Below are positions 1-64,000 of a stretch of DNA of 64,000 bases, piece after piece. The stretch covers positions 496,001 through 560,000 of the forward strand of contig NZ_JARXUZ010000001.1 in NCBI RefSeq assembly GCF_029893365.1, read 5' to 3'. The first letter of the stretch is position 1; the number at the start of each line of letters is the position of its first letter. A program made the translations under genes and the position numbers. The notes beneath the pieces are model-generated. The model had not been told where the DNA came from. It saw nothing but the letters and a program-made list of their open reading frames with translations, and made no database searches. This stretch comes from Cryobacterium sp. CG_9.6. GTDB lineage: Bacteria > Actinomycetota > Actinomycetes > Actinomycetales > Microbacteriaceae.

Positions 1-450
<450 letters not shown>

Positions 451-478
451 CCCCACCGTTTCACCAGTCATTCCCTGC

Positions 479-514
479 GGACGGCTGTTCCTGATACGTC
501 AGGAACAGCCGTCC
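479..514 (+). terminator. Terminator after nrdF
   Basis: A perfect 16-bp stem (479-494 with 499-514) closes on the four-base loop TACG and is followed by GTTTGT. It lies 29 bases after the nrdF stop codon and ends the nrd transcript before the choline operon. The T-run is short, which is common in high-GC actinobacteria. Confidence 0.85.
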
Positions 515-620
515 GTTTGTGGCAGGAAGAGCCCGCGCGGCGGCGGAAAAAGGGGTTTGGTAAGCTGAACGTTCCTGACCCCCGTTGCCATTGCCGGGGG
601 AGGACGCGTCGCTCCAATCA

Positions 621-2741
621 TTGAGGTTCCAGATTTCTCTGTCAGCACCCGTTTCTACCGAGGGTGACGAAGCCCCCTCCCGCGTCAATAAGACCGTCTT
701 CATCGGCTCCGCAAGCGGCATCATCGCCATCGCCCTCTGGGCCATCCTCGCCCCCGACAACGCCAGTGCCGTCATCGGCGCCGTTGTCGGTTGGGTGTCC
801 ACCAACCTCGGTTGGTACTACTTTCTGATTGTCACCCTTGTGCTGGCCTTCGTGATCTACATCGCACTCTCGCGAGTGGGGAAGACCCGGCTCGGCCCCG
901 ATCACTCGCGGCCACAGTTCAGCCTGTTCACCTGGACCGCCATGCTGTTCGCGGCCGGAATCGGCATCGACCTGATGTTCTTCTCGGTCTCTGAGCCGGT
1001 CACCCAGTACCTGGCGCCCCCCGCCGGCGACGGCAGCACCGTTGAAGCCGCCCGGCAGGCCATGGTCTGGACGCTCTTCCACTACGGCATCACCGGCTGG
1101 GCGCTCTACGCTCTGATGGGCCTGGCCCTCGGGTACTTTGCGTACCGGCAGAACCTGCCGCTCAGCATCCGCTCGGCCCTCTATCCCATCTTTGGTAAGC
1201 GCATCTATGGCCCCATTGGTGACGTTGTGGACATCGCCGCCATTCTGGGCACCATCTTCGGTATTGCGACGAGTCTCGGCATTGGTGTGGCGCAGCTGAA
1301 CTACGGCCTGACGTTCATGTTCGGCACCCCACAGACCATGTTCGTGCAGGGTTCGCTCATTGCCCTGTCGGTAGTGATGGCCACCGTGTCGGCCGTGACC
1401 GGTGTGGAAAAAGGCATCCGTCGTCTCTCCGAACTCAACGTGCTGCTCTCGGTTGCGCTCATGCTGTTCGTGCTCGTGGTGGGCAACACCTCGTTCCTGC
1501 TCGATTCGATCGTGCAAAACGTGGGCGACACCCTCAGCCGCTTCCCGGCAATGACCCTCAACACCTTTGCCTACGACCGGCCCGACGCCTGGATGAACGC
1601 GTGGACGCTGTTCTTCTGGGCGTGGTGGATTGCCTGGGCACCGTTTGTGGGCCTGTTCCTGGCCCGCATTTCGCGCGGCCGCACGATCCGCGAATTCGTG
1701 GCCGGCGTGCTCGTGGTGCCGTTCGCGTTCATTCTGCTCTGGATCGCCATCTTCGGAAACAGCGCCCTGGCCATCGTCATCGGCGGTGATGCCGGCTTCG
1801 GCGAGATTGCCATGAACTCTCCCGAGCGCGCCTTCTACTCCCTGCTGGACCAATTCCCGCTGGCACCCGTGACGGCAGCCGTGGCCACGTTCACCGGCCT
1901 GCTGTTCTACGTGACCTCCGCCGACTCGGGTGCGCTCGTGATGGCAAACTTCACTTCACACCTGAAAAACTCCGAGTCGGATGGCCCGAAATGGCTCCGG
2001 ATCTTCTGGGCGCTCGCCACCGGCATCCTGACCTTCGCCATGCTGCTGGTGGGAGGGATTCCCGTGCTGCAGAACGCCACCATCATTATGGGGCTGCCCT
2101 TCTCGGCGGTGCTGCTGCTGATTATGCTCGGGCTCTACAAGGCGCTGAGGGTGGAGCAGTCGCTCACCGACAGCTACCGCGCCAGTTTGCCCGGCCTACT
2201 CTCCGGTCGAAGCGCCGACCCCAGCCGGGCACGCAACTGGCGCCAGCGCCTCACCCGGGCCATGAGCTACCCCGGTCGACGCCAGACCGAGCGTTTCGTC
2301 TCCACCGTGGCGCTCCCGGCGCTGCAGGAGGTGCACGCGGAGCTTCTCGCGCAGGGTGCCGATGTCACCCTGACCGAAGGCATTGTGGAAGGTCTGCAGA
2401 TTCCGCACCTGGACCTCCTCGTGACCATGGGCGATGAACGTGGTTTCAAGTACCAGATCTACCCGGTTCAACTGGATATTCCCACCTATGCTGTGCGCAG
2501 TGCGTCGGAGCAGGGCAAGTATTACCGCATGGAGGTGTTCTCTTTGGAGGGCAGTCACGGGTATGACCTGATGGGATACGGCAAGGAGCAGGTCATCACC
2601 GACGTGCTCGACCACTACGAAACGCACCTCGACTTCTTGCACCTCAACCGCACCGAACCGGGCAACACTGCCCTCCCCGACGACCAGATGGCCAAGGACA
2701 ACTGGGAAGCCGATTATGACTCCGAAGACGTGAAGAAATGA
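621..2741 (+). CDS. betT: BCCT family choline/betaine transporter (BetT-like)
   Basis: This is a secondary transporter of the betaine/choline/carnitine family in the cytoplasmic membrane. The motif GIGIDLMFFSVSEP (about residue 110) and the Trp-rich segment WAWWIAWAPFVG (about residue 333), followed by ARISRGRTIREFV, are BCCT hallmarks; the first matches the BetT choline branch. The protein has about twelve hydrophobic segments and a hydrophilic C-terminal domain of nearly 200 residues, which BetT proteins use for osmotic sensing. The start is uncertain: the frame is open from TTG 585, and TTG 621 was chosen because GGGGGAGGA lies upstream, though spaced long at about 17 bases. The stop overlaps the next start (ATGA), so it is translationally coupled to the aldehyde dehydrogenase. 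Choline as substrate is inferred from the operon. Confidence 0.9.
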   Translation: MRFQISLSAPVSTEGDEAPSRVNKTVFIGSASGIIAIALWAILAPDNASAVIGAVVGWVSTNLGWYYFLIVTLVLAFVIYIALSRVGKTRLGPDHSRPQFSLFTWTAMLFAAGIGIDLMFFSVSEPVTQYLAPPAGDGSTVEAARQAMVWTLFHYGITGWALYALMGLALGYFAYRQNLPLSIRSALYPIFGKRIYGPIGDVVDIAAILGTIFGIATSLGIGVAQLNYGLTFMFGTPQTMFVQGSLIALSVVMATVSAVTGVEKGIRRLSELNVLLSVALMLFVLVVGNTSFLLDSIVQNVGDTLSRFPAMTLNTFAYDRPDAWMNAWTLFFWAWWIAWAPFVGLFLARISRGRTIREFVAGVLVVPFAFILLWIAIFGNSALAIVIGGDAGFGEIAMNSPERAFYSLLDQFPLAPVTAAVATFTGLLFYVTSADSGALVMANFTSHLKNSESDGPKWLRIFWALATGILTFAMLLVGGIPVLQNATIIMGLPFSAVLLLIMLGLYKALRVEQSLTDSYRASLPGLLSGRSADPSRARNWRQRLTRAMSYPGRRQTERFVSTVALPALQEVHAELLAQGADVTLTEGIVEGLQIPHLDLLVTMGDERGFKYQIYPVQLDIPTYAVRSASEQGKYYRMEVFSLEGSHGYDLMGYGKEQVITDVLDHYETHLDFLHLNRTEPGNTALPDDQMAKDNWEADYDSEDVKK

Positions 2742-4219
2742 GCACCATGACCTCGACCCTGTTCATCAACGGCAAGTGGGTGCCGGCCGCCGACGGCGGA
2801 ACCCGACTCATCAGCTGCCCGGCCGACGGCGAAGCGGTGGGCACCGTGTCCGAAGCCACCACAGCGGATGTCGAGGCCGCCATCGCCGCAGCCCGCACGT
2901 CGTTTGACAGTGGCGTGTGGTCCTCCGTTCCGGCCCCCGAGCGCGGTGACTTTCTGCTGCGTGTAGCCGCCGAGCTGCGCGTGCGCAAGACCGAGTTCGC
3001 CCGAGCGGAAACGCTCGACACCGGCAAGCGCCTGGTCGAGAGCGACATCGACATGGACGATATTGCCAACTGCTTCACCTACTTCGGCAAGCTGGCCGGG
3101 CAGGATGCCGGCCGCATCGTGGATGCCGGCGATGAGTCCGTCGTCAGCCGCATCGTGGTTGAGCCCGTTGGTGTCTGCGGTCTGATCGCCCCGTGGAACT
3201 ACCCGCTGCTGCAGGCGGCGTGGAAGATTGCGCCGGCCCTCGCCGCGGGTAACTCGTTCATTTTGAAGCCCAGTGAGCTCACCCCGCACACCTCGATTCT
3301 GATGATGGTGCTGCTGGATGACCTGGGCCTGCCCGCCGGAGTGGCCAACCTCGTGCTCGGAGCCGGGGCAGTGGCCGGCGCGCCGCTCTCGAGCCACCCC
3401 GACGTGGACCTGGTGTCGTTCACGGGGGGTCTCGAAACGGGCAAGAAGATTGCTGCTGCCGCGGCCGGAACCGTGAAGAAGGTGGCCCTCGAGCTCGGTG
3501 GCAAGAACCCGAACGTGATCTTTGCCGACGCGGACTTCGATGCCGCTGTCGACAACGCCCTCAACGGTGCTTTTGTGCACTCCGGGCAGGTGTGTTCCGC
3601 CGGTGCGCGGCTCGTTGTGGAGGCATCCATTGCGGAACGCTTCGTGGACGAACTCGTGCGCCGTGCCAATCAGATTCGGTTGGGCGGCCCGTTCGACCCG
3701 GAGGCCGAGACCGGACCGCTGATCTCGGCCGCGCACCGCGACAAGGTGACCGCCTACGTGCAGAAGGGCCTCGACGAGGGCGCCCGCCTGCGCTGCGGCG
3801 GAACCTGGGGCACCGGCGAGCTCGAGAAGGGCTTCTACTACACCCCCACAATCCTGGACCAGGTGCAGCGCGGCATGAGCGTGGTGATCGACGAGGCTTT
3901 CGGACCCGTCGTTACCGTGGAGACGTTCGAGACCGAAGACGAAGCCGTGCTCATCGGCAACGACACCGTGTACGGCCTGGCCGGTGCGGTCTGGACGCAG
4001 GATGCCGGCCGTGCGCAGCGCATTGCTAAGCGCCTGCGCCACGGCACCGTGTGGATCAACGACTTTCACCCCTACCTGCCGCAGGCGGAATGGGGCGGCT
4101 ACGGCCAGTCCGGTGTGGGCCGGGAGCTCGGCCCCAGCGGACTCGCCGAATATCAGGAAACAAAGCACATTTACCAGAACACCGCGCCCGCGGTGACCGG
4201 CTGGTTCGCGGCGCGTTGA
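2738..4219 (+). CDS. betB: Betaine-aldehyde dehydrogenase-like ALDH
   Basis: This is a 493-residue NAD(P)-dependent aldehyde dehydrogenase of normal family length. The general-base Glu lies in ELGGKNPN (about residue 251) and the catalytic Cys in GQVCSAGAR (about residue 285). PWNYPLLQ and the FTGG nucleotide-binding turn are also present. Its ATG overlaps the betT stop codon and choline oxidase follows after 23 bases, which points to betaine aldehyde as the substrate. In that case it converts betaine aldehyde to glycine betaine, a compatible solute. Because choline oxidase can do this step itself, the enzyme may scavenge released aldehyde or act on other amino-aldehydes. Family assignment is firm; substrate is inferred from context. 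Confidence 0.9.
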   Translation: MSTMTSTLFINGKWVPAADGGTRLISCPADGEAVGTVSEATTADVEAAIAAARTSFDSGVWSSVPAPERGDFLLRVAAELRVRKTEFARAETLDTGKRLVESDIDMDDIANCFTYFGKLAGQDAGRIVDAGDESVVSRIVVEPVGVCGLIAPWNYPLLQAAWKIAPALAAGNSFILKPSELTPHTSILMMVLLDDLGLPAGVANLVLGAGAVAGAPLSSHPDVDLVSFTGGLETGKKIAAAAAGTVKKVALELGGKNPNVIFADADFDAAVDNALNGAFVHSGQVCSAGARLVVEASIAERFVDELVRRANQIRLGGPFDPEAETGPLISAAHRDKVTAYVQKGLDEGARLRCGGTWGTGELEKGFYYTPTILDQVQRGMSVVIDEAFGPVVTVETFETEDEAVLIGNDTVYGLAGAVWTQDAGRAQRIAKRLRHGTVWINDFHPYLPQAEWGGYGQSGVGRELGPSGLAEYQETKHIYQNTAPAVTGWFAAR

Positions 4220-4242
4220 GCGTCGACGAAGGAGTAACACGC

Positions 4243-5811
4243 ATGACAACATCCATTAAGACTGACTTTGACTACGTTGTGATCGGCGGTGGCTCCGCGG
4301 GAGCCGCCGTCGCCGCCCGACTCAGCGAGGACCCCACCGTTGAGGTGGCGCTCGTGGAGGCGGGCCCCGACGACGCCGGCCTCGACGCGATTCTGCGGCT
4401 CGACCGCTGGATGGAACTGCTGGAGTCCGGCTACGACTGGGACTACCCGATCGAACCGCAGGAACACGGCAACTCCTTCATGCGCCACGCACGCGCCAAG
4501 GTGATGGGCGGATGCTCCAGCCACAACTCCTGCATCGCCTTCTGGGCTCCGGCCGAAGACATGGACGACTGGGCCGGTAAGCACGGCGCCACCGGTTGGG
4601 AGGCAGCGAACACCTTCCCGCTGTTCAAAAAGCTTGAGAACAACTCCGACCCGGCTCCGCACCACGGCCACGATGGCCCCGTTCACCTCATGGACGTGCC
4701 CCCGAACGATCCCTGTGGCGTGGCCCTATTGGATGCCTGCGAGCAGACGGGCATTCCCCGCACCACCTTCAACTCGGGAACAACCGTCATCAACGGTGCA
4801 AACTTCTTCCAGATCAACCGGCAGGCCGACGGCACGCGGGCGTCATCGTCGGTGTCGTACATCCACCCCATCCGGGAGCGCGCGAACTTCACCCTGCTTA
4901 CCGACATGCGTGCCCGCAAGATCACCTTCGATGACGCCAAGCGGTGCACGGGTGCCCAGGTCGTGGACGCGGCGGGTCACACCCACGCGCTGACCGTGCG
5001 CGAAGAGGTTATTCTTTCGGCCGGAGCCATCGATTCGCCGAAGCTGCTCATGCTCTCGGGCGTTGGCCCCGCCGAGCAGCTGCTCGAGCACGGCATCGAG
5101 GTGCTGGCGGATTCCCCCGGCGTGGGAGAGAACTTTCAGGACCACCCGGAAGGTGTAATTCAGTGGGAGGCTAAGCAGCCCATGCCCACGACATCCACTC
5201 AGTGGTGGGAACTCGGTATCTTCACGACCACCGAGGAGGGCCTTGACCGCCCCGACCTCATGTTCCACTACGGTTCGGTGCCCTTCGACATGCACACGGC
5301 TCGCCAGGGCTACCCCACGACGGAGAACGGCTTCTGCCTCACCCCCAACGTGACCCATGCCCGCTCGCGGGGAACGGTGAAGCTGCGCAGCATGGACTAC
5401 CGCGACAAGCCGCTCGTTGACCCCCGCTACTTCACCGACCCCTACGACATGCGCGTGATGGTGGCCGGAATCCGCAAGGCTCGGGAGATCGTGGCCCAGC
5501 CGGCAATGGCCGAGTGGGCGGGTGTGGAGCTGTACCCGGGATCCGCCGTGCAGACGGATGCCGAGATCACGGCGTACATCGAGAAGACCCACAACACCGT
5601 GTACCACCCGGCCGGCACCGTGCGTATGGGTGCAGTGGACGACATCGGCTCACCGCTCGACCCCGAGCTGCGCGTAAAGGGCGTCACCGGTCTGCGCGTG
5701 GCCGACGCCTCCGTGATGCCCGAGCTGGTGACCGTGAACCCGAACATCACCACCATGATGATCGGTGAGCGCTGCGCCCTGCTCGTGAAGTCAGCGCGCG
5801 TCGCCGCGTAG
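4243..5811 (+). CDS. codA: Choline oxidase (GMC flavoprotein)
   Basis: This 522-residue GMC oxidoreductase closely resembles the choline oxidase I recall from Arthrobacter globiformis over nearly its whole length. It would oxidise choline to glycine betaine in two flavin-dependent steps, using O2 and releasing H2O2. The FAD-binding GGGSAG motif is at residues 13-18. GGCSSHNS (His about residue 94) corresponds to the His that binds FAD covalently in choline oxidase. The active-site His is in YHPAGT (about 455), and the NPN motif near the C-terminus holds the conserved Asn. ATG 4243 is preceded by AAGGAG. The C-terminus is shorter than the recalled A. globiformis protein, ending CALLVKSARVAA, and this end is duplicated 832 bp downstream (5771-5823 and 6603-6655). 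Confidence 0.9.
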   Translation: MTTSIKTDFDYVVIGGGSAGAAVAARLSEDPTVEVALVEAGPDDAGLDAILRLDRWMELLESGYDWDYPIEPQEHGNSFMRHARAKVMGGCSSHNSCIAFWAPAEDMDDWAGKHGATGWEAANTFPLFKKLENNSDPAPHHGHDGPVHLMDVPPNDPCGVALLDACEQTGIPRTTFNSGTTVINGANFFQINRQADGTRASSSVSYIHPIRERANFTLLTDMRARKITFDDAKRCTGAQVVDAAGHTHALTVREEVILSAGAIDSPKLLMLSGVGPAEQLLEHGIEVLADSPGVGENFQDHPEGVIQWEAKQPMPTTSTQWWELGIFTTTEEGLDRPDLMFHYGSVPFDMHTARQGYPTTENGFCLTPNVTHARSRGTVKLRSMDYRDKPLVDPRYFTDPYDMRVMVAGIRKAREIVAQPAMAEWAGVELYPGSAVQTDAEITAYIEKTHNTVYHPAGTVRMGAVDDIGSPLDPELRVKGVTGLRVADASVMPELVTVNPNITTMMIGERCALLVKSARVAA

Positions 5812-5823
5812 CGTGCGGGGGCG
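5771..5823. repeat. 53-bp direct repeat, left copy (codA 3' end)
   Basis: These 53 bases, which include the last codons and stop of codA, recur at 6603-6655 in the same orientation with only three mismatches (50 of 53 identical). Between the copies lie the small basic ORF and the DUF1801 gene. The right copy contains the 3' end of the convergent MBL gene, so each repeat covers one of two gene ends that could once have overlapped tail to tail. Confidence 0.9.
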
Positions 5824-5871
5824 CACACCACGGGATACGCATCCCGAAAACAATTGATTGGAGCGTGCACC

Positions 5872-6054
5872 ATGGCCCAAAACCCTAAGCAAAGCAACAA
5901 GGTTGCCCGAGCGGCACGCTCAGGCATGAGTAACGCTCGGTTCAGCGCAGCCGCCGAAACCACCGCCACGAGCGCCCGGGCCCAACGACGCAAGAAACCC
6001 GCCACGTCGATTCTGGCCCCGAGGCGAAGCCCAGACTCCGCCCCTCAGGGGTGA
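5872..6054 (+). CDS. Small basic hypothetical protein (60 aa)
   Basis: This ORF of 60 residues starts at an ATG preceded by TTGGAG at good spacing. The product is rich in Ala, Ser, Arg and Lys, with the basic cluster QRRKKP, and has no membrane segment or recognisable domain. It lies inside the segment bounded by 53-bp direct repeats, 60 bases after codA and converging on the DUF1801 gene. I do not recognise a family. Support is limited to the ribosome binding site and the open frame, so it may not be a real gene. Confidence 0.35.
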   Translation: MAQNPKQSNKVARAARSGMSNARFSAAAETTATSARAQRRKKPATSILAPRRSPDSAPQG

Positions 6055-6076
6055 GGACCGCCGATGATTGGGGAAC

Positions 6077-6514
6077 CTACCCGGTTGTCGGCGCGGGTTC
6101 GGGGTCATCGCCCCGAGACGCAGCGATTGCAATGAGTCGGCGCAGCACGTGGAGATCGATGTCGTCGAGCTTCCTCACGTAGACGCAGCCCATTCCCTCG
6201 GTGTACTTGCCGAGAGCCGGAAGCAGGGCCGCACCCTCGGGGAGGTCTTTGAGCCCATAGATCGACAGTTGCGCCTTGCGCGGCGAGAATCCTGCCTTCG
6301 GCCAATCCCCGCGCGTGCGGGGGTTCGCCGGAGACACGTAACGGAAGCTTCCGTACCCCACCATGGATGGACCCCACATGACCGGCACTGCGCCGGTCAC
6401 CTCGCGGAAGATCGCATCGAGGGCCTTACCGTCGTCGCGACGTTGGGCCGGCATCGCCGCGTCGAGAAAATCCTCGACGGACGCATCCGTCGGCTGCGTT
6501 TTGTTCTCGGCCAT
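6077..6514 (-). CDS. DUF1801 domain protein
   Basis: The product has 145 residues when started at ATG 6514 (MAENKTQ); the frame is open further upstream, but those residues do not resemble the family. It matches DUF1801 in its VEDFLDAAMPAQRRDDGKAL opening, the central VPVMWGPSMVGYGSFRY segment and the YGLKDLPEGAALLPALGKY region. DUF1801 proteins are small, soluble and poorly understood; some Bacillus relatives are called iron chaperone-like. The gene lies in the cassette bounded by 53-bp direct repeats, with no operon partner, so context gives no function. Family call is good; role unknown. Confidence 0.8.
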   Translation of the reverse strand: MAENKTQPTDASVEDFLDAAMPAQRRDDGKALDAIFREVTGAVPVMWGPSMVGYGSFRYVSPANPRTRGDWPKAGFSPRKAQLSIYGLKDLPEGAALLPALGKYTEGMGCVYVRKLDDIDLHVLRRLIAIAASRGDDPEPAPTTG

Positions 6515-6602
6515 GACCCCAGTATGGCCCGGGTCGACCCGACGCGACCAGACTGCCTCCGGGGTGACAGCCCGATAAGCGATCGAGGTGCGCAATCGTG
6601 CG

Positions 6603-6655
6603 GCTGCGCCCTGCTCGTGAAGTCAGCTCGCGTCGCTGCGTAGCGCGCGGGGGCG
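6603..6655. repeat. 53-bp direct repeat, right copy (MBL gene 3' end)
   Basis: This is the second copy of the 53-bp sequence found at the end of codA, with three mismatches. It still encodes the codA C-terminal peptide CALLVKSARVAA and a TAG stop on the plus strand, while on the minus strand it encodes the last residues and stop of the MBL-fold gene. Confidence 0.9.
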
Positions 6656-7438
6656 TTCGCGGAGGTAGGTGAGTTGCGTGCGAACGGATGCCTCGGCGGC
6701 GAACCGCACGGACGCATCCGCCTGGGCGTACACCGCGTCGGTGACCTGCGCCACCGTGGCGTCGTTACCGAGTATGGCCAGCGCCGCACGCACCTGATCG
6801 AGCCGCTCGTGGCGGTGCGCGGCGTACTGGTCGCAGATTGCGGCTAGATCGGGCAGGACCGGGCCGTGGGCCGGCAGTACGGTGGCCGGCCCACAGGCAC
6901 GCAGAATCTGCAGTGACTGCAGGTAATCGGCCAGGGTGCCGTCGGGGTGGCCAAGAACGGTGGTGCCACGGCCGAGGATGGTGTCGCCGGTGAGCATCGA
7001 ACCGTGCGCGCCGTCGTCGGGGAGATGGAAGCACACCGAGTCGGCGGTGTGTCCGGGCGTGGCAATCACCCGGATGCGGGTGCCGGCGACCCGAATTTCT
7101 TCGCCGCCCCGGAGCGGGTTGCCGCCCACGCAAAACGCCGGGTCGAAGGCGCGCACCGGCGCGCCCGTGAGCTCAGCAAAGCGAACACTGGCGGCGGTGT
7201 GATCGGCATGCTGGTGGGTGATGAGAACAAGGTCGATGCGGCCGGCTGCGGCGAGGGACGCCAGGTGGCCCTCGTGGACGGGCCCGGGATCCACCACGAC
7301 ATGACCGCTCGAACCTGGAGCCGCGATCACATAGGAGTTGGTGCCGTCGAGTGTCATCGGCCCCGCGTTCGGGGCCAGAATGCGTCGGGTGAGGATGCTC
7401 GTGCGCTCGCCGAGGGTGGCCGGCACGGAATCGCTCAT
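6623..7438 (-). CDS. MBL-fold metallo-hydrolase
   Basis: This is a 271-residue soluble enzyme of the metallo-beta-lactamase fold. The metal-binding motif HQHADH is at residues 75-80, with a further ligand in TPGHTADS and an Asp in LTGDTILG. A C-terminal helical region (about residues 200-271) resembles that of LACTB2/RNase-like and glyoxalase II-like members. ATG 7438 was chosen because the DSVPATLGERTSI start fits the family and the frame upstream overlaps the divergent Nudix gene. Substrate cannot be told from sequence; hydrolysis of a thioester, phosphodiester or nucleic acid are all possible. Its 3' end lies in the right copy of the 53-bp repeat. The divergent Nudix gene is often its neighbour in actinobacteria, as I recall. 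Confidence 0.85.
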   Translation of the reverse strand: MSDSVPATLGERTSILTRRILAPNAGPMTLDGTNSYVIAAPGSSGHVVVDPGPVHEGHLASLAAAGRIDLVLITHQHADHTAASVRFAELTGAPVRAFDPAFCVGGNPLRGGEEIRVAGTRIRVIATPGHTADSVCFHLPDDGAHGSMLTGDTILGRGTTVLGHPDGTLADYLQSLQILRACGPATVLPAHGPVLPDLAAICDQYAAHRHERLDQVRAALAILGNDATVAQVTDAVYAQADASVRFAAEASVRTQLTYLRERPRALRSDAS

Positions 7439-7541
7439 GACTGGCAGCCTACTGCCGCCAGCTGGGCCGGCGTTAGGGTGGAGGCGACGGGTCATCACCA
7501 CAGAGATATCGCCAGCTGCCGCACAGAATGGGAACACCGCA

Positions 7542-8240
7542 ATGAAGCGAGACGAGATCAGCGCAGAGCCGGCACTTCCGATGGCGGCCACGGTGGTGCT
7601 GCTGCGGGACGGCGCCGCGGGGTTGGAAGTGTTGCTGCTGGAGCGTCCCCACCATCGCGGATCGTTTGCCGGGGCGTGGGTTTTCCCCGGTGGCGCTGTC
7701 GACCCGGAGGATTTCGCGCCGGATCAGCCGGCCGCCGAGCAGCCGGCCGCCGAGCGTGCGGCGCGGCGTGAAGTGCTCGAAGAGACGAGCCTTCGCCTGG
7801 TGCCGGGGTCTCTCGTGGTGACGGCATGCTGGATTCCACCAGCGTCCACGCCCAAACGCCTGCGCACCTGGTTCTACTGGTCGAAGGCACCCGCGGGCAC
7901 GATCACCCTCCCCTCGGAGGAAGCGGTGGATCACGTGTGGCTTCGGCCCCAGGCGGCCCTTGACCGGCACGCGAGCGGCACCATGCGCCTCTTCCCGCCC
8001 ACCTGGGTGACACTCAACGCCCTCACCCCGCACTCTTCCGTTGACGCGGCACTGCACGCGGCGGGCGCGGGAGAGGTGGCACTCTTCGAGTCACGGTTCG
8101 GACCGAGTCCGCACGAAGCCGTTCTGTTCTGGCAGCACGACGTGGCCTTCGCTGACAGTGCGCTGTTCGAAGCGGATGGCCCCCGTCACCGCCTCGAGAC
8201 GGGCGCGCTTCCCTGGGTCTACACGCGCGCGCTGGTCTAG
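7542..8240 (+). CDS. Nudix hydrolase (NUDT19-like)
   Basis: The product has 232 residues from ATG 7542. It opens with a typical Nudix strand (AATVVLLRDG) and has WVFPGGAVDP followed by AARREVLEETSL (about residues 73-84), which is the REVxEE core of the Nudix box. About 20 residues rich in Pro and Ala (PAAEQPAAE) lie between the box Gly and the REV motif; such an extended loop is seen in the NUDT19/CoA-type subfamily. The enzyme would cleave a nucleoside diphosphate linked to another group, perhaps CoA or ADP-ribose derivatives. It is divergent from the MBL gene and convergent with the secreted protein gene, leaving one base between stops. Confidence 0.85.
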   Translation: MKRDEISAEPALPMAATVVLLRDGAAGLEVLLLERPHHRGSFAGAWVFPGGAVDPEDFAPDQPAAEQPAAERAARREVLEETSLRLVPGSLVVTACWIPPASTPKRLRTWFYWSKAPAGTITLPSEEAVDHVWLRPQAALDRHASGTMRLFPPTWVTLNALTPHSSVDAALHAAGAGEVALFESRFGPSPHEAVLFWQHDVAFADSALFEADGPRHRLETGALPWVYTRALV

Positions 8241-8241
8241 G

Positions 8242-9117
8242 TCAGGGCAGCAGCGTGGGGGTGGCGCAGCTCTGTCCGCCCGCATAGTTGAGGCAGTCGT
8301 CGAAGAATGCCGGGTAGCGCGTGGTGGTGGGATCGCCGAACCACTGGTCGTAGAACGCCCAAAAGTTGAGGTTGCCGTAGGTGGAGCAGGCGTCGCCGGT
8401 GTCACCCTGGTTGGCTATGGCGACATCGTTGGGCTGGTACGGCGTGTAGTTGTAGAGGTTTGCCGTGGCCTGATTGCGAATGTCCACGGTGGACGCCCCG
8501 CATTCCGCGTTGGGGTTGAAGCCCACGTCCACGGCTCCCTGCTGGTAGGCCCGATCGGGTTCCTGCGTGTACTGCCGAAACTGCCAGGCCGCGTTGTAGA
8601 CCTGATTGAAAAATCCGAAATACTCGGTATTGCACTCGGCCGTGTCGGGGCACGCGTAACCGGTGGCCCGGAGGTAGCCCCGCTCCGTCGGCCGGGTGAG
8701 CAGGGACTGCTCCTTTTGCAGGAGCACGAGCAGTACCCGCGGGGAGATGGTGCAGGCCTCGGCGACCCTGGTGATGATGCGACTGGCCGGCTCCTCGGCG
8801 GCACCCGCATAGGCGGCGCAGTGCCCGTCCTGCTGCGCAGCCTGGTCTGTCGTGGTTTCGCGGTACTCCCACGCGCACGGCGACGCGTCGCTGCGCACGC
8901 AGGAGCGCTCCTCGAGAAAAGTCTGAACGTCGGCCTCGGACATGGCATCGGGGTTGAAGAAGTTGTAGTCGCTCACGATCAACCCCGGGTCAAAGGGGGC
9001 CGGTTCGCCGTCGGCCTGCGCCGCCGACGCGCCGACGGCCACGATCCCGGTGAGCACGAGGGACAGGATCGCCGTCAACGCCAGCATTCGGTGGCGTGCT
9101 CCAGCGAAAGATCTCAT
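8242..9117 (-). CDS. Secreted actinobacterial protein, hemagglutinin-like family
   Basis: This 291-residue exported protein has a signal peptide (residues 1-35; hydrophobic core LALTAILSLVLTGIVAV, probable cleavage after ASA). The mature part matches a family that I know from actinobacterial cell-wall proteins often labelled hemagglutinin. Its signatures are the SDYNFFN start, RIITRVAEACTISPRVLLVL with QKEQSLL, TGYACPDTAECNTEYFGFFNQ and ATANLYNYTPYQPN, then a closing NFWAFYDQWFG. Eight or more Cys residues suggest disulfides. In other genomes the domain occurs with cell-wall-binding repeats; here it stands alone. A wall-remodelling or lytic role is plausible from the Glu-rich QKEQSLL helix but unproven. 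Confidence 0.8.
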   Translation of the reverse strand: MRSFAGARHRMLALTAILSLVLTGIVAVGASAAQADGEPAPFDPGLIVSDYNFFNPDAMSEADVQTFLEERSCVRSDASPCAWEYRETTTDQAAQQDGHCAAYAGAAEEPASRIITRVAEACTISPRVLLVLLQKEQSLLTRPTERGYLRATGYACPDTAECNTEYFGFFNQVYNAAWQFRQYTQEPDRAYQQGAVDVGFNPNAECGASTVDIRNQATANLYNYTPYQPNDVAIANQGDTGDACSTYGNLNFWAFYDQWFGDPTTTRYPAFFDDCLNYAGGQSCATPTLLP

Positions 9118-9172
9118 GGCAAAACCCTAGCCGCCTCCCGTTGGGCCTCGCTGTGAGTGAGGCGGCCAGGTT

Positions 9173-10024
9173 TTAGGGGGTGCGGGCGGCGTTCACCACA
9201 ACGGTGGGGGACTGAATGTTGAGCACGAGCGAGTGGCTGACGGATCCCAGCAGGAAACGCTTGATCCCGTGCACGCCGTGATTACCCACCACGAGGAGGC
9301 TGGCACCGCGTGCCGCGTCGAGAAGCGCCCACTGCGGAGCGCCACGGGTGAGGGAGGATCGCACGCGCACATCCGGAGAGATCGACCGGGCCAACGCCAC
9401 TGACTCATCAAGAACGCTGCGGTGAATGTCCTCGAGCGATTGCAGAAACTCAATGTCAGGAACGGCGGTCTCGGGCCACATCAACGGTTCCTGCCACGCA
9501 TGGATGAGATGAAGCTCCTCACCGGTGCGATCGGCTTCCAGGACAGCAAAGCGGATGGCGGCGTTGGCCGCCGCTGACCCGTCGACGCCCACGACAATCC
9601 CGTCGCCGGGCGGCCCGTCGTTCTCGGGGATGATGGCCACCGGGCCGTTTGCTGCTCCCGCGAGGCGGGCGCCGACCGACCACTCGTAGCGAACGGTGGG
9701 GCCGTCGCGGCGGTGAGTGCCCACGACCACGAGCGCATCTTCGGTGGAGAGGCGCTTGAGCTCCTCGATCGGATCTCCCGGCACCACCTCACTGCGCACG
9801 GTGACCGAGGGATGTTCCTCCTGCACGCGATCGGCGTCACTCTGCAGAACAATCGGGGCGGTTTGCGCCACAGACTCCGGCATGAAGTAATCGGCGGATT
9901 CGCTCGTGCGGTCCACCACCCGCACCATCATGAGTTCGCCGCCCGAGGAACGTTCGAGTGCCCATTTCAGGGCTGCCCGCGACGGCGGCCGACCGTCCCA
10001 CGCCACAATCGCCTTCTCAATCAT
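9173..10024 (-). CDS. Universal stress protein, two UspA domains
   Basis: This 283-residue protein consists of two UspA domains (about 1-138 and 145-283). Each has the opening strand ending in D or W-D and a nucleotide-binding loop; the second ends with the canonical VVGNHGVHGIKRFLLGSVSH pattern (GxxG-9x-GS), while the first domain is more diverged. ATP binding by the second domain is therefore likely. GAAAGG before the ATG gives a fair ribosome binding site. It is divergent from another two-domain Usp gene across 242 bases holding a DosR-box-like site, and an orphan DevR-like regulator follows. Such proteins support survival in hypoxia or stationary phase in mycobacteria. Confidence 0.92.
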   Translation of the reverse strand: MIEKAIVAWDGRPPSRAALKWALERSSGGELMMVRVVDRTSESADYFMPESVAQTAPIVLQSDADRVQEEHPSVTVRSEVVPGDPIEELKRLSTEDALVVVGTHRRDGPTVRYEWSVGARLAGAANGPVAIIPENDGPPGDGIVVGVDGSAAANAAIRFAVLEADRTGEELHLIHAWQEPLMWPETAVPDIEFLQSLEDIHRSVLDESVALARSISPDVRVRSSLTRGAPQWALLDAARGASLLVVGNHGVHGIKRFLLGSVSHSLVLNIQSPTVVVNAARTP

Positions 10025-10140
10025 GTTTCGTACCTTTCGCCACCGAGCCCGAACATGGTGCGTAATTGCTCACTACGTTAGCTTGCGAACGCCACCTTAA
10101 GTGCGTGAGTTTCGCCGGGCTGAGAGCTGTTCTCCAGACG

Positions 10141-10158
10141 AGGGGGACTTCTGCCCCT
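10141..10158. promoter_or_regulatory. DosR/DevR box-like site
   Basis: AGGGGGACTTCTGCCCCT lies between the two divergent usp genes. It has AGGGG/CCCCT arms and the GGGACTT core typical of DosR (DevR) boxes as recalled from mycobacteria. A DevR-like regulator is encoded within 1.8 kb. The assignment is by pattern only. Confidence 0.5.
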
Positions 10159-10266
10159 AGCCGTACCTGCCCGGATGCGGGATAGTGAGCGTGAGCAGCG
10201 ACTCGGCTGCCCCAACCGGGAGGCCGTCCATGACGACACTCCCCTCGAAAAAGACGAGGTAGACCT

Positions 10267-11124
10267 GTGAACCGCAAGATCGTCGTCGGTGTGGATGATT
10301 TAGAGCCCAGCGAAGCCGCGCTCGGATGGGCGCTTCGCCGGGCAGAAGCGCTCGACTGCCCGGTGAGCATCGTGCATACCGTGCAGGCAGCCTGGTTGGC
10401 CGAAGGGTACGGCTACTACAACACGATCATCAATGAGGAGGAGGCCCTCGTTCGCCAGATTGGCTCCCGAGCGGTTGAACTGGCCCCCACGGTGTCGTCC
10501 ACGGCGACCCTCCGCACCGGCACGGCTCCCCGGGTGCTGAGCGAGCTGTCGGTGGACGCGAGCCTCGTGGTGGTGGGCACCGACCGTAAAACCGGTTTTG
10601 ACGGCGACTTCTTCGGCAGCGCGAGCCTGCAGATTGCGGCCCTGAGCGCCTGTCCCGTTGCTGTCATTCCCAACCATCCCTTCGGTGACCGAACGGGTGT
10701 TGTCGTGGGAGTGGACGGCTCGGAGGATTCCCTCACGGCGGTGCAATTCGCGGCCGCGGAAGCCGACCGCACCGGCCAGGACCTCACTGCTGTCTATGCC
10801 GCACGCATTCCCACGCAGCGGGTGCTGCGACACATTCCGGAGAGCAGTATTGCCGAGAGATTAGACGAGGAGCGGGTGGTACTCGCCGAGTGCGTGGCTG
10901 GACTCACCACCCAGTACCCGGACCTCACCGTGCATCAGGTTCTCGTCACCGAAGACACTCCGGCCCGGGCGCTGCTGTCGGCGGCCGCAAACGCGCAGCT
11001 CCTCGTGGTGGGAAACCACGGGCGTGGTGCCGTGAGCCGGCTCTGGATGGGCTCCGTCAGTCACGAGGTACTCGGTCAGACCCCCTGCCCCACGGTGATC
11101 ACGCGCACGAAGCACCACCGCTAA
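10267..11124 (+). CDS. Universal stress protein, two UspA domains
   Basis: The product has 285 residues and two UspA domains (about 1-140 and 147-285). Domain one starts KIVVGVDDLEPSEAALGWAL and domain two GVVVGVDGSEDSLTAVQFAA. Domain two ends with VVGNHGRGAVSRLWMGSVSH, the ATP-binding GxxG-9x-G(S/N) pattern. The start is GTG 10267, with GACGAGGT upstream. A DosR-box-like palindrome lies about 110 bases before the start and the adjacent convergent gene encodes a DevR-like regulator, so hypoxia or redox control is likely. A shared hairpin separates the two convergent genes. Confidence 0.92.
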   Translation: MNRKIVVGVDDLEPSEAALGWALRRAEALDCPVSIVHTVQAAWLAEGYGYYNTIINEEEALVRQIGSRAVELAPTVSSTATLRTGTAPRVLSELSVDASLVVVGTDRKTGFDGDFFGSASLQIAALSACPVAVIPNHPFGDRTGVVVGVDGSEDSLTAVQFAAAEADRTGQDLTAVYAARIPTQRVLRHIPESSIAERLDEERVVLAECVAGLTTQYPDLTVHQVLVTEDTPARALLSAAANAQLLVVGNHGRGAVSRLWMGSVSHEVLGQTPCPTVITRTKHHR

Positions 11125-11130
11125 GGCTGG

Positions 11131-11178
11131 TTAGGGGAGCGGATGCGTCGACCACTGGCCGAGGCATCCGCTGCCTAA
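11131..11178. terminator. Bidirectional hairpin between usp and devR-like gene
   Basis: TTAGGGGAGCGGATGC (11131-11146) pairs with GCATCCGCTGCCTAA (11164-11178) apart from a small internal mismatch. It lies between convergent genes and overlaps the stop codon of the regulator. There is no clear T-run. Both arms contain the octamer GCGGATGC/GCATCCGC that is common in this window. Confidence 0.6.
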
Positions 11179-11879
11179 CGCTCGGCCTCGTGCTTCGTGA
11201 CGTACACGGCCGCCTGCGTGCGGCGCTGAAAATCGAGCTTGGCGAGCAGGGAGGAGACGTAGTTTTTCACCGTCTTCTCGGCCAGAAACATGGCACTGGC
11301 GATCTCGCGGTTGGTGAGGCCGTCGCCGATGAGGTCGAGTACCCGCCGCTCCTGCGGGGTGAGTGACGCCAGACGCGCGTCTTGGGGGTTGGCCAGGCCC
11401 TCAATGACGCGGGCGCGAATGGCGGGGTCGAACAGGTTTTGGCCCGCCGCAGCCCGCCGGATGGAATCGAGCAGGTCGTCGCTGCGGATCTCTTTGAGAA
11501 CATAGCCCGCGGCGCCGGCCAGGATAGCGCCGCGCAGGGCGTGTTCGTCGTCGTAGCTCGTGAGGATGATGCACTGCAGGGTGGGGTCGATCGAACGCAC
11601 GTCCCGGCACACTTCGATGCCGGTCCCATCGGGCAGCCGGGCGTCCAAAACGCACACGTCCGGGTGCAGCGCGGGGATGCGCTCGGTGGCGTCCTCGGCC
11701 AGGCCCGTGTCGCCCACGATGTCGAAACCCTCGTCCTCGAGCAGCTCGCGCAGACCTCGGCGCACGAGTTCGTGGTCATCGAGGATGAAGACACGGGTGG
11801 CAGCGAGGGGCGAGCGTGGTGACGGCGAAACGTGGGGCCGAGGGTCGGCATCCGCTACGATCTCCGGGCTGGTGCCCAT
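11175..11879 (-). CDS. NarL/LuxR-family response regulator, DevR/DosR-like
   Basis: This 234-residue response regulator has a receiver domain (about 27-145; VFILDDHE acidic pair, phospho-acceptor Asp in CVLDARLPDG, Lys in VLKEIRSDD). A LuxR-type helix-turn-helix follows (about 165-225). The output segment LTPQERRVLDLIGDGLTNRE, then MFLAEKTVKNYVSSLLAKL and RRTQAAV, closely follows mycobacterial DosR/DevR as I recall it. ATG 11879 is preceded by AAAGGAGC; a frame extension upstream lacks family likeness. No histidine kinase gene lies beside it, so the partner (DevS/DosT-like) must be elsewhere. Neighbouring usp genes and DosR-box-like sites (10141-10158, 11956-11974) suggest a dormancy or redox regulon with autoregulation. 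Confidence 0.9.
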   Translation of the reverse strand: MGTSPEIVADADPRPHVSPSPRSPLAATRVFILDDHELVRRGLRELLEDEGFDIVGDTGLAEDATERIPALHPDVCVLDARLPDGTGIEVCRDVRSIDPTLQCIILTSYDDEHALRGAILAGAAGYVLKEIRSDDLLDSIRRAAAGQNLFDPAIRARVIEGLANPQDARLASLTPQERRVLDLIGDGLTNREIASAMFLAEKTVKNYVSSLLAKLDFQRRTQAAVYVTKHEAER

Positions 11880-11955
11880 GGTGCTCCTTTCGCTGGCGCG
11901 GCACGGGCCGGGCGAGCGTCTCTGCACCAGTGTGTCGCGCCTCGGCTCCCGCGGC

Positions 11956-11974
11956 TAGGGCCAAAGGGCCGTAG
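11956..11974. promoter_or_regulatory. Second DosR-box-like palindrome upstream of devR-like gene
   Basis: TAGGGCCAAAGGGCCGTAG lies about 80 bases upstream of the devR-like start. Read on the minus strand it gives GGCCCTTTGGCCCT, similar to DosR half-site patterns. It would fit autoregulation. It is also close to the end of csoR, so a role in termination cannot be excluded. Confidence 0.4.
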
Positions 11975-11987
11975 CGGATGATGCGGT

Positions 11988-12338
11988 TTAGGAGCGCACG
12001 AGCCGCGCGATCGCTGCCGACGCCTCTTTAATCTTGGCGTCTGCCTCCGGGCCGCCCGCGGCGGCAGCATCGCGCACGCAGTGATTGAGGTGGTCGTCGA
12101 GAAGGCCGAGGGCCACCGATTGCAGGGCACTGGTCATGGCCGAGACCTGCGTGAGAATGTCGATGCAGTACTTGTCGTCGGTGACCATTCCCTGCAGGCC
12201 ACGCGCCTGCCCTTCGATGCGACGCAGCCGCTTCAGGTAATTGTCTTTATTGGAAATGTACCCGTGCGGTCCCTCGTGTCCGGCGCCGTGGTGCTCGGGG
12301 TGATGCTCATCTGCTGAGACCGTAACCGGCTCGGTCAT
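11988..12338 (-). CDS. csoR: CsoR-family copper-sensing repressor
   Basis: This 116-residue DUF156/CsoR-type all-helical repressor has the complete copper ligand set. These are the Cys in KYCIDILTQ and the His and Cys in HLNHCV, with His four residues before Cys as in CsoR. The N-terminal extension is His-rich (HHPEHHGAGH). KDNYLKRLRRIEGQARGLQ is the conserved first helix. It is divergent from copZ-copA, with a CsoR-type operator (TACCCCCTAGGGGTA, 12396-12410) in the intergenic region. Copper binding would release the repressor and switch on copper efflux. It is also convergent in sense with no partner, so it is likely transcribed from its own promoter. Confidence 0.92.
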   Translation of the reverse strand: MTEPVTVSADEHHPEHHGAGHEGPHGYISNKDNYLKRLRRIEGQARGLQGMVTDDKYCIDILTQVSAMTSALQSVALGLLDDHLNHCVRDAAAAGGPEADAKIKEASAAIARLVRS

Positions 12339-12395
12339 GGGGTTCCGTTCGTGGTGCTGTCTTGGTGCGGAGGTGCTGCGCGGGTGGCCAGAATG

Positions 12396-12414
12396 TACCC
12401 CCTAGGGGTATAGT
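12396..12414 (+). promoter_or_regulatory. CsoR operator overlapping the copZ-copA promoter
   Basis: TACCCCCTAGGGGTA (12396-12410) is a near-perfect palindrome with TACCCC/GGGGTA arms. A -10-like TATAGT (12409-12414) overlaps its right edge, so bound repressor would block RNA polymerase. Near-identical sites lie at 17147-17161 and 17255-17268. Confidence 0.8.
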
Positions 12415-12463
12415 TAAGATAATAGTCTCAAACGAGACCAGCAACAACAGTTACAGGGGAATC

Positions 12464-12691
12464 ATGAGTATTGAGAATACATACCAGGTCACCGGAATGA
12501 CGTGTGGGCACTGCGTGGCCAGCGTAAAAGAAGAGATCGGCCTCATTGCGGGCATCGAAAGCGTGAACGTTGAGCTGGTGAAGGGTGGGTCCTCCACCGT
12601 CACCGTCACGAGTGTCGCGGCGCAAGATCCCGCGGCCGTGGCGGCCGCCATCGACGAGGCAGGCTACCAGCTCGCCCCCATCGGCTCATGA
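12464..12691 (+). CDS. copZ: CopZ-like copper chaperone
   Basis: This 75-residue protein is a single heavy-metal-associated domain with the metal site [10 protein letters not shown] (residues 10-19) and the ferredoxin-like pattern of the family. It would carry Cu(I) in the cytoplasm to CopA. ATG 12464 is preceded by CAGGGGA. Its TGA overlaps the copA ATG (ATGA), giving translational coupling. A CsoR-type operator sits upstream, and csoR is divergent. Assignment is firm from the motif, length and neighbours. Confidence 0.92.
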
Positions 12692-14925
12692 CGACGTCGC
12701 AGGTCGACCTCCTCGTGGGAGGCATGACCTGCACCTCGTGTGCGGCGCGCATTGAAAAGAAACTCAACCGCATGCCCGGGGTTGAGGCCACGGTCAACTA
12801 CGCCACAGAAAAGGCCACCGTCTTCGTGCCGGACGGCACCTCGGTGGCCGACGCCATCGCCACCATCGAGGCCACGGGGTACACGGCCACGGTGCCGGTA
12901 CCGGTTGGCGACGCCCCTGAAGCGAATGCCGGCGACGAGTCCGACGAGGTCAGCCAGCTCCGTCAACGCCTGCTCATCTCCACGGCCCTCACCGTTCCGG
13001 TGGCGCTGTTGTCGATGATTCCGGTGCTGCAGTTCGACAACTGGCAGTGGCTGGCCCTCACCCTGGCGGCTCCCGTGGCCGTGTGGGGTGCCTGGCCGTT
13101 CCACCGGGCGGCATGGATCAATGCGCGGCACGGTGCCGCCACCATGGACACGCTGGTGAGCGTCGGCGTGCTCGCCGCGCTCGGCTGGTCGCTCTATGCC
13201 CTCTTCTTCGGCACGGCCGGCATGGTGGGCATGACCATGGGATTCAGTTTCACGGCGTCACCGGAGGGCGGTGCGGGCGAGATCTACCTGGAGGTGGCAT
13301 CCGCTGTCACCGTGTTTATTCTGGCGGGTCGCTATGCCGAAGCGCGCGCAAAGCGGCGCTCCGGTGCGGCACTGCTCGCGCTGCTGGAACTGGGCGCCAA
13401 AGAGACCACCCTGCTGCGAGATGGCGTGGAGTCGCGCGTTGCGACCAGCACGCTCGTGGTGGGCGACCAGTTTGTGGTGCGTCCGGGGGAGAAGATTGCC
13501 ACCGACGGCGAGGTGGTCTCGGGTACCTCGGCCGTTGACTCGAGCATGCTCACCGGAGAATCCGTGCCGGTTGAGGTGGGCCCCGGCGCTGCCGTGGTGG
13601 GCGCCACCCTGAATGCCGGCGGCCGGCTTGTCGTTCAGGCCACACGGGTGGGAGCCGATACGGAGCTGGCCCACATTGGACGTCTCGTGGAGCAGGCCCA
13701 GACCGGTAAGGCCGATGTGCAGCGGCTGGCGGACCGCGTGTCCGCCGTGTTTGTGCCCATCGTCATTCTGCTCGCACTCGGCACCCTGGCGGTGTGGCTG
13801 CTCGTGGGCGGCGGGCCGGAACTCGCGTTCACGGCCGCCGTGGCAACGCTGATTATTGCGTGCCCCTGCGCCCTCGGGCTCGCCACTCCCACCGCGCTTC
13901 TGGTGGGAACCGGGCGTGGTGCTCAGCTGGGCATTCTGATCAAGGGACCTCAGGTGCTGGAGTCCACCCGCCGCGTGGACACGATCGTGCTCGACAAGAC
14001 GGGAACGGTCACGACCGGAACGATGACCCTGGCCACCGTCATGGCCATTAGTTGCAGCAGCGAACACGAGTTGCTGGGGTACGCGGGCGCCGCGGAAAGT
14101 GGCTCGGAGCATCCGATTGCCGCCGCGATTGTGCGGGGTGCCCAAGAACGTCGGGGCGATGTGCCGGCTGCGGAATCGTTTGGTTCGGAGCAGGGCCTCG
14201 GCGTTCACGCCGTTGTCGACGGGCACGCGGTTCTGGTGGGGCGCCCGCAGTGGCTCGCCGAGTCGTGGAGCATTGCACTGCCGGTGGAACTTAGCGCTGT
14301 ACTCGGGGTGGCCGAGGCCAACGGCGAGACCGCCGTCGTGGTGGCGTGGGACGGTAAGGCACGGGGTGTTCTCGGCGTCTCCGATCAGGTGAAGCCCACG
14401 AGTGCGGCCGCGATTGCCCACTTCAAGGAACTGGGCCTACGTCCCATCCTGCTCACCGGTGACAACGAGGTCGTGGCGCGCGCCGTCGCGGCGACGGTGG
14501 GCATCGACGAGGTGACCGCCGGAGTGCTGCCCGCGGGCAAGGCCGAGATCATTCGCCAGCTGCAGGCCGAGGGCGCCGTGGTGGCCATGGTGGGAGACGG
14601 CGTGAATGACGCCGTGGCCCTCGCCACCGCCGACCTGGGTATCGCCATGGGCACGGGAACCGACGTGGCCATCGAGGCGAGCGATCTCACGCTGGTGCGC
14701 AGTGACCTGCTCGCGGCAGCGGATGCCATCCGCCTCGCCCGCCGCACACTGGGCACGATCAAGGCCAACCTGTTCTGGGCCTTCGCCTACAACGTGGCTG
14801 CGATCCCGCTCGCGATGCTGGGGTTGCTGAACCCGCTCATCGCCGGGGCCGCCATGGCGTTCTCGTCGGTGTTCGTCGTGACGAACAGCCTGCGACTGCG
14901 CCGGTTCCGCGCGCTCGCCGCGTAG
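12688..14925 (+). CDS. copA: Copper-exporting P1B-type ATPase
   Basis: This 745-residue membrane ATPase exports Cu(I). It has one N-terminal metal-binding domain (GMTCTSC, residues 11-17) and eight predicted membrane helices. The TGES-type actuator motif ([10 protein letters not shown]), the CPC transmembrane site ([14 protein letters not shown]), the phosphorylated DKTGT, the SEHP motif and GDGVND follow in order. The stretch after GDGVND is AVAL where many CopA proteins have APAL, a variant I recall as tolerated in actinobacteria. It is coupled to copZ and controlled by a CsoR-type operator. A 23-bp perfect hairpin follows the stop and separates it from the convergent CPH-type ATPase. Confidence 0.95.
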
Positions 14926-14941
14926 ACCGCCCGCACCTGAC

Positions 14942-14994
14942 ACTGGCGCCCATCGCACCTTCCCGACTACAGGGAAGGTGCGATGGGCGCCAGT
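14942..14994. repeat. Perfect 23-bp palindrome between convergent ATPase genes (repeat family 1, copy A)
   Basis: Arms 14942-14964 and 14972-14994 are perfectly complementary over 23 bases with a 7-base loop. It sits between two convergent genes and probably ends both transcripts, though there is no T-run. Its core GGCGCCCATCGCACCTTCCC resembles intergenic sequences at 32961-33104, 40842-40895 and 46244-46292, so it looks like one member of a dispersed family. Confidence 0.85.
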
Positions 14995-15007
14995 TGTTGG
15001 TACGCCG

Positions 15008-17134
15008 CTACACGCGGACCGGCGTGCGCGGGGCGAGAGCTGCGGCGCTGACCGACGGGCGCAGGTCGAGCCGGCGCAGCAGCTGGGCGTTGAGCGCCAC
15101 GACAATGGTCGAGACCGACATGAGCAGGGCCCCCACCGACATGGGCAGCACGAAGCCGATCGGCGCCAGAACGCCGGCGGCGAGCGGAACCGAGAGCAGG
15201 TTGTACCCGGCGGCCCACCACAGGTTTTGCTTCATCTTGCGGTACGTGGCCCGGGACAGCTCGATCACGGACAGCACCGAACGTGGGTCATCGCTGGCGA
15301 GGATGACTCCGGCGGACGCGATGGCGACATCCGTTCCGGCACCAATCGCGATTCCCACGTTGGCCTGGGCGAGCGCCGGGGCGTCGTTGACGCCGTCGCC
15401 CACCATGGCCACGATGCGTCCCTCCGCCTGCAGCTCAGCCACCTTGGCGGCCTTGTCGGTGGGATGCACACCGGAGAACACGCGGTCGATGCCCAGCTCG
15501 GCCGCAACCTTCTGCGCCACGGCGTCGGCGTCGCCGGTGATCATCACCACCTGAATACCGAGCGTGTGCAGCGCGTCCACAGCCTGGCGCGACTCCGCAC
15601 GCACCTCGTCGGCGAGGGCGATCGCGCCCAGCACCCGATCGCCGTCGAGCACGTGCAGAATAATCGCGCCATCCTCCGCCCACTTCTGAGTAGCGGCCAG
15701 GGCCTCGCTGGCGTGGGCGCGCAGCATGCCGGGGCCACCGACGCTGATGCGACGACCCTCAACCGTGGCCACCACTCCGCTCGCCGCCTCGGTGTGAAAA
15801 TCGGTAGCGCGCATCACAGGTAGATCGTGCGTCCCGGCGGCGGTAACGATGGCCCGAGCAAGCGGATGCTCGCTGTCACCCTCCACGGACGCCGCCAGCG
15901 CCAGCAACTCGGCTTCCGTGACCCCGTCGGTCACCTGCACGGCGGTCACCACGGGCTCACCCTTGGTGAGGGTCCCTGTCTTGTCGAAGAGCACGGAGGT
16001 GACGGAGCGCATGCTCTCGAGCGCCAGCCGGTCCTTGATGAGCACGCCCCCACGGGCCGCGCGCTCGGTGGCGATGGATACGACCAGGGGAATGGCGAGG
16101 CCGAGGGCATGCGGGCAGGCGATCACGAGCACGGTGATGGTGCGAATCACCGCGTCGTCGGGCGTGCCGAGCAGGGTCCAGATCACGGCCGTGAGCGCAC
16201 CGGCACCGAGGGCGAACCAGAACAACCAGCCAGCGGCACGGTCAGCCAGACGCTGAGCGCGGGAGGAGGACGCCTGTGCCTCGGCGACCAGTCGGGAAAT
16301 GCCAGCGAGGGCGGTGTCGTCTCCGACGGCGTCTACCCGCACTCGGAGCGCGGAATCGGTGGCCACCGCGCCGGCCACCACGTGGTCGCCCGGGCTGCGG
16401 GTCACCGGCCGGGACTCACCGGTGAGCATGGATTCGTCGACGTTGGCGGTGCCCTCCACAATTGCTCCGTCGGCCGGAATGCGCCCGCCGGGCCGCACCA
16501 TCACCACGTCGCCGAGGACGAGGCTGGCCGGATTCACGATCTCGGTATCGTCGCCGACAACGCGCTCGGCCTCGTCGGGAAGCAGGGCGGCGAGCGATTC
16601 CAGTGCCGTTCCGGTCTGCGCGAGGGAACGCATCTCGACCCAGTGGCCCAGCAGCATGATCACAATCAGCAGGGCCAGCTCCCACCAGAAATCGAGGCGC
16701 TGGTCGAGAATCCCGAGGCTTGCGCCCCAGCTTGCAAGAAAAGCCACGGTGATCGCGAGGGCAATCAGCAGCATCATGCCGGGTTTGCGGCTGCGGATTT
16801 CTCCGACAGCCCCCGTGAGAAATGGTCGGCCACCCCAGACGTACATGACCGTCCCGAGGACGGGCGAGATGAACGTGAGGGCAAGGATGTCGGGTAGTGA
16901 GTATCCGAGGATCCCCGCGAACATGCCGCTGAAGGCGATGGTGGGAACAGCGAACCCCAGCATCACCCAGAACAGGCGCCGGAACTGGCCCACATGATCG
17001 CCGTGCCCCGCGTGCCCCATGGCTCCGTGGTTCATCGCAGCATGGTCGTCGTGCCCGGGCGGGATGCTCTCGTGCGTCATGCCAGCGTGGTGCTTGGCGT
17101 CATGGCTTCCTGTTTCAGACGGTGACTGGTGCAT
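15008..17134 (-). CDS. copB: CPH-type heavy-metal P1B ATPase (CopB-like)
   Basis: This 708-residue metal-exporting ATPase has a His- and Met-rich N-terminus (HDAKHHAGMTH, GHDDHAAMNHGAMGHAGHGDH) in place of a CxxC domain. The membrane metal site is ACPHALGLA (CPH), typical of CopB-type Cu/Ag ATPases. MLTGES, DKTGT, SEHP and GDGVNDAPAL are all present. ATG 17134 gives a start only 12 bases from an operator palindrome (17147-17161), so the transcript may be leaderless or nearly so. It is divergent from the CoA-disulfide reductase gene. The metal is probably copper or silver. Confidence 0.9.
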   Translation of the reverse strand: MHQSPSETGSHDAKHHAGMTHESIPPGHDDHAAMNHGAMGHAGHGDHVGQFRRLFWVMLGFAVPTIAFSGMFAGILGYSLPDILALTFISPVLGTVMYVWGGRPFLTGAVGEIRSRKPGMMLLIALAITVAFLASWGASLGILDQRLDFWWELALLIVIMLLGHWVEMRSLAQTGTALESLAALLPDEAERVVGDDTEIVNPASLVLGDVVMVRPGGRIPADGAIVEGTANVDESMLTGESRPVTRSPGDHVVAGAVATDSALRVRVDAVGDDTALAGISRLVAEAQASSSRAQRLADRAAGWLFWFALGAGALTAVIWTLLGTPDDAVIRTITVLVIACPHALGLAIPLVVSIATERAARGGVLIKDRLALESMRSVTSVLFDKTGTLTKGEPVVTAVQVTDGVTEAELLALAASVEGDSEHPLARAIVTAAGTHDLPVMRATDFHTEAASGVVATVEGRRISVGGPGMLRAHASEALAATQKWAEDGAIILHVLDGDRVLGAIALADEVRAESRQAVDALHTLGIQVVMITGDADAVAQKVAAELGIDRVFSGVHPTDKAAKVAELQAEGRIVAMVGDGVNDAPALAQANVGIAIGAGTDVAIASAGVILASDDPRSVLSVIELSRATYRKMKQNLWWAAGYNLLSVPLAAGVLAPIGFVLPMSVGALLMSVSTIVVALNAQLLRRLDLRPSVSAAALAPRTPVRV

Positions 17135-17146
17135 TCCTTCAGCGTA

Positions 17147-17161
17147 TACCCCCAAGGGGTA
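17147..17161. promoter_or_regulatory. CsoR/CstR-type operator before the copB-like gene
   Basis: TACCCCCAAGGGGTA is a near-perfect palindrome 12 bases upstream of the copB-like start. It differs from the copZ-copA operator only in the centre (AA in place of TA). Binding here would repress the CPH-type ATPase. Confidence 0.75.
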
Positions 17162-17254
17162 CTCTGACTCGGAACCGGTCCATGGCGAACCACTGCCAGT
17201 GACCGCTTGTGCCGTGTGCCGGTGGGTTGCCGCCATTCCTGGTTGGTGCTTGGA

Positions 17255-17268
17255 TACCCCCTTGGGTA
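17255..17268. promoter_or_regulatory. CstR-type operator before the CoA-disulfide reductase operon
   Basis: TACCCCCTTGGGTA, flanked as ATACC...GGTAT, lies 22 bases before the reductase ATG and probably overlaps its promoter. The form resembles CstR and CsoR operators known from staphylococci. A CstR-like repressor is the last gene of this operon. Confidence 0.75.
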
Positions 17269-17290
17269 TACTCGGTCATGGAGGTACGAA

Positions 17291-18955
17291 ATGAAAACAC
17301 TCATCGTAGGCGGGGTCGCCGGCGGAATGTCGGCCGCGACCAGGCTGCGCCGACTCGACGAACAGGCCGAGATCGTGGTCTTCGAACGCGGCCAGTACGT
17401 GTCATTCGCGAACTGCGGGCTGCCCTATTACGTGGGTGGCCTGATCGAGAACCGCTCCGAACTGCTGCTGCAGACTCCCGAGTCACTCACGAGTCGCTTT
17501 CGGCTCGACGTGCGCATTAATAACGAAGTCACGTCGATCGACCGCGCCGCGCGCACCGTCACCGTGCGCAACACCCTCACCGGGGCTTTCTCCACCGAGA
17601 CCTACGACCGCCTCATTCTGGCCGCCGGTGCATCCGCTCGAATAGCGCGTGCGGGGTTGACCACGTCTACGCTGCGCACCGTGGACGATGTGGACTACAT
17701 CGAGTCCGTGCTCTCTGCGACGCCGGATGACGCCACCGCCGTCGTGATCGGTGCCGGATTCATTGGCTTGGAGGCTGTGGAGAATCTCGTGCACCGCGGT
17801 GTGCACGTCACGCTCGTGCAGCGCAACCTGCAGCTCTTCACCCCCCTCGACCCCGAAATGGCCGCTCCGCTCACCGCACTCCTGCGCGACCGCGGCGTCG
17901 ACGTGCGCGTGGGCACGACCGTGCTCGGCGCATCCGCTTCGGGACTCGGCCTCGAACTGAGCGACGGCACCACGGTGCCGGCCGACCTCGTGATCGACGC
18001 CAGTGGCGTCAGCCCCGACACCTCGCTGGCCGAACAGGCCGGGCTGCGCATCGGCGCGACCGGCGGCGTGTGGGTTGACAGCAGCCAGCGCACGAGCGAC
18101 CCGTTCATCTACGCCGTGGGCGATGGTGTGGAGAAAACGGATGCCGTCAGCGGCGACCCGCTGCTCGTCACCATGGCGGGGCTCGCCAACCGGCACGGAC
18201 GCGCCGCGGCCGACAGCATTGCCGGGCAGAGCGAACCCGCAGCGCCCGCGCTGGGGACCTCGATTCTGGGACTCTTCGGGGTCACCATTTCCCTCACCGG
18301 CTGGAGCGAGAAGCGCCTCGTGGCCGCTGGCCGCGCACACCGCATCGCGCACACCCATCCCGGATCGCACGCGGGGTACTACCCCGGCTCCGAGTCGATG
18401 AGCATGAAACTTCTCATTGACCCGGTCACCGATGCTATCCTCGGCGCCCAGATCGTGGGCGGCAGCGGGGTGGACAAGCGCATGGACGTGATCGTGACGG
18501 CCATGGCCGGCGGGCTCACGGCATCCGCTCTCACGCGCTTGGAGCTGGCCTACGCGCCGCAGTTCAGCTCGGCAAAAGACCCCGTGAACCAGCTGGGCTA
18601 CGTGGCCGACAACCTGCGCACCGGAACGAGCCGCAATATTCAGTGGCACGAACTCGCGGCGGCACGTGCGGCCGGCGCGGTGCTCGTGGACGTGCGCAAC
18701 CCCGGCGAATTCGAGGCCGGTACGGTGGACGGTGCCATCAATGTGCCGCTCGATGACCTGCGCGCGCGGCTCGGCGATCTGCCGAACGCCCCGCTGATTG
18801 TGCACTGCCAGGTGGGCCAGCGCGGCCACACTGCGGCGCGTATTCTGGCCCAGCACGGCTTCGACGTGCGTAATCTTGATGGCGGCTACCGAACATGGCT
18901 CGCCGGCGCGTCTCTCACCCCCACCCGCACCGCTCCCGAAAGGATCCTCGCATGA
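17291..18955 (+). CDS. CoA-disulfide/persulfide reductase fused to rhodanese
   Basis: This 554-residue protein has an FAD/NAD(P)-dependent disulfide reductase part (about 1-445) and a C-terminal rhodanese domain (about 460-550). The reductase has VGGVAGGMSAATRLRR at the N-terminus and the single redox Cys in SFANCGLPYYVGG (about residue 43), as in CoA-disulfide reductases. The rhodanese loop is HCQVGQRG, with the catalytic Cys. Such fusions reduce CoA-persulfide or polysulfide with NADH and help detoxify sulfane sulfur. ATG 17291 follows GGAGGT. Its TGA overlaps the next ATG. The operator at 17255-17268 and the CstR-like gene downstream support persulfide control. Confidence 0.9.
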   Translation: MKTLIVGGVAGGMSAATRLRRLDEQAEIVVFERGQYVSFANCGLPYYVGGLIENRSELLLQTPESLTSRFRLDVRINNEVTSIDRAARTVTVRNTLTGAFSTETYDRLILAAGASARIARAGLTTSTLRTVDDVDYIESVLSATPDDATAVVIGAGFIGLEAVENLVHRGVHVTLVQRNLQLFTPLDPEMAAPLTALLRDRGVDVRVGTTVLGASASGLGLELSDGTTVPADLVIDASGVSPDTSLAEQAGLRIGATGGVWVDSSQRTSDPFIYAVGDGVEKTDAVSGDPLLVTMAGLANRHGRAAADSIAGQSEPAAPALGTSILGLFGVTISLTGWSEKRLVAAGRAHRIAHTHPGSHAGYYPGSESMSMKLLIDPVTDAILGAQIVGGSGVDKRMDVIVTAMAGGLTASALTRLELAYAPQFSSAKDPVNQLGYVADNLRTGTSRNIQWHELAAARAAGAVLVDVRNPGEFEAGTVDGAINVPLDDLRARLGDLPNAPLIVHCQVGQRGHTAARILAQHGFDVRNLDGGYRTWLAGASLTPTRTAPERILA

Positions 18956-19254
18956 ACGAGATCACCGTAACCGAACTGTCCGCCCTCACCGATGCCGTGG
19001 TCGTCGACGTGCGCGAAGCCGACGAATATGCCAGCGTGCACATCCCCGGCGTCACGCTGATCCCGCTCAGCGAATTCGTGGCCCGCGTCGGCGACGTTCC
19101 CGACGCCGGACCGGTCTACGTGGTGTGCGCGGCCGGGAGCCGCAGCGCCCAAGCCGTGTCCTACTTGGCCGGTCACGGTATCGACGCCGTGAATGTGGCC
19201 GGGGGAACCAACGCCTGGCTTGAAGCCGGCCTGCCCGTGCAGCACGGAGCCTGA
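18952..19254 (+). CDS. Single-domain rhodanese
   Basis: This 100-residue protein is one rhodanese domain: VVVDVREADEYASVHIPG, then the active loop VCAAGSRSAQ with the catalytic Cys, and a closing GGTNAWLEAGLP. It would move sulfane sulfur between small thiols or proteins in the cytoplasm. The start overlaps the reductase stop codon (ATGA) and the CstR-like gene begins two bases after its stop. The operon order reductase-rhodanese-repressor is like staphylococcal cst systems in logic. Confidence 0.88.
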   Translation: MNEITVTELSALTDAVVVDVREADEYASVHIPGVTLIPLSEFVARVGDVPDAGPVYVVCAAGSRSAQAVSYLAGHGIDAVNVAGGTNAWLEAGLPVQHGA

Positions 19255-19256
19255 TC

Positions 19257-19538
19257 ATGGACCACATCGATCTGGACTCCGACAAGGCTGCGCAGCAGAA
19301 AAAGATCGTCAACCGGTTGCGCCGTGCCCAGGGCCAGCTCGGCGCCGTGATCACGGCCGTCGAGGCGGGCGGCAGCTGCCGCGACGTGGTCACCCAACTC
19401 GCGGCCGTGTCCAGCGCGCTCGATCGCGCCGGTTTCGTGATCGTGTCCACCGCCATGCGCGACTGCATCGAAACACCCGGCGGTGAAAACACCCTCACCG
19501 TTGACGAACTGGAGAAGCTTTTTCTGACCCTCGCGTAG
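19257..19538 (+). CDS. cstR: CstR-like persulfide-sensing repressor (CsoR family)
   Basis: This 93-residue DUF156 protein has both regulatory Cys residues (GSCRDV and MRDCIE). The His that CsoR has four residues before the second Cys is replaced by Ala (STAMRDC). That is the CstR pattern, in which the two Cys sense persulfide or polysulfide and not Cu(I). It is the last gene of the reductase-rhodanese operon. It is expected to bind the palindrome at 17255-17268 and possibly the copB-side site. The functional assignment rests on the missing His and the operon. Confidence 0.82.
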   Translation: MDHIDLDSDKAAQQKKIVNRLRRAQGQLGAVITAVEAGGSCRDVVTQLAAVSSALDRAGFVIVSTAMRDCIETPGGENTLTVDELEKLFLTLA

Positions 19539-19647
19539 CATCCGCTCGGGCGCGTCGGTGGCAGGCGCGGCCGGAATCTGACAGGCTGAGCGCCAAGCGG
19601 AACTGACCCGAACCACTGCATTTCGAACCACCGAAAGCGGGAGCGCC

Positions 19648-20157
19648 ATGACAACCACTCCAACCGCATACGTGATTGTGGGCGTCGTGCCGGGGCAGCC
19701 CGACGCGGTTGTCGTGGCGGCGGCACTGTTCGCTCGCCGGTTTGCAGCCGAGCTCGTGTGTGCCTACGTGGACGTGAATCGCTACATGATCTTCGATCTC
19801 GGCGACGGATCGATGACCTCGTTTCCGATTGATCCCGACCTGCTGGAGCCGCCGGAACCGACCTTTGACCCGGCGTTGCGGAACCACCTCACCGACCTTC
19901 TCGGCGGCACCGACCTGGTGTGGTCCACGCGGGCGCTCGCCGGCGAACCGGCCCTCGCGCTCGGCGGCCTCGCCGACACCCTCGATGCGGTCATGATTGT
20001 GATCGGTACCCGCGAAGCCACCGTGCGTGCCACCCTTGGCGAATTTTTCAACGGTTCGGTGGCCGTGCACCTCGCGCATCGGCAGCACCGTCCGGTTGTG
20101 GTCATTCCGCTCGCACCGGTTGCGTCCACTGAAGCGCTGCCGTGGGACGCGTCCTGA
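19648..20157 (+). CDS. Universal stress protein, single domain
   Basis: This 169-residue protein is a single UspA domain: YVIVGVVPGQPDAVVVAAALF at the start and VMIVIGTREATVRATLGEFFNGSVAVHLAH near the end. The ATP-loop is present in altered form (GTREATVRATLGEFFNGS), so nucleotide binding is probable but not certain. It starts at ATG 19648 with AAAGCGGGAG upstream. It stands between the persulfide operon and the fluoride genes, with no coupling to either. Confidence 0.85.
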   Translation: MTTTPTAYVIVGVVPGQPDAVVVAAALFARRFAAELVCAYVDVNRYMIFDLGDGSMTSFPIDPDLLEPPEPTFDPALRNHLTDLLGGTDLVWSTRALAGEPALALGGLADTLDAVMIVIGTREATVRATLGEFFNGSVAVHLAHRQHRPVVVIPLAPVASTEALPWDAS

Positions 20158-20191
20158 CGGCACGAACGCGACCGCGTGTATTCTGGAGCCT

Positions 20192-20274
20192 GGCGATGGA
20201 TCCCGCCTGAGCATCCGCTCGAACCGCTCGCTGCTGATGGTTCCTACCCACTTCGCCGCGGCGAGAATTGGTAG
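20192..20274 (+). promoter_or_regulatory. Fluoride riboswitch (crcB motif)
   Basis: GGCGATGGATCCCGCC (20192-20207) followed by AACCGCT and GCTGATGGTTCCTACC (20233-20248) matches the crcB fluoride riboswitch consensus. A small extra hairpin (GAGC/GCTC) sits between the halves. The CTACC end (20244-20248) can pair with GGTAG (20270-20274), which lies at the ribosome-binding position just before the first fluC ATG at 20282. This suggests control of translation. Two fluoride channel genes follow directly. Confidence 0.85.
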
Positions 20275-20281
20275 ATGCCCC

Positions 20282-20710
20282 ATGAGCAACAGGGTGGCCG
20301 TGCACATGCGCTGGCAGTATCTGGGGTTGGTCTTCATCGGTGGAACCGTGGGGACCGCGCTGCGGCAGACCCTGCTACTGCTGAACCCCGGTACCATCTG
20401 GGTGACGTTCGCCATCAACATTACGGGTGCGCTGCTGCTGGGAGCGCTGCTCGAGACGCTCGTGCGCCGCGGGCCCGATGTGGCACCGCGCCGCGGTATT
20501 CGGGTGCTGCTCGGCACCGGGGTGCTGGGTGGATTCACGACCTACAGCGCCCTGGCCACCGATACCAGCATGCTGTTCGCCGACGGCGCCGTGGGACTGG
20601 CCCTGCTCTACGCCGGCGGAACCCTTATTCTGGGAGCGGTTGCAACCTGGCTCGGCATCATCGGGTCGGCCACCCTGCATCGCCGAGCCACCCCGGGTGA
20701 CCCCGCATGA
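20282..20710 (+). CDS. crcB: Fluoride channel FluC/CrcB, first copy
   Basis: This 142-residue membrane protein has four hydrophobic helices and the FluC signatures: FIGGTVGTALRQ near the start, WVTFAINITGALLLGALLE, and GTGVLGGFTTYSALATD with the Gly-rich, Thr/Ser break. FluC proteins export toxic fluoride as antiparallel dimers. A fluoride riboswitch precedes it. Its stop overlaps the start of a second FluC gene (ATGA), so equal expression and heterodimer formation are likely, as in other Gram-positive bacteria with tandem pairs. Confidence 0.93.
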   Translation: MSNRVAVHMRWQYLGLVFIGGTVGTALRQTLLLLNPGTIWVTFAINITGALLLGALLETLVRRGPDVAPRRGIRVLLGTGVLGGFTTYSALATDTSMLFADGAVGLALLYAGGTLILGAVATWLGIIGSATLHRRATPGDPA

Positions 20711-21084
20711 CCCCGTTCCTGTTCCTGGCCGTGGCCCTTGCCGGCGGGCTCGGGGCCGTGGCACGGTTCTTTGTAGACGGCGTGCTGCGGTCCACACTGC
20801 GCGTGCCGTTCCCGCTCGGTACGACGGTGATCAACGTGGGCGGATCCCTGTTCCTCGGTCTGGTGACCGGCCTCGCGCTCGGGCACCTGGTGAGCAGCGA
20901 GTGGCACCTCGTGCTCGGCGGCGGGCTTCTCGGCGGCTTCACGACGTTCAGCACCGCGAGCGTCGAAACGGTGCGCCTGCTGCAACAACGCCGGTATGGA
21001 CCGGCGCTGGTCGTGGGACTCGGCATGCTCGTGGCATCCGTTCTCGCCGCCGGGTTAGGGCTGTGGCTCGGCCTCTCGTTCTGA
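20707..21084 (+). CDS. crcB: Fluoride channel FluC/CrcB, second copy
   Basis: The product has 125 residues and four membrane helices, with GGLGAVARFFVDG, FPLGTTVINVGGSLFLG and GGLLGGFTTFSTASVE. These carry the Asn of helix 2 and the Phe residues that line the fluoride pore in FluC. It is translationally coupled to the first copy. Its 3' end overlaps the convergent CHY zinc-finger gene by 30 bases, which leaves no room for a terminator between them. Confidence 0.93.
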   Translation: MTPFLFLAVALAGGLGAVARFFVDGVLRSTLRVPFPLGTTVINVGGSLFLGLVTGLALGHLVSSEWHLVLGGGLLGGFTTFSTASVETVRLLQQRRYGPALVVGLGMLVASVLAAGLGLWLGLSF

Positions 21085-21411
21085 GGTAGGCACCGCAAAG
21101 TACAGGTGCGCGTGCAGGCGGCAGCCGTCGTTGAACCGGGCGGCGCACGCGGGGCAGTGCGTTACCGACCGATACGAGCGGATGCTCATCTCGGAGTCAC
21201 ACACACCGCAGATGACGGCGAGGTGGTCCCAGTCGCTTTCCGGCCAGAGCGTTGCGGGGTGGGACTCGCTCTCGCCGTGACACTGGAAGCACGGATAGTA
21301 GCGCTGGCAGCAGGCGAACCTGATCGCAATCACGTCGAGCGGCGAGTGATAGTGCACGCACCGCGTCTGGTCATCGACGACCGCACCGTAAATGTGCGGG
21401 GGAGAGATCAT
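21055..21411 (-). CDS. CHY-type zinc-finger protein
   Basis: This 118-residue soluble protein matches the CHY zinc-finger family. It opens GAVVDDQTRCVHYHSPLDVI, then has CCQRYYPCFQCHGE, CGVCDSEM and HCPACAARFN, giving about ten Cys/His metal ligands that should bind two or three zinc ions. Eukaryotic relatives are ubiquitin ligases; bacterial ones have no known role. It overlaps the end of the second FluC gene on the opposite strand by 30 bases. Family assignment is firm; function is unknown. Confidence 0.85.
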   Translation of the reverse strand: MISPPHIYGAVVDDQTRCVHYHSPLDVIAIRFACCQRYYPCFQCHGESESHPATLWPESDWDHLAVICGVCDSEMSIRSYRSVTHCPACAARFNDGCRLHAHLYFAVPTSEREAEPQP

Positions 21412-21466
21412 GCTCCAGTATCGCAGTCGCGCTGCGCTGGGTGTCGCCGCTGCGGATCTGGGGGGT

Positions 21467-21524
21467 CGCCCCCGAGATCGGCGGGTGCTACGGTAACCGG
21501 CGTAGCGCGCACCGATGTGGGGCG
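21467..21524 (-). repeat. 58-bp palindromic repeat (family 2, minus orientation)
   Basis: Reverse-complemented, these 58 bases match 26817-26874 at 48 of 58 positions, including the unbroken core GCTACGCCGGTTAC. The two ends (CGCCCC...GGGGGCG) are complementary, so it can fold into a hairpin. It lies in the intergenic space between the divergent or tail ends of the CHY and DsbA-like genes. Confidence 0.75.
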
Positions 21525-21565
21525 CGGTGACGGGTCTGGAGCCGCGCTTAGGCCGACGGTGAGCG

Positions 21566-22447
21566 CTACTCGCCGGCGGGCGTGGAGGTGTGCGCGGTGA
21601 CGAAGGCCAGGAAGGCTGCCCGGTCTGTTAGCGAACCTCGGTAGGAGGTGCCGTTCACCAGCACGGTGGGCGTGCCCGTGATCTTCGCGATGTCGGCGTT
21701 CGGCAACGGCCCCGTGAGCGCACGGTCACTGGCCTCACCGACCCACGGGGAGAAGGTTTCGTTCCTGATGCACTCGGGAATGTTCGAATCCGCGGCGCCA
21801 GCCGTCTCGATAACGTTCTGCAGTTCGGAGTTTGTCAGCCCCGCGCTGTTCTCGGCGGGCATGTTCGCGAAGAGTGCCGTGTTGACGGCGAGAAAGCTGT
21901 CGGGTTGAAAATTCGCCACGCACGCGACGGCGTTGGCGGCGCGCGTGGAGTAATTCGTGCCCAGAGACGACGTATCCCGGATCGAGATCGGGTGCAGCTC
22001 AAGCGTGGCATTGCCCGCGGTGACCCAGCTCGCAATCTGTGCGGCGTTGGTGGTGTCGAATTGTCCGCAGGCCGGACAGAGATAGTCCACGTAGATGTCG
22101 ATGTTCACCATGTCGTCGAGCTGAGTCTGATCGGTGGCAACCGGCTGAGCCGCTGCGGCGAGGGCGGGTGTGTTCGCGGCCGAGACGGTGGCACCGTCGC
22201 CACCAATCAGAATCCCATCGCTGGCCATATTCCGTGGGCCCGCCCCACTCGGGGTGCTCTGAGTGATGATGACGAGTGCCACGATTGTCGCGGCGGCAAC
22301 GAGCGCCACACCGATACCGCCGCGCCAGAGGAGCCGGCGGTATGTCGCGGTTTTCTTCTGGTCGTCGCGCAGCCCAGTGGCGGTCTCGCGGGTCTGTTTT
22401 CGGCGGTCCTTCTTGGCTGGACGGGCCTGCCCAGAGGCGTTGCTCAT
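21566..22447 (-). CDS. Membrane-anchored DsbA-like thiol oxidoreductase
   Basis: This 293-residue protein has a basic cytoplasmic N-terminus (KKDRRKQ), one membrane helix (about 40-62) and an extracytoplasmic thioredoxin-fold domain of the DsbA family. The active site is CPAC in YVDYLCPACGQF, and the cis-Pro is in TGTPTVLVNG. Two more Cys (NAVACVAN, IPECIRN) could form a structural disulfide. It would form or reshuffle disulfides in exported proteins; the Cys-rich secreted protein at 8242-9117 is a possible client. Start at 22447 or 22450 (tandem ATG codons) is uncertain. Confidence 0.88.
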   Translation of the reverse strand: MSNASGQARPAKKDRRKQTRETATGLRDDQKKTATYRRLLWRGGIGVALVAAATIVALVIITQSTPSGAGPRNMASDGILIGGDGATVSAANTPALAAAAQPVATDQTQLDDMVNIDIYVDYLCPACGQFDTTNAAQIASWVTAGNATLELHPISIRDTSSLGTNYSTRAANAVACVANFQPDSFLAVNTALFANMPAENSAGLTNSELQNVIETAGAADSNIPECIRNETFSPWVGEASDRALTGPLPNADIAKITGTPTVLVNGTSYRGSLTDRAAFLAFVTAHTSTPAGE

Positions 22448-22561
22448 CATGCGCTCAGTCACCGTTTCGTATGGGAGGATTCCCATCGACAGTAAGCACT
22501 TCGCCTGTGTGCACGGCTTTCGTGTGCTGTGAGCTCACTGGGAGCACCGTTCTGGCGGGGC

Positions 22562-23878
22562 TTAAAACCAGGTGCTGAGACGCGGGGTGTGCGGGGAGTA
22601 CAGGGTCGCGTCGAGGCGAGCGGCGGCATCCATCGTTGTGCTGTGCAGGCGGCCGGCCCGGGCAAGGTCAACCGTGCTGCCGGCCCCGAGGTAGAGCGCG
22701 CCGAGATCAGCGACCGACACACTCACGTGGGTGGTGCCCGCGGGGGCGGCGGTGGTGAGCGGATGCGCCGTCCCGCGCCCGCTGCTCCCCACGGTGAGTA
22801 GGTACTCACCCCCGGCGAAACCGAGGTCGTCCGTCACCGTGAGCTGGAATATTCCAGGAGCGGCATATGTGCGGGCGCTCAGTGTGGCAGGCACATCGAG
22901 GATGCGCAGCCAGAGGTGATCGCGCTCCACCGTTTTGCGAACGGCCCGGCGGTCGAGAACGTGCCAGACGAGGGGCTCGCGCACGCTGCGGAGCGGAGCG
23001 CTGACCTCGGTGACCAAATCCATGTCGATGACAAAATGCCAGAGGGCCGCGTAGGCGTCGTCCGTCGCGGCCACGAGGTCGGCGAGATTCAGTCGGGCCG
23101 GGTAGCCGTCGTCGCCGAGAACGATTGAATACACGGCGAAGCCCTGGGCGTGGCCGTCGGCGTCGTCGTAACGCACGCAGCGCAGGCTGCGCTTTTCGGA
23201 ATCGGGGTCCTGCGGCACGAGGCCGAGGGCGTGGCTCCACCAGACGGGACGGCGGTCCACCTCGCCGGGCTGGCGGGAGCGTTCAAAGATGGCCGGACCG
23301 TCGGCGAAGAGGGACGCGGGCGTGACGAAGGTTACGCGGCCGTCGGGAGTCGGGCCCCTCCAGCGGGCGCGAGTGGTGTCGATGCGCAGGTGCGCCTGGT
23401 GAGCCGCCGGGCCAAACCCGTAGCGGCCATAGATGGTGGCCTCGGTGACGGTGAGCATCGCCAGGGGAAAGCCGAGAGCCTGGGCGGTGCGCAGCTCGGC
23501 GGGGAGCAGGGCGCGGGCGATTCCGCGTCGACGGTGCGTCGGTGCCACCGTGATGGACGTGATGGCCCAGGCGGGCAGTTCGCCCCCGCCGGGAACAGTG
23601 AGGTTCATCGGCCACGAGCGGGCGGTGGCCACCGGAGAATCTGGGTCTGCGCCGGTGCGGTCGTACACGGCAGTGACCCGGTCCGTGGCCATCTCGCTTT
23701 CCAGCACACCGAGCAGGTCATCGCTGCGGGCGGGATCGTGAAAGCCGCGCGCGTCGGCCTGCAACCAGTGCCGGGCCGCCGCCTTATCGGCCGGATCGAG
23801 AATGCGGAGGTCGAGCCCGTGGGCGGCCAGAGCGTCTCGGGATTGCACGTCGACGGGGAGAGAAATGTGTTCGGTCAC
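22562..23878 (-). CDS. eis: Eis-family GNAT acetyltransferase
   Basis: This 438-residue enzyme has the three-part Eis layout: a GNAT domain (about 1-160), a second GNAT-like domain, and a C-terminal SCP2-like domain. The acetyl-CoA loop is ITVAPTHRRRGIARALL (V-x3-RRxGIG/A). EATIYGRYGFGPA holds the conserved Tyr that acts as general acid. The chain ends in STWF; in Eis the terminal Phe carboxylate acts as the base, so the reading frame is complete at the functional end. Mycobacterial Eis acetylates aminoglycosides and other amines; here the natural substrate is unknown. Confidence 0.88.
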   Translation of the reverse strand: MTEHISLPVDVQSRDALAAHGLDLRILDPADKAAARHWLQADARGFHDPARSDDLLGVLESEMATDRVTAVYDRTGADPDSPVATARSWPMNLTVPGGGELPAWAITSITVAPTHRRRGIARALLPAELRTAQALGFPLAMLTVTEATIYGRYGFGPAAHQAHLRIDTTRARWRGPTPDGRVTFVTPASLFADGPAIFERSRQPGEVDRRPVWWSHALGLVPQDPDSEKRSLRCVRYDDADGHAQGFAVYSIVLGDDGYPARLNLADLVAATDDAYAALWHFVIDMDLVTEVSAPLRSVREPLVWHVLDRRAVRKTVERDHLWLRILDVPATLSARTYAAPGIFQLTVTDDLGFAGGEYLLTVGSSGRGTAHPLTTAAPAGTTHVSVSVADLGALYLGAGSTVDLARAGRLHSTTMDAAARLDATLYSPHTPRLSTWF

Positions 23879-23934
23879 GTTTCGACCCTAGCCGTGAGCG
23901 GCACCTGTCGACCACTCACGGCGGTGACTGGGTC

Positions 23935-25125
23935 TTAGCGAGCGCCGAGCAGGTGTTCGAGGGCGAGCTGCTGCAGGCGAACGAAGCCGAATCCCTTCGC
24001 ACCGAAGTAGGCATCCGGTGCAAAGTCCTCATAGGAGGCGCGATCGGCCAACAGGTCGTCGTAGCTTTCGCCCGGAGCAAGCGTGGGCTGCGAGAGTTCG
24101 GGAACCATCGACGCGGCCAGATGTTCCTGCACCTCGGGGTCGGCGCGGAATGCGGCCGCACGCTCCTTGAGCAGCAGGTAGGTGCGCATGTTCGCCGAGA
24201 CCGAGTCCCATACGCCCGACACGTCTTCGGTACGTGACGGCTTGTAGTCGAAGTGCCGCGGGCCGTCGTAGGCCTGGCCGCCGCCGGGTCCACCGTTTTC
24301 GAGCAGGTCCACCAGCGAGAAGGCATTGTGCAGGTCGCCGTGGCCGAACACGAGGTCCTGGTCGTACTTGATGCCGCGCTGACCGTTGAGATCAATGTGA
24401 AACAGCTTGCCCTGGTAGAGGGCCTGCGCGATGCCCGCGGTGAAGTTGAGGCCCGCCATCTGCTCGTGGCCCACCTCGGGGTTCACTCCCACCAGCTCGG
24501 GGCGCTCGAGGGTGGTGATGAAGGCCATGGCGTGGCCCACCGTGGGCAGCAAGATATCGCCGCGCGGCTCGTTGGGCTTGGGCTCGATCGCAAAGCGGAT
24601 GTCGTATCCCTTGTCGGTCACATAGTCGCCGAGCAGGTTCACCGCCTCGCGATAGCGCTCGAGTGCCGAGCGGATGTCCTTGGCCGCGTCGTACTCGGCG
24701 CCCTCGCGTCCGCCCCACATCACGAACGTCTTCGCTCCGAGCTCCGCGGCCAGATCAATGTTGCGCAGCACTTTGCGCAGAGCGAAGCGGCGAACGGCGC
24801 GATCGTTGGACGTGAAGCCGCCGTCCTTAAAAACGGGAGCACTAAACAGGTTGGTGGTCACCATGGGAACGATGAGGCCGGTGTCGGCCAGTGCGCCCTT
24901 CAGGCGGTCGATCTGGGACTGGCGCGCGGCATCCGTTGAGCCGAAAGCGAAGAGGTCATCATCGTGAAAGGTGAGACCGTAGGCGCCGCGCTCGGCGAGA
25001 TTGGTGACGGCGTCCACCACGTCGAGCTCGGGACGTGTGGGTCCACCAAACGGGTCGCTGCCGTTGTACCCGATGGTCCAGAGGCCGAAGGAAAATTTGT
25101 CATCGCGCGTGGGCTGGTTCGCCAT
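23935..25125 (-). CDS. xylA: Xylose isomerase
   Basis: This 396-residue enzyme interconverts D-xylose and D-xylulose in the cytoplasm. It is the class I (actinobacterial) type. Visible catalytic and metal-site motifs are [11 protein letters not shown] (catalytic His), [13 protein letters not shown] (Glu and Lys), [11 protein letters not shown] (Glu and His), HIDLNGQRG (Asp) and RHFDYKPSR (Asp). ATG 25125 follows GGGAGC; an upstream in-frame ATG lacks support. It is divergent from the alditol oxidase gene across about 200 bases with a palindromic site. No xylulokinase gene is in the window. Confidence 0.96.
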
Positions 25126-25284
25126 TGAGTGCTCCCGATCAATCGTTGCGGTAAATGTTCTGCTTACCAACATATTAGGGATTTCGGGAATGTCAACCGG
25201 AGATTCGACGAGTCTGAGCGCCCGGAGTGCGTCCCGGGAGATGCCGGTGTGCGCTGTCTTCGGGTTCCGATTGCCGTTATGTTG

Positions 25285-25298
25285 TTAGAGACCTCTAA
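25285..25298. promoter_or_regulatory. Palindromic operator candidate upstream of aldO
   Basis: TTAGAGACCTCTAA has perfect TTAGAG/CTCTAA arms with a two-base centre. It lies in the xylA-aldO divergent region, 33 bases before the preferred aldO start. A sugar-responsive repressor such as the ROK protein at 29000 is a candidate binder; this is not shown by the sequence. Confidence 0.5.
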
Positions 25299-25331
25299 AT
25301 GATCGTGGACAGCAGGCAAGGATCGCTTATC

Positions 25332-26597
25332 GTGACTGTAGAACTGAACTGGGCCGGGAACCTTCGCTACCAGGCGAGCACGGTGGTGAGCCCCACGAGC
25401 ATCGACGAACTGCAGGTGGTCGTGGCCGGAGCCGCGCAGGTGCGTGCGCTCGGCTCCCGCCACTCGTTCAACGACATCGCTGACAGCCGCGACGTGCTGA
25501 TTTCGTTACAGAGCCTCGATTCCGACATCGTCATCGACGAGGAAACGAGCACCGTCACCGTGAGTGGCGCAACAAAATACGGAATCCTCGCGGAGGAGCT
25601 GACCCGCCGTGGATTCGCGCTGCACAACCTCGCCTCCCTGCCGCACATCTCGATTGCCGGCGCCATCGCCACCGGAACCCACGGCTCGGGTGACCGCAAC
25701 GGCAATCTGGCAACGGCCGTCACCGCGTTGGAGCTCGTGACGGGCACGGGCGACATTGTCACCGTGTCCCGCGCCGACACCCCCGATTTTGCCGGCTTCG
25801 TGGTGGGCCTCGGTGCGCTCGGCGTGATCACCCGCGTCACCCTCGAGATTCAGCCGACCTTCGACGTGCGACAGGACGTGTTCGAGAACCTGCCCTGGTC
25901 GCAGGTGCTGGCCCACTTCGACGCCGTCACCTCGGCGGCCTACAGCGTGAGCCTGTTCACCGACTGGAGTGGCGCAACGGTGGATCAGGCGTGGCTGAAG
26001 AGCCGACGAACGGATGCCGCGAAGCCGTTTGAGCCGCGGGAGACCTTTTTCGGCGGCTCGCCGGCCACCGCGGGGAGGCATCCGCTACCCGGCATTTCGG
26101 CCGAGAACTGCACCGAGCAACGGGGGGTCTGGGGCCCCTGGCACGACCGGCTCGCCCACTTTCGCCTCGCGTTCACGCCGAGCAGCGGCGCGGAACTGCA
26201 GAGTGAATATCTGGTGCCGCGCGAGCACGCGGTGGCGGCAATCGAGGCCGTTCGCGCCCTCTCCCGCGTGATCACGCCGCTCCTGCTGGTGAGCGAGGTA
26301 CGCACGATGGCAGCGGATGACCTGTGGTTGAGCCCGAATCAGGGCCGCGACGGAATCGGATTGCACTTCACCTGGAAGCCGGAGCAGGAGGCCGTCGAAC
26401 AGGTGCTGCCGCTCATCGAGGCGGCGCTCGCGCCGTTTATGGCTCGCCCGCACTGGGGAAAGCTGTTTCAGCTGCGGCGCGCCGAGATCGCGCCGCTGAA
26501 TGCGCGATTCGACGACTTTCAGGAGCTGGCCGAGCGGATGGACCCCACCCATACCTTCCGCAACGACTTCCTCGACCGCACGGTCTTCGGTCTCTGA
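25332..26597 (+). CDS. aldO: Alditol oxidase (FAD-dependent, VAO family)
   Basis: This 421-residue enzyme closely resembles Streptomyces alditol oxidase, which has nearly the same length (418). It oxidises the terminal hydroxyl of xylitol or sorbitol, giving the aldose and H2O2. Shared segments include NWAGNLRYQA, RALGSRHSFNDIA (FAD-binding His), LASLPHISIAGAIATGTHGS, YSVSLFTDW, SSGAELQSEYLVPREHA and MARPHWGK. GTG 25332 is preferred because AAGGA precedes it by nine bases and the protein then begins like AldO; ATG 25299 is an alternative. It is divergent from xylA, which suggests xylitol to xylose to xylulose. Substrate is inferred from similarity. Confidence 0.88.
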   Translation: MTVELNWAGNLRYQASTVVSPTSIDELQVVVAGAAQVRALGSRHSFNDIADSRDVLISLQSLDSDIVIDEETSTVTVSGATKYGILAEELTRRGFALHNLASLPHISIAGAIATGTHGSGDRNGNLATAVTALELVTGTGDIVTVSRADTPDFAGFVVGLGALGVITRVTLEIQPTFDVRQDVFENLPWSQVLAHFDAVTSAAYSVSLFTDWSGATVDQAWLKSRRTDAAKPFEPRETFFGGSPATAGRHPLPGISAENCTEQRGVWGPWHDRLAHFRLAFTPSSGAELQSEYLVPREHAVAAIEAVRALSRVITPLLLVSEVRTMAADDLWLSPNQGRDGIGLHFTWKPEQEAVEQVLPLIEAALAPFMARPHWGKLFQLRRAEIAPLNARFDDFQELAERMDPTHTFRNDFLDRTVFGL

Positions 26598-26630
26598 CCC
26601 GGTCGCTGCCGGCGCTGCGCGCGATGGCGG

Positions 26631-26688
26631 CGCCCGAAACGGGTGGCCGCTACGCCGGTTACGCTAGCCGCCCCCGATTTCGGGGGCG
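26631..26688 (+). repeat. 58-bp palindromic repeat, family 2, in a 186-bp tandem repeat
   Basis: CGCCCGAAAC...GATTTCGGGGGCG forms an imperfect hairpin around the core GCTACGCCGGTTACG. It recurs 186 bp downstream (26817-26874). The following 60 bases (CCGGCGAG, GGCCACCCGTTTGCGTCGCG) also recur, so a unit of about 150-186 bp is duplicated in tandem. The 397-base gap 26598-26994 holds only these repeats; I see no credible gene in it. Confidence 0.85.
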
Positions 26689-26816
26689 CCGGCGAGCCGT
26701 TTGCGTGGCGGCCACCCGTTTGCGTCGCGGGCGAGGCGGATGGTGCGGCGGTGGGCGGTGCGATAGCGGATGCGTGGTGCGTTCGTGCGCTGCGCGGCAT
26801 CCGTTCGCGATGGCCG

Positions 26817-26874
26817 CGCCCGAAATCGGTGGCCGCTACGCCGGTTACGGCAGCCGCCCCCGATTTCGGGGGCG
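26817..26874 (+). repeat. 58-bp palindromic repeat, family 2, second tandem copy
   Basis: This is the second copy of the 58-bp palindrome in this gap, followed by the shared flank ending GCGTCGCGGGCGAGGCG. The ends CGCCCGAAATCG and CGATTTCGGGGGCG pair almost perfectly. It matches the inverted copy at 21467-21524 at 48 of 58 positions. Confidence 0.85.
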
Positions 26875-26994
26875 CCGGCGAGCGGTTTGCGTAGCGGCCA
26901 CCCGTTTGCGTCGCGGGCGAGGCGGGCGAGGCGGATGGCGCGTGGTCGGGCGGCGCTACGCGGGGTCGGGCGGCGCTACACGTGGCCGGGCGCG

Positions 26995-27840
26995 CTACAC
27001 GTGGTCGCGCCAGCTGTGCTCGGGTGCAAAACCCAGCAGGCGGCGAGCCTTGTCAATGGAGAGCAGCGTCTCGTTCTCGGCGACATCGCGAACGACCTCG
27101 ACGCCGGGGAACACCTCGGCGGCGAGGCTCGCCGACGAACGCGACATAACCGTGTCGGCGGCGGCAATGATGAACCGGTCGAAGCCGGGTACGGCATTCT
27201 CGAGGGCACGCAGCACGGCCTGGGCGCCGTCGCGTCCGTCAATGTAACCCCAGAGGTTCCACTTGCGCAGTGTGGCATCGGCGTCAAACGCCGGGAACGC
27301 GGCGTAGTCTTCCGGGTCCATCACGTTGGAGAAGCGCAGCGCCGTAATGCTCAGCGTCGGGTCCCAGCGCACCAGCTCAATCGCCAGCTGCTCTTCCAGA
27401 TGCTTCACCAGAGAGTAGGTGCTCTCCGGGCGTGCCGGGTACTCCTCATCCACCGGGATATAGGGCGGGTCGATGTCGAATGGCAGCCCGAGCACGGTCT
27501 CACTGGACGCGTAGACGATGCGCTTGATGCCCGCGCGCCGGGCGGCCTGAAACACGTTGTAGGTCGACAGCATGTTGTTGTGGAACGTGGCCACATCCGC
27601 AAACAGGCCGGGTGCCGGAATCGCACCGAGGTGCACCACGGCGTCGAAGCCGTCGGTGCGGTCGTTGATGCCGAACATCACGTCCACCACCTGGCCATAG
27701 TCGGTGAGGTCGATGGTGGTGAATCCCTCGCTGCGAGGCCCCGACCGGTCCAGATTGGTGACGTGGTGACCCTCAGCGGTCAGGCGCGCAACGACGCTGC
27801 GGCCGAGCTTTCCGCTTCCGCCGGTGACTGCAATTCTCAT
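26995..27840 (-). CDS. NAD-dependent epimerase/dehydratase (extended SDR)
   Basis: This 281-residue short-chain dehydrogenase/reductase has the Rossmann motif AVTGGSGKLGRS and the catalytic pair in STYSLVKHLEE (YxxxK), with the upstream Ser in YASSETVLG. ATG 27840 is preceded by GAGGAG; the longer frame lacks support. Family members include sugar-nucleotide epimerases and aldose/uronate dehydrogenases. It is followed on the same strand by nothing close and preceded 48 bases upstream by an aldo/keto reductase gene, with sugar genes around, so it probably acts on a sugar or sugar acid. The substrate is not determined. Confidence 0.88.
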   Translation of the reverse strand: MRIAVTGGSGKLGRSVVARLTAEGHHVTNLDRSGPRSEGFTTIDLTDYGQVVDVMFGINDRTDGFDAVVHLGAIPAPGLFADVATFHNNMLSTYNVFQAARRAGIKRIVYASSETVLGLPFDIDPPYIPVDEEYPARPESTYSLVKHLEEQLAIELVRWDPTLSITALRFSNVMDPEDYAAFPAFDADATLRKWNLWGYIDGRDGAQAVLRALENAVPGFDRFIIAAADTVMSRSSASLAAEVFPGVEVVRDVAENETLLSIDKARRLLGFAPEHSWRDHV

Positions 27841-27888
27841 CAAATTCTCCTCAACGTAAAACTGTGACTCACAGGTTGTGCACAACGA

Positions 27889-28893
27889 TCAGGCCAGGCG
27901 CTCTGTCGGCGACGTTGTTTTGCGCGGGTTGACCTCGGCGAGGGAGCGGGTGACGTCGTCGATCTGCGCCATCACGGCGGGTTCCAGCGTCACGCCCACG
28001 GCCTTCACGTTGTCGGCCAGCTGCTCCGGGCGAGACGCGCCCATGATTGCCGACGCCACATTCTGGTTCTGCAGCACCCAGGCCAGCGCGAGCTGCGCCA
28101 TGGTGAGCCCCAACTCGTCGGCGATGGGCCGCAGTCGCTGCACGCTCGTGAGAACCTCGTCGGTCATCCAGCGCTCAATCATGTCGGCGCCACCCTTGGC
28201 ATCCGCTGCTCGGCTGCCCGCAAGTGGCGGCTGACCCGGCAGGTATTTGCCGGTGAGCACACCCTGAGCCACGGGGGACCAGACGATTTGCGAGATTCCG
28301 AGTTCAGCGGATGTGGGCACCACCTCGGCCTCAATCACGCGCCACAGCATGGAGTACTGCGGCTGGTTGGAAATGAGCTGAATGCCGAGGTCGCGGGCCA
28401 GCGCGTGACCGGCACGGAGCTGTTCGGCGTTCCACTCGCTCACGCCGATGTAGAGCGCCTTTCCCTGACGCACCACGTCGGCGAAGGCCTGCATGGTTTC
28501 TTCGAGCGGCGTGTGCACGTCGAAGCGGTGGGCCTGGTAGAGATCCACGTAGTCCGTTTGCAGGCGGGTGAGCGAACCGTTGATCGACTCGAAAATGTGT
28601 TTGCGGCTGAGGCCGGTGTCGTTGTGGCCCCTGGCGCCGGTGGGGAAATACACCTTGGTAAAGATTTCCAGCGACTCGCGACGTTCGCCAATGAGGGCAT
28701 CACCGAGCACCTTCTCGGCCACGGTGTTGGCATAGGTGTCGGCGGTGTCGAAGGTGGTGATCCCGGCATCGAGAGCGGCGCGAACACAGAGCGCGGCGGT
28801 ATCGTTTTCCACCTGTGAGCCGTGGGTCAGCCAGTTTCCGTATGTGACGGCGGAGACTTTCAGCCCGCTGTTTCCTAGATAACGAAATTCCAT
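27889..28893 (-). CDS. Aldo/keto reductase
   Basis: This 334-residue NADPH-dependent oxidoreductase of the AKR family has the four catalytic residues in place: Asp and Tyr in TFDTADTYANT, Lys in IFTKVYFP, and His in LYQAHRFD. The opening MEFRYLGNSGLKVS and the C-terminal IMGASRPEQLADN cofactor motif are typical of the Kvbeta/YghZ-like branch. ATG 28893 follows AGGACC. It is divergent from a ROK regulator across 106 bases holding an inverted repeat, and the epimerase gene follows on the same strand. Sugar aldehyde reduction is likely but unproven. Confidence 0.9.
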   Translation of the reverse strand: MEFRYLGNSGLKVSAVTYGNWLTHGSQVENDTAALCVRAALDAGITTFDTADTYANTVAEKVLGDALIGERRESLEIFTKVYFPTGARGHNDTGLSRKHIFESINGSLTRLQTDYVDLYQAHRFDVHTPLEETMQAFADVVRQGKALYIGVSEWNAEQLRAGHALARDLGIQLISNQPQYSMLWRVIEAEVVPTSAELGISQIVWSPVAQGVLTGKYLPGQPPLAGSRAADAKGGADMIERWMTDEVLTSVQRLRPIADELGLTMAQLALAWVLQNQNVASAIMGASRPEQLADNVKAVGVTLEPAVMAQIDDVTRSLAEVNPRKTTSPTERLA

Positions 28894-28926
28894 GAGGGTC
28901 CTGACTCTCGGCGACACTGCGGATTT

Positions 28927-28954
28927 GTTGACGTTGGCAACCTAACATGTCAAC
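28927..28954. promoter_or_regulatory. Inverted repeat in the AKR-ROK divergent promoter
   Basis: GTTGAC (28927-28932) and GTCAAC (28949-28954) form an inverted repeat with a 16-base centre containing AACCTAACAT. Its position between a regulator and its divergent target fits an operator. The TTGAC part may also be a -35 element. Confidence 0.45.
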
Positions 28955-28999
28955 TCGTGATTCCCCGCGGTAGCCTAGAGCCAAGGCCGGGAGATTTTC

Positions 29000-30181
29000 A
29001 TGCAGGGCAACAATCATGACGACGTTCGTCGACACAACCTCGCGACAATTCTGCGGGTGGTTCACCGCAGTGGTCCCACCTCACGGTCTGCGCTTACCCG
29101 CCTGACCGGACTGAACCGATCAACCATCTCGGCGCTCGTATCGGAGCTGGTGCTCCTCGGTCTGGCGGCGGAACGGCAGCCGGATGCCACCCGCCAGGTG
29201 GGACGACCCAGCCCCGTGGTTCAGGCGAATCCGCGCGTTGTCGCCATTGCCGTCAACCCAGAGATCGACGCCGTGACCGTGGGACTCGTGGGGCTCGACG
29301 GCGTGGTGCACCGGCGCATCCGCTGCCCGGTTGAGCATTCACCGAGCGCCACGGAGGCCGTCAACATTGCCACTGCGGTGATTGATGGCATGCGCGGTGA
29401 GCTCGCCCTGCGGTTCGACGTAGTGGGCATTGGCGCCGCCATCCCCGGTCTGGTGCGCATCAGCGACGGTGTGGTGCGCAACGCACCGCACCTCCGGTGG
29501 ACCGACGAACCGTTTGCTGAGCGTTTGTCGGCGGCCACGGGTTGGCCGGTTGTCGCGGCGAACGACGCGAGTCTGGGTGTGCTCGCCGAACGATATTTCG
29601 GTGCGGGCGTGGGGCTCACCGACGTGGTGTACCTCAACGGCGGCGCGAGCGGCATTGGCGGTGGCCTGCTCGTGGGCGGGAGCCTCGTGGGTGGCCATGC
29701 CGGCTACGCGGGGGAGTTCGGTCACACCCGGGTGAGCCAGAGCGCTGCCCGAGACTCCGCGGGAATCGCCGGAACGCTCGAGGCCGAGGTGACCCGCAGT
29801 GGACTACTCGCGGTGCTGGGCCTCGATAACACAGCGGATGCCGACGACCTCGAACGCGCCCTCCTCGCCTCCGACTCGCCCCAGGTTCGTGCCGAGGTGA
29901 ATCGGCAACTGGACTTTCTGGCCGTTGCACTGGCCGGCGCGATCAACGTGCTCAACCCGCAGATTGTGGTGCTCGGTGGTTTCCTGGCGGCGCTGCGCGC
30001 GGCGGACCCCGACCGGCTGCAGCAGGCGGTTGCCGCACTGACCCTCCCCGAGGTTCTGGCGGGGGTGCGCATCGACTCGGCCCGTCTCGGGTCCAATCTG
30101 CTCATGATCGGTGCCGCCGAGCTCGCCTTCGAGGGCGTGCTCGGGGACCCCCAGGCATTCGCGGCGGGCTCGGGCGCCTGA
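29000..30181 (+). CDS. ROK-family transcriptional regulator lacking the zinc cysteines
   Basis: This 393-residue protein has an N-terminal winged helix (about 10-65; SRSALTRLTGLNRSTISALV) and a ROK sugar-kinase-like domain (about 80-390; YLNGGASGIGGGLLVGG). It resembles XylR/NagC-type repressors. After GEFGHTRV, where ROK proteins carry a CxCGxxGCxE zinc motif, the sequence reads SQSAARDSAGIAGTLEAEV, with no Cys at all. The His of ExGH is kept. Zinc is important for effector and DNA binding in characterised ROK repressors, so this branch must differ. ATG 29000 follows CCGGGAG. Likely targets are the divergent AKR gene and the xylA-aldO pair. Confidence 0.88.
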   Translation: MQGNNHDDVRRHNLATILRVVHRSGPTSRSALTRLTGLNRSTISALVSELVLLGLAAERQPDATRQVGRPSPVVQANPRVVAIAVNPEIDAVTVGLVGLDGVVHRRIRCPVEHSPSATEAVNIATAVIDGMRGELALRFDVVGIGAAIPGLVRISDGVVRNAPHLRWTDEPFAERLSAATGWPVVAANDASLGVLAERYFGAGVGLTDVVYLNGGASGIGGGLLVGGSLVGGHAGYAGEFGHTRVSQSAARDSAGIAGTLEAEVTRSGLLAVLGLDNTADADDLERALLASDSPQVRAEVNRQLDFLAVALAGAINVLNPQIVVLGGFLAALRAADPDRLQQAVAALTLPEVLAGVRIDSARLGSNLLMIGAAELAFEGVLGDPQAFAAGSGA

Positions 30182-30389
30182 TCGGACCGTACCCCGGTGG
30201 ACGTGCGCCATGATCGACCGTTTGTTCGGCGGAGATCGCACGTTCAGCTTTGACGTCTACAATTCAGGTGTGGGTCAACGAGACTCATGCGTCATCTGCC
30301 AGGCCCCTACAGGGGTCGACAGCCCGGTGATTTTCTATCCCGAGGCAACCGGTTCAGTAGCCCCTTTCCTCGAGGGAATGAGGAAAACA

Positions 30390-31445
30390 ATGAAAGCACT
30401 CGTCTACAAGGGTCCGAACCAGGCATCGTGGGAAGACGTTCCGAATCCCCAAATCCTTCAGCCCACCGACATCATCGTGAAGATTGACACCACCACGATT
30501 TGCGGCACGGATCTCCATATTCTCAAGGGCGACGTTCCCGCGGTGACTCCCGGACGCATCCTCGGCCACGAGGGCGTGGGCACGATCACCGAGATCGGCG
30601 CCGCCGTCACCAACCTTGCCATCGGTGATCACGTCATCCTCGCCTGCGTCTCGGCCTGTGGCCACTGTTCCTATTGCAAGAAAGGCCTGTTCGCGCACTG
30701 CCTCGCCAGCGAAGGCGCGCCCGGAGTGGGCTGGATCTTCGGTCACCTCATCGACGGCACCCAGGCCGAGTACGTTCGCGTGCCCTTCGCCGAGACATCC
30801 GTTTACCCACTGCCCGCCGGCGTCACGCCCCAGCAGGGAACCCTCCTGTCGGACATCTTGCCCACTGGCCACGAAATCGGTGTGGTCGACGGGCACGTGA
30901 AGGCCGGCGACGTTGTGGCCGTTATCGGTGCCGGCCCCGTGGGCCTCTCGGTGATCGCCACCGCCGGACTCTATGGCCCCTCCAAGGTGATCGCCATCGA
31001 TCTCGACGCCAACCGCCTCGACAAGGCGAAGCTTCTCGGGGCCACCGACGGCGTGCTCTCCAGCGACCCGGATTGGAAGGAGCAGGTTCTGGCCCTGACC
31101 GACGGCCTCGGCGTGGACGTGTCGGTCGAAGCCGTGGGAATCCCCCAGACCTTCGCCATGTCGCTCGACATCGTGCGTCCCGGTGGTCACGTGGCCAACG
31201 TGGGCGTGCACGGAAAGCCCGTTGAGCTTCCTCTTCAGGACCTGTGGATTCAAAACATCAACATCAGCATGGGGCTCGTCAGCACGAACACCCTCGACGT
31301 GTTGCTGAAGATGGTGGAGCAGAACAAGATCCCGACGGAGGAGTTCATCAGCCACACCTTCGCACTGCAGGACATGGAAAAGGCCTACGACGTATTCGGC
31401 CGCGCCGCCGAAACCAAGGCCATCAAGGTGATGATTAACGCCTAA
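30390..31445 (+). CDS. Zinc-dependent alcohol dehydrogenase
   Basis: This 351-residue medium-chain dehydrogenase has the catalytic zinc ligands in ICGTDLH and GHEGVGT and the structural zinc cluster CGHCSYCKKGLFAHC. The NAD-binding motif is VIGAGPVG. It is close to the isopropanol/secondary alcohol dehydrogenase group I recall (FALQDMEKAYDVF near the end). ATG 30390 follows AGGA; another ATG at 30378 is less well placed. It would oxidise a primary or secondary alcohol, or reduce the carbonyl, with NAD(P). A classic terminator follows. The 208 bases before it hold a CCCCTACAGGGG hairpin and no gene. Confidence 0.92.
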   Translation: MKALVYKGPNQASWEDVPNPQILQPTDIIVKIDTTTICGTDLHILKGDVPAVTPGRILGHEGVGTITEIGAAVTNLAIGDHVILACVSACGHCSYCKKGLFAHCLASEGAPGVGWIFGHLIDGTQAEYVRVPFAETSVYPLPAGVTPQQGTLLSDILPTGHEIGVVDGHVKAGDVVAVIGAGPVGLSVIATAGLYGPSKVIAIDLDANRLDKAKLLGATDGVLSSDPDWKEQVLALTDGLGVDVSVEAVGIPQTFAMSLDIVRPGGHVANVGVHGKPVELPLQDLWIQNINISMGLVSTNTLDVLLKMVEQNKIPTEEFISHTFALQDMEKAYDVFGRAAETKAIKVMINA

Positions 31446-31460
31446 GTAATTCAGACGGAT

Positions 31461-31497
31461 GCGTGTGCCCACGGGAGACCGTGGGCACACGCTTTTT
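31461..31497 (+). terminator. Rho-independent terminator after the alcohol dehydrogenase gene
   Basis: A perfect 14-bp stem (31461-31474 with 31479-31492) with loop GAGA is followed by TTTTT. A second hairpin without a T-run, AGCCCGA/TCGGGCT (31534-31553), lies further on. Confidence 0.92.
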
Positions 31498-31652
31498 CGT
31501 GGGCTCCCCAACAAAAACCGGGGGCGCGGGAATAGCCCGAGCACCTTCGGGCTTAGCTTCACTACGGCCCTTGTGTTTGTCGTTGGTGCCGCCGCCCGCA
31601 TTCTGCTGGGCCAGCATCCGTTCTAGAACGACATCTTTGAGGACTCACACCC

Positions 31653-32930
31653 GTGACTACAGCTGCTATTCCCGTGGTGAGCGCCGCACAACTGCGCTCC
31701 ACCGCTCGCCACCCGGGCGATGCGCTCAGCCGCCGCCAACGTCTGGTGTACGTGCTGATTCTGGGGGCGCTGACCGCCCTGGGCCCGTTCACCATTGACC
31801 TGTACCTCCCCGCCTTTCCCACCCTGGAGAGCGATCTGGGTGTCTCTGCCGCCGCCATTCAGCTCACCCTCACCGGAACCATGATCGGCTTCGGGTTCGG
31901 CCAGCTGGTTGTGGGCCCGTGGAGCGACAAGGTTGGTCGTCGCCTGCCCCTCATGCTTGCCACCGGATTCCACATTCTGGCCTGCATCGGTGCCGCCCTC
32001 TCCACCGACATTGTGTGGCTTGGCGTGTTCCGCGTGCTGCAGGGCTTCGGTGCCGCGGCCGGCGCGGTCGTGGCGCTCGCCATGGTGCGCGACCTGTTCG
32101 GTGGCAAGCCGCTCGTGAAGATGCTCTCCCGGCTGGCCCTCGTGAGTGGCCTCGCACCCGTGCTGGCGCCGGTTATCGGCTCGCAACTGCTCCTCGTGAT
32201 GCCGTGGCGCGGCATCTTCTGGGTGCTCGCCGCCTACGGTGCCCTGGTGATTCTGGCCGTGGCGTTCTTCATCGTGGAAACGCTGCCGCCGAGTGCACGG
32301 CAGACCCGCGGCCACAATACCCTCGGGCAGCGCTACCGCGCGGTGCTGGGCGACCGCACCTTTATAGGCGTCGCGATTATTGGTGCCATGACCTTTACGG
32401 GCCTCTTCTCGTACCTGTCCGCGTCACCGTTTCTGTTTCAACAGGTGTACGACCTGAGCGCGCAGCAGTACGGCATTCTGTTCGCGGTGAACTCCCTCGG
32501 AATTGTCACGGGTGTGCAGCTGAGCTCGCGGCTCATGCACCGCCTCAACGTGGGACCGCAGTGGATTCTCTCCGTGTCCACGGTGGTGCTGGTGATCACG
32601 GCTGTGGCGATCATGCTGTTAGACCTCGCCGGCGCCGGGCTCTGGGGCACACTCGTTCCGCTCTGGTTCTTCATCGCGGCCTGCGGGTTCACCCTCCCGA
32701 GCGTTCAGGTGATCGCGCTCAACGGGCATGGTCAAGAGGCCGGAACCGCTGCCTCGCTGCTCGGCGCCGCCAACTTCGGCGTGGCCGGACTCATCTCGCC
32801 CATCGTCGGCCTGCTCGGGGTGGGGACCGCGGTACCGATGTCTGCCGTGATGGCCACCACCTCGCTGCTGGCCATCGTGGCGCTCTGGGTTATCGTGCGT
32901 CCGCGTCAGGTGCCTGCTCTCGAGCACTAG
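31653..32930 (+). CDS. Bcr/CflA-type MFS drug exporter
   Basis: This 425-residue transporter has twelve membrane helices and DHA1/Bcr-CflA features. GPFTIDLYLPAFPTLESDLGVS opens helix 1, GPWSDKVGRRLPL is the loop 2-3 motif A, and RVLQGFGAAAGAVVALAMVRD is motif B/C. It would export small drugs or metabolites by proton antiport. The start is GTG 31653 with GAGGA upstream. It stands alone between a terminator and the repeat-bearing gap at 32931-33134. Confidence 0.9.
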   Translation: MTTAAIPVVSAAQLRSTARHPGDALSRRQRLVYVLILGALTALGPFTIDLYLPAFPTLESDLGVSAAAIQLTLTGTMIGFGFGQLVVGPWSDKVGRRLPLMLATGFHILACIGAALSTDIVWLGVFRVLQGFGAAAGAVVALAMVRDLFGGKPLVKMLSRLALVSGLAPVLAPVIGSQLLLVMPWRGIFWVLAAYGALVILAVAFFIVETLPPSARQTRGHNTLGQRYRAVLGDRTFIGVAIIGAMTFTGLFSYLSASPFLFQQVYDLSAQQYGILFAVNSLGIVTGVQLSSRLMHRLNVGPQWILSVSTVVLVITAVAIMLLDLAGAGLWGTLVPLWFFIAACGFTLPSVQVIALNGHGQEAGTAASLLGAANFGVAGLISPIVGLLGVGTAVPMSAVMATTSLLAIVALWVIVRPRQVPALEH

Positions 32931-32960
32931 GCCGGCGGGCGGGCGGCCGCACCGGCATCC

Positions 32961-33104
32961 GCTGGCGCACATCGCACCGTCCGGCGGCCCGGGAAGGTGC
33001 AAAGGCCGCCGGCCAACCTCGCGGCGGGTGCCGCTGGCGCACATCGCACCCTCCGGTGGCGCGGGACGGTGCGAACGCCGCCGGTCAACCTTCCGGCGGG
33101 CCGC
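32961..33104 (+). repeat. 72-bp repeat in tandem (family 1, copies B and C)
   Basis: Two 72-bp units (32961-33032 and 33033-33104) both start GCTGGCGCACATCGCACC and contain CGGGAMGGTGC and GCCGCCGG; about five in six positions agree. Within each unit GCACC and GGTGC arms can pair. The sequence GGCGCACATCGCACC recurs inverted at 46244-46292. It fills the gap between the MFS and PAP2 genes, where I see no gene. Confidence 0.8.
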
Positions 33105-33134
33105 GCTCGCCGCGCGACGGATTATTATTACGCC

Positions 33135-33863
33135 ATGACCACTCCCCAGGCCCCGGAACACGCGGCTGCACCGAGTGCACGCCGCATCGCACGACGTTGG
33201 CCCGTGATCAGCGGGGTTTTCGCTCTGGTTCTCGCGGCCGCACTGGGTGGCCTCGTCGTGGTGCGCGACCGGGGCGTGACCGAGATCGACACCGAGTGGA
33301 TGAACGAGATCATCGAACACCGGTCGCCGTTTTGGGAGATGCCGTCACTGTTCATGAACGCTCTCGGCGGCGGGCTCGTGGGCATCATCGTCGTCCCCGT
33401 GCTCATCGCCGTGGTGCTTCTCCTTCTGAAACGCCCATGGGCGGCGGGGTACTTTCTTGCCGCCACGATCGTCAGTGCCGGCATCGTGCAATTGCTCAAG
33501 AACCTGTTCGGACGGGCCCGTCCGCTCGATATTCTGGTCACCAGCGACTTCGGCTCGTTCCCGTCCGGGCATGTTGCGAACGCGGCCACCATGGCGGTCG
33601 TGCTGGGCATCATCTTTCCGCGGGTGTGGGTCTGGGCCGCCGGCGTGGCGTACACCGTGATCATGTTGCTCAGTCGCACCTACCTCGGTGCCCACTGGCT
33701 CACCGACACGCTCGGCAGTCTGCTCGTGGGGCTCGGAGTGGGCGTCATACTGTGGGCGCCGCTGGCCGCAAAGCTCGATGGCGAACGCGTTCTTTCCCGG
33801 CAGCGGAGGCTCGACAGATCGGCGCCCACGTCCGCGACCGCTAACTCCGATTCCACTCGATAA
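33135..33863 (+). CDS. PAP2-family membrane phosphatase
   Basis: This 242-residue protein has about six membrane helices and the full lipid phosphatase signature: KNLFGRARP (motif 1), SFPSGH (motif 2, catalytic His) and SRTYLGAHWLTD (motif 3, His and Asp). It would dephosphorylate a lipid phosphate such as undecaprenyl pyrophosphate, diacylglycerol pyrophosphate or phosphatidate at the outer membrane face. ATG 33135 starts the protein; the upstream frame lies in the repeat. No operon partner is evident. Confidence 0.9.
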   Translation: MTTPQAPEHAAAPSARRIARRWPVISGVFALVLAAALGGLVVVRDRGVTEIDTEWMNEIIEHRSPFWEMPSLFMNALGGGLVGIIVVPVLIAVVLLLLKRPWAAGYFLAATIVSAGIVQLLKNLFGRARPLDILVTSDFGSFPSGHVANAATMAVVLGIIFPRVWVWAAGVAYTVIMLLSRTYLGAHWLTDTLGSLLVGLGVGVILWAPLAAKLDGERVLSRQRRLDRSAPTSATANSDSTR

Positions 33864-33911
33864 CGTCCACAAACACCACGCCGTCGGCCTGTTTCATGGT
33901 CTACTTTCTGC

Positions 33912-34700
33912 ATGACCGCACACACGATGGCAGTAATTACCGCTGAGGCATTTCGGTTAGCGGATGCCGCGGCGCGCGCCGCCGGGGTCACCGTGCGTTC
34001 CGCAGACCCCAGCGATATCAGCGGCGTCCTGGGTCTCTTCGACCGAACGTGGGGTGCCGGGCGAGGACCGGACCGATCCATGCTGCTGGCACTGGACTAT
34101 GCCGGCAACACCATTCTGGTGGCGCTGGGTGATGGCCGCCCGGTGGGCGCCGCCCTCGGGTTTCTCGGTTGGTCGGGCGGACTGCACCTGCATTCGCATA
34201 TGGCTGCCGTCGTTCCGTGGCGCCGTAGTCACGGTGTCGGCTACGCCCTCAAGCTGTTTCAGCGCGCGGTCTGCCTGGAGCAGGGCATCACCGAAATGCG
34301 CTGGACCTTCGACCCCCTCATCCGCCGCAATGCACACTTCAACCTGGTGAAGCTGGGTGCGGAGGTGTCACTCTTTCTTCCCGACTTCTACGGCCGACTC
34401 GGCGATCTCATCAGCGGTAGTGATCAGAGTGACCGCTTCGAGGTGCGCTGGCGGCTCGACTCCGAACGGGTTCGACGAGCGCTTCTGGGGCATCGGCCGC
34501 CCCCCTGGAGCGGGCTGGACCACCTGCCCCTTGCGGTGGACTTCGAAGAGGTGCGGGCCGCTCAACCCGAGGAAGCCAGCCGCTTGCGGGCCGAGTCGAG
34601 GCGTGTCATCACCGGGGCCATGGCGCAGGAGCTGCGCCCCGAAGTCGACGACGACAACAACTACGTGTTTACAGCGGATGCCGCCGAGCGGGTCTCGTAG
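33912..34700 (+). CDS. GNAT-like acyltransferase (COG3375-type)
   Basis: This 262-residue protein has a GNAT core with a GNTILVALGDGRPVGAALGF strand-loop and the acyl-CoA-binding LHLHSHMAAVVPWRRSHGVGYALK segment. RWTFDPLIRRNAHFNLVKLGA, with the FDPL and NAHFN signatures, identifies the uncharacterised COG3375 group. A C-terminal arm of about 90 residues follows. Acetyl or acyl transfer to an amine is inferred; the substrate is unknown. It is not coupled to neighbours. Confidence 0.75.
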   Translation: MTAHTMAVITAEAFRLADAAARAAGVTVRSADPSDISGVLGLFDRTWGAGRGPDRSMLLALDYAGNTILVALGDGRPVGAALGFLGWSGGLHLHSHMAAVVPWRRSHGVGYALKLFQRAVCLEQGITEMRWTFDPLIRRNAHFNLVKLGAEVSLFLPDFYGRLGDLISGSDQSDRFEVRWRLDSERVRRALLGHRPPPWSGLDHLPLAVDFEEVRAAQPEEASRLRAESRRVITGAMAQELRPEVDDDNNYVFTADAAERVS

Positions 34701-34739
34701 GCCGTCACGGACACATCACCAACCACCGGTTCGGGGAAC

Positions 34740-35327
34740 TTACCGGAAGAGGATGTCGCTGACCTCCGGGACCAGCACATCAGCCGCGTTATCGGGGGAG
34801 CGCCGCCGCGGGCGGCGTTCGAACCAGTAGAGGAGCTCGGGACGGAGGTGGTTGATATCGGCCAGAGTCACGGGCTCCTGCACGCGCACAATCGGTTTGT
34901 CGATCTCGTTGGCGAGGCTGTCGATGTCGTCGCGTGACCAGAATTGCCCGCGCATCCGAATGAGAAGTTTGCCCGCGGTATCGGTGACGAACAGCTGCAG
35001 ATTCGTGTCGAGAGCCCCGCCCGCGTACATCTCGAGAAGAACCATGCCGCCCACCGTGTCCAGTGGAAACGAGGTCAGGGGGCGAAAAAATCCGCGCTCC
35101 GAGATGGTGGTCTCGTCGATGCGGATCATGATTCGGTACGAGGCGACCAGGCTCAGAACATAAAACAGCGTGATGAAGGCCTGAGCCACCAGCACGGGCA
35201 GCCACGTTCCGGTTGGTATGTTCAACCAGTAGAGCACCGCAAAGGTGGGCACGCAAAAGGCCAGAAACACGAAAAGGGTGTCTCGCAGGAGGGTCTTGTG
35301 CGGGCGCACGATCAATTCACTACCCAC
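34740..35327 (-). CDS. Hypothetical membrane protein (two helices and a PH-like domain)
   Basis: The 195-residue product has two adjacent membrane helices (about residues 15-35 and 43-65) and a soluble C-terminal domain. That domain's pattern (IDETTISERGFFRPLTSFPLD, then VGGMVLLEMYA) resembles bacterial PH-like domains. Its tail is rich in Arg (RRPRRRS). The frame opens far upstream, but GTG 35327 follows GGGGGGAT at good spacing and begins right before the first helix. It is divergent from ktrB. No function can be given. Confidence 0.6.
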   Translation of the reverse strand: MGSELIVRPHKTLLRDTLFVFLAFCVPTFAVLYWLNIPTGTWLPVLVAQAFITLFYVLSLVASYRIMIRIDETTISERGFFRPLTSFPLDTVGGMVLLEMYAGGALDTNLQLFVTDTAGKLLIRMRGQFWSRDDIDSLANEIDKPIVRVQEPVTLADINHLRPELLYWFERRPRRRSPDNAADVLVPEVSDILFR

Positions 35328-35532
35328 TTCATCCCCCCATGACGTGCGTGACTGATGTGCACGTATACAACGAGTATGCCCCATATCTGGCGTCCCGTGC
35401 AGATGTAGTTCCGAGGGCCCCAGAGTGGGGGTACGTGCGGGGCAACGCACCCGGCTGACGGCACGAACGGGCAAAACTCACCGGAGCCACGTCGTCATTC
35501 TCGGTGCCAACCAGCACAGCCCACAGCGCCGC

Positions 35533-35538
35533 GTATAG
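35533..35538 (+). promoter_or_regulatory. -10 element for a probably leaderless ktrB transcript
   Basis: TATAGT ends 7 bases before the GTG start at 35546, and no ribosome binding site is present. This spacing fits transcription starting at or next to the start codon, a leaderless arrangement common in actinobacteria. Confidence 0.5.
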
Positions 35539-35545
35539 TGACAGA

Positions 35546-36928
35546 GTGCACTCGTCGGCGACTCGAAATAACCGCACCAAGGCCGGGCAGCTGCCGCGTC
35601 AGCGGCGCAGTTTGCACCCGGCGCAGGTCGTGGCCTTCGGGTTCGCGTTCACCATCTTGGTGGGCACAGCGTTGCTCATGCTGCCCAATGCGCGCAGCGG
35701 CCCCGACAGCGCCACATTCCTGCAGGCAATCTTCACCGCAACATCGGCGGTGTGCGTCACCGGGCTCACGGTGGTGGACACGGCCACGTACTGGACGCCA
35801 TTTGGTCAGGTTGTCATTCTGCTGCTCATTCAGGTGGGTGGACTCGGCATCATGACGTTTGCCTCGGTGATTGGACTTGCCGTGGTGCGCAAACTCTCGC
35901 TGCGCTCACGCATTAATGCGGCGGCCGAAGCCAAGAGTGTGGGGTTGGAAGATGTGAAGGGACTCGTTCGCGGTGTCGTCGCCATCTCCCTGATCATCGA
36001 GGCCGGTGTCGCGGTTCTCCTCACCCTCCGATTCTTCACGGGGTACGGGGAGCCGTTCGGGCGCGCTCTGTGGCTCGGGGTGTTCCACTCGGTATCGAGT
36101 TTCAATAACGCCGGCTTCGCCCTGTTTAGCGACAACATCATGTCGTACGCCACCGACCCGTGGATCTGCCTGCCGATCTGCGCGGCGGTGATTCTCGGCG
36201 GGCTGGGCTTCCCCGTGATCGTGCAGTTGCGCAAGCATCTGCGCAGCCCGCTGCGCTGGACCATGAACACACGCATCGTCGTGGTCGGTACGATCACACT
36301 GCTCGTGCTCGGCTCCGTGTACATCACCGCGGTGGAGTGGAATAACCCGAACACCCTCGGCCCCATGGACTGGCCCAGCAAACTGTTGGCGGGGTTCTTC
36401 CAGTCCGTACAAACGCGAACCGCCGGCTTCAACAGCCTTGACATTGGTCAGATGGATTCCGCGAGCCTGCTGGGCATGGACGTGCTGATGCTCATCGGTG
36501 GCGGCCCGGCCGGGACCGCCGGCGGAATCAAGATCACCACCTTCGCCGTGCTCTTCTTCATTCTGTGGACCGAGGTGCGGGGCGACGTAGCCGTGAACGT
36601 GTTCGGCAAACGGCTCTCCCGCGCGGTGCACCGCGAAGCGATCAGCATCGTGCTGCTCGCCGTGGCCGTGGTGATCGGGTCAACGGCTGTTTTGCTGCTC
36701 CTGACCGACATCTCCCTGGACGCGCTCATCTTTGAATCGATCTCTGCATTCGCCACCGTGGGGCTCTCCACCGGCATAACAGCGGGTCTGCCACCGGCAG
36801 GCCAGGCCATTCTGATCTTCCTGATGTTTATTGGCCGTCTGGGCCCCATCACGTTCGCCTCGGCGATTGCTCTCCGACAGCGCCGTTCCACCTACGAATA
36901 CCCGAAAGAAAGACCGATCATTGGCTAA
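35546..36928 (+). CDS. ktrB: Potassium transporter KtrB/TrkH-type
   Basis: This 460-residue channel-like subunit has four membrane-pore-membrane repeats, each with a selectivity-filter Gly: TSAVCVTGLTVVD, SVSSFNNAGFALF, SVQTRTAGFNSLD and FATVGLSTGIT. The flexible Gly-rich gate GGGPAGTAGGIK is in the third repeat. It imports K+ (with Na+ in Ktr systems) and needs the RCK subunit KtrA, encoded next with an 8-base overlap. Start GTG 35546 is chosen because a -10-like TATAGT sits directly before it. K+ uptake complements the choline system in osmotic adaptation. Confidence 0.93.
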   Translation: MHSSATRNNRTKAGQLPRQRRSLHPAQVVAFGFAFTILVGTALLMLPNARSGPDSATFLQAIFTATSAVCVTGLTVVDTATYWTPFGQVVILLLIQVGGLGIMTFASVIGLAVVRKLSLRSRINAAAEAKSVGLEDVKGLVRGVVAISLIIEAGVAVLLTLRFFTGYGEPFGRALWLGVFHSVSSFNNAGFALFSDNIMSYATDPWICLPICAAVILGGLGFPVIVQLRKHLRSPLRWTMNTRIVVVGTITLLVLGSVYITAVEWNNPNTLGPMDWPSKLLAGFFQSVQTRTAGFNSLDIGQMDSASLLGMDVLMLIGGGPAGTAGGIKITTFAVLFFILWTEVRGDVAVNVFGKRLSRAVHREAISIVLLAVAVVIGSTAVLLLLTDISLDALIFESISAFATVGLSTGITAGLPPAGQAILIFLMFIGRLGPITFASAIALRQRRSTYEYPKERPIIG

Positions 36929-37619
36929 ATACTCACTTTTCGGACACCGCGACGTCTCGCGTCTCGCTGAGGCGGAATCCGTGGTCGTGATCGGCCTGGG
37001 CCGTTTCGGGAGCGCGCTCGCCCTCGAGCTCATGCGCAGCGGCACGGAGGTTCTTGGCATCGATAGCGATGAGGAGATCGTGCAGGCACACAACAGTCTG
37101 CTCACTCACGTGGTGCGCGCGGACTCCACAAAAGAGGCGACGCTGCGTGAGCTGTCGGTTCCGGATTTCAGCAGCGTGGTCGTGGCCATCGGCGACGACA
37201 TTCAGGCCAGCATCCTCACCGCATCTCTGCTGCTCAAGCTGGGCATCACGACCATCTGGGGCAAGGCGGTGAGCGATCCGCACGGCGAGATTCTCACGCA
37301 GCTTGGCGTGCACCATGTCATTTACCCGGAGAAAGACATGGGTAAGCGGGTGGCCCACCTCGTGCGCGGTGCCATGCAGGACTACATCGAAATCGGCGAG
37401 AACTTCGCCCTGGTGAAGACGGCACCACCCGCCTCGCTCATCGGTATTGCGCTCGGTGAGGCAAAGGTGCGTGCCAAACACGGTGTCACGGTCACCGCAT
37501 TTCACCGTCCCGGTGTGGGGTGGAGCTATACCTCCCTCGATACGGTCATTGCCGAGGGTGACGTGATCCTCATCGCCGGTGACTCCGAGCGTGTGGAGGC
37601 GTACAGCCTGCTGCGCTGA
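36921..37619 (+). CDS. ktrA: KtrA/TrkA potassium channel regulatory subunit
   Basis: This 232-residue cytoplasmic protein has an RCK N domain (about 10-130; VVVIGLGRFGSALALELM nucleotide-binding motif) and an RCK C domain (about 145-230). It forms a ring under KtrB and opens it on ATP binding; many KtrA proteins also bind c-di-AMP in the RCK C domain. The start is probably TTG 36921, overlapping the ktrB stop, with AAAGAAAGA upstream. Translational coupling gives balanced subunits. Confidence 0.92.
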   Translation: MAKYSLFGHRDVSRLAEAESVVVIGLGRFGSALALELMRSGTEVLGIDSDEEIVQAHNSLLTHVVRADSTKEATLRELSVPDFSSVVVAIGDDIQASILTASLLLKLGITTIWGKAVSDPHGEILTQLGVHHVIYPEKDMGKRVAHLVRGAMQDYIEIGENFALVKTAPPASLIGIALGEAKVRAKHGVTVTAFHRPGVGWSYTSLDTVIAEGDVILIAGDSERVEAYSLLR

Positions 37620-37649
37620 GCGTGGCGTGGCGCTGACTACGCTGAAGAG

Positions 37650-38906
37650 GTGAGTTCTGAGAATGCGGATGGGCGTGCCAGCATGCCGCGGGCATCCGCT
37701 GACTGGACCGGCCATTCGCACGGCAGCAGAGAGTATCGTCGACTGCTGGCGGGCCTGTTCTTTGCCGGCATTGCCACGTTTGCGCAGCTGTATTCGCCCC
37801 AGGCGGTGCTCGCCCAAATTGCCGACTACTTCACGGTGGGGGCAGCGGATGCCGCACTCGTCGTGTCCACGTCCACGATTGGCCTGGCGATCGGGGTGAT
37901 TCCCTGGTCGGTGGTAGCTGATCGCGTCGGACGGGTGCGGGCCATGACCATCGCCGTCATCTCGGCGACCGTGTTCGGCCTGCTCGTTCCCTTCGCTCCC
38001 ACATTTTCGCTGCTGCTGACCGGTCGTTTCGTGGAGGGGCTGATGCTGGGCGGCGTTCCCGCGATCGCCATCGCGTATCTGAGCGAGGAGATTGAACCGA
38101 GGCATGCGGCGCGGGCGGCCGGATCATACGTGGCCGGCACGTCGATCGGCGGGCTGTTGGGGCGTCTGGTGGCCAGCCCGGTGGCTGAGCTGGCGAACTG
38201 GCGAGTAGGTGTGTTTTCCGTGGCCGTGCTGTGTGCGGTGTCGGCCGCCCTGTTTATTACCCTGATTCCCCGCCCGCAGGGTTTTGTTCCGAGTCGCGCG
38301 CGCCGACGCGGCATCGACCCGAGCCTGGTAGGGCTGATCCGCGCCAACCTGCAGTCCCCGCGCCTGCTGGCTCTGTACGCGCAGGGGTTTCTGCTCATGG
38401 GTGGGTTCGTCGCGCTCTACAACTTTTTAGGGTTTCGGCTGGCCGGCGAACCGTTCAACCTGCCGCAGTCGCTGATCAGCCTCGTCTTCGTGGCCTACCT
38501 CGCGGGAACGTGGTCGTCGGCGCAGGCGGGCGTTCTCGCCGCCCGATTTGGACGATGGTGGGTGCTGCTGCTCGCGGTGGCACTGATGATCGGCGGGGTG
38601 GTGCTCACCCTGTCCGTCTGGCTGCCGCTCACTCTCACCGGGCTGCTGCTGGCCACTGCCGGGTTCTTCGCGGCTCACGCCGTGGCGTCCGGCTGGACCG
38701 GGACCGAGGCCTCGGTGGGGCGAGCGCAGGCATCCTCTCTGTACAACCTGTCGTATTACGCCGGGTCGAGCCTGTTCGGCTGGCTCGGTGGGGTGTTCTT
38801 CGTCACCTGGGGATGGGTGGGCACCGCCGGCATGGTGGCGGGCCTCGCGGCGGTTGCCGCCCTGCTGACCGCGCTGCTGCTGCGCCCGGTTCGCACACTC
38901 ACGTGA
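37650..38906 (+). CDS. MFS transporter (YnfM-like)
   Basis: This 418-residue protein has twelve membrane helices. FAQLYSPQAVLAQIADYF and VIPWSVVADRVGRVRAM (motif A), followed by GRFVEGLMLGGVPAIAIAYLSEEI, place it with the YnfM/AraJ-like exporter group. The start is GTG 37650, with GAAGAG just before it. It begins 30 bases after ktrA but belongs to another process, so it may only share read-through transcription. The substrate is unknown. Confidence 0.88.
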   Translation: MSSENADGRASMPRASADWTGHSHGSREYRRLLAGLFFAGIATFAQLYSPQAVLAQIADYFTVGAADAALVVSTSTIGLAIGVIPWSVVADRVGRVRAMTIAVISATVFGLLVPFAPTFSLLLTGRFVEGLMLGGVPAIAIAYLSEEIEPRHAARAAGSYVAGTSIGGLLGRLVASPVAELANWRVGVFSVAVLCAVSAALFITLIPRPQGFVPSRARRRGIDPSLVGLIRANLQSPRLLALYAQGFLLMGGFVALYNFLGFRLAGEPFNLPQSLISLVFVAYLAGTWSSAQAGVLAARFGRWWVLLLAVALMIGGVVLTLSVWLPLTLTGLLLATAGFFAAHAVASGWTGTEASVGRAQASSLYNLSYYAGSSLFGWLGGVFFVTWGWVGTAGMVAGLAAVAALLTALLLRPVRTLT

Positions 38907-38936
38907 TGCGTGCAGGTGGGCCGGCTAACATCGGGT

Positions 38937-39437
38937 ATGAGCGCTCGTCACCAGCCAGCTAAGAACCGCATCACGCCCGCACCCGGGCAGGAATCGGTGT
39001 GGGATTACCCCCGTCCACCGCGCGTGGAGCGCATGAGTGAGCGGGTGACCATTGAGATGGACGGCCGGCTCGTTCTGGACACCACGCAGGCCGTGCGTGT
39101 TCTGGAAACCAGTCACCCGCCCGTGTACTACGTGCCGCGCAGCGATTTCGTGGCGGGCGTGCTGCAACCCGCCGCCGGGCAGACCTTCTGCGAGTTCAAG
39201 GGCGCTGCGAGCTATTTGAGCGTCGGAAGCGCCGAGCGGGCCGCCTGGTTCTACCCGAAACCCACACGCGGATTCGAAGACCTCGCCGGGCTCGTGGCCG
39301 TGTATCCCGGATCCATGGACCGCTGCACCGTCGACGGCGAGACCGTCACGGCGCAGGAAGGCGATTTCTACGGCGGCTGGATCACCGCCAAGATTGTGGG
39401 CCCGTTCAAGGGCGCTGCCGGCACCTGGGGCTGGTAA
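38937..39437 (+). CDS. DUF427 domain protein
   Basis: This 166-residue soluble protein matches DUF427: VWDYPRPPRVE at the start, then RVLETSHPPVYYVPRSD, FCEFKGAASYLSV, AAWFYPKPTRGF and DRCTVDGETV. The fold is a small beta barrel; the biochemical role is not known to me. It lies 31 bases after the MFS gene and 61 before the SH3-like gene. Conserved Tyr, Cys and Trp residues suggest ligand binding. The family assignment is good. Confidence 0.85.
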   Translation: MSARHQPAKNRITPAPGQESVWDYPRPPRVERMSERVTIEMDGRLVLDTTQAVRVLETSHPPVYYVPRSDFVAGVLQPAAGQTFCEFKGAASYLSVGSAERAAWFYPKPTRGFEDLAGLVAVYPGSMDRCTVDGETVTAQEGDFYGGWITAKIVGPFKGAAGTWGW

Positions 39438-39498
39438 CCCGATCGCGGATGCCACGCACGCTCTCTCCCGCGTGCCGGTGGCAGCGTACGCTCGAACC

Positions 39499-39720
39499 AT
39501 GACGGACTTTCTGGCGGGTGCGGCACTCGGCACTCGGGTGGTGGTTCGCACCCGGCTCGCCGAGGGCTACACCGATGCCGTGGGCTACCTACGATTCGTT
39601 GACGCGGCATCCTGCCAGGTTGAGACAAAACGCGGTCTGGTGACGCTGGCACTCGCCGATGTGGTGGCGGCCAAAGAGGTTCCCCCGCCCCCGGCTCCTC
39701 GGCCTCGGCGCGAACCCTGA
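39499..39720 (+). CDS. Stand-alone SH3-like domain as in Rv0428c-type acetyltransferases
   Basis: This 73-residue protein (GTRVVVRTRL, YTDAVGYLRF, ASCQVETKRGLVTLALADVVAAKEVPPPP) looks like the small beta-barrel that precedes the GNAT domain in Rv0428c-like acetyltransferases. Here it ends after a Pro-rich tail and no GNAT domain follows. It may be a free-standing module or the remnant of a longer gene. ATG 39499 lacks a strong ribosome binding site. The family link is from memory of the motif and should be tested. Confidence 0.55.
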   Translation: MTDFLAGAALGTRVVVRTRLAEGYTDAVGYLRFVDAASCQVETKRGLVTLALADVVAAKEVPPPPAPRPRREP

Positions 39721-39742
39721 ACCGTGGCACTACTCTGGCCTC

Positions 39743-40834
39743 ATGCCAGTTATGAGCACCCTCCTTCAGCCCGCAACGGGGAACGTGCGCGCCCCGCACT
39801 ACCTGCCGGCCACTCCGCAGACGGTGTTGTGGGGACGCCTGCCGTGTGAAGCGGATGCCGCCGTGCTCACCATCGAACCCGGCGAAGAAGTGACCATCGA
39901 CACGATCAGTCATGAGGGAATCCACGAAGACCAGGGCCGGGACCCGGCCGCATTCTTCGCGGGTTTCGGTGTGGAGCGACACCAGGTTCTCGATGACGCC
40001 GTGCTGCTCGCCGCGAGCGATGTTGCGCGTGATCCCGCCCACGATGGACCGCACGTGGTCACCGGCCCCATTCATGTGCGCGGCGCCAGGCCGGGTGACC
40101 TGCTCAAGATGACGCTCATAGAAGCGATCCCGCGAGTGCCCTACGGCATCATCTCCAACCGCCACTCCAAGGGAGCGCTTCCGCAGGAGTACCCGCTCGG
40201 AAGCGACAACGTGAGCGTTTTCGCCACCGTGGAGGAGCATGACGGAACCCAGTTCGGCACCCTGCCGCTCGTTCCGGGAGGACCGCGCAGCGTGCGATTT
40301 GCGCTCAATCCGTTCCTCGGAATCATGGGGGTCGCCGTTGCCGGGGACGAGCATCCGCACTCGGTTCCACCGGGTTCCCACGGCGGCAACATCGATATCA
40401 ACCTGCTGACCGTGGGCAATTCGCTGTACCTTCCGGTGCAGGTGGCCGGTGCCCTGGCCTATGTGGGAGACCCGCACTTTGCCCAGGGGGATGGCGAAGT
40501 GGCCCTGACCGCCATGGAGGCGAGCCTGCGAGTGACCGTGCGCTTCGACGTGATTCCACAGGCTGAGGCAGAGGCGCAGTTCGGCACGGTTCGGGGTCCG
40601 CTCGCGGAAACCCCCGATTTTCTGGTGCCCACGGGGCTCGACGTGGATTTGGATGAGGCCCTACGCGAGTGTGTGCGGGCGGCCATCGCGCTGATCCATG
40701 CCCGCTACGGCATGGATCGCACCCTCGCCTACGCCTACCTCAGCGCCGCAACCGACTTCAATATCTCTCAGGTGGTGGACATCGTGTCGGGCGTGCACGC
40801 CCGCATCCGTAAATCGGATTTTGGCCCGCGATAA
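39743..40834 (+). CDS. Acetamidase/formamidase family protein
   Basis: This 363-residue protein follows the FmdA/AmdA family: GEEVTIDTISHEGI, GPIHVRGARPGDLLKMTL, PPGSHGGNIDINLLTVGNSLYLPVQVAGAL and GDPHFAQGDGEV, the last two holding the conserved Asp, His and Gln residues. Members hydrolyse small amides such as formamide or acetamide, releasing ammonia. ATG 39743 or 39752 could start it. No amide transporter lies nearby, so the natural substrate stays open. Confidence 0.9.
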   Translation: MPVMSTLLQPATGNVRAPHYLPATPQTVLWGRLPCEADAAVLTIEPGEEVTIDTISHEGIHEDQGRDPAAFFAGFGVERHQVLDDAVLLAASDVARDPAHDGPHVVTGPIHVRGARPGDLLKMTLIEAIPRVPYGIISNRHSKGALPQEYPLGSDNVSVFATVEEHDGTQFGTLPLVPGGPRSVRFALNPFLGIMGVAVAGDEHPHSVPPGSHGGNIDINLLTVGNSLYLPVQVAGALAYVGDPHFAQGDGEVALTAMEASLRVTVRFDVIPQAEAEAQFGTVRGPLAETPDFLVPTGLDVDLDEALRECVRAAIALIHARYGMDRTLAYAYLSAATDFNISQVVDIVSGVHARIRKSDFGPR

Positions 40835-40841
40835 CACCTAG

Positions 40842-40895
40842 GCTGGTGCCGTTTGCACGCTCCGCCGCACTGGGAGGGTGCATTTGCCGTGAGTG
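40842..40895 (+). repeat. Diverged copy of palindromic repeat family 1 (copy D)
   Basis: GCTGGTGCCGTTTGCACGCTCC and, after a spacer, GGGAGGGTGCATTTGCCGTG follow the layout of the units at 32961-33104, with GCAC/GTGC arms kept. It fills the short gap between the amidase and moaB genes. Similarity is weaker than among the other copies. Confidence 0.5.
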
Positions 40896-40940
40896 AGGCC
40901 GCGAGTGGGGCCGCGCAGGACAGCGGGGTACTGTGTGAAG

Positions 40941-41456
40941 GTGACAACACATCCTCCACTTGGCACCCACGTGCATGCCGTCGTCATCACGGTGTCCGAC
41001 CGGAGTGCGCGCGGCGAACGCCCCGACCGCTCTGGCCCGGCCGCCGTGGAAGCCCTCGCCGCTGCGGGTATTCCCTGTTCACCGGCGCGGGTCGTGCCCG
41101 ACGGTGTCGACAGCGTCACCTCGGCCATCGCGGCCGCCCTCGCCGAGGGTGCCCGCCTCGTGATCACCAGTGGTGGCACCGGCATCAGCGCCCGCGACCT
41201 CACCCCCGAAGGAACCCGGCCGTTACTGCGCCTGGAGTTACTCGGCATCGCCGAGCGGCTCCGCGCCCAGAGCGCGGACACCATCCCAACCGCGGTGCTG
41301 TCGCGCGGGCTGTCGGGAATCGCAAACTCCGTCGGTAACGCCGGTGCCCTCGTTGTGAACCTCCCCGGATCCACCGGGGGAGTGCTCGACGGCATTGCCC
41401 TCGTGGCGCCACTCGTGCGCCATATTCTTGATCAACTCGATGGTGGAGACCACTGA
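40941..41456 (+). CDS. moaB: Molybdopterin adenylyltransferase-like protein (MoaB/MogA)
   Basis: This 171-residue protein is a MoaB/Mog domain: AVVITVSDRSARGERPDRSG at the start and VITSGGTGISARDLTPEGTRPLL as the molybdopterin-binding signature. It activates molybdopterin by adenylation before metal insertion. The start is probably GTG 40941, though the ribosome binding site is weak. Its stop overlaps the moaE ATG by one base (TGATG), so the two are coupled. Both converge on the minus-strand moe/mob operon. Confidence 0.9.
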   Translation: MTTHPPLGTHVHAVVITVSDRSARGERPDRSGPAAVEALAAAGIPCSPARVVPDGVDSVTSAIAAALAEGARLVITSGGTGISARDLTPEGTRPLLRLELLGIAERLRAQSADTIPTAVLSRGLSGIANSVGNAGALVVNLPGSTGGVLDGIALVAPLVRHILDQLDGGDH

Positions 41457-41890
41457 TGCCCAATGACGCCCGCGGTTTTTCCCAGGTAACGGATGCCCCA
41501 CTCGACATCGCGGAGCACGTCGCCGCGGTCTCCACCAGCGAGTGCGGCGCTGTGGTGACCTTCATCGGGCAGGTCCGTGACCACGACCCGGACGCCGTGA
41601 CCCGCGTGGTTGGGCTCGAATACAGCTCCCACCCCGACGCGGGGCGGATTATTGGTGAGATCACCGAGCGCATGCGGGCGAAGCATCCGCTGGTGAATCT
41701 CTCGGTGAGTCACCGCGTCGGTCGCCTCGAGGTGGGCGATTTGGCCCTCGTGGCCGCGGCGGCCAGCGCGCATCGGGCCGTGGCATTCGCGGCCTGTGAA
41801 GACCTCGTGGAAACCGTGAAGGCCGAGGTGCCCATTTGGAAGAAGCAGCACGAGATCGACGGTGCCACGTCGTGGGTGGGCCTCGTCTGA
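41456..41890 (+). CDS. moaE: Molybdopterin synthase catalytic subunit
   Basis: This 144-residue protein is MoaE of normal length. CGAVVTFIGQVRDHD, GLEYSSHPDAG, HRVGRLEVGDLALVAAAAS and VPIWKKQHEIDG (catalytic Lys pair region) are all present. With MoaD it adds two sulfurs to cyclic pyranopterin monophosphate. It is translationally coupled to moaB. The matching moaD lies four bases away on the opposite strand, so both subunits are encoded at one convergent junction. Confidence 0.95.
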   Translation: MPNDARGFSQVTDAPLDIAEHVAAVSTSECGAVVTFIGQVRDHDPDAVTRVVGLEYSSHPDAGRIIGEITERMRAKHPLVNLSVSHRVGRLEVGDLALVAAAASAHRAVAFAACEDLVETVKAEVPIWKKQHEIDGATSWVGLV

Positions 41891-41894
41891 GCGC

Positions 41895-42134
41895 TTAGCC
41901 GCCCGCGAATGGGGGAAGAACATCGACGGAGTCGGTGTCGGCGAGGGGCGCCTCGTCATCAGCTGCCCGTGAACCGTTGACGAGGAGCGAGCACAGGCCG
42001 AGAACCCGGGCGAATTCCGTGCCGTAGCGCTGCACGAGCTGGGTGCGCAGGTCGCCGATGGTCGCGGCGTTCACGGTGGTGGCGTCGGTGGCAGCGGCCT
42101 CGGCGGCGCCGGCGAAGAGTCGGATGCTGGCCAT
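41895..42134 (-). CDS. moaD: Molybdopterin synthase sulfur carrier subunit
   Basis: This 79-residue ubiquitin-like protein (MASIRLFAGAAEAAATD) ends in DVLPPFAGG. The C-terminal Gly-Gly is activated by MoeB/MoeZ and carries the sulfur as a thiocarboxylate. ATG 42134 overlaps the stop of the preceding DUF6457 gene (TGATG). It is the last gene of the moeZ-moeA-moaC-mobA-DUF6457-moaD operon and faces moaE. Confidence 0.92.
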   Translation of the reverse strand: MASIRLFAGAAEAAATDATTVNAATIGDLRTQLVQRYGTEFARVLGLCSLLVNGSRAADDEAPLADTDSVDVLPPFAGG

Positions 42135-42409
42135 CAGAGTGGCTCGGGGGTCCAGGACAGCGAGAGCTCGGTTGCGCTCGCGCAGGCCGCCGCAATGGCG
42201 TCGCGACTGCCGCCGTTGCGGGCAGCCGCGAGACCGACCAAGAAGGTGCTGAGGGGGGCGGCGGGGCGCGCCACGTTGTGAGCCACATCGCGGGCCACAT
42301 CGAGCAGGGCGCCCACGGGGACCTCGGCCGGGTCGAGGCCGAGTTTCTCGGCGAGGGCCACGAGCCACTCGTCGAGCGCCTCGGGGGCTAGGGGGGCGGG
42401 CTTCGTCAT
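42134..42409 (-). CDS. DUF6457 protein of the molybdenum cofactor operon
   Basis: This 91-residue protein (APEALDEWLVALAEKLGLDPAEVP) is helical and matches the actinobacterial DUF6457 family, which is often annotated with mobA. Its start overlaps the mobA stop (ATGA) and its stop overlaps the moaD start, so all three are coupled. The VARDVAHNVARPAAPLSTFLVGLAA segment is the conserved core. Its role is unknown; tight coupling suggests it assists guanylyl transfer or cofactor delivery. Confidence 0.78.
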   Translation of the reverse strand: MTKPAPLAPEALDEWLVALAEKLGLDPAEVPVGALLDVARDVAHNVARPAAPLSTFLVGLAAARNGGSRDAIAAACASATELSLSWTPEPL

Positions 42410-43068
42410 TCGATGGTGCTCCTCGTGCTGTCGGTCGCGCCGGTCAACCGCGCGGTGCTCTCCAAAACATCCTGCCATGTGTCAACGTCGGTTGCGGCGT
42501 TCGTGTCGTCGTGGATGCCGCGGAGCACGAGCGAACCCAGCAGCTCACGCATGCTGGCCCCGTGCGCACGGGCACCGAGACGGCTCATGGCCGCGGTCAG
42601 GGCGTCGAGCCGATAGGCCGCGGTCAGCCATTGCGCGTGACCGTCGGTATCGGTGAGGTACAGCCCCTGAACCGAGGCCGGCAGAGTGGGGTCGGTGAGG
42701 TGCGGGAGTAGCGTGCGGGTGGCATCCGCTGCCCAAGGGAGGTCGCAGGCCAAAACGAGCACCCAGTCGGGCAGGTCGGTGGCCGTAAGTGCGGTGAGGC
42801 CGGCCGCAATGCCGGCCACGGGGCCACCGAACGGTGGATCCTCCAGCGCCCAGACCGCCGGGGTGCTTCCCGCCGGCGTATCACCGGCCGCGAGATGAGC
42901 GGTTTCCGGTCCCACGATCACCACGTGTCGCACCAGAGTGCGGGCATCCAACACCCTCGAGAGCAGTGTGCGACCGGCCACCTCGACGGCCGGTTTCACG
43001 GCTCCGTCGAGTCGACGGCCGCGTCCGCCGGCGAGAACAATAAGGTCGACGATCACTGCGCCGCTCAC
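42406..43068 (-). CDS. mobA: Molybdenum cofactor guanylyltransferase
   Basis: This 220-residue nucleotidyltransferase has the GTP-binding signature LIVLAGGRGRRLDG with the Lys in AVKPAVEV, GPVAGIAAGL, and the metal-binding VLVLACDLPWA. It links GMP to molybdopterin to make the bis-MGD cofactor of the DMSO reductase family. It starts 33 bases after moaC and overlaps the DUF6457 start by four bases. No bis-MGD enzyme is encoded in this window. Confidence 0.9.
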   Translation of the reverse strand: MSGAVIVDLIVLAGGRGRRLDGAVKPAVEVAGRTLLSRVLDARTLVRHVVIVGPETAHLAAGDTPAGSTPAVWALEDPPFGGPVAGIAAGLTALTATDLPDWVLVLACDLPWAADATRTLLPHLTDPTLPASVQGLYLTDTDGHAQWLTAAYRLDALTAAMSRLGARAHGASMRELLGSLVLRGIHDDTNAATDVDTWQDVLESTARLTGATDSTRSTIE

Positions 43069-43100
43069 GCGGACCGGTCGTTCAGAATGTCAGGCATGAT

Positions 43101-43613
43101 TCACTCGGCCGCGCGATGCCAGTCGCCCGACTTGCCGCCGGTCTTGGCGAGCAGGCGCACGTTCTCAATGGTGACGGACTTGTCGAGGCCCTTCACCATG
43201 TCAACCACGGCCAGCGCGGCGACGGACACGGCGGTGAGTGCCTCCATCTCGACGCCGGTGCGGTCGGCGGTGCGCACGGTGGCCGTCACGCTCACGCCGG
43301 TATCACCCACAACCAGGTCGACAACGGCGCCGTGCACTCCAATGACGTGCGCGAGGGGCAGCAGGTCAGCGGTCTTCTTGGCTCCCTGAATGCCGGCGAT
43401 CCGGGCAACCGCGAGCACATCACCCTTGGGCGCGCTGCCATCGCGGAGTGCTGCAATCACTTTTTCGCCGCAGCGCACAAAGCCGGCGGCGGTGGCACTG
43501 CGCACCGTGGGTATCTTTTCGGTGACGTCCACCATGCGGGCCTGGCCGGTGGAATCGAGGTGGGTGAAGGGCTGGACGGCCGCTGAAGCGGGCATGTCGG
43601 CGGCAGAGTTCAT
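43101..43613 (-). CDS. moaC: Cyclic pyranopterin monophosphate synthase
   Basis: This 170-residue protein is MoaC: ARMVDVTEKIPTVRSATA, GIQGAKKTADLLPLAHVI, GVEMEALTAVSVAALAVVDM and ENVRLLAKTGGKSGDW. It makes the pterin ring of the cofactor with MoaA. Its ATG overlaps the moeA stop by four bases. The partner radical SAM gene moaA is not in the window. Confidence 0.96.
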   Translation of the reverse strand: MNSAADMPASAAVQPFTHLDSTGQARMVDVTEKIPTVRSATAAGFVRCGEKVIAALRDGSAPKGDVLAVARIAGIQGAKKTADLLPLAHVIGVHGAVVDLVVGDTGVSVTATVRTADRTGVEMEALTAVSVAALAVVDMVKGLDKSVTIENVRLLAKTGGKSGDWHRAAE

Positions 43614-44932
43614 GATGTCAGCATGACAGTCACACGGTCACCGTCGCTAATCTGTGTCACGCCTTCGGGCACCATAGCCAGTCCGTTGGCCTGCCCAAGC
43701 CCGGCCACGAGGTGTGAGCCGGATCCGCCAGCCGCGGCCGGACGAACGAGGGTGCGATCGCCGTCGTGCTGGACGATCACGGGCATGTACTGTGCTCGGC
43801 CCGCAGGGGAGCGCCACCCGGCCTCCACCGTGGCGGTGATGGTGGGGCGCTGCAGCTCGGTGTGGCCGAGCATCTGGCGGAGCGCCGGTCGCACAAACAC
43901 CTCGAATGACACATATGCGCTCACCGGGTTTCCGGGCAGCGCAAAGATGACCGGGCCAACCTCTGCCGAGTCCCCGGCAGTCGGCCAGCGACCAAAGCCC
44001 TGTGGCTTACCGGGCTGCATCTTCACCGGGCCGAAGCGCACCGTGCCGAGCGGAGCGAGCACCGCCTTGACCACGTCATACGCGCCAACGCTCACGCCGC
44101 CCGAGAGCACGATCACGTCAACGGTTTCCGACAGCGACGTCAAGAGCTCCTTCAGGGTGCGCTCATCGTCGGGAACGGCACCGACGCGAATCGGAATCCC
44201 GCCAGCTTCGGCAACCGCCGCCGACAGCAGAAAGGAGTTCGAGTCGGGAATCTGCCCACGCCGAGTGGGGTCGCCGGGAGTCACCAACTCACTGCCGGTG
44301 GAAATCACGGCCACGCGTGGTGCCGCATGAGCGAGCACAACGGAGGTGCCCGCGCTGGCTGCCGCCGCCACGCGGGTAGCCCAGAGTACGGACCCGGCAC
44401 GCAGCACGGTGTCGCCAGCGTGCGCATCCTCGCCGGAACGACGAATGTGCGCATGCTCCGCCGGCGGAACGGTGATGGTGACCCGCTCCGTGCCCTGGTC
44501 GGTGTTCTCAATCGGAACGATGGCATCCGCTCCATCGGGCAGCGGTGCACCGGTCATGATGCGGGCCACCTGACCCACGTCGATGTAGGGGTTGTCGGCG
44601 GTGCCCGCAGCAAGATCCGCAATCACGGGCAGCGTCACCGGGTTGGCCTCGCTCGCGAGGAGCAGATCGGCGCGGCGCACGGCGTAGCCATCCATCGCCG
44701 AGTTGTCGAAGGGCGGCGTGGCCGTGGCGCTCACCACGTCTTCCGCGAGTACGAGGCCGCGCACCTCGTCGAGCGACAGCCGGGTAGGGGGCAGTACGTG
44801 GGCCTCGGCCAGGACAGCCGCAAGTTGCTCGGCAGCGGTGCGAGCGGATGCCGCGGGCGCGCACGCATCCGCTCCCCGGTCGTGACCGTGAGCGTCGTGG
44901 GTGGTGGGCGGCAGGATCGGGGTGTCGGCCAC
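43610..44932 (-). CDS. moeA: Molybdopterin molybdenumtransferase
   Basis: This 440-residue MoeA inserts molybdate into adenylated molybdopterin. The motifs PPFDNSAMDGYAVR, GQVARIMTGAPLPDGADAIVP, STGSELVTPGD (with the QIPDSNSFLL follow-on), LSGGVSVGAYD and FALPGNPVSAYV are all present. It starts three bases after moeZ and overlaps moaC, so it is in the operon centre. Length is slightly above average because of an Ala- and His-rich N-terminal extension (about 35 residues). Confidence 0.95.
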   Translation of the reverse strand: MADTPILPPTTHDAHGHDRGADACAPAASARTAAEQLAAVLAEAHVLPPTRLSLDEVRGLVLAEDVVSATATPPFDNSAMDGYAVRRADLLLASEANPVTLPVIADLAAGTADNPYIDVGQVARIMTGAPLPDGADAIVPIENTDQGTERVTITVPPAEHAHIRRSGEDAHAGDTVLRAGSVLWATRVAAAASAGTSVVLAHAAPRVAVISTGSELVTPGDPTRRGQIPDSNSFLLSAAVAEAGGIPIRVGAVPDDERTLKELLTSLSETVDVIVLSGGVSVGAYDVVKAVLAPLGTVRFGPVKMQPGKPQGFGRWPTAGDSAEVGPVIFALPGNPVSAYVSFEVFVRPALRQMLGHTELQRPTITATVEAGWRSPAGRAQYMPVIVQHDGDRTLVRPAAAGGSGSHLVAGLGQANGLAMVPEGVTQISDGDRVTVMLTS

Positions 44933-44935
44933 GGG

Positions 44936-46165
44936 TTAGCTCGCGTCCGCAGCCACGCGCACGGAGGCGCTCGATGGAGTGACGGTCGCCCAGCGGCTGC
45001 CCGCCCCGGGTGCCTCGCCCGCAGTGACCGCGGCGTCCCACGCCACGATCCCGCCGGCAAGCACGGAAATGTCAGTGAAGCCCGCGCCCTCGAGGGCGAG
45101 TGCCGCTCGGTTCGCCCGTGCGCCCGTGTGGCAGTGCACCACGAGAGGCTTGTCGCGCGGGAGCGACGCCAGGCCCTCGGCGGTCAGCAGGGTGCCCAGC
45201 GGCAGAAGCTGCGAATCGGGAATCGAGGTTTCGGCGTGCTCGCTCGGTTCGCGCACGTCAACCACGAGAAAGTCGTCCAGGCCGGATTCCCGATTCGTCA
45301 GCCGCGTCACGAGATCGTGGGTGCTGATTTCCACCGCGGTGCTCTGCTCCGGCTCGCTCGCTTCGCCCGGTAGCGGGGCGGCGGCGATGCCGGTCCCCAG
45401 CAGCGGCACTTCGCTGAACCGACCGGAGAGCGCGTCGATCACCAACACCCGTCCAATGAGGGGGCTCCCGATTCCGGTGATCAGTTTGATCGTCTCGGTG
45501 GCCATCAGTGATCCCACCTGACCGCAGAGCGCACCGAGCACGCCGGCCTCGGCGCAGTTGGGCACTTCGCCCTCAGCGGGCGGGGTGGGGAACAGATCGC
45601 GCAGGTGCACTCCGGTCACGCCGCTGTCGGCGGGCGGGTTGGCCCAGAACACGGTGAGCTGAGCGTCGAATCGCAAAACGGATGCCCACACCAGCGGAAT
45701 CCCAAGAGCCGCGCAGGTGTCATTCACGAGAAAACGCGTGGGGAAGTTGTCGGTTCCGTCGATCACCACGTCGTATCCGCCGAGGATGGCGGCGGCGTTC
45801 GCGGCAACCAGGCGCTCGCTGTGCTGAATGATGGTGGCTTCGGGGGAGATGCCGGCAATGGCCTCCGCCGCGCTGGCCACCTTGGGCCGGCCAACGTCCG
45901 TGACGCCGTGCACGATCTGGCGCTGCAGGTTGCTGGGCTCCACGTCGTCATCATCGACGATGCCGATGGTACCCACGCCGGCCGCCGCGAGGTAGAGCAG
46001 CGCCGGAGAACCGAGCCCGCCCGCGCCGAGCACAAGCACGCGCGCGTTCGCGAGACGCCGCTGTCCGAGCTCGTTGAGCTGGGGTAGCCGGCGTTGGCGG
46101 GCGGTACGCACGGATTCTGACGCACTGAGCTGGTCAACGGGCTCGACGAGAGGAGAAATAGCCAT
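44936..46165 (-). CDS. moeZ: MoeB-rhodanese fusion (MoeZ-type sulfurtransferase)
   Basis: This 409-residue protein has a ThiF/MoeB adenylyltransferase domain (about 15-270; VLVLGAGGLGSPALLYLAAAG ATP loop, DGTDNFPTRFLVND, catalytic-region Cys in NCAEAGVLG) and a C-terminal rhodanese domain (about 285-390; FLVVDVREPSEHAE, active loop HCHTGARANRAA). It adenylates the MoaD Gly-Gly end and supplies sulfur to it. The usual CxxC zinc pair before PEPP is absent (VHLRDLF). It is the first gene of the cofactor operon. Confidence 0.93.
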   Translation of the reverse strand: MAISPLVEPVDQLSASESVRTARQRRLPQLNELGQRRLANARVLVLGAGGLGSPALLYLAAAGVGTIGIVDDDDVEPSNLQRQIVHGVTDVGRPKVASAAEAIAGISPEATIIQHSERLVAANAAAILGGYDVVIDGTDNFPTRFLVNDTCAALGIPLVWASVLRFDAQLTVFWANPPADSGVTGVHLRDLFPTPPAEGEVPNCAEAGVLGALCGQVGSLMATETIKLITGIGSPLIGRVLVIDALSGRFSEVPLLGTGIAAAPLPGEASEPEQSTAVEISTHDLVTRLTNRESGLDDFLVVDVREPSEHAETSIPDSQLLPLGTLLTAEGLASLPRDKPLVVHCHTGARANRAALALEGAGFTDISVLAGGIVAWDAAVTAGEAPGAGSRWATVTPSSASVRVAADAS

Positions 46166-46243
46166 ACCTCAACGCTAAGCGTTGTTGGCTGTGTGTGCGA
46201 CCCGGCCGGGCCCCGGATGCCGGGCCCCGGATGCCGGGCCTCA

Positions 46244-46292
46244 CCGGCGACCTGTGCACCTTCCCGGTGCCAGCGAAGGTGCGATGTGCGCC
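46244..46292 (-). repeat. Inverted copy of repeat family 1 (copy E)
   Basis: Reverse-complemented, these 49 bases match 32964-33012 at about 40 positions, with GGCGCACATCGCACC and CCGGGAAGGTGCA intact. A 14-bp sequence (CCGGGCCCCGGATG) is also repeated in tandem just upstream (46207-46238 region). The gap 46166-46360 between moeZ and the HTH-TOBE gene holds only these repeats. Confidence 0.8.
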
Positions 46293-46360
46293 GGCGAGGG
46301 CCCGCAGGCCACGTGTGCGCGGGAAACAACCCGGCGAACAGGAGCAGATGCGGTGATAAT

Positions 46361-46774
46361 ATGCAAAGCGTGACTCAATATCGAATCAGTGAGGCCGCCG
46401 AGCTGCTCGGGGTCAGCGACGATACCGTGCGCCGGTGGGTTGACGCCGGGCGAATGGATGCCGCGGTGGACGCCGTGGGCCGCCTCGCCATCGAGGGTGC
46501 CCAGTTAGCCGCCTTTGCGGTGGAGCAGGCGAGTTCGCCCACCGACCCCTCCCACGTGGGTCGCAGCGCTCGTAATCGGTTTGTGGGAATCGTGACGGCC
46601 ATCACGATGGACACGGTCATGGCCCAGGTGGAGGTGCAGTGCGGCCCGTACCGCGTGGTCTCCCTCATGTCGAGTGAGGCCGTGCGGGAACTCCGGCTCG
46701 AGGTGGGCTCACTGAGTGTGGCCGTGATCAAGGCCACCAACGTGATCATCGAAACGCCCGGCCGCCGCGCATGA
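46361..46774 (+). CDS. HTH-TOBE molybdate-responsive regulator
   Basis: This 137-residue protein has an excisionase/MerR-like helix-turn-helix (YRISEAAELLGVSDDTVRRW, residues 6-25) and a C-terminal TOBE/Mop domain (about 67-133; ARNRFVGIVTAITMDTVMAQVEVQCG ... VIKATNVIIE), which binds molybdate in ModE-like proteins. It therefore probably senses molybdate and controls modABC, whose first gene overlaps its stop (ATGA). ATG 46361 lacks a close ribosome binding site; GATAAT immediately before it is -10-like, so GTG 46370 may serve as a leaderless start. Confidence 0.88.
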   Translation: MQSVTQYRISEAAELLGVSDDTVRRWVDAGRMDAAVDAVGRLAIEGAQLAAFAVEQASSPTDPSHVGRSARNRFVGIVTAITMDTVMAQVEVQCGPYRVVSLMSSEAVRELRLEVGSLSVAVIKATNVIIETPGRRA

Positions 46775-47553
46775 GAGTGCCCCGGCCGGTTGTCCTTGCC
46801 CTCACGACCGCGTTGCTCGTGACCCTCGCTGGCTGCGCGAGCGCGCCCGGCGCGAGCCCGCCCGCATCAGCGTCAGGACCAAGCGGGTCGATCACCGTCT
46901 TTGCCGCCGCCTCCCTCACGGTTCCGTTCACCGAGATGAAGACCGCGTTTGAAGCCGAGTACCCCGGCACCACCATCGCTCTCAACTTTGCGGGCTCCTC
47001 CGACCTGGTCACGCAGATCACGGAGGGGGCGCCGGCCGACGTGTTCGCCTCCGCCGACACGAAGAACATGGCCACGCTCACGGATGCGTCCCTCGCCGTC
47101 GCTCCCGTGGCTTTCGCCACCAACACGCTCACCATCGCCGTGCCCCCAGGTAACCCGGCCGGCATCCGCTCCTTCGCCGACCTTGCCCGACCGGGCGTCA
47201 AAACCGTGGTCTGTGCGCCCCAGGTGCCGTGCGGGGCGGCCACGGTGGCCGTTGCTGCGGTTGCCGGCGTCACCCTCGCGCCGGTCAGCGAGGAGTCCTC
47301 GGTCACCGATGTGCTCGGCAAGGTGCGCTCGGGCGAAGCGGATGCCGGCCTCGTGTACGTGACGGACGTTCAGGCCGCAGGTGGCAGCGTCGAGGGCATC
47401 ACCTTCCCGCAGTCGGCCGACGTGGTGAACACCTACCCCATTGCGGCCCTCACCGATTCCGGTAACGCCGCCCTGGCTGCCGTGTTTGCCGCATGGGTCG
47501 CCAGTACCCCCGGCCAGGCCATTCTGGAATCGGCTGGCTTTGGCCGACCCTAA
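46771..47553 (+). CDS. modA: Molybdate ABC transporter substrate-binding lipoprotein
   Basis: This 260-residue lipoprotein has a signal sequence with the lipobox LAGC (Cys about residue 22) and a Ser/Ala/Pro-rich linker. The binding domain starts [17 protein letters not shown], with [24 protein letters not shown], both Ser-bearing loops that hold the oxyanion. [11 protein letters not shown] and [10 protein letters not shown] are further ModA features. It captures molybdate (or tungstate) outside the cell. It is coupled to the regulator gene upstream. Confidence 0.95.
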
Positions 47554-48385
47554 CGATCGCCGCGCCTCCGCGCCGGGGACGACACACTTCACCTCCGTTC
47601 CACGGTGGGTCATGGCTGTCGCCGCCCTCGGCTCGGTGTTTGTGGTGCTGCCGTTGGTGGCCATGGTCAGCCGGGTCAACTGGGGCAGCTTTCTCGAGCT
47701 CGTCACCAGCGAGTCATCCGTTGCCGCATTGCTCCTGAGCCTGCACACCTCGAGTATCGCCACCGTTCTCTGCGTGGTGGTGGGGGTGCCGATGGCTCTG
47801 GTGCTGGCCCGAACGCGGTTTCCCGGGCAGCGGCTTCTGCGCCCGCTTGTGCTTCTTCCCCTGGTTCTTCCGCCGGTCGTGGGGGGAATCGCGCTGCTCT
47901 ACACCTTCGGGCGCCGCGGCCTGCTCGGTGAGACCTTTGAGGTGCTGGGCATTCAAATCGCCTTCTCCACGACGGCCGTGGTGCTCGCCCAAACCTTCGT
48001 GGCCCTGCCCTATCTTGTGCTGAGCCTCGAAGGAGGGTTGCGCGCCGTGGGCACCCGCTACGAAGCGGTGGCTGCCACCCTCGGTGCATCGCCCACCACC
48101 GTGCTGCGCCGGGTCACCCTGCCGCTGGTGGTGCCCGCACTCGTGTCGGGCGCTGTGCTCTCCTTCGCCCGCGCCCTCGGCGAATTCGGCGCCACCCTCA
48201 CGTTCGCTGGCAGCCTGCAGGGGGTCACCCGAACGCTCCCGCTCGAGATCTACCTGCAGCGAGAAACCGACCCCGATGCCGCCGTGGCGCTGTCCCTGGT
48301 GCTCGTGATCGTGGCTGTTCTCGTGGTGGGCTTCGCGCATCGCGGCGCTAACCCCGCCACCGGCTTTCTGCGACGGGCCCGCTGA
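47540..48385 (+). CDS. modB: Molybdate ABC transporter permease
   Basis: This permease has about six membrane helices and the EAA loop [26 protein letters not shown] that docks with Mod[24 protein letters not shown] and [16 protein letters not shown] are typical of ModB. The start is unclear: TTG 47540 overlaps the modA stop, and ATG 47612 is an alternative just before the first helix. The stop overlaps the modC ATG (TGATG). Confidence 0.92.
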
Positions 48386-49542
48386 TGCTGCACGTGTCGG
48401 CGCGGATGCCCGCCCGCGGCCTCGACATTCGGCTGCACGTCAAGCCCGGCGAAACCGTGGCTATTCTGGGGCCGAACGGTGCCGGAAAGTCCACCCTGCT
48501 CAGCGTGCTCGCCGGCCTTGTGCGCCCGGAATCCGGCCGAGCCGAGCTTGCCGGACGAATCCTGTTCTCGCTCGGGTCCGATGCCGATGCCGATGCCGAT
48601 GCCGAAGGCGCCGGTCGACCCGCCGCCGGATCCCCCCGCGCTCGCCACGGCTCCCGGGCACGCCGAGACTCCCACCTACCCCGAGACTCCTGGACGCCGC
48701 CGCACTCGCGCGGCGTCGCGCTCCTCGCTCAGGACGCGCTGCTTTTCCCTCACCTGAGCGCGGCAGCGAACGTGGCTTTCGGACCGCGAAGCGCGGGGGT
48801 CAGCCGGCGCGACGCCCACACCCGAGCGCTGCGGTGGCTCGGTGAGGTGGACGCCACCGAGTTCGCTGACCGCCGCCCGGCGGAGCTCTCCGGCGGGCAG
48901 GCGCAGCGGGTGGCGGTGGCGCGCGCCCTCGCGGCGCAACCGCAACTCCTGCTGCTCGATGAACCCCTCGCCGCGCTCGATGTGGCCGCCGCGCCGCTGC
49001 TGCGGCGCATGCTCCGCCGGGTGTTGGCCACCCAAACCGCACTGATCGTGACCCACGACGTGCTCGATGCCCTCACCCTGGCCGACCGCGTGGTGGTGTT
49101 ACACGAGGGTCGCATCATTGAGCAGGGTCCCACCCGCCAGGTTCTCGAACGCCCGCGCACCAGATTCACGGCCGACCTCGCTGCCCTCAACCTGCTCTCC
49201 GGCACGCGCACGCCCGCTGGAGTGGCCACGGACGCCGGCGCTCTCATCACGCTCGGCGCCAGCGACACGACAACCCGCGACATTCCGCTCGGATCCCGCG
49301 TGGGGGTGGCCGTGCGACCCGGCAACGTGAGCGTGTCCCTGCACCCCGACACCCCAGCCGGGCGCACCGTCATTGAGGCCCGTGTGCATGACCTCGAACC
49401 GAGAGGTGACGTGGTTCGGGTGCGGTCCACCGAGTTCTTCGCCGACCTCACGCCAGGAACCCTCGCCGACCTCGACCTGGACCTGGATGCCCGCGTGTAC
49501 TTCTCGTTCGAGAGTGGCAGCGCGGAGATCTACCCGCTGTGA
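48385..49542 (+). CDS. modC: Molybdate ABC transporter ATPase with a repeat-bearing insertion
   Basis: This 385-residue protein has Walker A (GPNGAGKST, about 31-39), a Q-loop (LLAQDALLFPH, about 113-123), the signature LSGGQAQRVAVARAL, Walker B (LLLLDEPLAALD) and a switch His (IVTHDVLDAL). A C-terminal MOP/TOBE-like domain follows (about 275-385). Between Walker A and the Q-loop is a low-complexity stretch of about 45 residues (SDADADADAEG, then Arg/Pro/Ser-rich), longer than in other ModC proteins I recall and encoded partly by GATGCC repeats. It powers ModB for molybdate import. Confidence 0.93.
   Translation: MLHVSARMPARGLDIRLHVKPGETVAILGPNGAGKSTLLSVLAGLVRPESGRAELAGRILFSLGSDADADADAEGAGRPAAGSPRARHGSRARRDSHLPRDSWTPPHSRGVALLAQDALLFPHLSAAANVAFGPRSAGVSRRDAHTRALRWLGEVDATEFADRRPAELSGGQAQRVAVARALAAQPQLLLLDEPLAALDVAAAPLLRRMLRRVLATQTALIVTHDVLDALTLADRVVVLHEGRIIEQGPTRQVLERPRTRFTADLAALNLLSGTRTPAGVATDAGALITLGASDTTTRDIPLGSRVGVAVRPGNVSVSLHPDTPAGRTVIEARVHDLEPRGDVVRVRSTEFFADLTPGTLADLDLDLDARVYFSFESGSAEIYPL
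48580..48603 (+). repeat. Four tandem GATGCC hexamers in modC
   Basis: GATGCC occurs four times in a row and encodes Asp-Ala repeats within the ModC insertion. The hexamer keeps the reading frame when it changes in number, so length variation between strains would be tolerated. Confidence 0.9.
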
Positions 49543-49576
49543 CGCTCTAAGGACGGTACTTATTGGCAGTCCTTAT

Positions 49577-49664
49577 TGGCGGAGAATGGGGGATTCGAAC
49601 CCCCGAGGGCTTTCACCCAACACGCTTTCCAAGCGTGCGCCATAGGCCACTAGGCGAATTCTCC
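49577..49664 (-). tRNA. tRNA-Ser(GGA)
   Basis: Read on the minus strand from 49664, the acceptor GGAGAAT pairs with ATTCTCC and the 3' CCA is encoded (49577-49579). The anticodon stem-loop ACGCTTGGAAAGCGT gives the anticodon GGA. A long variable arm (TTGGGTGAAAGCCCTCGG region) marks it as a type II tRNA, and the T-arm has GGTTCGAATCC. It reads the codons UCC and UCU. It faces modC, whose stop is 34 bases away. Confidence 0.95.
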
Positions 49665-49807
49665 TGGCCACCGTTTCCCGAAGGTAACGGCACCATAGAA
49701 TCCTATCTGTTTCTGAGGTGGTCTGCTGCCGCCTGACCCAAGCGGGCAACACCAGATCAGAAAAGCGGATGTTTTTGGTGCGTCCCGATCTCACCTAAGC
49801 TAGTAGC

Positions 49808-49896
49808 GGCTCCTCGCGTGGTGCCATCTTGGCCAATTCCCCTAGGACGGAAACGTAGCAAGGGTAACCGGGCTCTGGTAGGTGCGCGAGGGGTCC
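49808..49896 (+). ncRNA. ffs: Signal recognition particle RNA (4.5S)
   Basis: The region holds the conserved SRP RNA apical part: GGCCAATTCCCCTAGGACGG, AAACGTAGCAAGGGTAACCG and GGGCTCTGGTAGGTGC. The ends GGCTCCTCGCG (49808-49818) and CGCGAGGGGTCC (49885-49896) pair to close a long stem, and TTTCTTTT follows as a terminator. The form matches actinobacterial small SRP RNAs that I recall. Ends are approximate. It guides membrane-protein ribosomes to FtsY with Ffh. It sits between tRNA-Ser and pta. Confidence 0.85.
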
Positions 49897-49976
49897 TTTC
49901 TTTTAAGGATTTGCCGCTGTCTCGGGATACGCCACGGTGGCAGGAGCATACTGGGCAGGTTCCTCAACACGATTGA

Positions 49977-52193
49977 ATGGATACCGTGGCACGAAGCATC
50001 TACATCACCTCGGCCGAGGGAAACACCGGCAAATCCACCATTGCACTCGGCGTGCTCGACACGCTCACGCACTCGGTGCGTCGCGTGGGGGTTTTTCGCC
50101 CGGTTGCCCGGTCCACCCACGAGCCTGACTACGTGCTGGAACTGCTGCTGCGACACCTCCACACCGGAGACGCCGCCGGTTCGGCGTATGTGCAGAGCTA
50201 CGAGCAGAGCGTGGGCGTCACCTATGACGCCGTCAACTCCGATCCCGACGCCGCGCTCGCCCTCATCGTGCAGCGCTACAAAGCGGTCGAGGCGCTCTGT
50301 GACACCGTCGTCATCATCGGCAGCGACTACACCGACGTGGGCAGCCCCACCGAACTGGCCTTCAACGCTCGCATCGCCGCGAACCTGGGTGCCCCCGTGC
50401 TGCTCGTGCTGGGCGGCCGGGTTGGCCAGAGCCAGGGCGAATGGTTGGGCCAGAGTGACCCCCGAACCACGAGTGATATTCGCCAGCAAACGGATGTCGC
50501 GCTCGCCGAATTGCGCGACGAGCACGCCTCGTTGCTCGCCATTGTCGTGAACCGGGCCGATGCCAGCCGCCTCGACGAGATCGTCTCGGTGGTGCGGAGC
50601 GTCGTTGACGCTCCCGGTCAGCGCTCGGAATCGACCGCGGGCATCCCGGTGTGGGCGGTCCCGGAAGACCCGTATCTCGTGGCACCCAGCATGCAGAGCA
50701 TCATGGAGGCCACCAACGGGCGCCTCATCAAGGGTGACCCGGAGCTGCTGGCACGTGAAGCGCTCGGTGTTGTCGTCGCCGCCATGTCGATGGTCAACGT
50801 GTTGCCCCGCCTCATTGAGGGCGCTGTCGTCGTCGTTCCCGGTGACCGGGAAGACGTGCTGCTCGCCGTGCTCATGGCGAACTCCGCGGCCACGTTCCCG
50901 TCCATTGCCGGCATTGTGCTCAACGGCGGCTTCGAACTGCCGGAACCCATTCAGCGCCTGATGGAAGGTCTCGCACCCTCCCTCCCCATCATCAGCACCG
51001 ATCTCGGGTCCTACGAGACGGCACTGCGGGTGACGCACACGCGCGGGCGCCTTGCCGCGGATTCCCAGCGCAAGCACGACACGGCGCTCGCCCTGTTCGA
51101 GCAGCACGTGGAGGCATCCGTTCTGCTGGATCGTCTGGAAGTGAGTCGCGCCGATGTGGTGACCCCGCTCATGTTCGAGTACGACCTGCTCGAGCGGGCA
51201 CGCAGCCACCGCCGTCATATCGTGCTGCCCGAGGGCGATGATGACCGCGTGCTGCGGGCCGCAGCCACCCTCCTGGCCCGCGACGTGGTGGACCTCACCA
51301 TTCTGGGCGAGGAGATTGAGGTGCGTTCGCGGGCGATCGGGCTCGGCATCGACATTTCGAAGGCACAGATTCTGAGCCCGTTCGATGACGTGCTGCGCCT
51401 GCGTTTTGCCGAGGAATATGTGAAGCTGCGCGTGCACAAGGGCGTCCGGTTCGAGCAGGCACGCGACACCGTGACCGATCTGTCGTACTTCGGCACCATG
51501 ATGGTGCAGCTGGGCATTGCCGACGGCATGGTCTCCGGCGCCGCGCACACCACGGCCCACACCATCCGCCCGAGCTTTGAAATCATCAAGACCCGGCCCG
51601 GCGTGGGGGTGGTGTCGAGCGTGTTCCTGATGGCGCTCGCCGACCGCGTGCTCGTGTACGGCGACTGCGCCATCATTCCCGACCCCACCGCCGAGCAGCT
51701 GGCCGATATCGCCATCTCGGCCTCGGAAACCGCCGTGCAGTTTGGCATCGAGCCGCGCATTGCCATGCTGTCTTACTCCACCGGCGCTTCCGGCGAGGGC
51801 GCCGACGTCGACAAGGTGCGTGCGGCCACGGCGCTTGTGCGTGAGCGCCGTCCCGACCTGCTGGTTGAGGGTCCCATTCAGTACGATGCCGCAACGGATG
51901 CTGCGGTGGCGGCCACGAAGATGCCCGGTTCCGAGGTGGCCGGCCGTGCCACCGTGTTCATTTTTCCCGATCTGAACACCGGCAACAACACCTACAAGGC
52001 CGTGCAGCGCAGCGCCAATGCCGTGGCGATCGGCCCGATTCTGCAGGGGCTGCGCAAGCCGATCAACGACCTGTCCCGGGGTGCGCTGGTGCAAGACATC
52101 GTGAACACCGTGGCGATCACCGCCATTCAGGCCGCGTCCCTCGATGAGGCGGCCGCCCTGGCAGCAGCCACCGCCGCCGAGGTACACGCGTGA
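49977..52193 (+). CDS. pta: Phosphate acetyltransferase (long form)
   Basis: This 738-residue enzyme has the three-part layout of long Pta: an N-terminal BioD-like P-loop domain (SAEGNTGKSTIALGVLDTL, about residues 12-30), a central DRTGG domain (about 225-340) and a C-terminal acyltransferase domain (about 400-735). In the last, VSGAAHTTAHTIRP, MLSYSTGASGEGADVDKV and FIFPDLNTGNNTYKAVQR are family motifs. It converts acetyl-CoA and phosphate to acetyl phosphate and CoA. It is coupled to ackA by a GTGA overlap. ATG 49977 was taken; GTG 49986 is possible. Confidence 0.96.
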   Translation: MDTVARSIYITSAEGNTGKSTIALGVLDTLTHSVRRVGVFRPVARSTHEPDYVLELLLRHLHTGDAAGSAYVQSYEQSVGVTYDAVNSDPDAALALIVQRYKAVEALCDTVVIIGSDYTDVGSPTELAFNARIAANLGAPVLLVLGGRVGQSQGEWLGQSDPRTTSDIRQQTDVALAELRDEHASLLAIVVNRADASRLDEIVSVVRSVVDAPGQRSESTAGIPVWAVPEDPYLVAPSMQSIMEATNGRLIKGDPELLAREALGVVVAAMSMVNVLPRLIEGAVVVVPGDREDVLLAVLMANSAATFPSIAGIVLNGGFELPEPIQRLMEGLAPSLPIISTDLGSYETALRVTHTRGRLAADSQRKHDTALALFEQHVEASVLLDRLEVSRADVVTPLMFEYDLLERARSHRRHIVLPEGDDDRVLRAAATLLARDVVDLTILGEEIEVRSRAIGLGIDISKAQILSPFDDVLRLRFAEEYVKLRVHKGVRFEQARDTVTDLSYFGTMMVQLGIADGMVSGAAHTTAHTIRPSFEIIKTRPGVGVVSSVFLMALADRVLVYGDCAIIPDPTAEQLADIAISASETAVQFGIEPRIAMLSYSTGASGEGADVDKVRAATALVRERRPDLLVEGPIQYDAATDAAVAATKMPGSEVAGRATVFIFPDLNTGNNTYKAVQRSANAVAIGPILQGLRKPINDLSRGALVQDIVNTVAITAIQAASLDEAAALAAATAAEVHA

Positions 52194-53404
52194 CCGCCGT
52201 GCTGGTGGTGAACTCCGGTTCGTCGTCGTTCAAATATCAGCTCATCGAGATGGATACCGAAACCACCCTCGCCAGTGGTCTCGTGGAGCGGATCGGCGAG
52301 CTCATGGGCACCTCCTCGCACACGGTCCTCGAAACCCCCATCACCCAGGCCACCGAGACGGTCACCGTCGAGCGGGAGCTGCCGATTGCCGACCACACGG
52401 CCGGGTTCGCGGTCATGCTGGAGGCCTTCCGCACGCACGGTCCGTCGCTGGAGGCGCACGCACCCGTTGCCGTGGGGCACCGCGTGGTGCACGGCGGGGC
52501 ACGCTTTCACGAGCCCACCGTGATCACCGAGTCGGTGGAACGCGACATTGACGAGCTTTCTGCCCTCGCACCGCTGCACAACCCCGGCGCGCTGCAGGGA
52601 ATCACGGCCGCGATTGCCGCTTTTTCCGCGGTGCCGCACGTGGCCATCTTCGACACCGCCTTTCACCAAACGCTGCCGCCGGAAGCGTTCACCTACGCCA
52701 TCAACGCCGACCTGGCCGAGCGCTTTCGCGTGCGCCGGTATGGTTTTCACGGCACGTCGCACGGCTTCGTGTCGCGGGCCGGGGCCGATTTTCTGGGACA
52801 GCCGGTCGACGCTCTGAACCAGATCGTGCTGCACCTCGGCAACGGTGGCTCGGTGTGCGCCGTGCGTGCCGGCCAATCGGTGGAGACGAGCATGGGCATG
52901 ACCCCGCTCGAAGGACTCGTGATGGGCACCCGTTCGGGCGATATTGACCCGGGTGTGCTCTTTCACCTGCACCGCCGGGCCGGCCTCGACATTGATGACC
53001 TTGATCAGCTGTTGAATCGGGGGAGTGGCCTGCTGGGCCTCACCGGTCACGGCGATCTGCGAGACGTGATCACGGCCGCAGATTCCGGCGATGGCCCGTC
53101 TCAGCTCGCCATTGACGTATACGTGCACCGACTCAAGGGATACGTGGGGTCGTACTATGCCCAGCTCGGCCAGGTGGATGTCATTTCGTTCACGGCCGGT
53201 GTGGGCGAGAACAGCGCGCTGGTGCGGGCCCGTGCGCTGGAGGGACTCGAGGCGCTCGGTATCAGGATCGACCCCGAGCGCAACGAGGCCAAGTCCCGGG
53301 TGGCGCGGCGTATTTCAGCGGATGACTCGGCCGTCACCGTGCTGGTGATTCCCACGAACGAAGAACTCGAGATCGCCCGGCAAACCCTGGCGACGGTGCT
53401 CTAA
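52190..53404 (+). CDS. ackA: Acetate kinase
   Basis: This 404-residue enzyme makes acetate and ATP from acetyl phosphate and ADP, or the reverse. Family motifs are VLVVNSGSSSFKYQL, GHRVVHGG (catalytic Arg region), FDTAFHQTLP, RRYGFHGTSH, HLGNGGSVCAV, SMGMTPLEGLVMGTRSGD and FTAGVGENS. The start is GTG 52190, overlapping the pta stop. Together Pta and AckA run acetate overflow and acetate use. Confidence 0.97.
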   Translation: MTAVLVVNSGSSSFKYQLIEMDTETTLASGLVERIGELMGTSSHTVLETPITQATETVTVERELPIADHTAGFAVMLEAFRTHGPSLEAHAPVAVGHRVVHGGARFHEPTVITESVERDIDELSALAPLHNPGALQGITAAIAAFSAVPHVAIFDTAFHQTLPPEAFTYAINADLAERFRVRRYGFHGTSHGFVSRAGADFLGQPVDALNQIVLHLGNGGSVCAVRAGQSVETSMGMTPLEGLVMGTRSGDIDPGVLFHLHRRAGLDIDDLDQLLNRGSGLLGLTGHGDLRDVITAADSGDGPSQLAIDVYVHRLKGYVGSYYAQLGQVDVISFTAGVGENSALVRARALEGLEALGIRIDPERNEAKSRVARRISADDSAVTVLVIPTNEELEIARQTLATVL

Positions 53405-53961
53405 CCCGCACCGGGGTGGTGATCCTCACCCGCTTGGATCTGCGGTTCGGATGCCCACATCGGCGGATCCCCCGAGCAACCCGCTGAGCAGGCCGCCCTG
53501 AAAGGTGGTGGTCACTGCGCTGCCAAGTTCGTGTCGCCCTTCAGCCTGCTCACGCGCTCGGCGGGCGAGGGCCCGGCCACGGTGGCACGAGGCCGCCGGC
53601 GAGAAGGGTCGTGTTCTTGCGACTAAGGGCGCGAGAGGAGGTGGTGGGGTACTGCATGGATTATGCGTGTTCCGTGGTTTCTGGCTCGACTGTCCGGCCG
53701 CGGGTACCTCGTTCGCAACAGTAGGAAAGGGACTCCTCATCGCGTTAGAGAAAGTAAGCCTTCCCCCACTCAAGGGGTAAAAAGATGTGGGAAAGAGACT
53801 CGTGGGAGGTCGTCTCTGCATGTAGCCCTCTAACCGAATAGTCTGAGATTTACTCATAATATGCTTGCCATTTGCGTAGGGGGGCGCGTACGGTTGGCTC
53901 CAGCTTGGACCACGATTCGCGAGGCGGGGGCCGTGAAACAGGCGAACGTGGAGAACTCAAG
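53405..53961. other. Long intergenic region before the surface-protein gene
   Basis: These 557 bases hold no ORF that I can support. The first half is high in GC. From about 53650 the composition is richer in A and T, with CCCCACTCAAGGGG and AGAGACTCGTGGGAGGTCGTCTCT-type inverted repeats (53770-53820). CATAATATG (53854-53862) gives a -10-like TAATAT about 100 bases before the surface-protein start. A long 5' leader or a small RNA is possible but not shown. Confidence 0.4.
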
Positions 53962-56628
53962 GTGGACACCGTGCCCAAATTCGATTTCTTTCCAAACGTA
54001 AATCGTGTCAGCAGTAGGCGAACCGCGCTCCATACGGCACCGCAGCACCGTTGGCACTTGGGCCTGACTTCCCCGGGCCTGCGCGTCGGCTCGGTCGTTG
54101 CCATTACGGCGCTGTTCTTGGGCGCGGGAAGCGTGCCAGCCATGGCCGCCCCCGGCGATATATCGAATGCCGCTGGCCAGTTCATCTCCGGCACCCTCGT
54201 GGGTCAGGACCTTGCTCTCGTGGCGGCCCTCGCCGGTGAAACGGCCACGAGTGACGGCATCACGAGCCAGACCAACGCGAACAACCTCGATCTCACAGCC
54301 CTTGGCACCGTCAACATCGACATTGGTGGCGGCGTTCTGGTTCCCCTCGACCTCGCGAGCGCCGGAGTTGTCTACCAGTTTGCGCAGGCGCTCAACAATG
54401 CTTCCTCCCGAGGATCATCGGGGGCAGTCGGCAGTGACGGCATCATTGGTACCGCACCGAATGCCGGCGTCGCACCGGGCCCGCTCACCCTAGACCTTTC
54501 GCAGGTGGTCGCTAATCTGGGCCTGCCGGGCATCGCCGAACTCGCCAACCTCAACCTCACGGTGGGTGCCGTCGCCGGAAGCGCGGCGCAAGCAGCTCCG
54601 GCTGCGGCCGTGGGCGGCTACAACATCGCCAGCGCGCAGCTCACCTTCACCAGCCCCACGATTGCCGGGATTACGGGAGCGACCGCTACGAGCACGGCTG
54701 CCGTGCAGGCTCAGTTGGATGTGCTCAACGCGGACCTCACCGCGGCGCTTGACGCACAATTCCAGCTCTTGGATCCCCTCGCCATTACCACCCTCGCGGT
54801 GACCGCTCCGGACCTGGCCGCGGTCACGGCAGGTCTGACAACCGGCACCGTCACGAACATCGCCTTCCCCGGCGTGTCGATCAACCTCGACACGGGCGAG
54901 GTCACGATTGACCTCGACGCTCTCACCGGCGGGCTCAACGGCCTTCCGCCGAACACGAGCATCCTGACCCCGGCCGTGCTCACCCTGATTGAGACCAGTA
55001 TTCTCGGTGTGCTCACCGGTGTCACCGACAGCGTCCAGGCGGCCATCACCGCCGCCGTCGATGCCACCGCGATCACGGGTGATGTCTCTGTGCTCGGAGT
55101 CCCAATTCTCACAGTCAACACCACGGTCGGGGCGCTCAAGGTCGCTGACACGAGTGGCCTCGTGCTCGCTGGTGTTGGTCTCGCACTTCCCGGCGGTGTC
55201 GCGTCGGTCCTCACTGCACTGCTCCCGCCCATCACCGCTCTCCAAACGACAACGGATGCCCTCAGCACGGACGTTCTTGCGCCCGTGCTCGCGAGTCTGA
55301 ACCCGGCCATCAGCGCAGTGCTCGGCGAGGCGCTCGCCATCATCGTGAACAACCAGTCCCTGGTGGCCGGGGTCTTCACCGAAACTGCCCTGCGCGTGAC
55401 CGTCCTACCGAACACCAGTGCCCTCGCCCTCGACCTCGGCACTGGTCAGGTGGGCGTGAACGCGCTCGCCGTTGCGGCAGGGGCCACGGCCCTGATCCCC
55501 GATAACGGGCCAGAGACCGGCGGCACAGCCGTCACGGTCACCGGTTCCGGGTTCACCGGGGCCACTGGTCTCACCGTTGACGGGACATCCGTTCCCTTCG
55601 TTGTGGTCGATGACGCCACCATCACCTTCACGACCCCGGTGCACGCGCCGGGACTGGTGGACGTGGTCGTGGTTGATCCGGCCGGCAACTCGGCTCCCCT
55701 GGGCTTCACATTCACCCTGGTTGCCCAAGTCATCACGGTCACTCCGAACACGGGACCGGAGGCTGGCGCCAACACGGTAACCATCACCGGCGTCTGCTTC
55801 ACCAGTGCCACGAGTTTGCTGTTTGGTGCCACACCGGCCACGAGCTTCGTGGTTGTAAATGACACCACCATCACTGCCGTCGTTCCGGCCGGAACCGGCC
55901 TCGTGGACGTAACCGTCACGGGTGGGGGAACCTGCGGCACGGGCACCCTGCCAGGGGCATATACCTTCCTGCCCGCGGCAGCGATCACCGGTATCGTGGC
56001 AGATAATGGGCCACAAACCGGCGGCACCACCGTGGTCATCACCGGTACTGGGTTCACTGGGACCACGGATGTAACCTTCAACGGAACGTCGGTGCCCAGC
56101 TTCACGGTTGATTCAGACACGCAGATTACGGTGACTACTCCGGCACACGCGCCGGGGCAAGTTGACGTGGTCGTGCTCTCGGCGAACGGCAACTCACCGC
56201 CCGCACTGTTTACATTCACGCCGGTCACGACGGCAACCGGTGTCGACCCTTCCAGTGGGCCGGCGGTGGGCGGCACGACGGTGACGATCACGGGTAGTTG
56301 TTTCACGGGCGCCACCTCGGTGCTGTTCGGTGGAACGGCGGCGAGCTTCACCGTGCTGAGCGACACGCAGATCATGGCAACCTCGCCGGCCGGAAGCAGC
56401 ACGGTTGATGTGACGGTGGTCGGCGGCGGAACATGCGGCACCGGAATACTGGTGGGTGCGTTCAGGTACGTGCCCGCCACGGTCACAACGACCACTGTCA
56501 CTCCGCCGTCGTTCCTTGCCTCCACCGGTTTCGGGGGGATGCCGATTGCTCGCTTTGGCGTTCTCCTGTTGCTGCTCGCAGGTGTGGTGCTACTAATTGT
56601 CCGGCGCAGGCGGGACCTGCTCGCCTAA
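53962..56628 (+). CDS. Cell-wall anchored surface protein with four IPT/TIG domains
   Basis: This 888-residue protein starts at GTG 53962 with GGAG eight bases upstream. It has a long signal peptide (about residues 1-62; cleavage likely after AMA). A region of about 440 residues follows, starting APGDISNAAGQFISGTLVGQ, as in the choice-of-anchor G family. Four IPT/TIG domains (about 510-840) come next, alternating between two types; types 2 and 4 each hold a Cys pair. The C-terminus has LASTG (about 851), a hydrophobic helix and RRRR, an LAxTG-like signal for class E sortase. It is likely an adhesin or wall-structure protein. Confidence 0.85.
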   Translation: MDTVPKFDFFPNVNRVSSRRTALHTAPQHRWHLGLTSPGLRVGSVVAITALFLGAGSVPAMAAPGDISNAAGQFISGTLVGQDLALVAALAGETATSDGITSQTNANNLDLTALGTVNIDIGGGVLVPLDLASAGVVYQFAQALNNASSRGSSGAVGSDGIIGTAPNAGVAPGPLTLDLSQVVANLGLPGIAELANLNLTVGAVAGSAAQAAPAAAVGGYNIASAQLTFTSPTIAGITGATATSTAAVQAQLDVLNADLTAALDAQFQLLDPLAITTLAVTAPDLAAVTAGLTTGTVTNIAFPGVSINLDTGEVTIDLDALTGGLNGLPPNTSILTPAVLTLIETSILGVLTGVTDSVQAAITAAVDATAITGDVSVLGVPILTVNTTVGALKVADTSGLVLAGVGLALPGGVASVLTALLPPITALQTTTDALSTDVLAPVLASLNPAISAVLGEALAIIVNNQSLVAGVFTETALRVTVLPNTSALALDLGTGQVGVNALAVAAGATALIPDNGPETGGTAVTVTGSGFTGATGLTVDGTSVPFVVVDDATITFTTPVHAPGLVDVVVVDPAGNSAPLGFTFTLVAQVITVTPNTGPEAGANTVTITGVCFTSATSLLFGATPATSFVVVNDTTITAVVPAGTGLVDVTVTGGGTCGTGTLPGAYTFLPAAAITGIVADNGPQTGGTTVVITGTGFTGTTDVTFNGTSVPSFTVDSDTQITVTTPAHAPGQVDVVVLSANGNSPPALFTFTPVTTATGVDPSSGPAVGGTTVTITGSCFTGATSVLFGGTAASFTVLSDTQIMATSPAGSSTVDVTVVGGGTCGTGILVGAFRYVPATVTTTTVTPPSFLASTGFGGMPIARFGVLLLLLAGVVLLIVRRRRDLLA

Positions 56629-56700
56629 CAACTCGTATGGTTCCGGTTGTTCCCCCGCCACCGGCACCATACGTCTCCTTCCTTGACTCGGGGCTGAACT

Positions 56701-56740
56701 AAAGCACCCTCACGACCTCCGGGAGTCGTGAGGGTGCTTT
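56701..56740 (+). terminator. Terminator after the surface-protein gene
   Basis: AAAGCACCCTCACGAC (56701-56716) pairs perfectly with GTCGTGAGGGTGCTTT (56725-56740) around the loop CTCCGGGA. The symmetric A and T ends let it work in both directions. Confidence 0.92.
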
Positions 56741-56803
56741 TCATCTGCGTGGACGCTTGTGCTCGGGCTGCGCAGCGTCGGTGGGGCCAAGTACCATTGA
56801 TCT

Positions 56804-59224
56804 GTGGTTACCGCACTGTATCGCCGTTACCGGCCAGAGACCTTTGCCGAGATGATTGGCCAGTCGCAAGTGACTGAGCCGCTCATGACGGCACTGCGCA
56901 CCAATCGGGTGAATCATGCCTACCTGTTCAGCGGCCCGCGCGGGTGCGGCAAGACCACCTCGGCGCGCATTCTGGCTCGCTGCCTGAACTGTGCCGAGGG
57001 TCCCACCGACACTCCCTGTGGCGTGTGCCCGAGCTGTGTCGAACTGGCCCGTGACGGTGGCGGATCCCTTGACGTGGTGGAGATCGACGCGGCCAGCCAC
57101 AACGGTGTCGACGATGCCCGGGATATTCGTGAACGCGCCATCTTCGCGCCGGCTCGCGACCGCTACAAGATCTTCATCCTCGACGAGGCGCACATGGTGA
57201 CGCCGCAGGGGTTCAACGCCCTGCTGAAGATCGTGGAGGAACCGCCGGAGCACGTGAAGTTCATCTTCGCCACGACCGAGCCCGAGAAGGTCATCGGCAC
57301 GATTCGGTCGCGCACCCACCACTATCCCTTCCGCTTGGTTCCACCGGCACCCATGCTCGAATACGTGCAGCAGATGTGTGAAACCGAGCACATGCAGGTT
57401 GCCCCCGGCGTGCTGCCCCTCGTGGTACGTGCAGGCGGCGGCTCTCCCCGCGACACGCTGTCGCTGCTGGACCAGCTGATGGCCGGCTCCGACGGCCACA
57501 CCGTTGAGTATGAGCGTGCGGTTGCCCTGCTGGGCTACACCAGCGCCACCTTGCTCGATGACGCGATTGACGCCCTCGGCGCCCGTGACGCCGGAGCAGC
57601 CTTCGACGCGGCAGACCGGGTGATCCAGACCGGTCAAGACCCGCGCCGCTTTGTGGAAGACCTTCTGGAACGCATGCGTGACCTCATCGTGGTCGCGGCC
57701 ACGTCGGCTGCGGGAGCCGCAGCCGTGCTTCGCGGGGTACCCCAGGACGAGATCGATCGGATGGCGGCGCAGGCTCACCAATTTGGCCCCGCCGAACTCT
57801 CGCGCACCGCCGATATTCTGAACGCGGCCCTCACCGAGATGTCGGGCGCCACCTCTCCTCGGTTGCATCTGGAACTCATGATTGCCCGCGCGCTTATCCC
57901 CGCCACGGACGACTCCGTGCGCGGAGCGCTCGCTCGCGTGGAGCGACTCGAGCGCCGGATCGGTGTTGAGGGTGTGGCCGCGGTCGCACCAGCCGAAACC
58001 GCCCCGGCCACCCCGTCCCGCACCCCGTCCCCCGTGCCGCCGCGCAGCTCCACCGCGCCCGCCCGTCCCGTGGTCGACCCGGTCACCGACGCGCCCACAA
58101 GCGGTGTGGGTCCGGTTCAGTGGGCCGCAACCGCGAAGCCTGCACCCACGGTGGCGGACACCACGCCGACCGCACGCGCCGACGCGGCACCAGCATCCGC
58201 TGCCGCGCCCGTTGCGGTAGACGCCCCGCACGCGGTGCGCGTGCTCCCCACTGCTCCGGTGACGTTTGCGCAGCTCAGTGCCGCCTGGCCGGAGATTCTC
58301 GAGGCCGTGCGCACGGCCAAGGTGAGCGCCTGGCTGGTGGCCTACACCGCGCACCTGATTGATCTGCGCGACAACGACGTTTTGGTGCTGTCGTTTCCGA
58401 GCGAGGCCGATGTGGCCAGTTTCAAGCACTCCCCGGCACCCGGCATGGGCGTGAGTGATTTTCTGCGCACCGCGATCGTGGCGGTGCTTGGGCTTCGGGT
58501 GAAATTCATTGCTCGCGAGGAACCGCGTCCGCCGTCGGGGTCCGCCGGTGACGACCCCGTTGCGCCGGTGCTCACCCCGTCCGCATTGCCGCAGAACGAC
58601 GAGTCCGGCGCGCCGGATGGAGACGTGGTTGACGACGAGCCGTGGGCCAGCGATGCCGGTGCCACGGGGGCCGACGAGAGCAATGCCGCAGTGTCCGACA
58701 GTGCGCAGTCTGCGGCAGAACTCGACGAGCAGAGCCCGTCGCCCGTCGGTGTCGCCCCGGTCGCTGCTCCCGTCGCCGTGCCGCCGCCCATTGCCGAGAC
58801 CGTCACCCCGGCACGGCCGGCGACCACCGGCTGGAACACCGTGGCTATTCCCGGCTCCGCACCCGCTGTCACCCCCGCGGTGCGCGAACCTGTCACACCG
58901 GAAGCCAGCGCGACTGCGCCGGCGCGGGCAGTGGAGTCAGAGCCACCGTTCAACGATGTGCCCCCGCCCTTTGACGATGACGTTCCGCCCGAGCGGGATG
59001 GCCCAGGCTACGAGCGCACGCCGACCGTGCAGAACACGCCGCGCGTTCAGGTGCCGGCGGCATCCGCTGGTCGACGCCCAACCGAGAAGGCGCGCACAAC
59101 CTCCGCACCGAGTTTTGCCGAGAAACAGCGTTACGGCGAGGCGGTGGTGCGCGAGGTTCTGGGTGCCACGTTTATTGAAGAACAGCCATATTTTGCGACC
59201 ACGCCGCGACCGAGAGGCGACTAG
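56804..59224 (+). CDS. dnaX: DNA polymerase III subunit gamma/tau
   Basis: This 806-residue clamp-loader ATPase has the Walker A motif SGPRGCGKTT (about 43-52), a four-Cys zinc module (CLNCAEGPTDTPCGVCPSC), Walker B ILDEAHM, and the sensor stretch FATTEPEKVIGTIRSR. After residue about 380 a long Ala-, Pro- and Val-rich linker alternates with a conserved tau-like domain (TFAQLSAAWPEILEAVRTAK), then ends with YGEAVVREVLGATFIEEQ. The start is GTG 56804. It loads the sliding clamp at the replication fork. recR follows three bases later. Confidence 0.95.
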   Translation: MVTALYRRYRPETFAEMIGQSQVTEPLMTALRTNRVNHAYLFSGPRGCGKTTSARILARCLNCAEGPTDTPCGVCPSCVELARDGGGSLDVVEIDAASHNGVDDARDIRERAIFAPARDRYKIFILDEAHMVTPQGFNALLKIVEEPPEHVKFIFATTEPEKVIGTIRSRTHHYPFRLVPPAPMLEYVQQMCETEHMQVAPGVLPLVVRAGGGSPRDTLSLLDQLMAGSDGHTVEYERAVALLGYTSATLLDDAIDALGARDAGAAFDAADRVIQTGQDPRRFVEDLLERMRDLIVVAATSAAGAAAVLRGVPQDEIDRMAAQAHQFGPAELSRTADILNAALTEMSGATSPRLHLELMIARALIPATDDSVRGALARVERLERRIGVEGVAAVAPAETAPATPSRTPSPVPPRSSTAPARPVVDPVTDAPTSGVGPVQWAATAKPAPTVADTTPTARADAAPASAAAPVAVDAPHAVRVLPTAPVTFAQLSAAWPEILEAVRTAKVSAWLVAYTAHLIDLRDNDVLVLSFPSEADVASFKHSPAPGMGVSDFLRTAIVAVLGLRVKFIAREEPRPPSGSAGDDPVAPVLTPSALPQNDESGAPDGDVVDDEPWASDAGATGADESNAAVSDSAQSAAELDEQSPSPVGVAPVAAPVAVPPPIAETVTPARPATTGWNTVAIPGSAPAVTPAVREPVTPEASATAPARAVESEPPFNDVPPPFDDDVPPERDGPGYERTPTVQNTPRVQVPAASAGRRPTEKARTTSAPSFAEKQRYGEAVVREVLGATFIEEQPYFATTPRPRGD

Positions 59225-59227
59225 CCC

Positions 59228-59827
59228 ATGTATGAAGGCATCGTTCAGGAACTGATCGACGAACTCGGCCAGCTGCCGGGAATCGGTCCGAAATCTGCGC
59301 AGCGCATTGCGTTTCACATTCTGCAGACCGAAAAGTTTGACGTGACCAGGCTCGCGAACGTGCTGCTCGAGGTGCGCGATAAGGTGCGGTTCTGCGATAT
59401 CTGCGGCAACGTGAGCGAGCAGCCCACGTGCATGATCTGCCGGGATCCGCGGCGCAATCCCACCCTCATCTGCGTCGTCGAAGAGGCCAAGGACGTTGTG
59501 GCGATCGAGCGCACCCGCGAGTTCAAGGGGCTCTATCACGTGCTCGGTGGTGCCATTAGTCCGATCGACGGGGTCGGACCCGACGATCTGCGCATTCGCC
59601 AGCTCATGCAGCGGCTGGCGAACAACACCGTTCAAGAGGTGATCATTGCGACGGATCCTAACCTCGAGGGGGAGGCCACCGCCACCTACCTGTCACGCCT
59701 GCTGACCACGCTGAAAATCAAGGTCACCCGGCTGGCGTCGGGGCTTCCGGTGGGCGGTGACCTGGAGTACGCCGACGAGGTCACTCTGGGCCGTGCCTTT
59801 GAAGGTCGTCGCGAGGTTACGCACTAG
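59228..59827 (+). CDS. recR: Recombination mediator RecR
   Basis: This 199-residue protein is RecR: a helix-hairpin-helix ([17 protein letters not shown]), a four-Cys zinc finger ([16 protein letters not shown]) and a Toprim domain ([35 protein letters not shown]). It helps RecO load RecA onto gapped DNA. The dnaX-recR pair is conserved in many bacteria. It begins three bases after dnaX. Confidence 0.97.
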
Positions 59828-59918
59828 CCACGGGGCGTCACATGAACGACGGCCTGCGGATCCGACATTTATACTAGAGGCTTGGCCTCTGCCCACCCAC
59901 CAACCTCAGGAGTGCTCC

Positions 59919-62328
<2,410 letters not shown>

Positions 62329-62380
62329 ACTCTTCGTCTACCCCACGCCGGGTACTGTAGGTGCACTAAACTCACCTTTT

Positions 62381-64000
62381 GTGAGGCGTAATCAGGTGTG
62401 GGGCGGACTGCGGCGGGCAGGGTTTGCGCTTTTTGCGGCCTACGGTGCCGTCGTCATTTTTGGCGCCACCATTGTCATGTCGAGCGCGACGGCCATTAGC
62501 CTACTTATCGCCGCGATCGGCGTCGGCTGCATCGTGGCTCTGGAGAGTAACCGCATCTGGATGGGCTGGTCGCCCTACCGCGGGTTGTCCTATAGCCTGC
62601 CCGTTATTGCCCTTCCCATTCTGGTGGGCGTGCTGGGTGTGACCGTAGCGGTCGGGACTATAGCCCTCGGTGTCCTCATCCGCACACTGGCCCGCACGCG
62701 GCGTTGGGCAATTTCCCTGTACTCCGCGGGCCTGACGGGCGTTGGGGCCACGATCAATGTTGTGGTCTTTCAGGCACTGCTCGACGCGGACGTGATCCTT
62801 GTTGTTGCGGTACTTTTCTCTGCCATCATCTTCGTGGCCGTGGTGCTCTCCGTAGAGGTGGTACGTCGGTGGAGTATCCGGGCACCGATCGAGTTGGGGT
62901 CCTTCACCCCGACATCGCCCTTCCGAGGTGCCGCCCTGCTGACCGGTGCCGCGTGCTTCACCGCCCTGGCCGCCTTCTGGAATAATCCGGCACTGCCCTT
63001 CTTTGCCGAGTCCGTTCAGGACCGCAACGCCCTCATCCTGCTGCTGCTGCTCACGCTGATTGCCGTGGCGGCCAAAGCGCTGGTGCGGCTGGAGGACATG
63101 AGGCGGCGGTTTAACGGTCTGATCCGGGGAACGGCTGCGCTCAACGCCAAGTCGTTTGGTCACACTCCCGGATCGGAGTCCTTCGCCGATCTGGTGCGAC
63201 GTGCCGTCACCGAGGCGATCGGCGCGGAATGGGTTGCCCTGCGCAAGGACCCGGGGTCCTGGCCCGACATCTCTGCCAGCGTCACGCTGGTGAAAGGAGA
63301 GCCGCTTTTTATCGTGGCGCATCGTGATGCGATCGATGTGGCGTTTGGCCGCGATGACAAGCGTGCCCTCAACGCCCTCGCGCACACCGCCAACGTTGTG
63401 GTGCGGGCTCGTGATGACATCGGTGGCCTGACTTTACGAGCGAATACCGATCAACTGACCGGCCTTCCGAACTACGGTGCATTTCAGGCCGCACTCGTGA
63501 ACATCAATGGGCACCGCAACTACGCCGAAGCGCTCGCGGTGCTCTTTCTTGACATTGATGATTTTAAGCGAATTAATGACCGGTATGGGCATCAGGTCGG
63601 GGATGACGTGCTGCGCGTTCTTGGTCACCGGCTGCGCTCCGCCGTGCGTCCCTCCGATGTCGTAGCCCGTGTCGGTGGCGACGAGTTCGTCATCATTCTC
63701 ACCCGGCTCTCTTCACTCGCTGAAGCGAATCAGATTGCCGAAAGCATCCTGGTGGCCTCAGGGAAACAGATCGTGCTGGAGGGAGCCACGGTGCATCCGC
63801 TTCTCAGCATTGGCCTCGCCTACTCATCGCATCGGGAAGCGGATGTCTGGGAGCTCGTTCTTGACGCCGACAAGAGCATGCTCGCGGTGAAACACAGCCG
63901 CCGGAGCGGTGGTCCTTCCAACGAGAGCAGCATCAGCATCTCGGCGCATCGATCGCCACAGGTGATCGAGCGGGTGGCGGAAGCTATTCGCGAGAATAAT
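62381..64000 (+). CDS. Membrane GGDEF diguanylate cyclase, possibly GGDEF-EAL (incomplete)
   Basis: This frame is open from GTG 62381 to the window end (540 codons), so the gene is cut. The first 245 residues hold about eight hydrophobic segments, and the GAF-like part in 260-350 is weakly marked. A GGDEF domain follows: VLFLDIDDFKRINDRYGHQVGDD, with the active site GGDEF at about residues 432-436. The last visible residues (SPQVIERVAEAIREN) resemble the lead into an EAL domain, but that domain lies beyond the edge. It makes or degrades c-di-GMP. TAAACT (62367-62372) just before the GTG suggests a leaderless start. Confidence 0.88.
   Translation, partial: MRRNQVWGGLRRAGFALFAAYGAVVIFGATIVMSSATAISLLIAAIGVGCIVALESNRIWMGWSPYRGLSYSLPVIALPILVGVLGVTVAVGTIALGVLIRTLARTRRWAISLYSAGLTGVGATINVVVFQALLDADVILVVAVLFSAIIFVAVVLSVEVVRRWSIRAPIELGSFTPTSPFRGAALLTGAACFTALAAFWNNPALPFFAESVQDRNALILLLLLTLIAVAAKALVRLEDMRRRFNGLIRGTAALNAKSFGHTPGSESFADLVRRAVTEAIGAEWVALRKDPGSWPDISASVTLVKGEPLFIVAHRDAIDVAFGRDDKRALNALAHTANVVVRARDDIGGLTLRANTDQLTGLPNYGAFQAALVNINGHRNYAEALAVLFLDIDDFKRINDRYGHQVGDDVLRVLGHRLRSAVRPSDVVARVGGDEFVIILTRLSSLAEANQIAESILVASGKQIVLEGATVHPLLSIGLAYSSHREADVWELVLDADKSMLAVKHSRRSGGPSNESSISISAHRSPQVIERVAEAIRENN

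Follow-up and report, generated by a model that had tools for sequence, protein, structure and literature searches.

A direct repeat at two convergent gene ends in Cryobacterium and its probable origin in tandem duplication and complementary loss

Organisation of the locus

The DNA analysed (hereafter the window) is a stretch of 64,000 nucleotides from Cryobacterium sp. CG_9.6, whose 3.54 Mb genome is designated G000. The order in the window is: nrdF, betT, BADH, codA, R, 60-aa ORF, DUF1801, R', MBL and a NUDIX-type gene, R and R' being the two copies of a direct repeat (Table 1). nrdF ends at position 450 and is followed by betT; the genes upstream of betT we take to be nrdE-nrdF. The 60-aa ORF family had no Pfam or NCBIfam match and its 12 distinct copies share the motif MAQNPKQSNKVAR.ASSG..N.RFSAAADTAAARARAL...KKPGK; the C-terminus of the G000 version extends past the stop position of the version in a relative, G049. 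No RNA family was found at gathering scores in window 1-12000. Elsewhere, the window contains a 129-nt direct repeat (26620-26934, 91%) and a 72-bp tandem repeat (32948-33091, 83%).

Table 1. Genes, repeats and junctions of the locus (window coordinates)
Feature	Position	Strand	Description
nrdF-betT junction	451..588		place held in G049 by the 60-aa ORF, DUF1801 and the USP gene
betT	585..2741	+	choline BCCT transporter; above NCBIfam cut-off
BADH	2738..4219	+	betaine-aldehyde dehydrogenase-type gene; best NCBIfam match, below cut-off
codA	4243..5811	+	name from the preliminary description; GMC oxidoreductase; choline dehydrogenase is the best NCBIfam match, below cut-offs
R, left repeat	5771..5823	+	codA end (stop 5809-5811) and 12 bp (5812-5823) corresponding to MBL end
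Presumed duplication junction	5816..5823		CGGGGGCG fits MBL tail and, roughly, native upstream sequence of the 60-aa ORF (CGCGGGCT in G049)
Relocated 779-bp segment	5824..6602		
60-aa ORF	5872..6054	+	conserved small basic protein family of the genus
DUF1801 gene	6077..6514	-	Pfam PF08818, 38.3 bits (cut-off 27.2)
DUF1801 upstream sequence	6532..6602		modest likeness to native G023 DUF1801 upstream sequence, ending with a GCTGC common to both at the R' border; presumed deletion junction
R', right repeat	6603..6655		MBL 3' end (from 6623, minus strand) and 20 bp (6603-6622) of putative former codA coding sequence
MBL	6623..7438	-	MBL-fold hydrolase gene

The direct repeat R/R'

The window repeat search returned R and R' as a 53-nt direct repeat with a spacing of 832. 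As a preliminary description of this DNA had claimed, the copies differ at three positions only (50/53 identical; mismatches at 5796/6628, 5805/6637 and 5814/6646), and the chance expectation for such a pair in 64 kb is 1.8e-15 under an independent-bases model. The same description had the left copy ending codA on the plus strand and the right copy ending MBL on the minus strand with a codA tail and its stop retained, and the stop positions bear this out: the codA stop lies inside R, the MBL stop is at 6623-6625 (minus strand), and R' still encodes the codA tail, CALLVKSARVAA, with a stop at 6641-6643. Read in the repeat's register, codA and MBL share 21 nt of coding sequence at their ends; R retains 12 bp beyond the codA stop and R' 20 bp beyond the MBL stop. 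The 779 bp that separate the copies contain the 60-aa ORF and the DUF1801 gene (hereafter the pair).

The first 25 bases of the repeat occur at these two sites only in G000, with up to 3 mismatches allowed (reversed-pattern control: 0). The search for further copies proposed in the preliminary description thus rules out a common dispersed repeat.

R and R' were compared with 16 other codA tails: R matched them at 28-41 positions and R' at 27-41, and the best pair among the 16 reached 43 matches, against 50/53 for R/R'. GTGAAGTCAGC and GCGGGGGCG were present in 0/16 of these tails. The copying therefore took place in this lineage or in a very closely related one. The divergence between R and R' is 3/53, or 5.7% (95% interval 1.2-15.7%), beside 13% between G000 and the relative G023 over window 4000-5805. 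Past the codA stop, R carries MBL-end-like sequence (as in G023), which suggests that codA already abutted MBL at the time of copying. We infer that R' is the remnant of a second codA copy.

The codA-MBL junction in relatives

The genus search comprised 57 genomes, one per species. G023 showed the highest identity to G000 of the relatives compared over the gene at 12688-14925 (82%); for the next gene (15008-17236) its best copy reached 73%, behind G026 and G033 at 79%. In G023, codA (stop 7013-7015) and MBL (end 7012) converge on a single copy of the repeat, with the stops overlapping in CTAG. The predicted relative without the cassette is thus present, and its stop overlap supports the earlier view that codA and MBL formerly overlapped tail to tail. 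In G046, of order nrdF-betT-BADH-codA-MBL, codA adjoins MBL with a gap of ~70 bp and nothing of the pair in between; no match to the pair was obtained in this genome.

The native site of the 60-aa ORF and DUF1801

In G049, nrdF is separated by 26 bp from the homologue of window 5816-6531, which contains the 60-aa ORF and DUF1801; USP, betT, BADH and codA come next in that order. The pair likewise follows nrdF in G023, and DUF1801 lies at most 170 bp from nrdF in G007, G009, G010, G024 and G028 as well. The distance from the pair to the codA end is ~6 kb in G049 and ~19 kb in G023, in the same orientation as in G000. In G000 the pair was found once, beyond codA, and nrdF is followed by betT: compared with G049 and G023, two adjacent blocks have swapped order with their orientation kept. 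Since the pair is native beside nrdF in G049 and G023 and was not found there in G000, the difference is a local change of gene order and not a gain. Of the earlier proposal of an inserted cassette, one part stands, namely that the segment came later and that both gene ends were duplicated; the gained element is ruled out.

The window stretch 5500-7000 had a single match in G000 (6 of 101 candidates scored), and the best other match to codA in G000 was 36%. Of the block, the 5500-7000 stretch and codA were thus found in one copy only, and the USP gene seems to have been lost from both copies in G000, its closest match being the gene at window 10267 with 75%. No recognisable trace of lost genes was found at the nrdF-betT junction (window 451-575) in six comparisons, the best of which, with the USP-betT junction of G049, was equalled by 612/2000 random segments.

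The opposite polarity, with the pair first between codA and MBL and R' later, was considered because the 60-aa ORF adjoins MBL in 12 genomes; it was ruled out by the MBL-like sequence after the codA stop in R and by codA lying directly on MBL in G023. Among 80 named DUF1801 loci (the best 80 of 182), nrdF was near in 7, all of them titled as Cryobacterium, so in this set other genera are of no help for polarity at the family level.

The interval between nrdF and MBL is a variable region, differing in content and order between relatives. Among 30 genomes with an MBL match, 22 carry nrdF on the same contig as MBL, at a distance of ~5 to 44 kb. Partial DUF1801 matches, as of a decaying gene, lie near MBL in G047, G019 and G015 (loci L043, L045 and L056).

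Gene-end remnants in other Cryobacterium genomes

A repeat scan of 13 regions and a gene-end scan, the latter over 36 loci in 34 of the 57 genomes, yielded two further strong cases of similar scars. At E<=1e-3 the gene-end scan gave 12 direct and 9 inverted secondary matches for 178 gene tails, 4 and 0 for 178 heads, and 13 and 10 for 681 inner windows; 2 of the 12 direct tail matches are the G000 pair of repeats seen from both genes. With such comparable counts in the controls, weak matches are mostly background, and the strongest alone were used (G000, G023 tail and head, G026). The four strongest matches of the scan (E<=2e-10), two of which are the G000 repeats, all lie at gene ends.

In the usual order, seen in 12 genomes (G006, G011, G014, G019, G027, G029, G033, G034, G035, G038, G047 and G053), the 60-aa ORF is directed towards the MBL end and its conserved start lies 81-135 bp from it. 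In G026 the order is DUF1801-MBL-60aa-MBL tail'-NUDIX, where tail' denotes an MBL 3'-end remnant that still adjoins the 60-aa ORF. In alignments with the MBL end of G026 and three further MBL ends, this remnant (E 2e-7 in the gene-end scan) scored 54-63, a level reached by 0 of 4,560-4,600 random segments, and it recurs as an 'inner' match of the 60-aa ORF; at E<=3e-7 the sole other inner match is that of G019. In alignments made without a random control, the MBL upstream sequence of G026 runs straight into the 60-aa ORF upstream sequence, as a duplication junction, and the sequence past the remnant resembles the MBL-NUDIX spacer of G033. A complete tandem duplication followed by complementary loss would account for this arrangement.

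In G023, nrdF-60aa-DUF1801-USP is followed by a betT-leader remnant (E 2e-10), ~78 bp and an nrdF-tail remnant (E 1e-13); the intact betT lies beyond a further ~10 kb with other genes. The ~78 bp between the remnants (L031:8120-8197) appear to resemble the C-terminus of an IS110-type transposase. This seam is as expected for a tandem copy extending from the nrdF tail to the betT leader, or for two joined haplotypes. G023 also carries a 126-bp direct repeat (83%) at 18579-18703 and 30239-30364 of a joined stretch of C1 starting at 2290000, upstream of betT and upstream of a USP gene, possibly a further scar.

An nrdF-tail remnant in G012 (75% over 59 bp, E 6e-5) was retained as a weak case. The remaining candidates were dropped: those of G019 and G015 because the same spot was also matched inverted, and those of G020 (a tandem repeat behind the gene), G024, G050, G012 g8242 and a second G026 match as weak or within another gene.

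Gene trees of the region

In the MBL tree, G000 and G023 are sisters (100/99). The codA tree (17 genes) unites the five genes from genomes with the choline operon near nrdF and/or MBL in one clade (100/99), within which G000 falls outside G023+G046+G049+G050 (95/97; AU p 0.064 for G000+G023). The AU p value for betT was 0.099, and the BADH tree joins G000 and G023 without support (68/53). In the DUF1801 tree (13 genes), G000, G023 and G049 group together (88/90), G000 being placed with G049 (99/96; AU p 0.047 against G000+G023), and the nrdF tree pairs G000 with G022 (90/86). Given these conflicts, part of the region may derive from another haplotype.

Proposed sequence of events

A duplicative origin of some kind is very probable for the repeats. 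Tandem duplication and loss, one of the two mechanisms named in the preliminary description, fits best, and we consider the repeats to be, with somewhat better than even probability, the footprint of a local gene-order swap through tandem duplication followed by complementary loss.

On this account, the ancestral order would have been nrdF - 60-aa ORF - DUF1801 - USP - betT - BADH - codA (as in G049 and, with inserts, in G023), codA converging on MBL (as in G023). A tandem duplication of ~7 kb would have begun shortly before the 60-aa ORF and ended within the MBL tail, shortly after the codA stop, probably at a short microhomology of GGGGC type. Copy 1 would have lost 60-aa ORF-DUF1801-USP and retained betT-BADH-codA, and copy 2 would have retained 60-aa ORF-DUF1801, the loss of USP-betT-BADH-codA stopping at a GCTGC microhomology with 53 bp remaining. 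The outcome would be nrdF-betT-BADH-codA-R-60aa-DUF1801-R'-MBL, with both convergent genes intact. Because the last codons of MBL lie within the 53-bp remnant, it would persist with little room to shrink.

The left junction, CGGGGGCG, is compatible with both presumed parent sequences. The right junction falls on GCTGC, a motif also present between DUF1801 and USP in both G023 and G049. The 60-70 bp before it show a modest likeness to G023 (47/20,000 random segments as good, or 10/479 under the stricter control of segments ending in GCTGC); the DUF1801 upstream sequence gave no match to G049 (2758/3000 random segments as good). The remnant sits at the original junction, R' adjoining MBL as codA adjoins MBL in G023. 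No duplicated intermediate was seen in the 57-genome search or in the relatives' loci examined; such an intermediate would be transient, so its absence does not exclude the process.

Alternative explanations

Microhomology-mediated template switching could also produce both junctions and the 53-bp repeat. A replication fork or repair process would have departed from the codA/MBL tail at GGGGC, taken 779 bp of template from the native site upstream and returned to the codA tail at GCTGC, 53 bp short of its exit point, the original pair being deleted later. One duplicative event and one deletion suffice here, whereas tandem duplication and complementary loss takes three events. By analogy with the other genomes, template switching would not readily account for G026 (one copy of a duplicated gene reduced to its 3' tail at the usual junction, with a duplication junction visible next to it) or for the paired nrdF-tail and betT-leader remnants of G023; we regard it as unlikely at the present locus. 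A little less probable again is the joining of two haplotypes brought together by transfer, one of G046 type (nrdF-betT-BADH-codA-MBL, without the pair) and one of G049/G023 type: one homologous and one illegitimate crossover would give an intermediate with two codA genes, later reduced by deletion. The existence of the G046 order and the conflicting gene trees speak for it. The 50/53 match of R and R', against at most 41 positions with any of the 16 other codA tails, would however require nearly conspecific partners, and the nrdF-betT junction of G000 shows no recognisable likeness to that of G046 except in the betT leader (986/2000 random segments as good). Transfer between close haplotypes may still have taken part in the swap, and it would build the same intermediate.

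Integrative elements flanked by attL and attR, and their decayed remnants, are bordered by direct repeats derived from a gene 3' end, with a single copy at the empty site. The locus resembles them in both respects, with its gene-3'-end repeats around a small segment and the single copy in G023, and an att-flanked or mobile element inserted with a 53-bp target duplication was therefore considered. Unlike in such elements, there is no integrase and the cargo is native, relocated from nearby and not found at its usual site in G000. Neither enclosed gene is a recombinase; of the two families searched in G000, the nearest phage integrase (PF00589) is ~609 kb away, with none within 600 kb, and the nearest rve-type transposase ~63 kb away. 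The check for a linked integrase proposed earlier was thus negative. The window repeat search found no inverted repeat of at least 16 bp with one arm at each border. No codA-tail sequence was found at the native site of the pair: in the G049 locus and the G023 pair locus, the sole direct repeat of at least 32 bp at 85% or more is of the nrdF tail. Moreover, both genes need the 21-bp core of the repeat as coding sequence. The att-like insertion offered earlier as the alternative mechanism thus has little in its favour, and we consider it highly improbable.

Relation to known systems and significance

Duplication-random loss is presented in the literature as the common model for mitochondrial gene order. 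The swap in G000 is like that of animal mitochondria in that adjacent blocks exchange places without inversion, each gene is kept once and remnants may be left between genes; it differs in its setting (a bacterial chromosome), its size (~7 kb), the holding of the remnant by overlap with a convergent gene end, and the intermediate, which was not seen. The SNAP hypothesis (Brandis and Hughes 2020, PMC7055797) derives new gene order from duplication followed by asymmetrical gene loss under selection; its authors stated in 2020 that direct evidence was lacking, no unique feature being left behind, and the duplications involved span tens of kb and more and arise by recombination between repeats. 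The present locus shares with SNAP the duplication and asymmetrical loss that yield a new order, but its ~7 kb duplication would probably rest on microhomology, and there is no sign of selection keeping the duplication or of essential-gene lock-in; the pair is unmatched in G046, which speaks against its genes being essential. Membership of SNAP proper is not claimed for this locus. PMC8046335 uses duplication-loss as one possible mechanism and calls the precise mechanisms not determinable, and PMC12190745 attributes most synteny loss to gene gain and loss. Among titles and abstract openings, in a coverage with subscription journals mostly outside it, no description of such a footprint in a bacterial chromosome was found.

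For the genus as a whole, we put it at an even chance that the gene order between nrdF and MBL in Cryobacterium has been shaped by repeated tandem duplication and complementary loss, leaving a legible and hitherto unused signature: the gene-end remnant of a lost copy, held in place where it overlaps or abuts a convergent gene. Completed swaps seem still to bear footprints at base level, in three species and one neighbourhood (a fourth case being weak), and footprints of this gene-end type are searchable in any genome. If the reading is true, a genome-wide search for gene-end scars would gauge what share of gene-order change in bacteria comes from duplication and loss as opposed to transposition or transfer.
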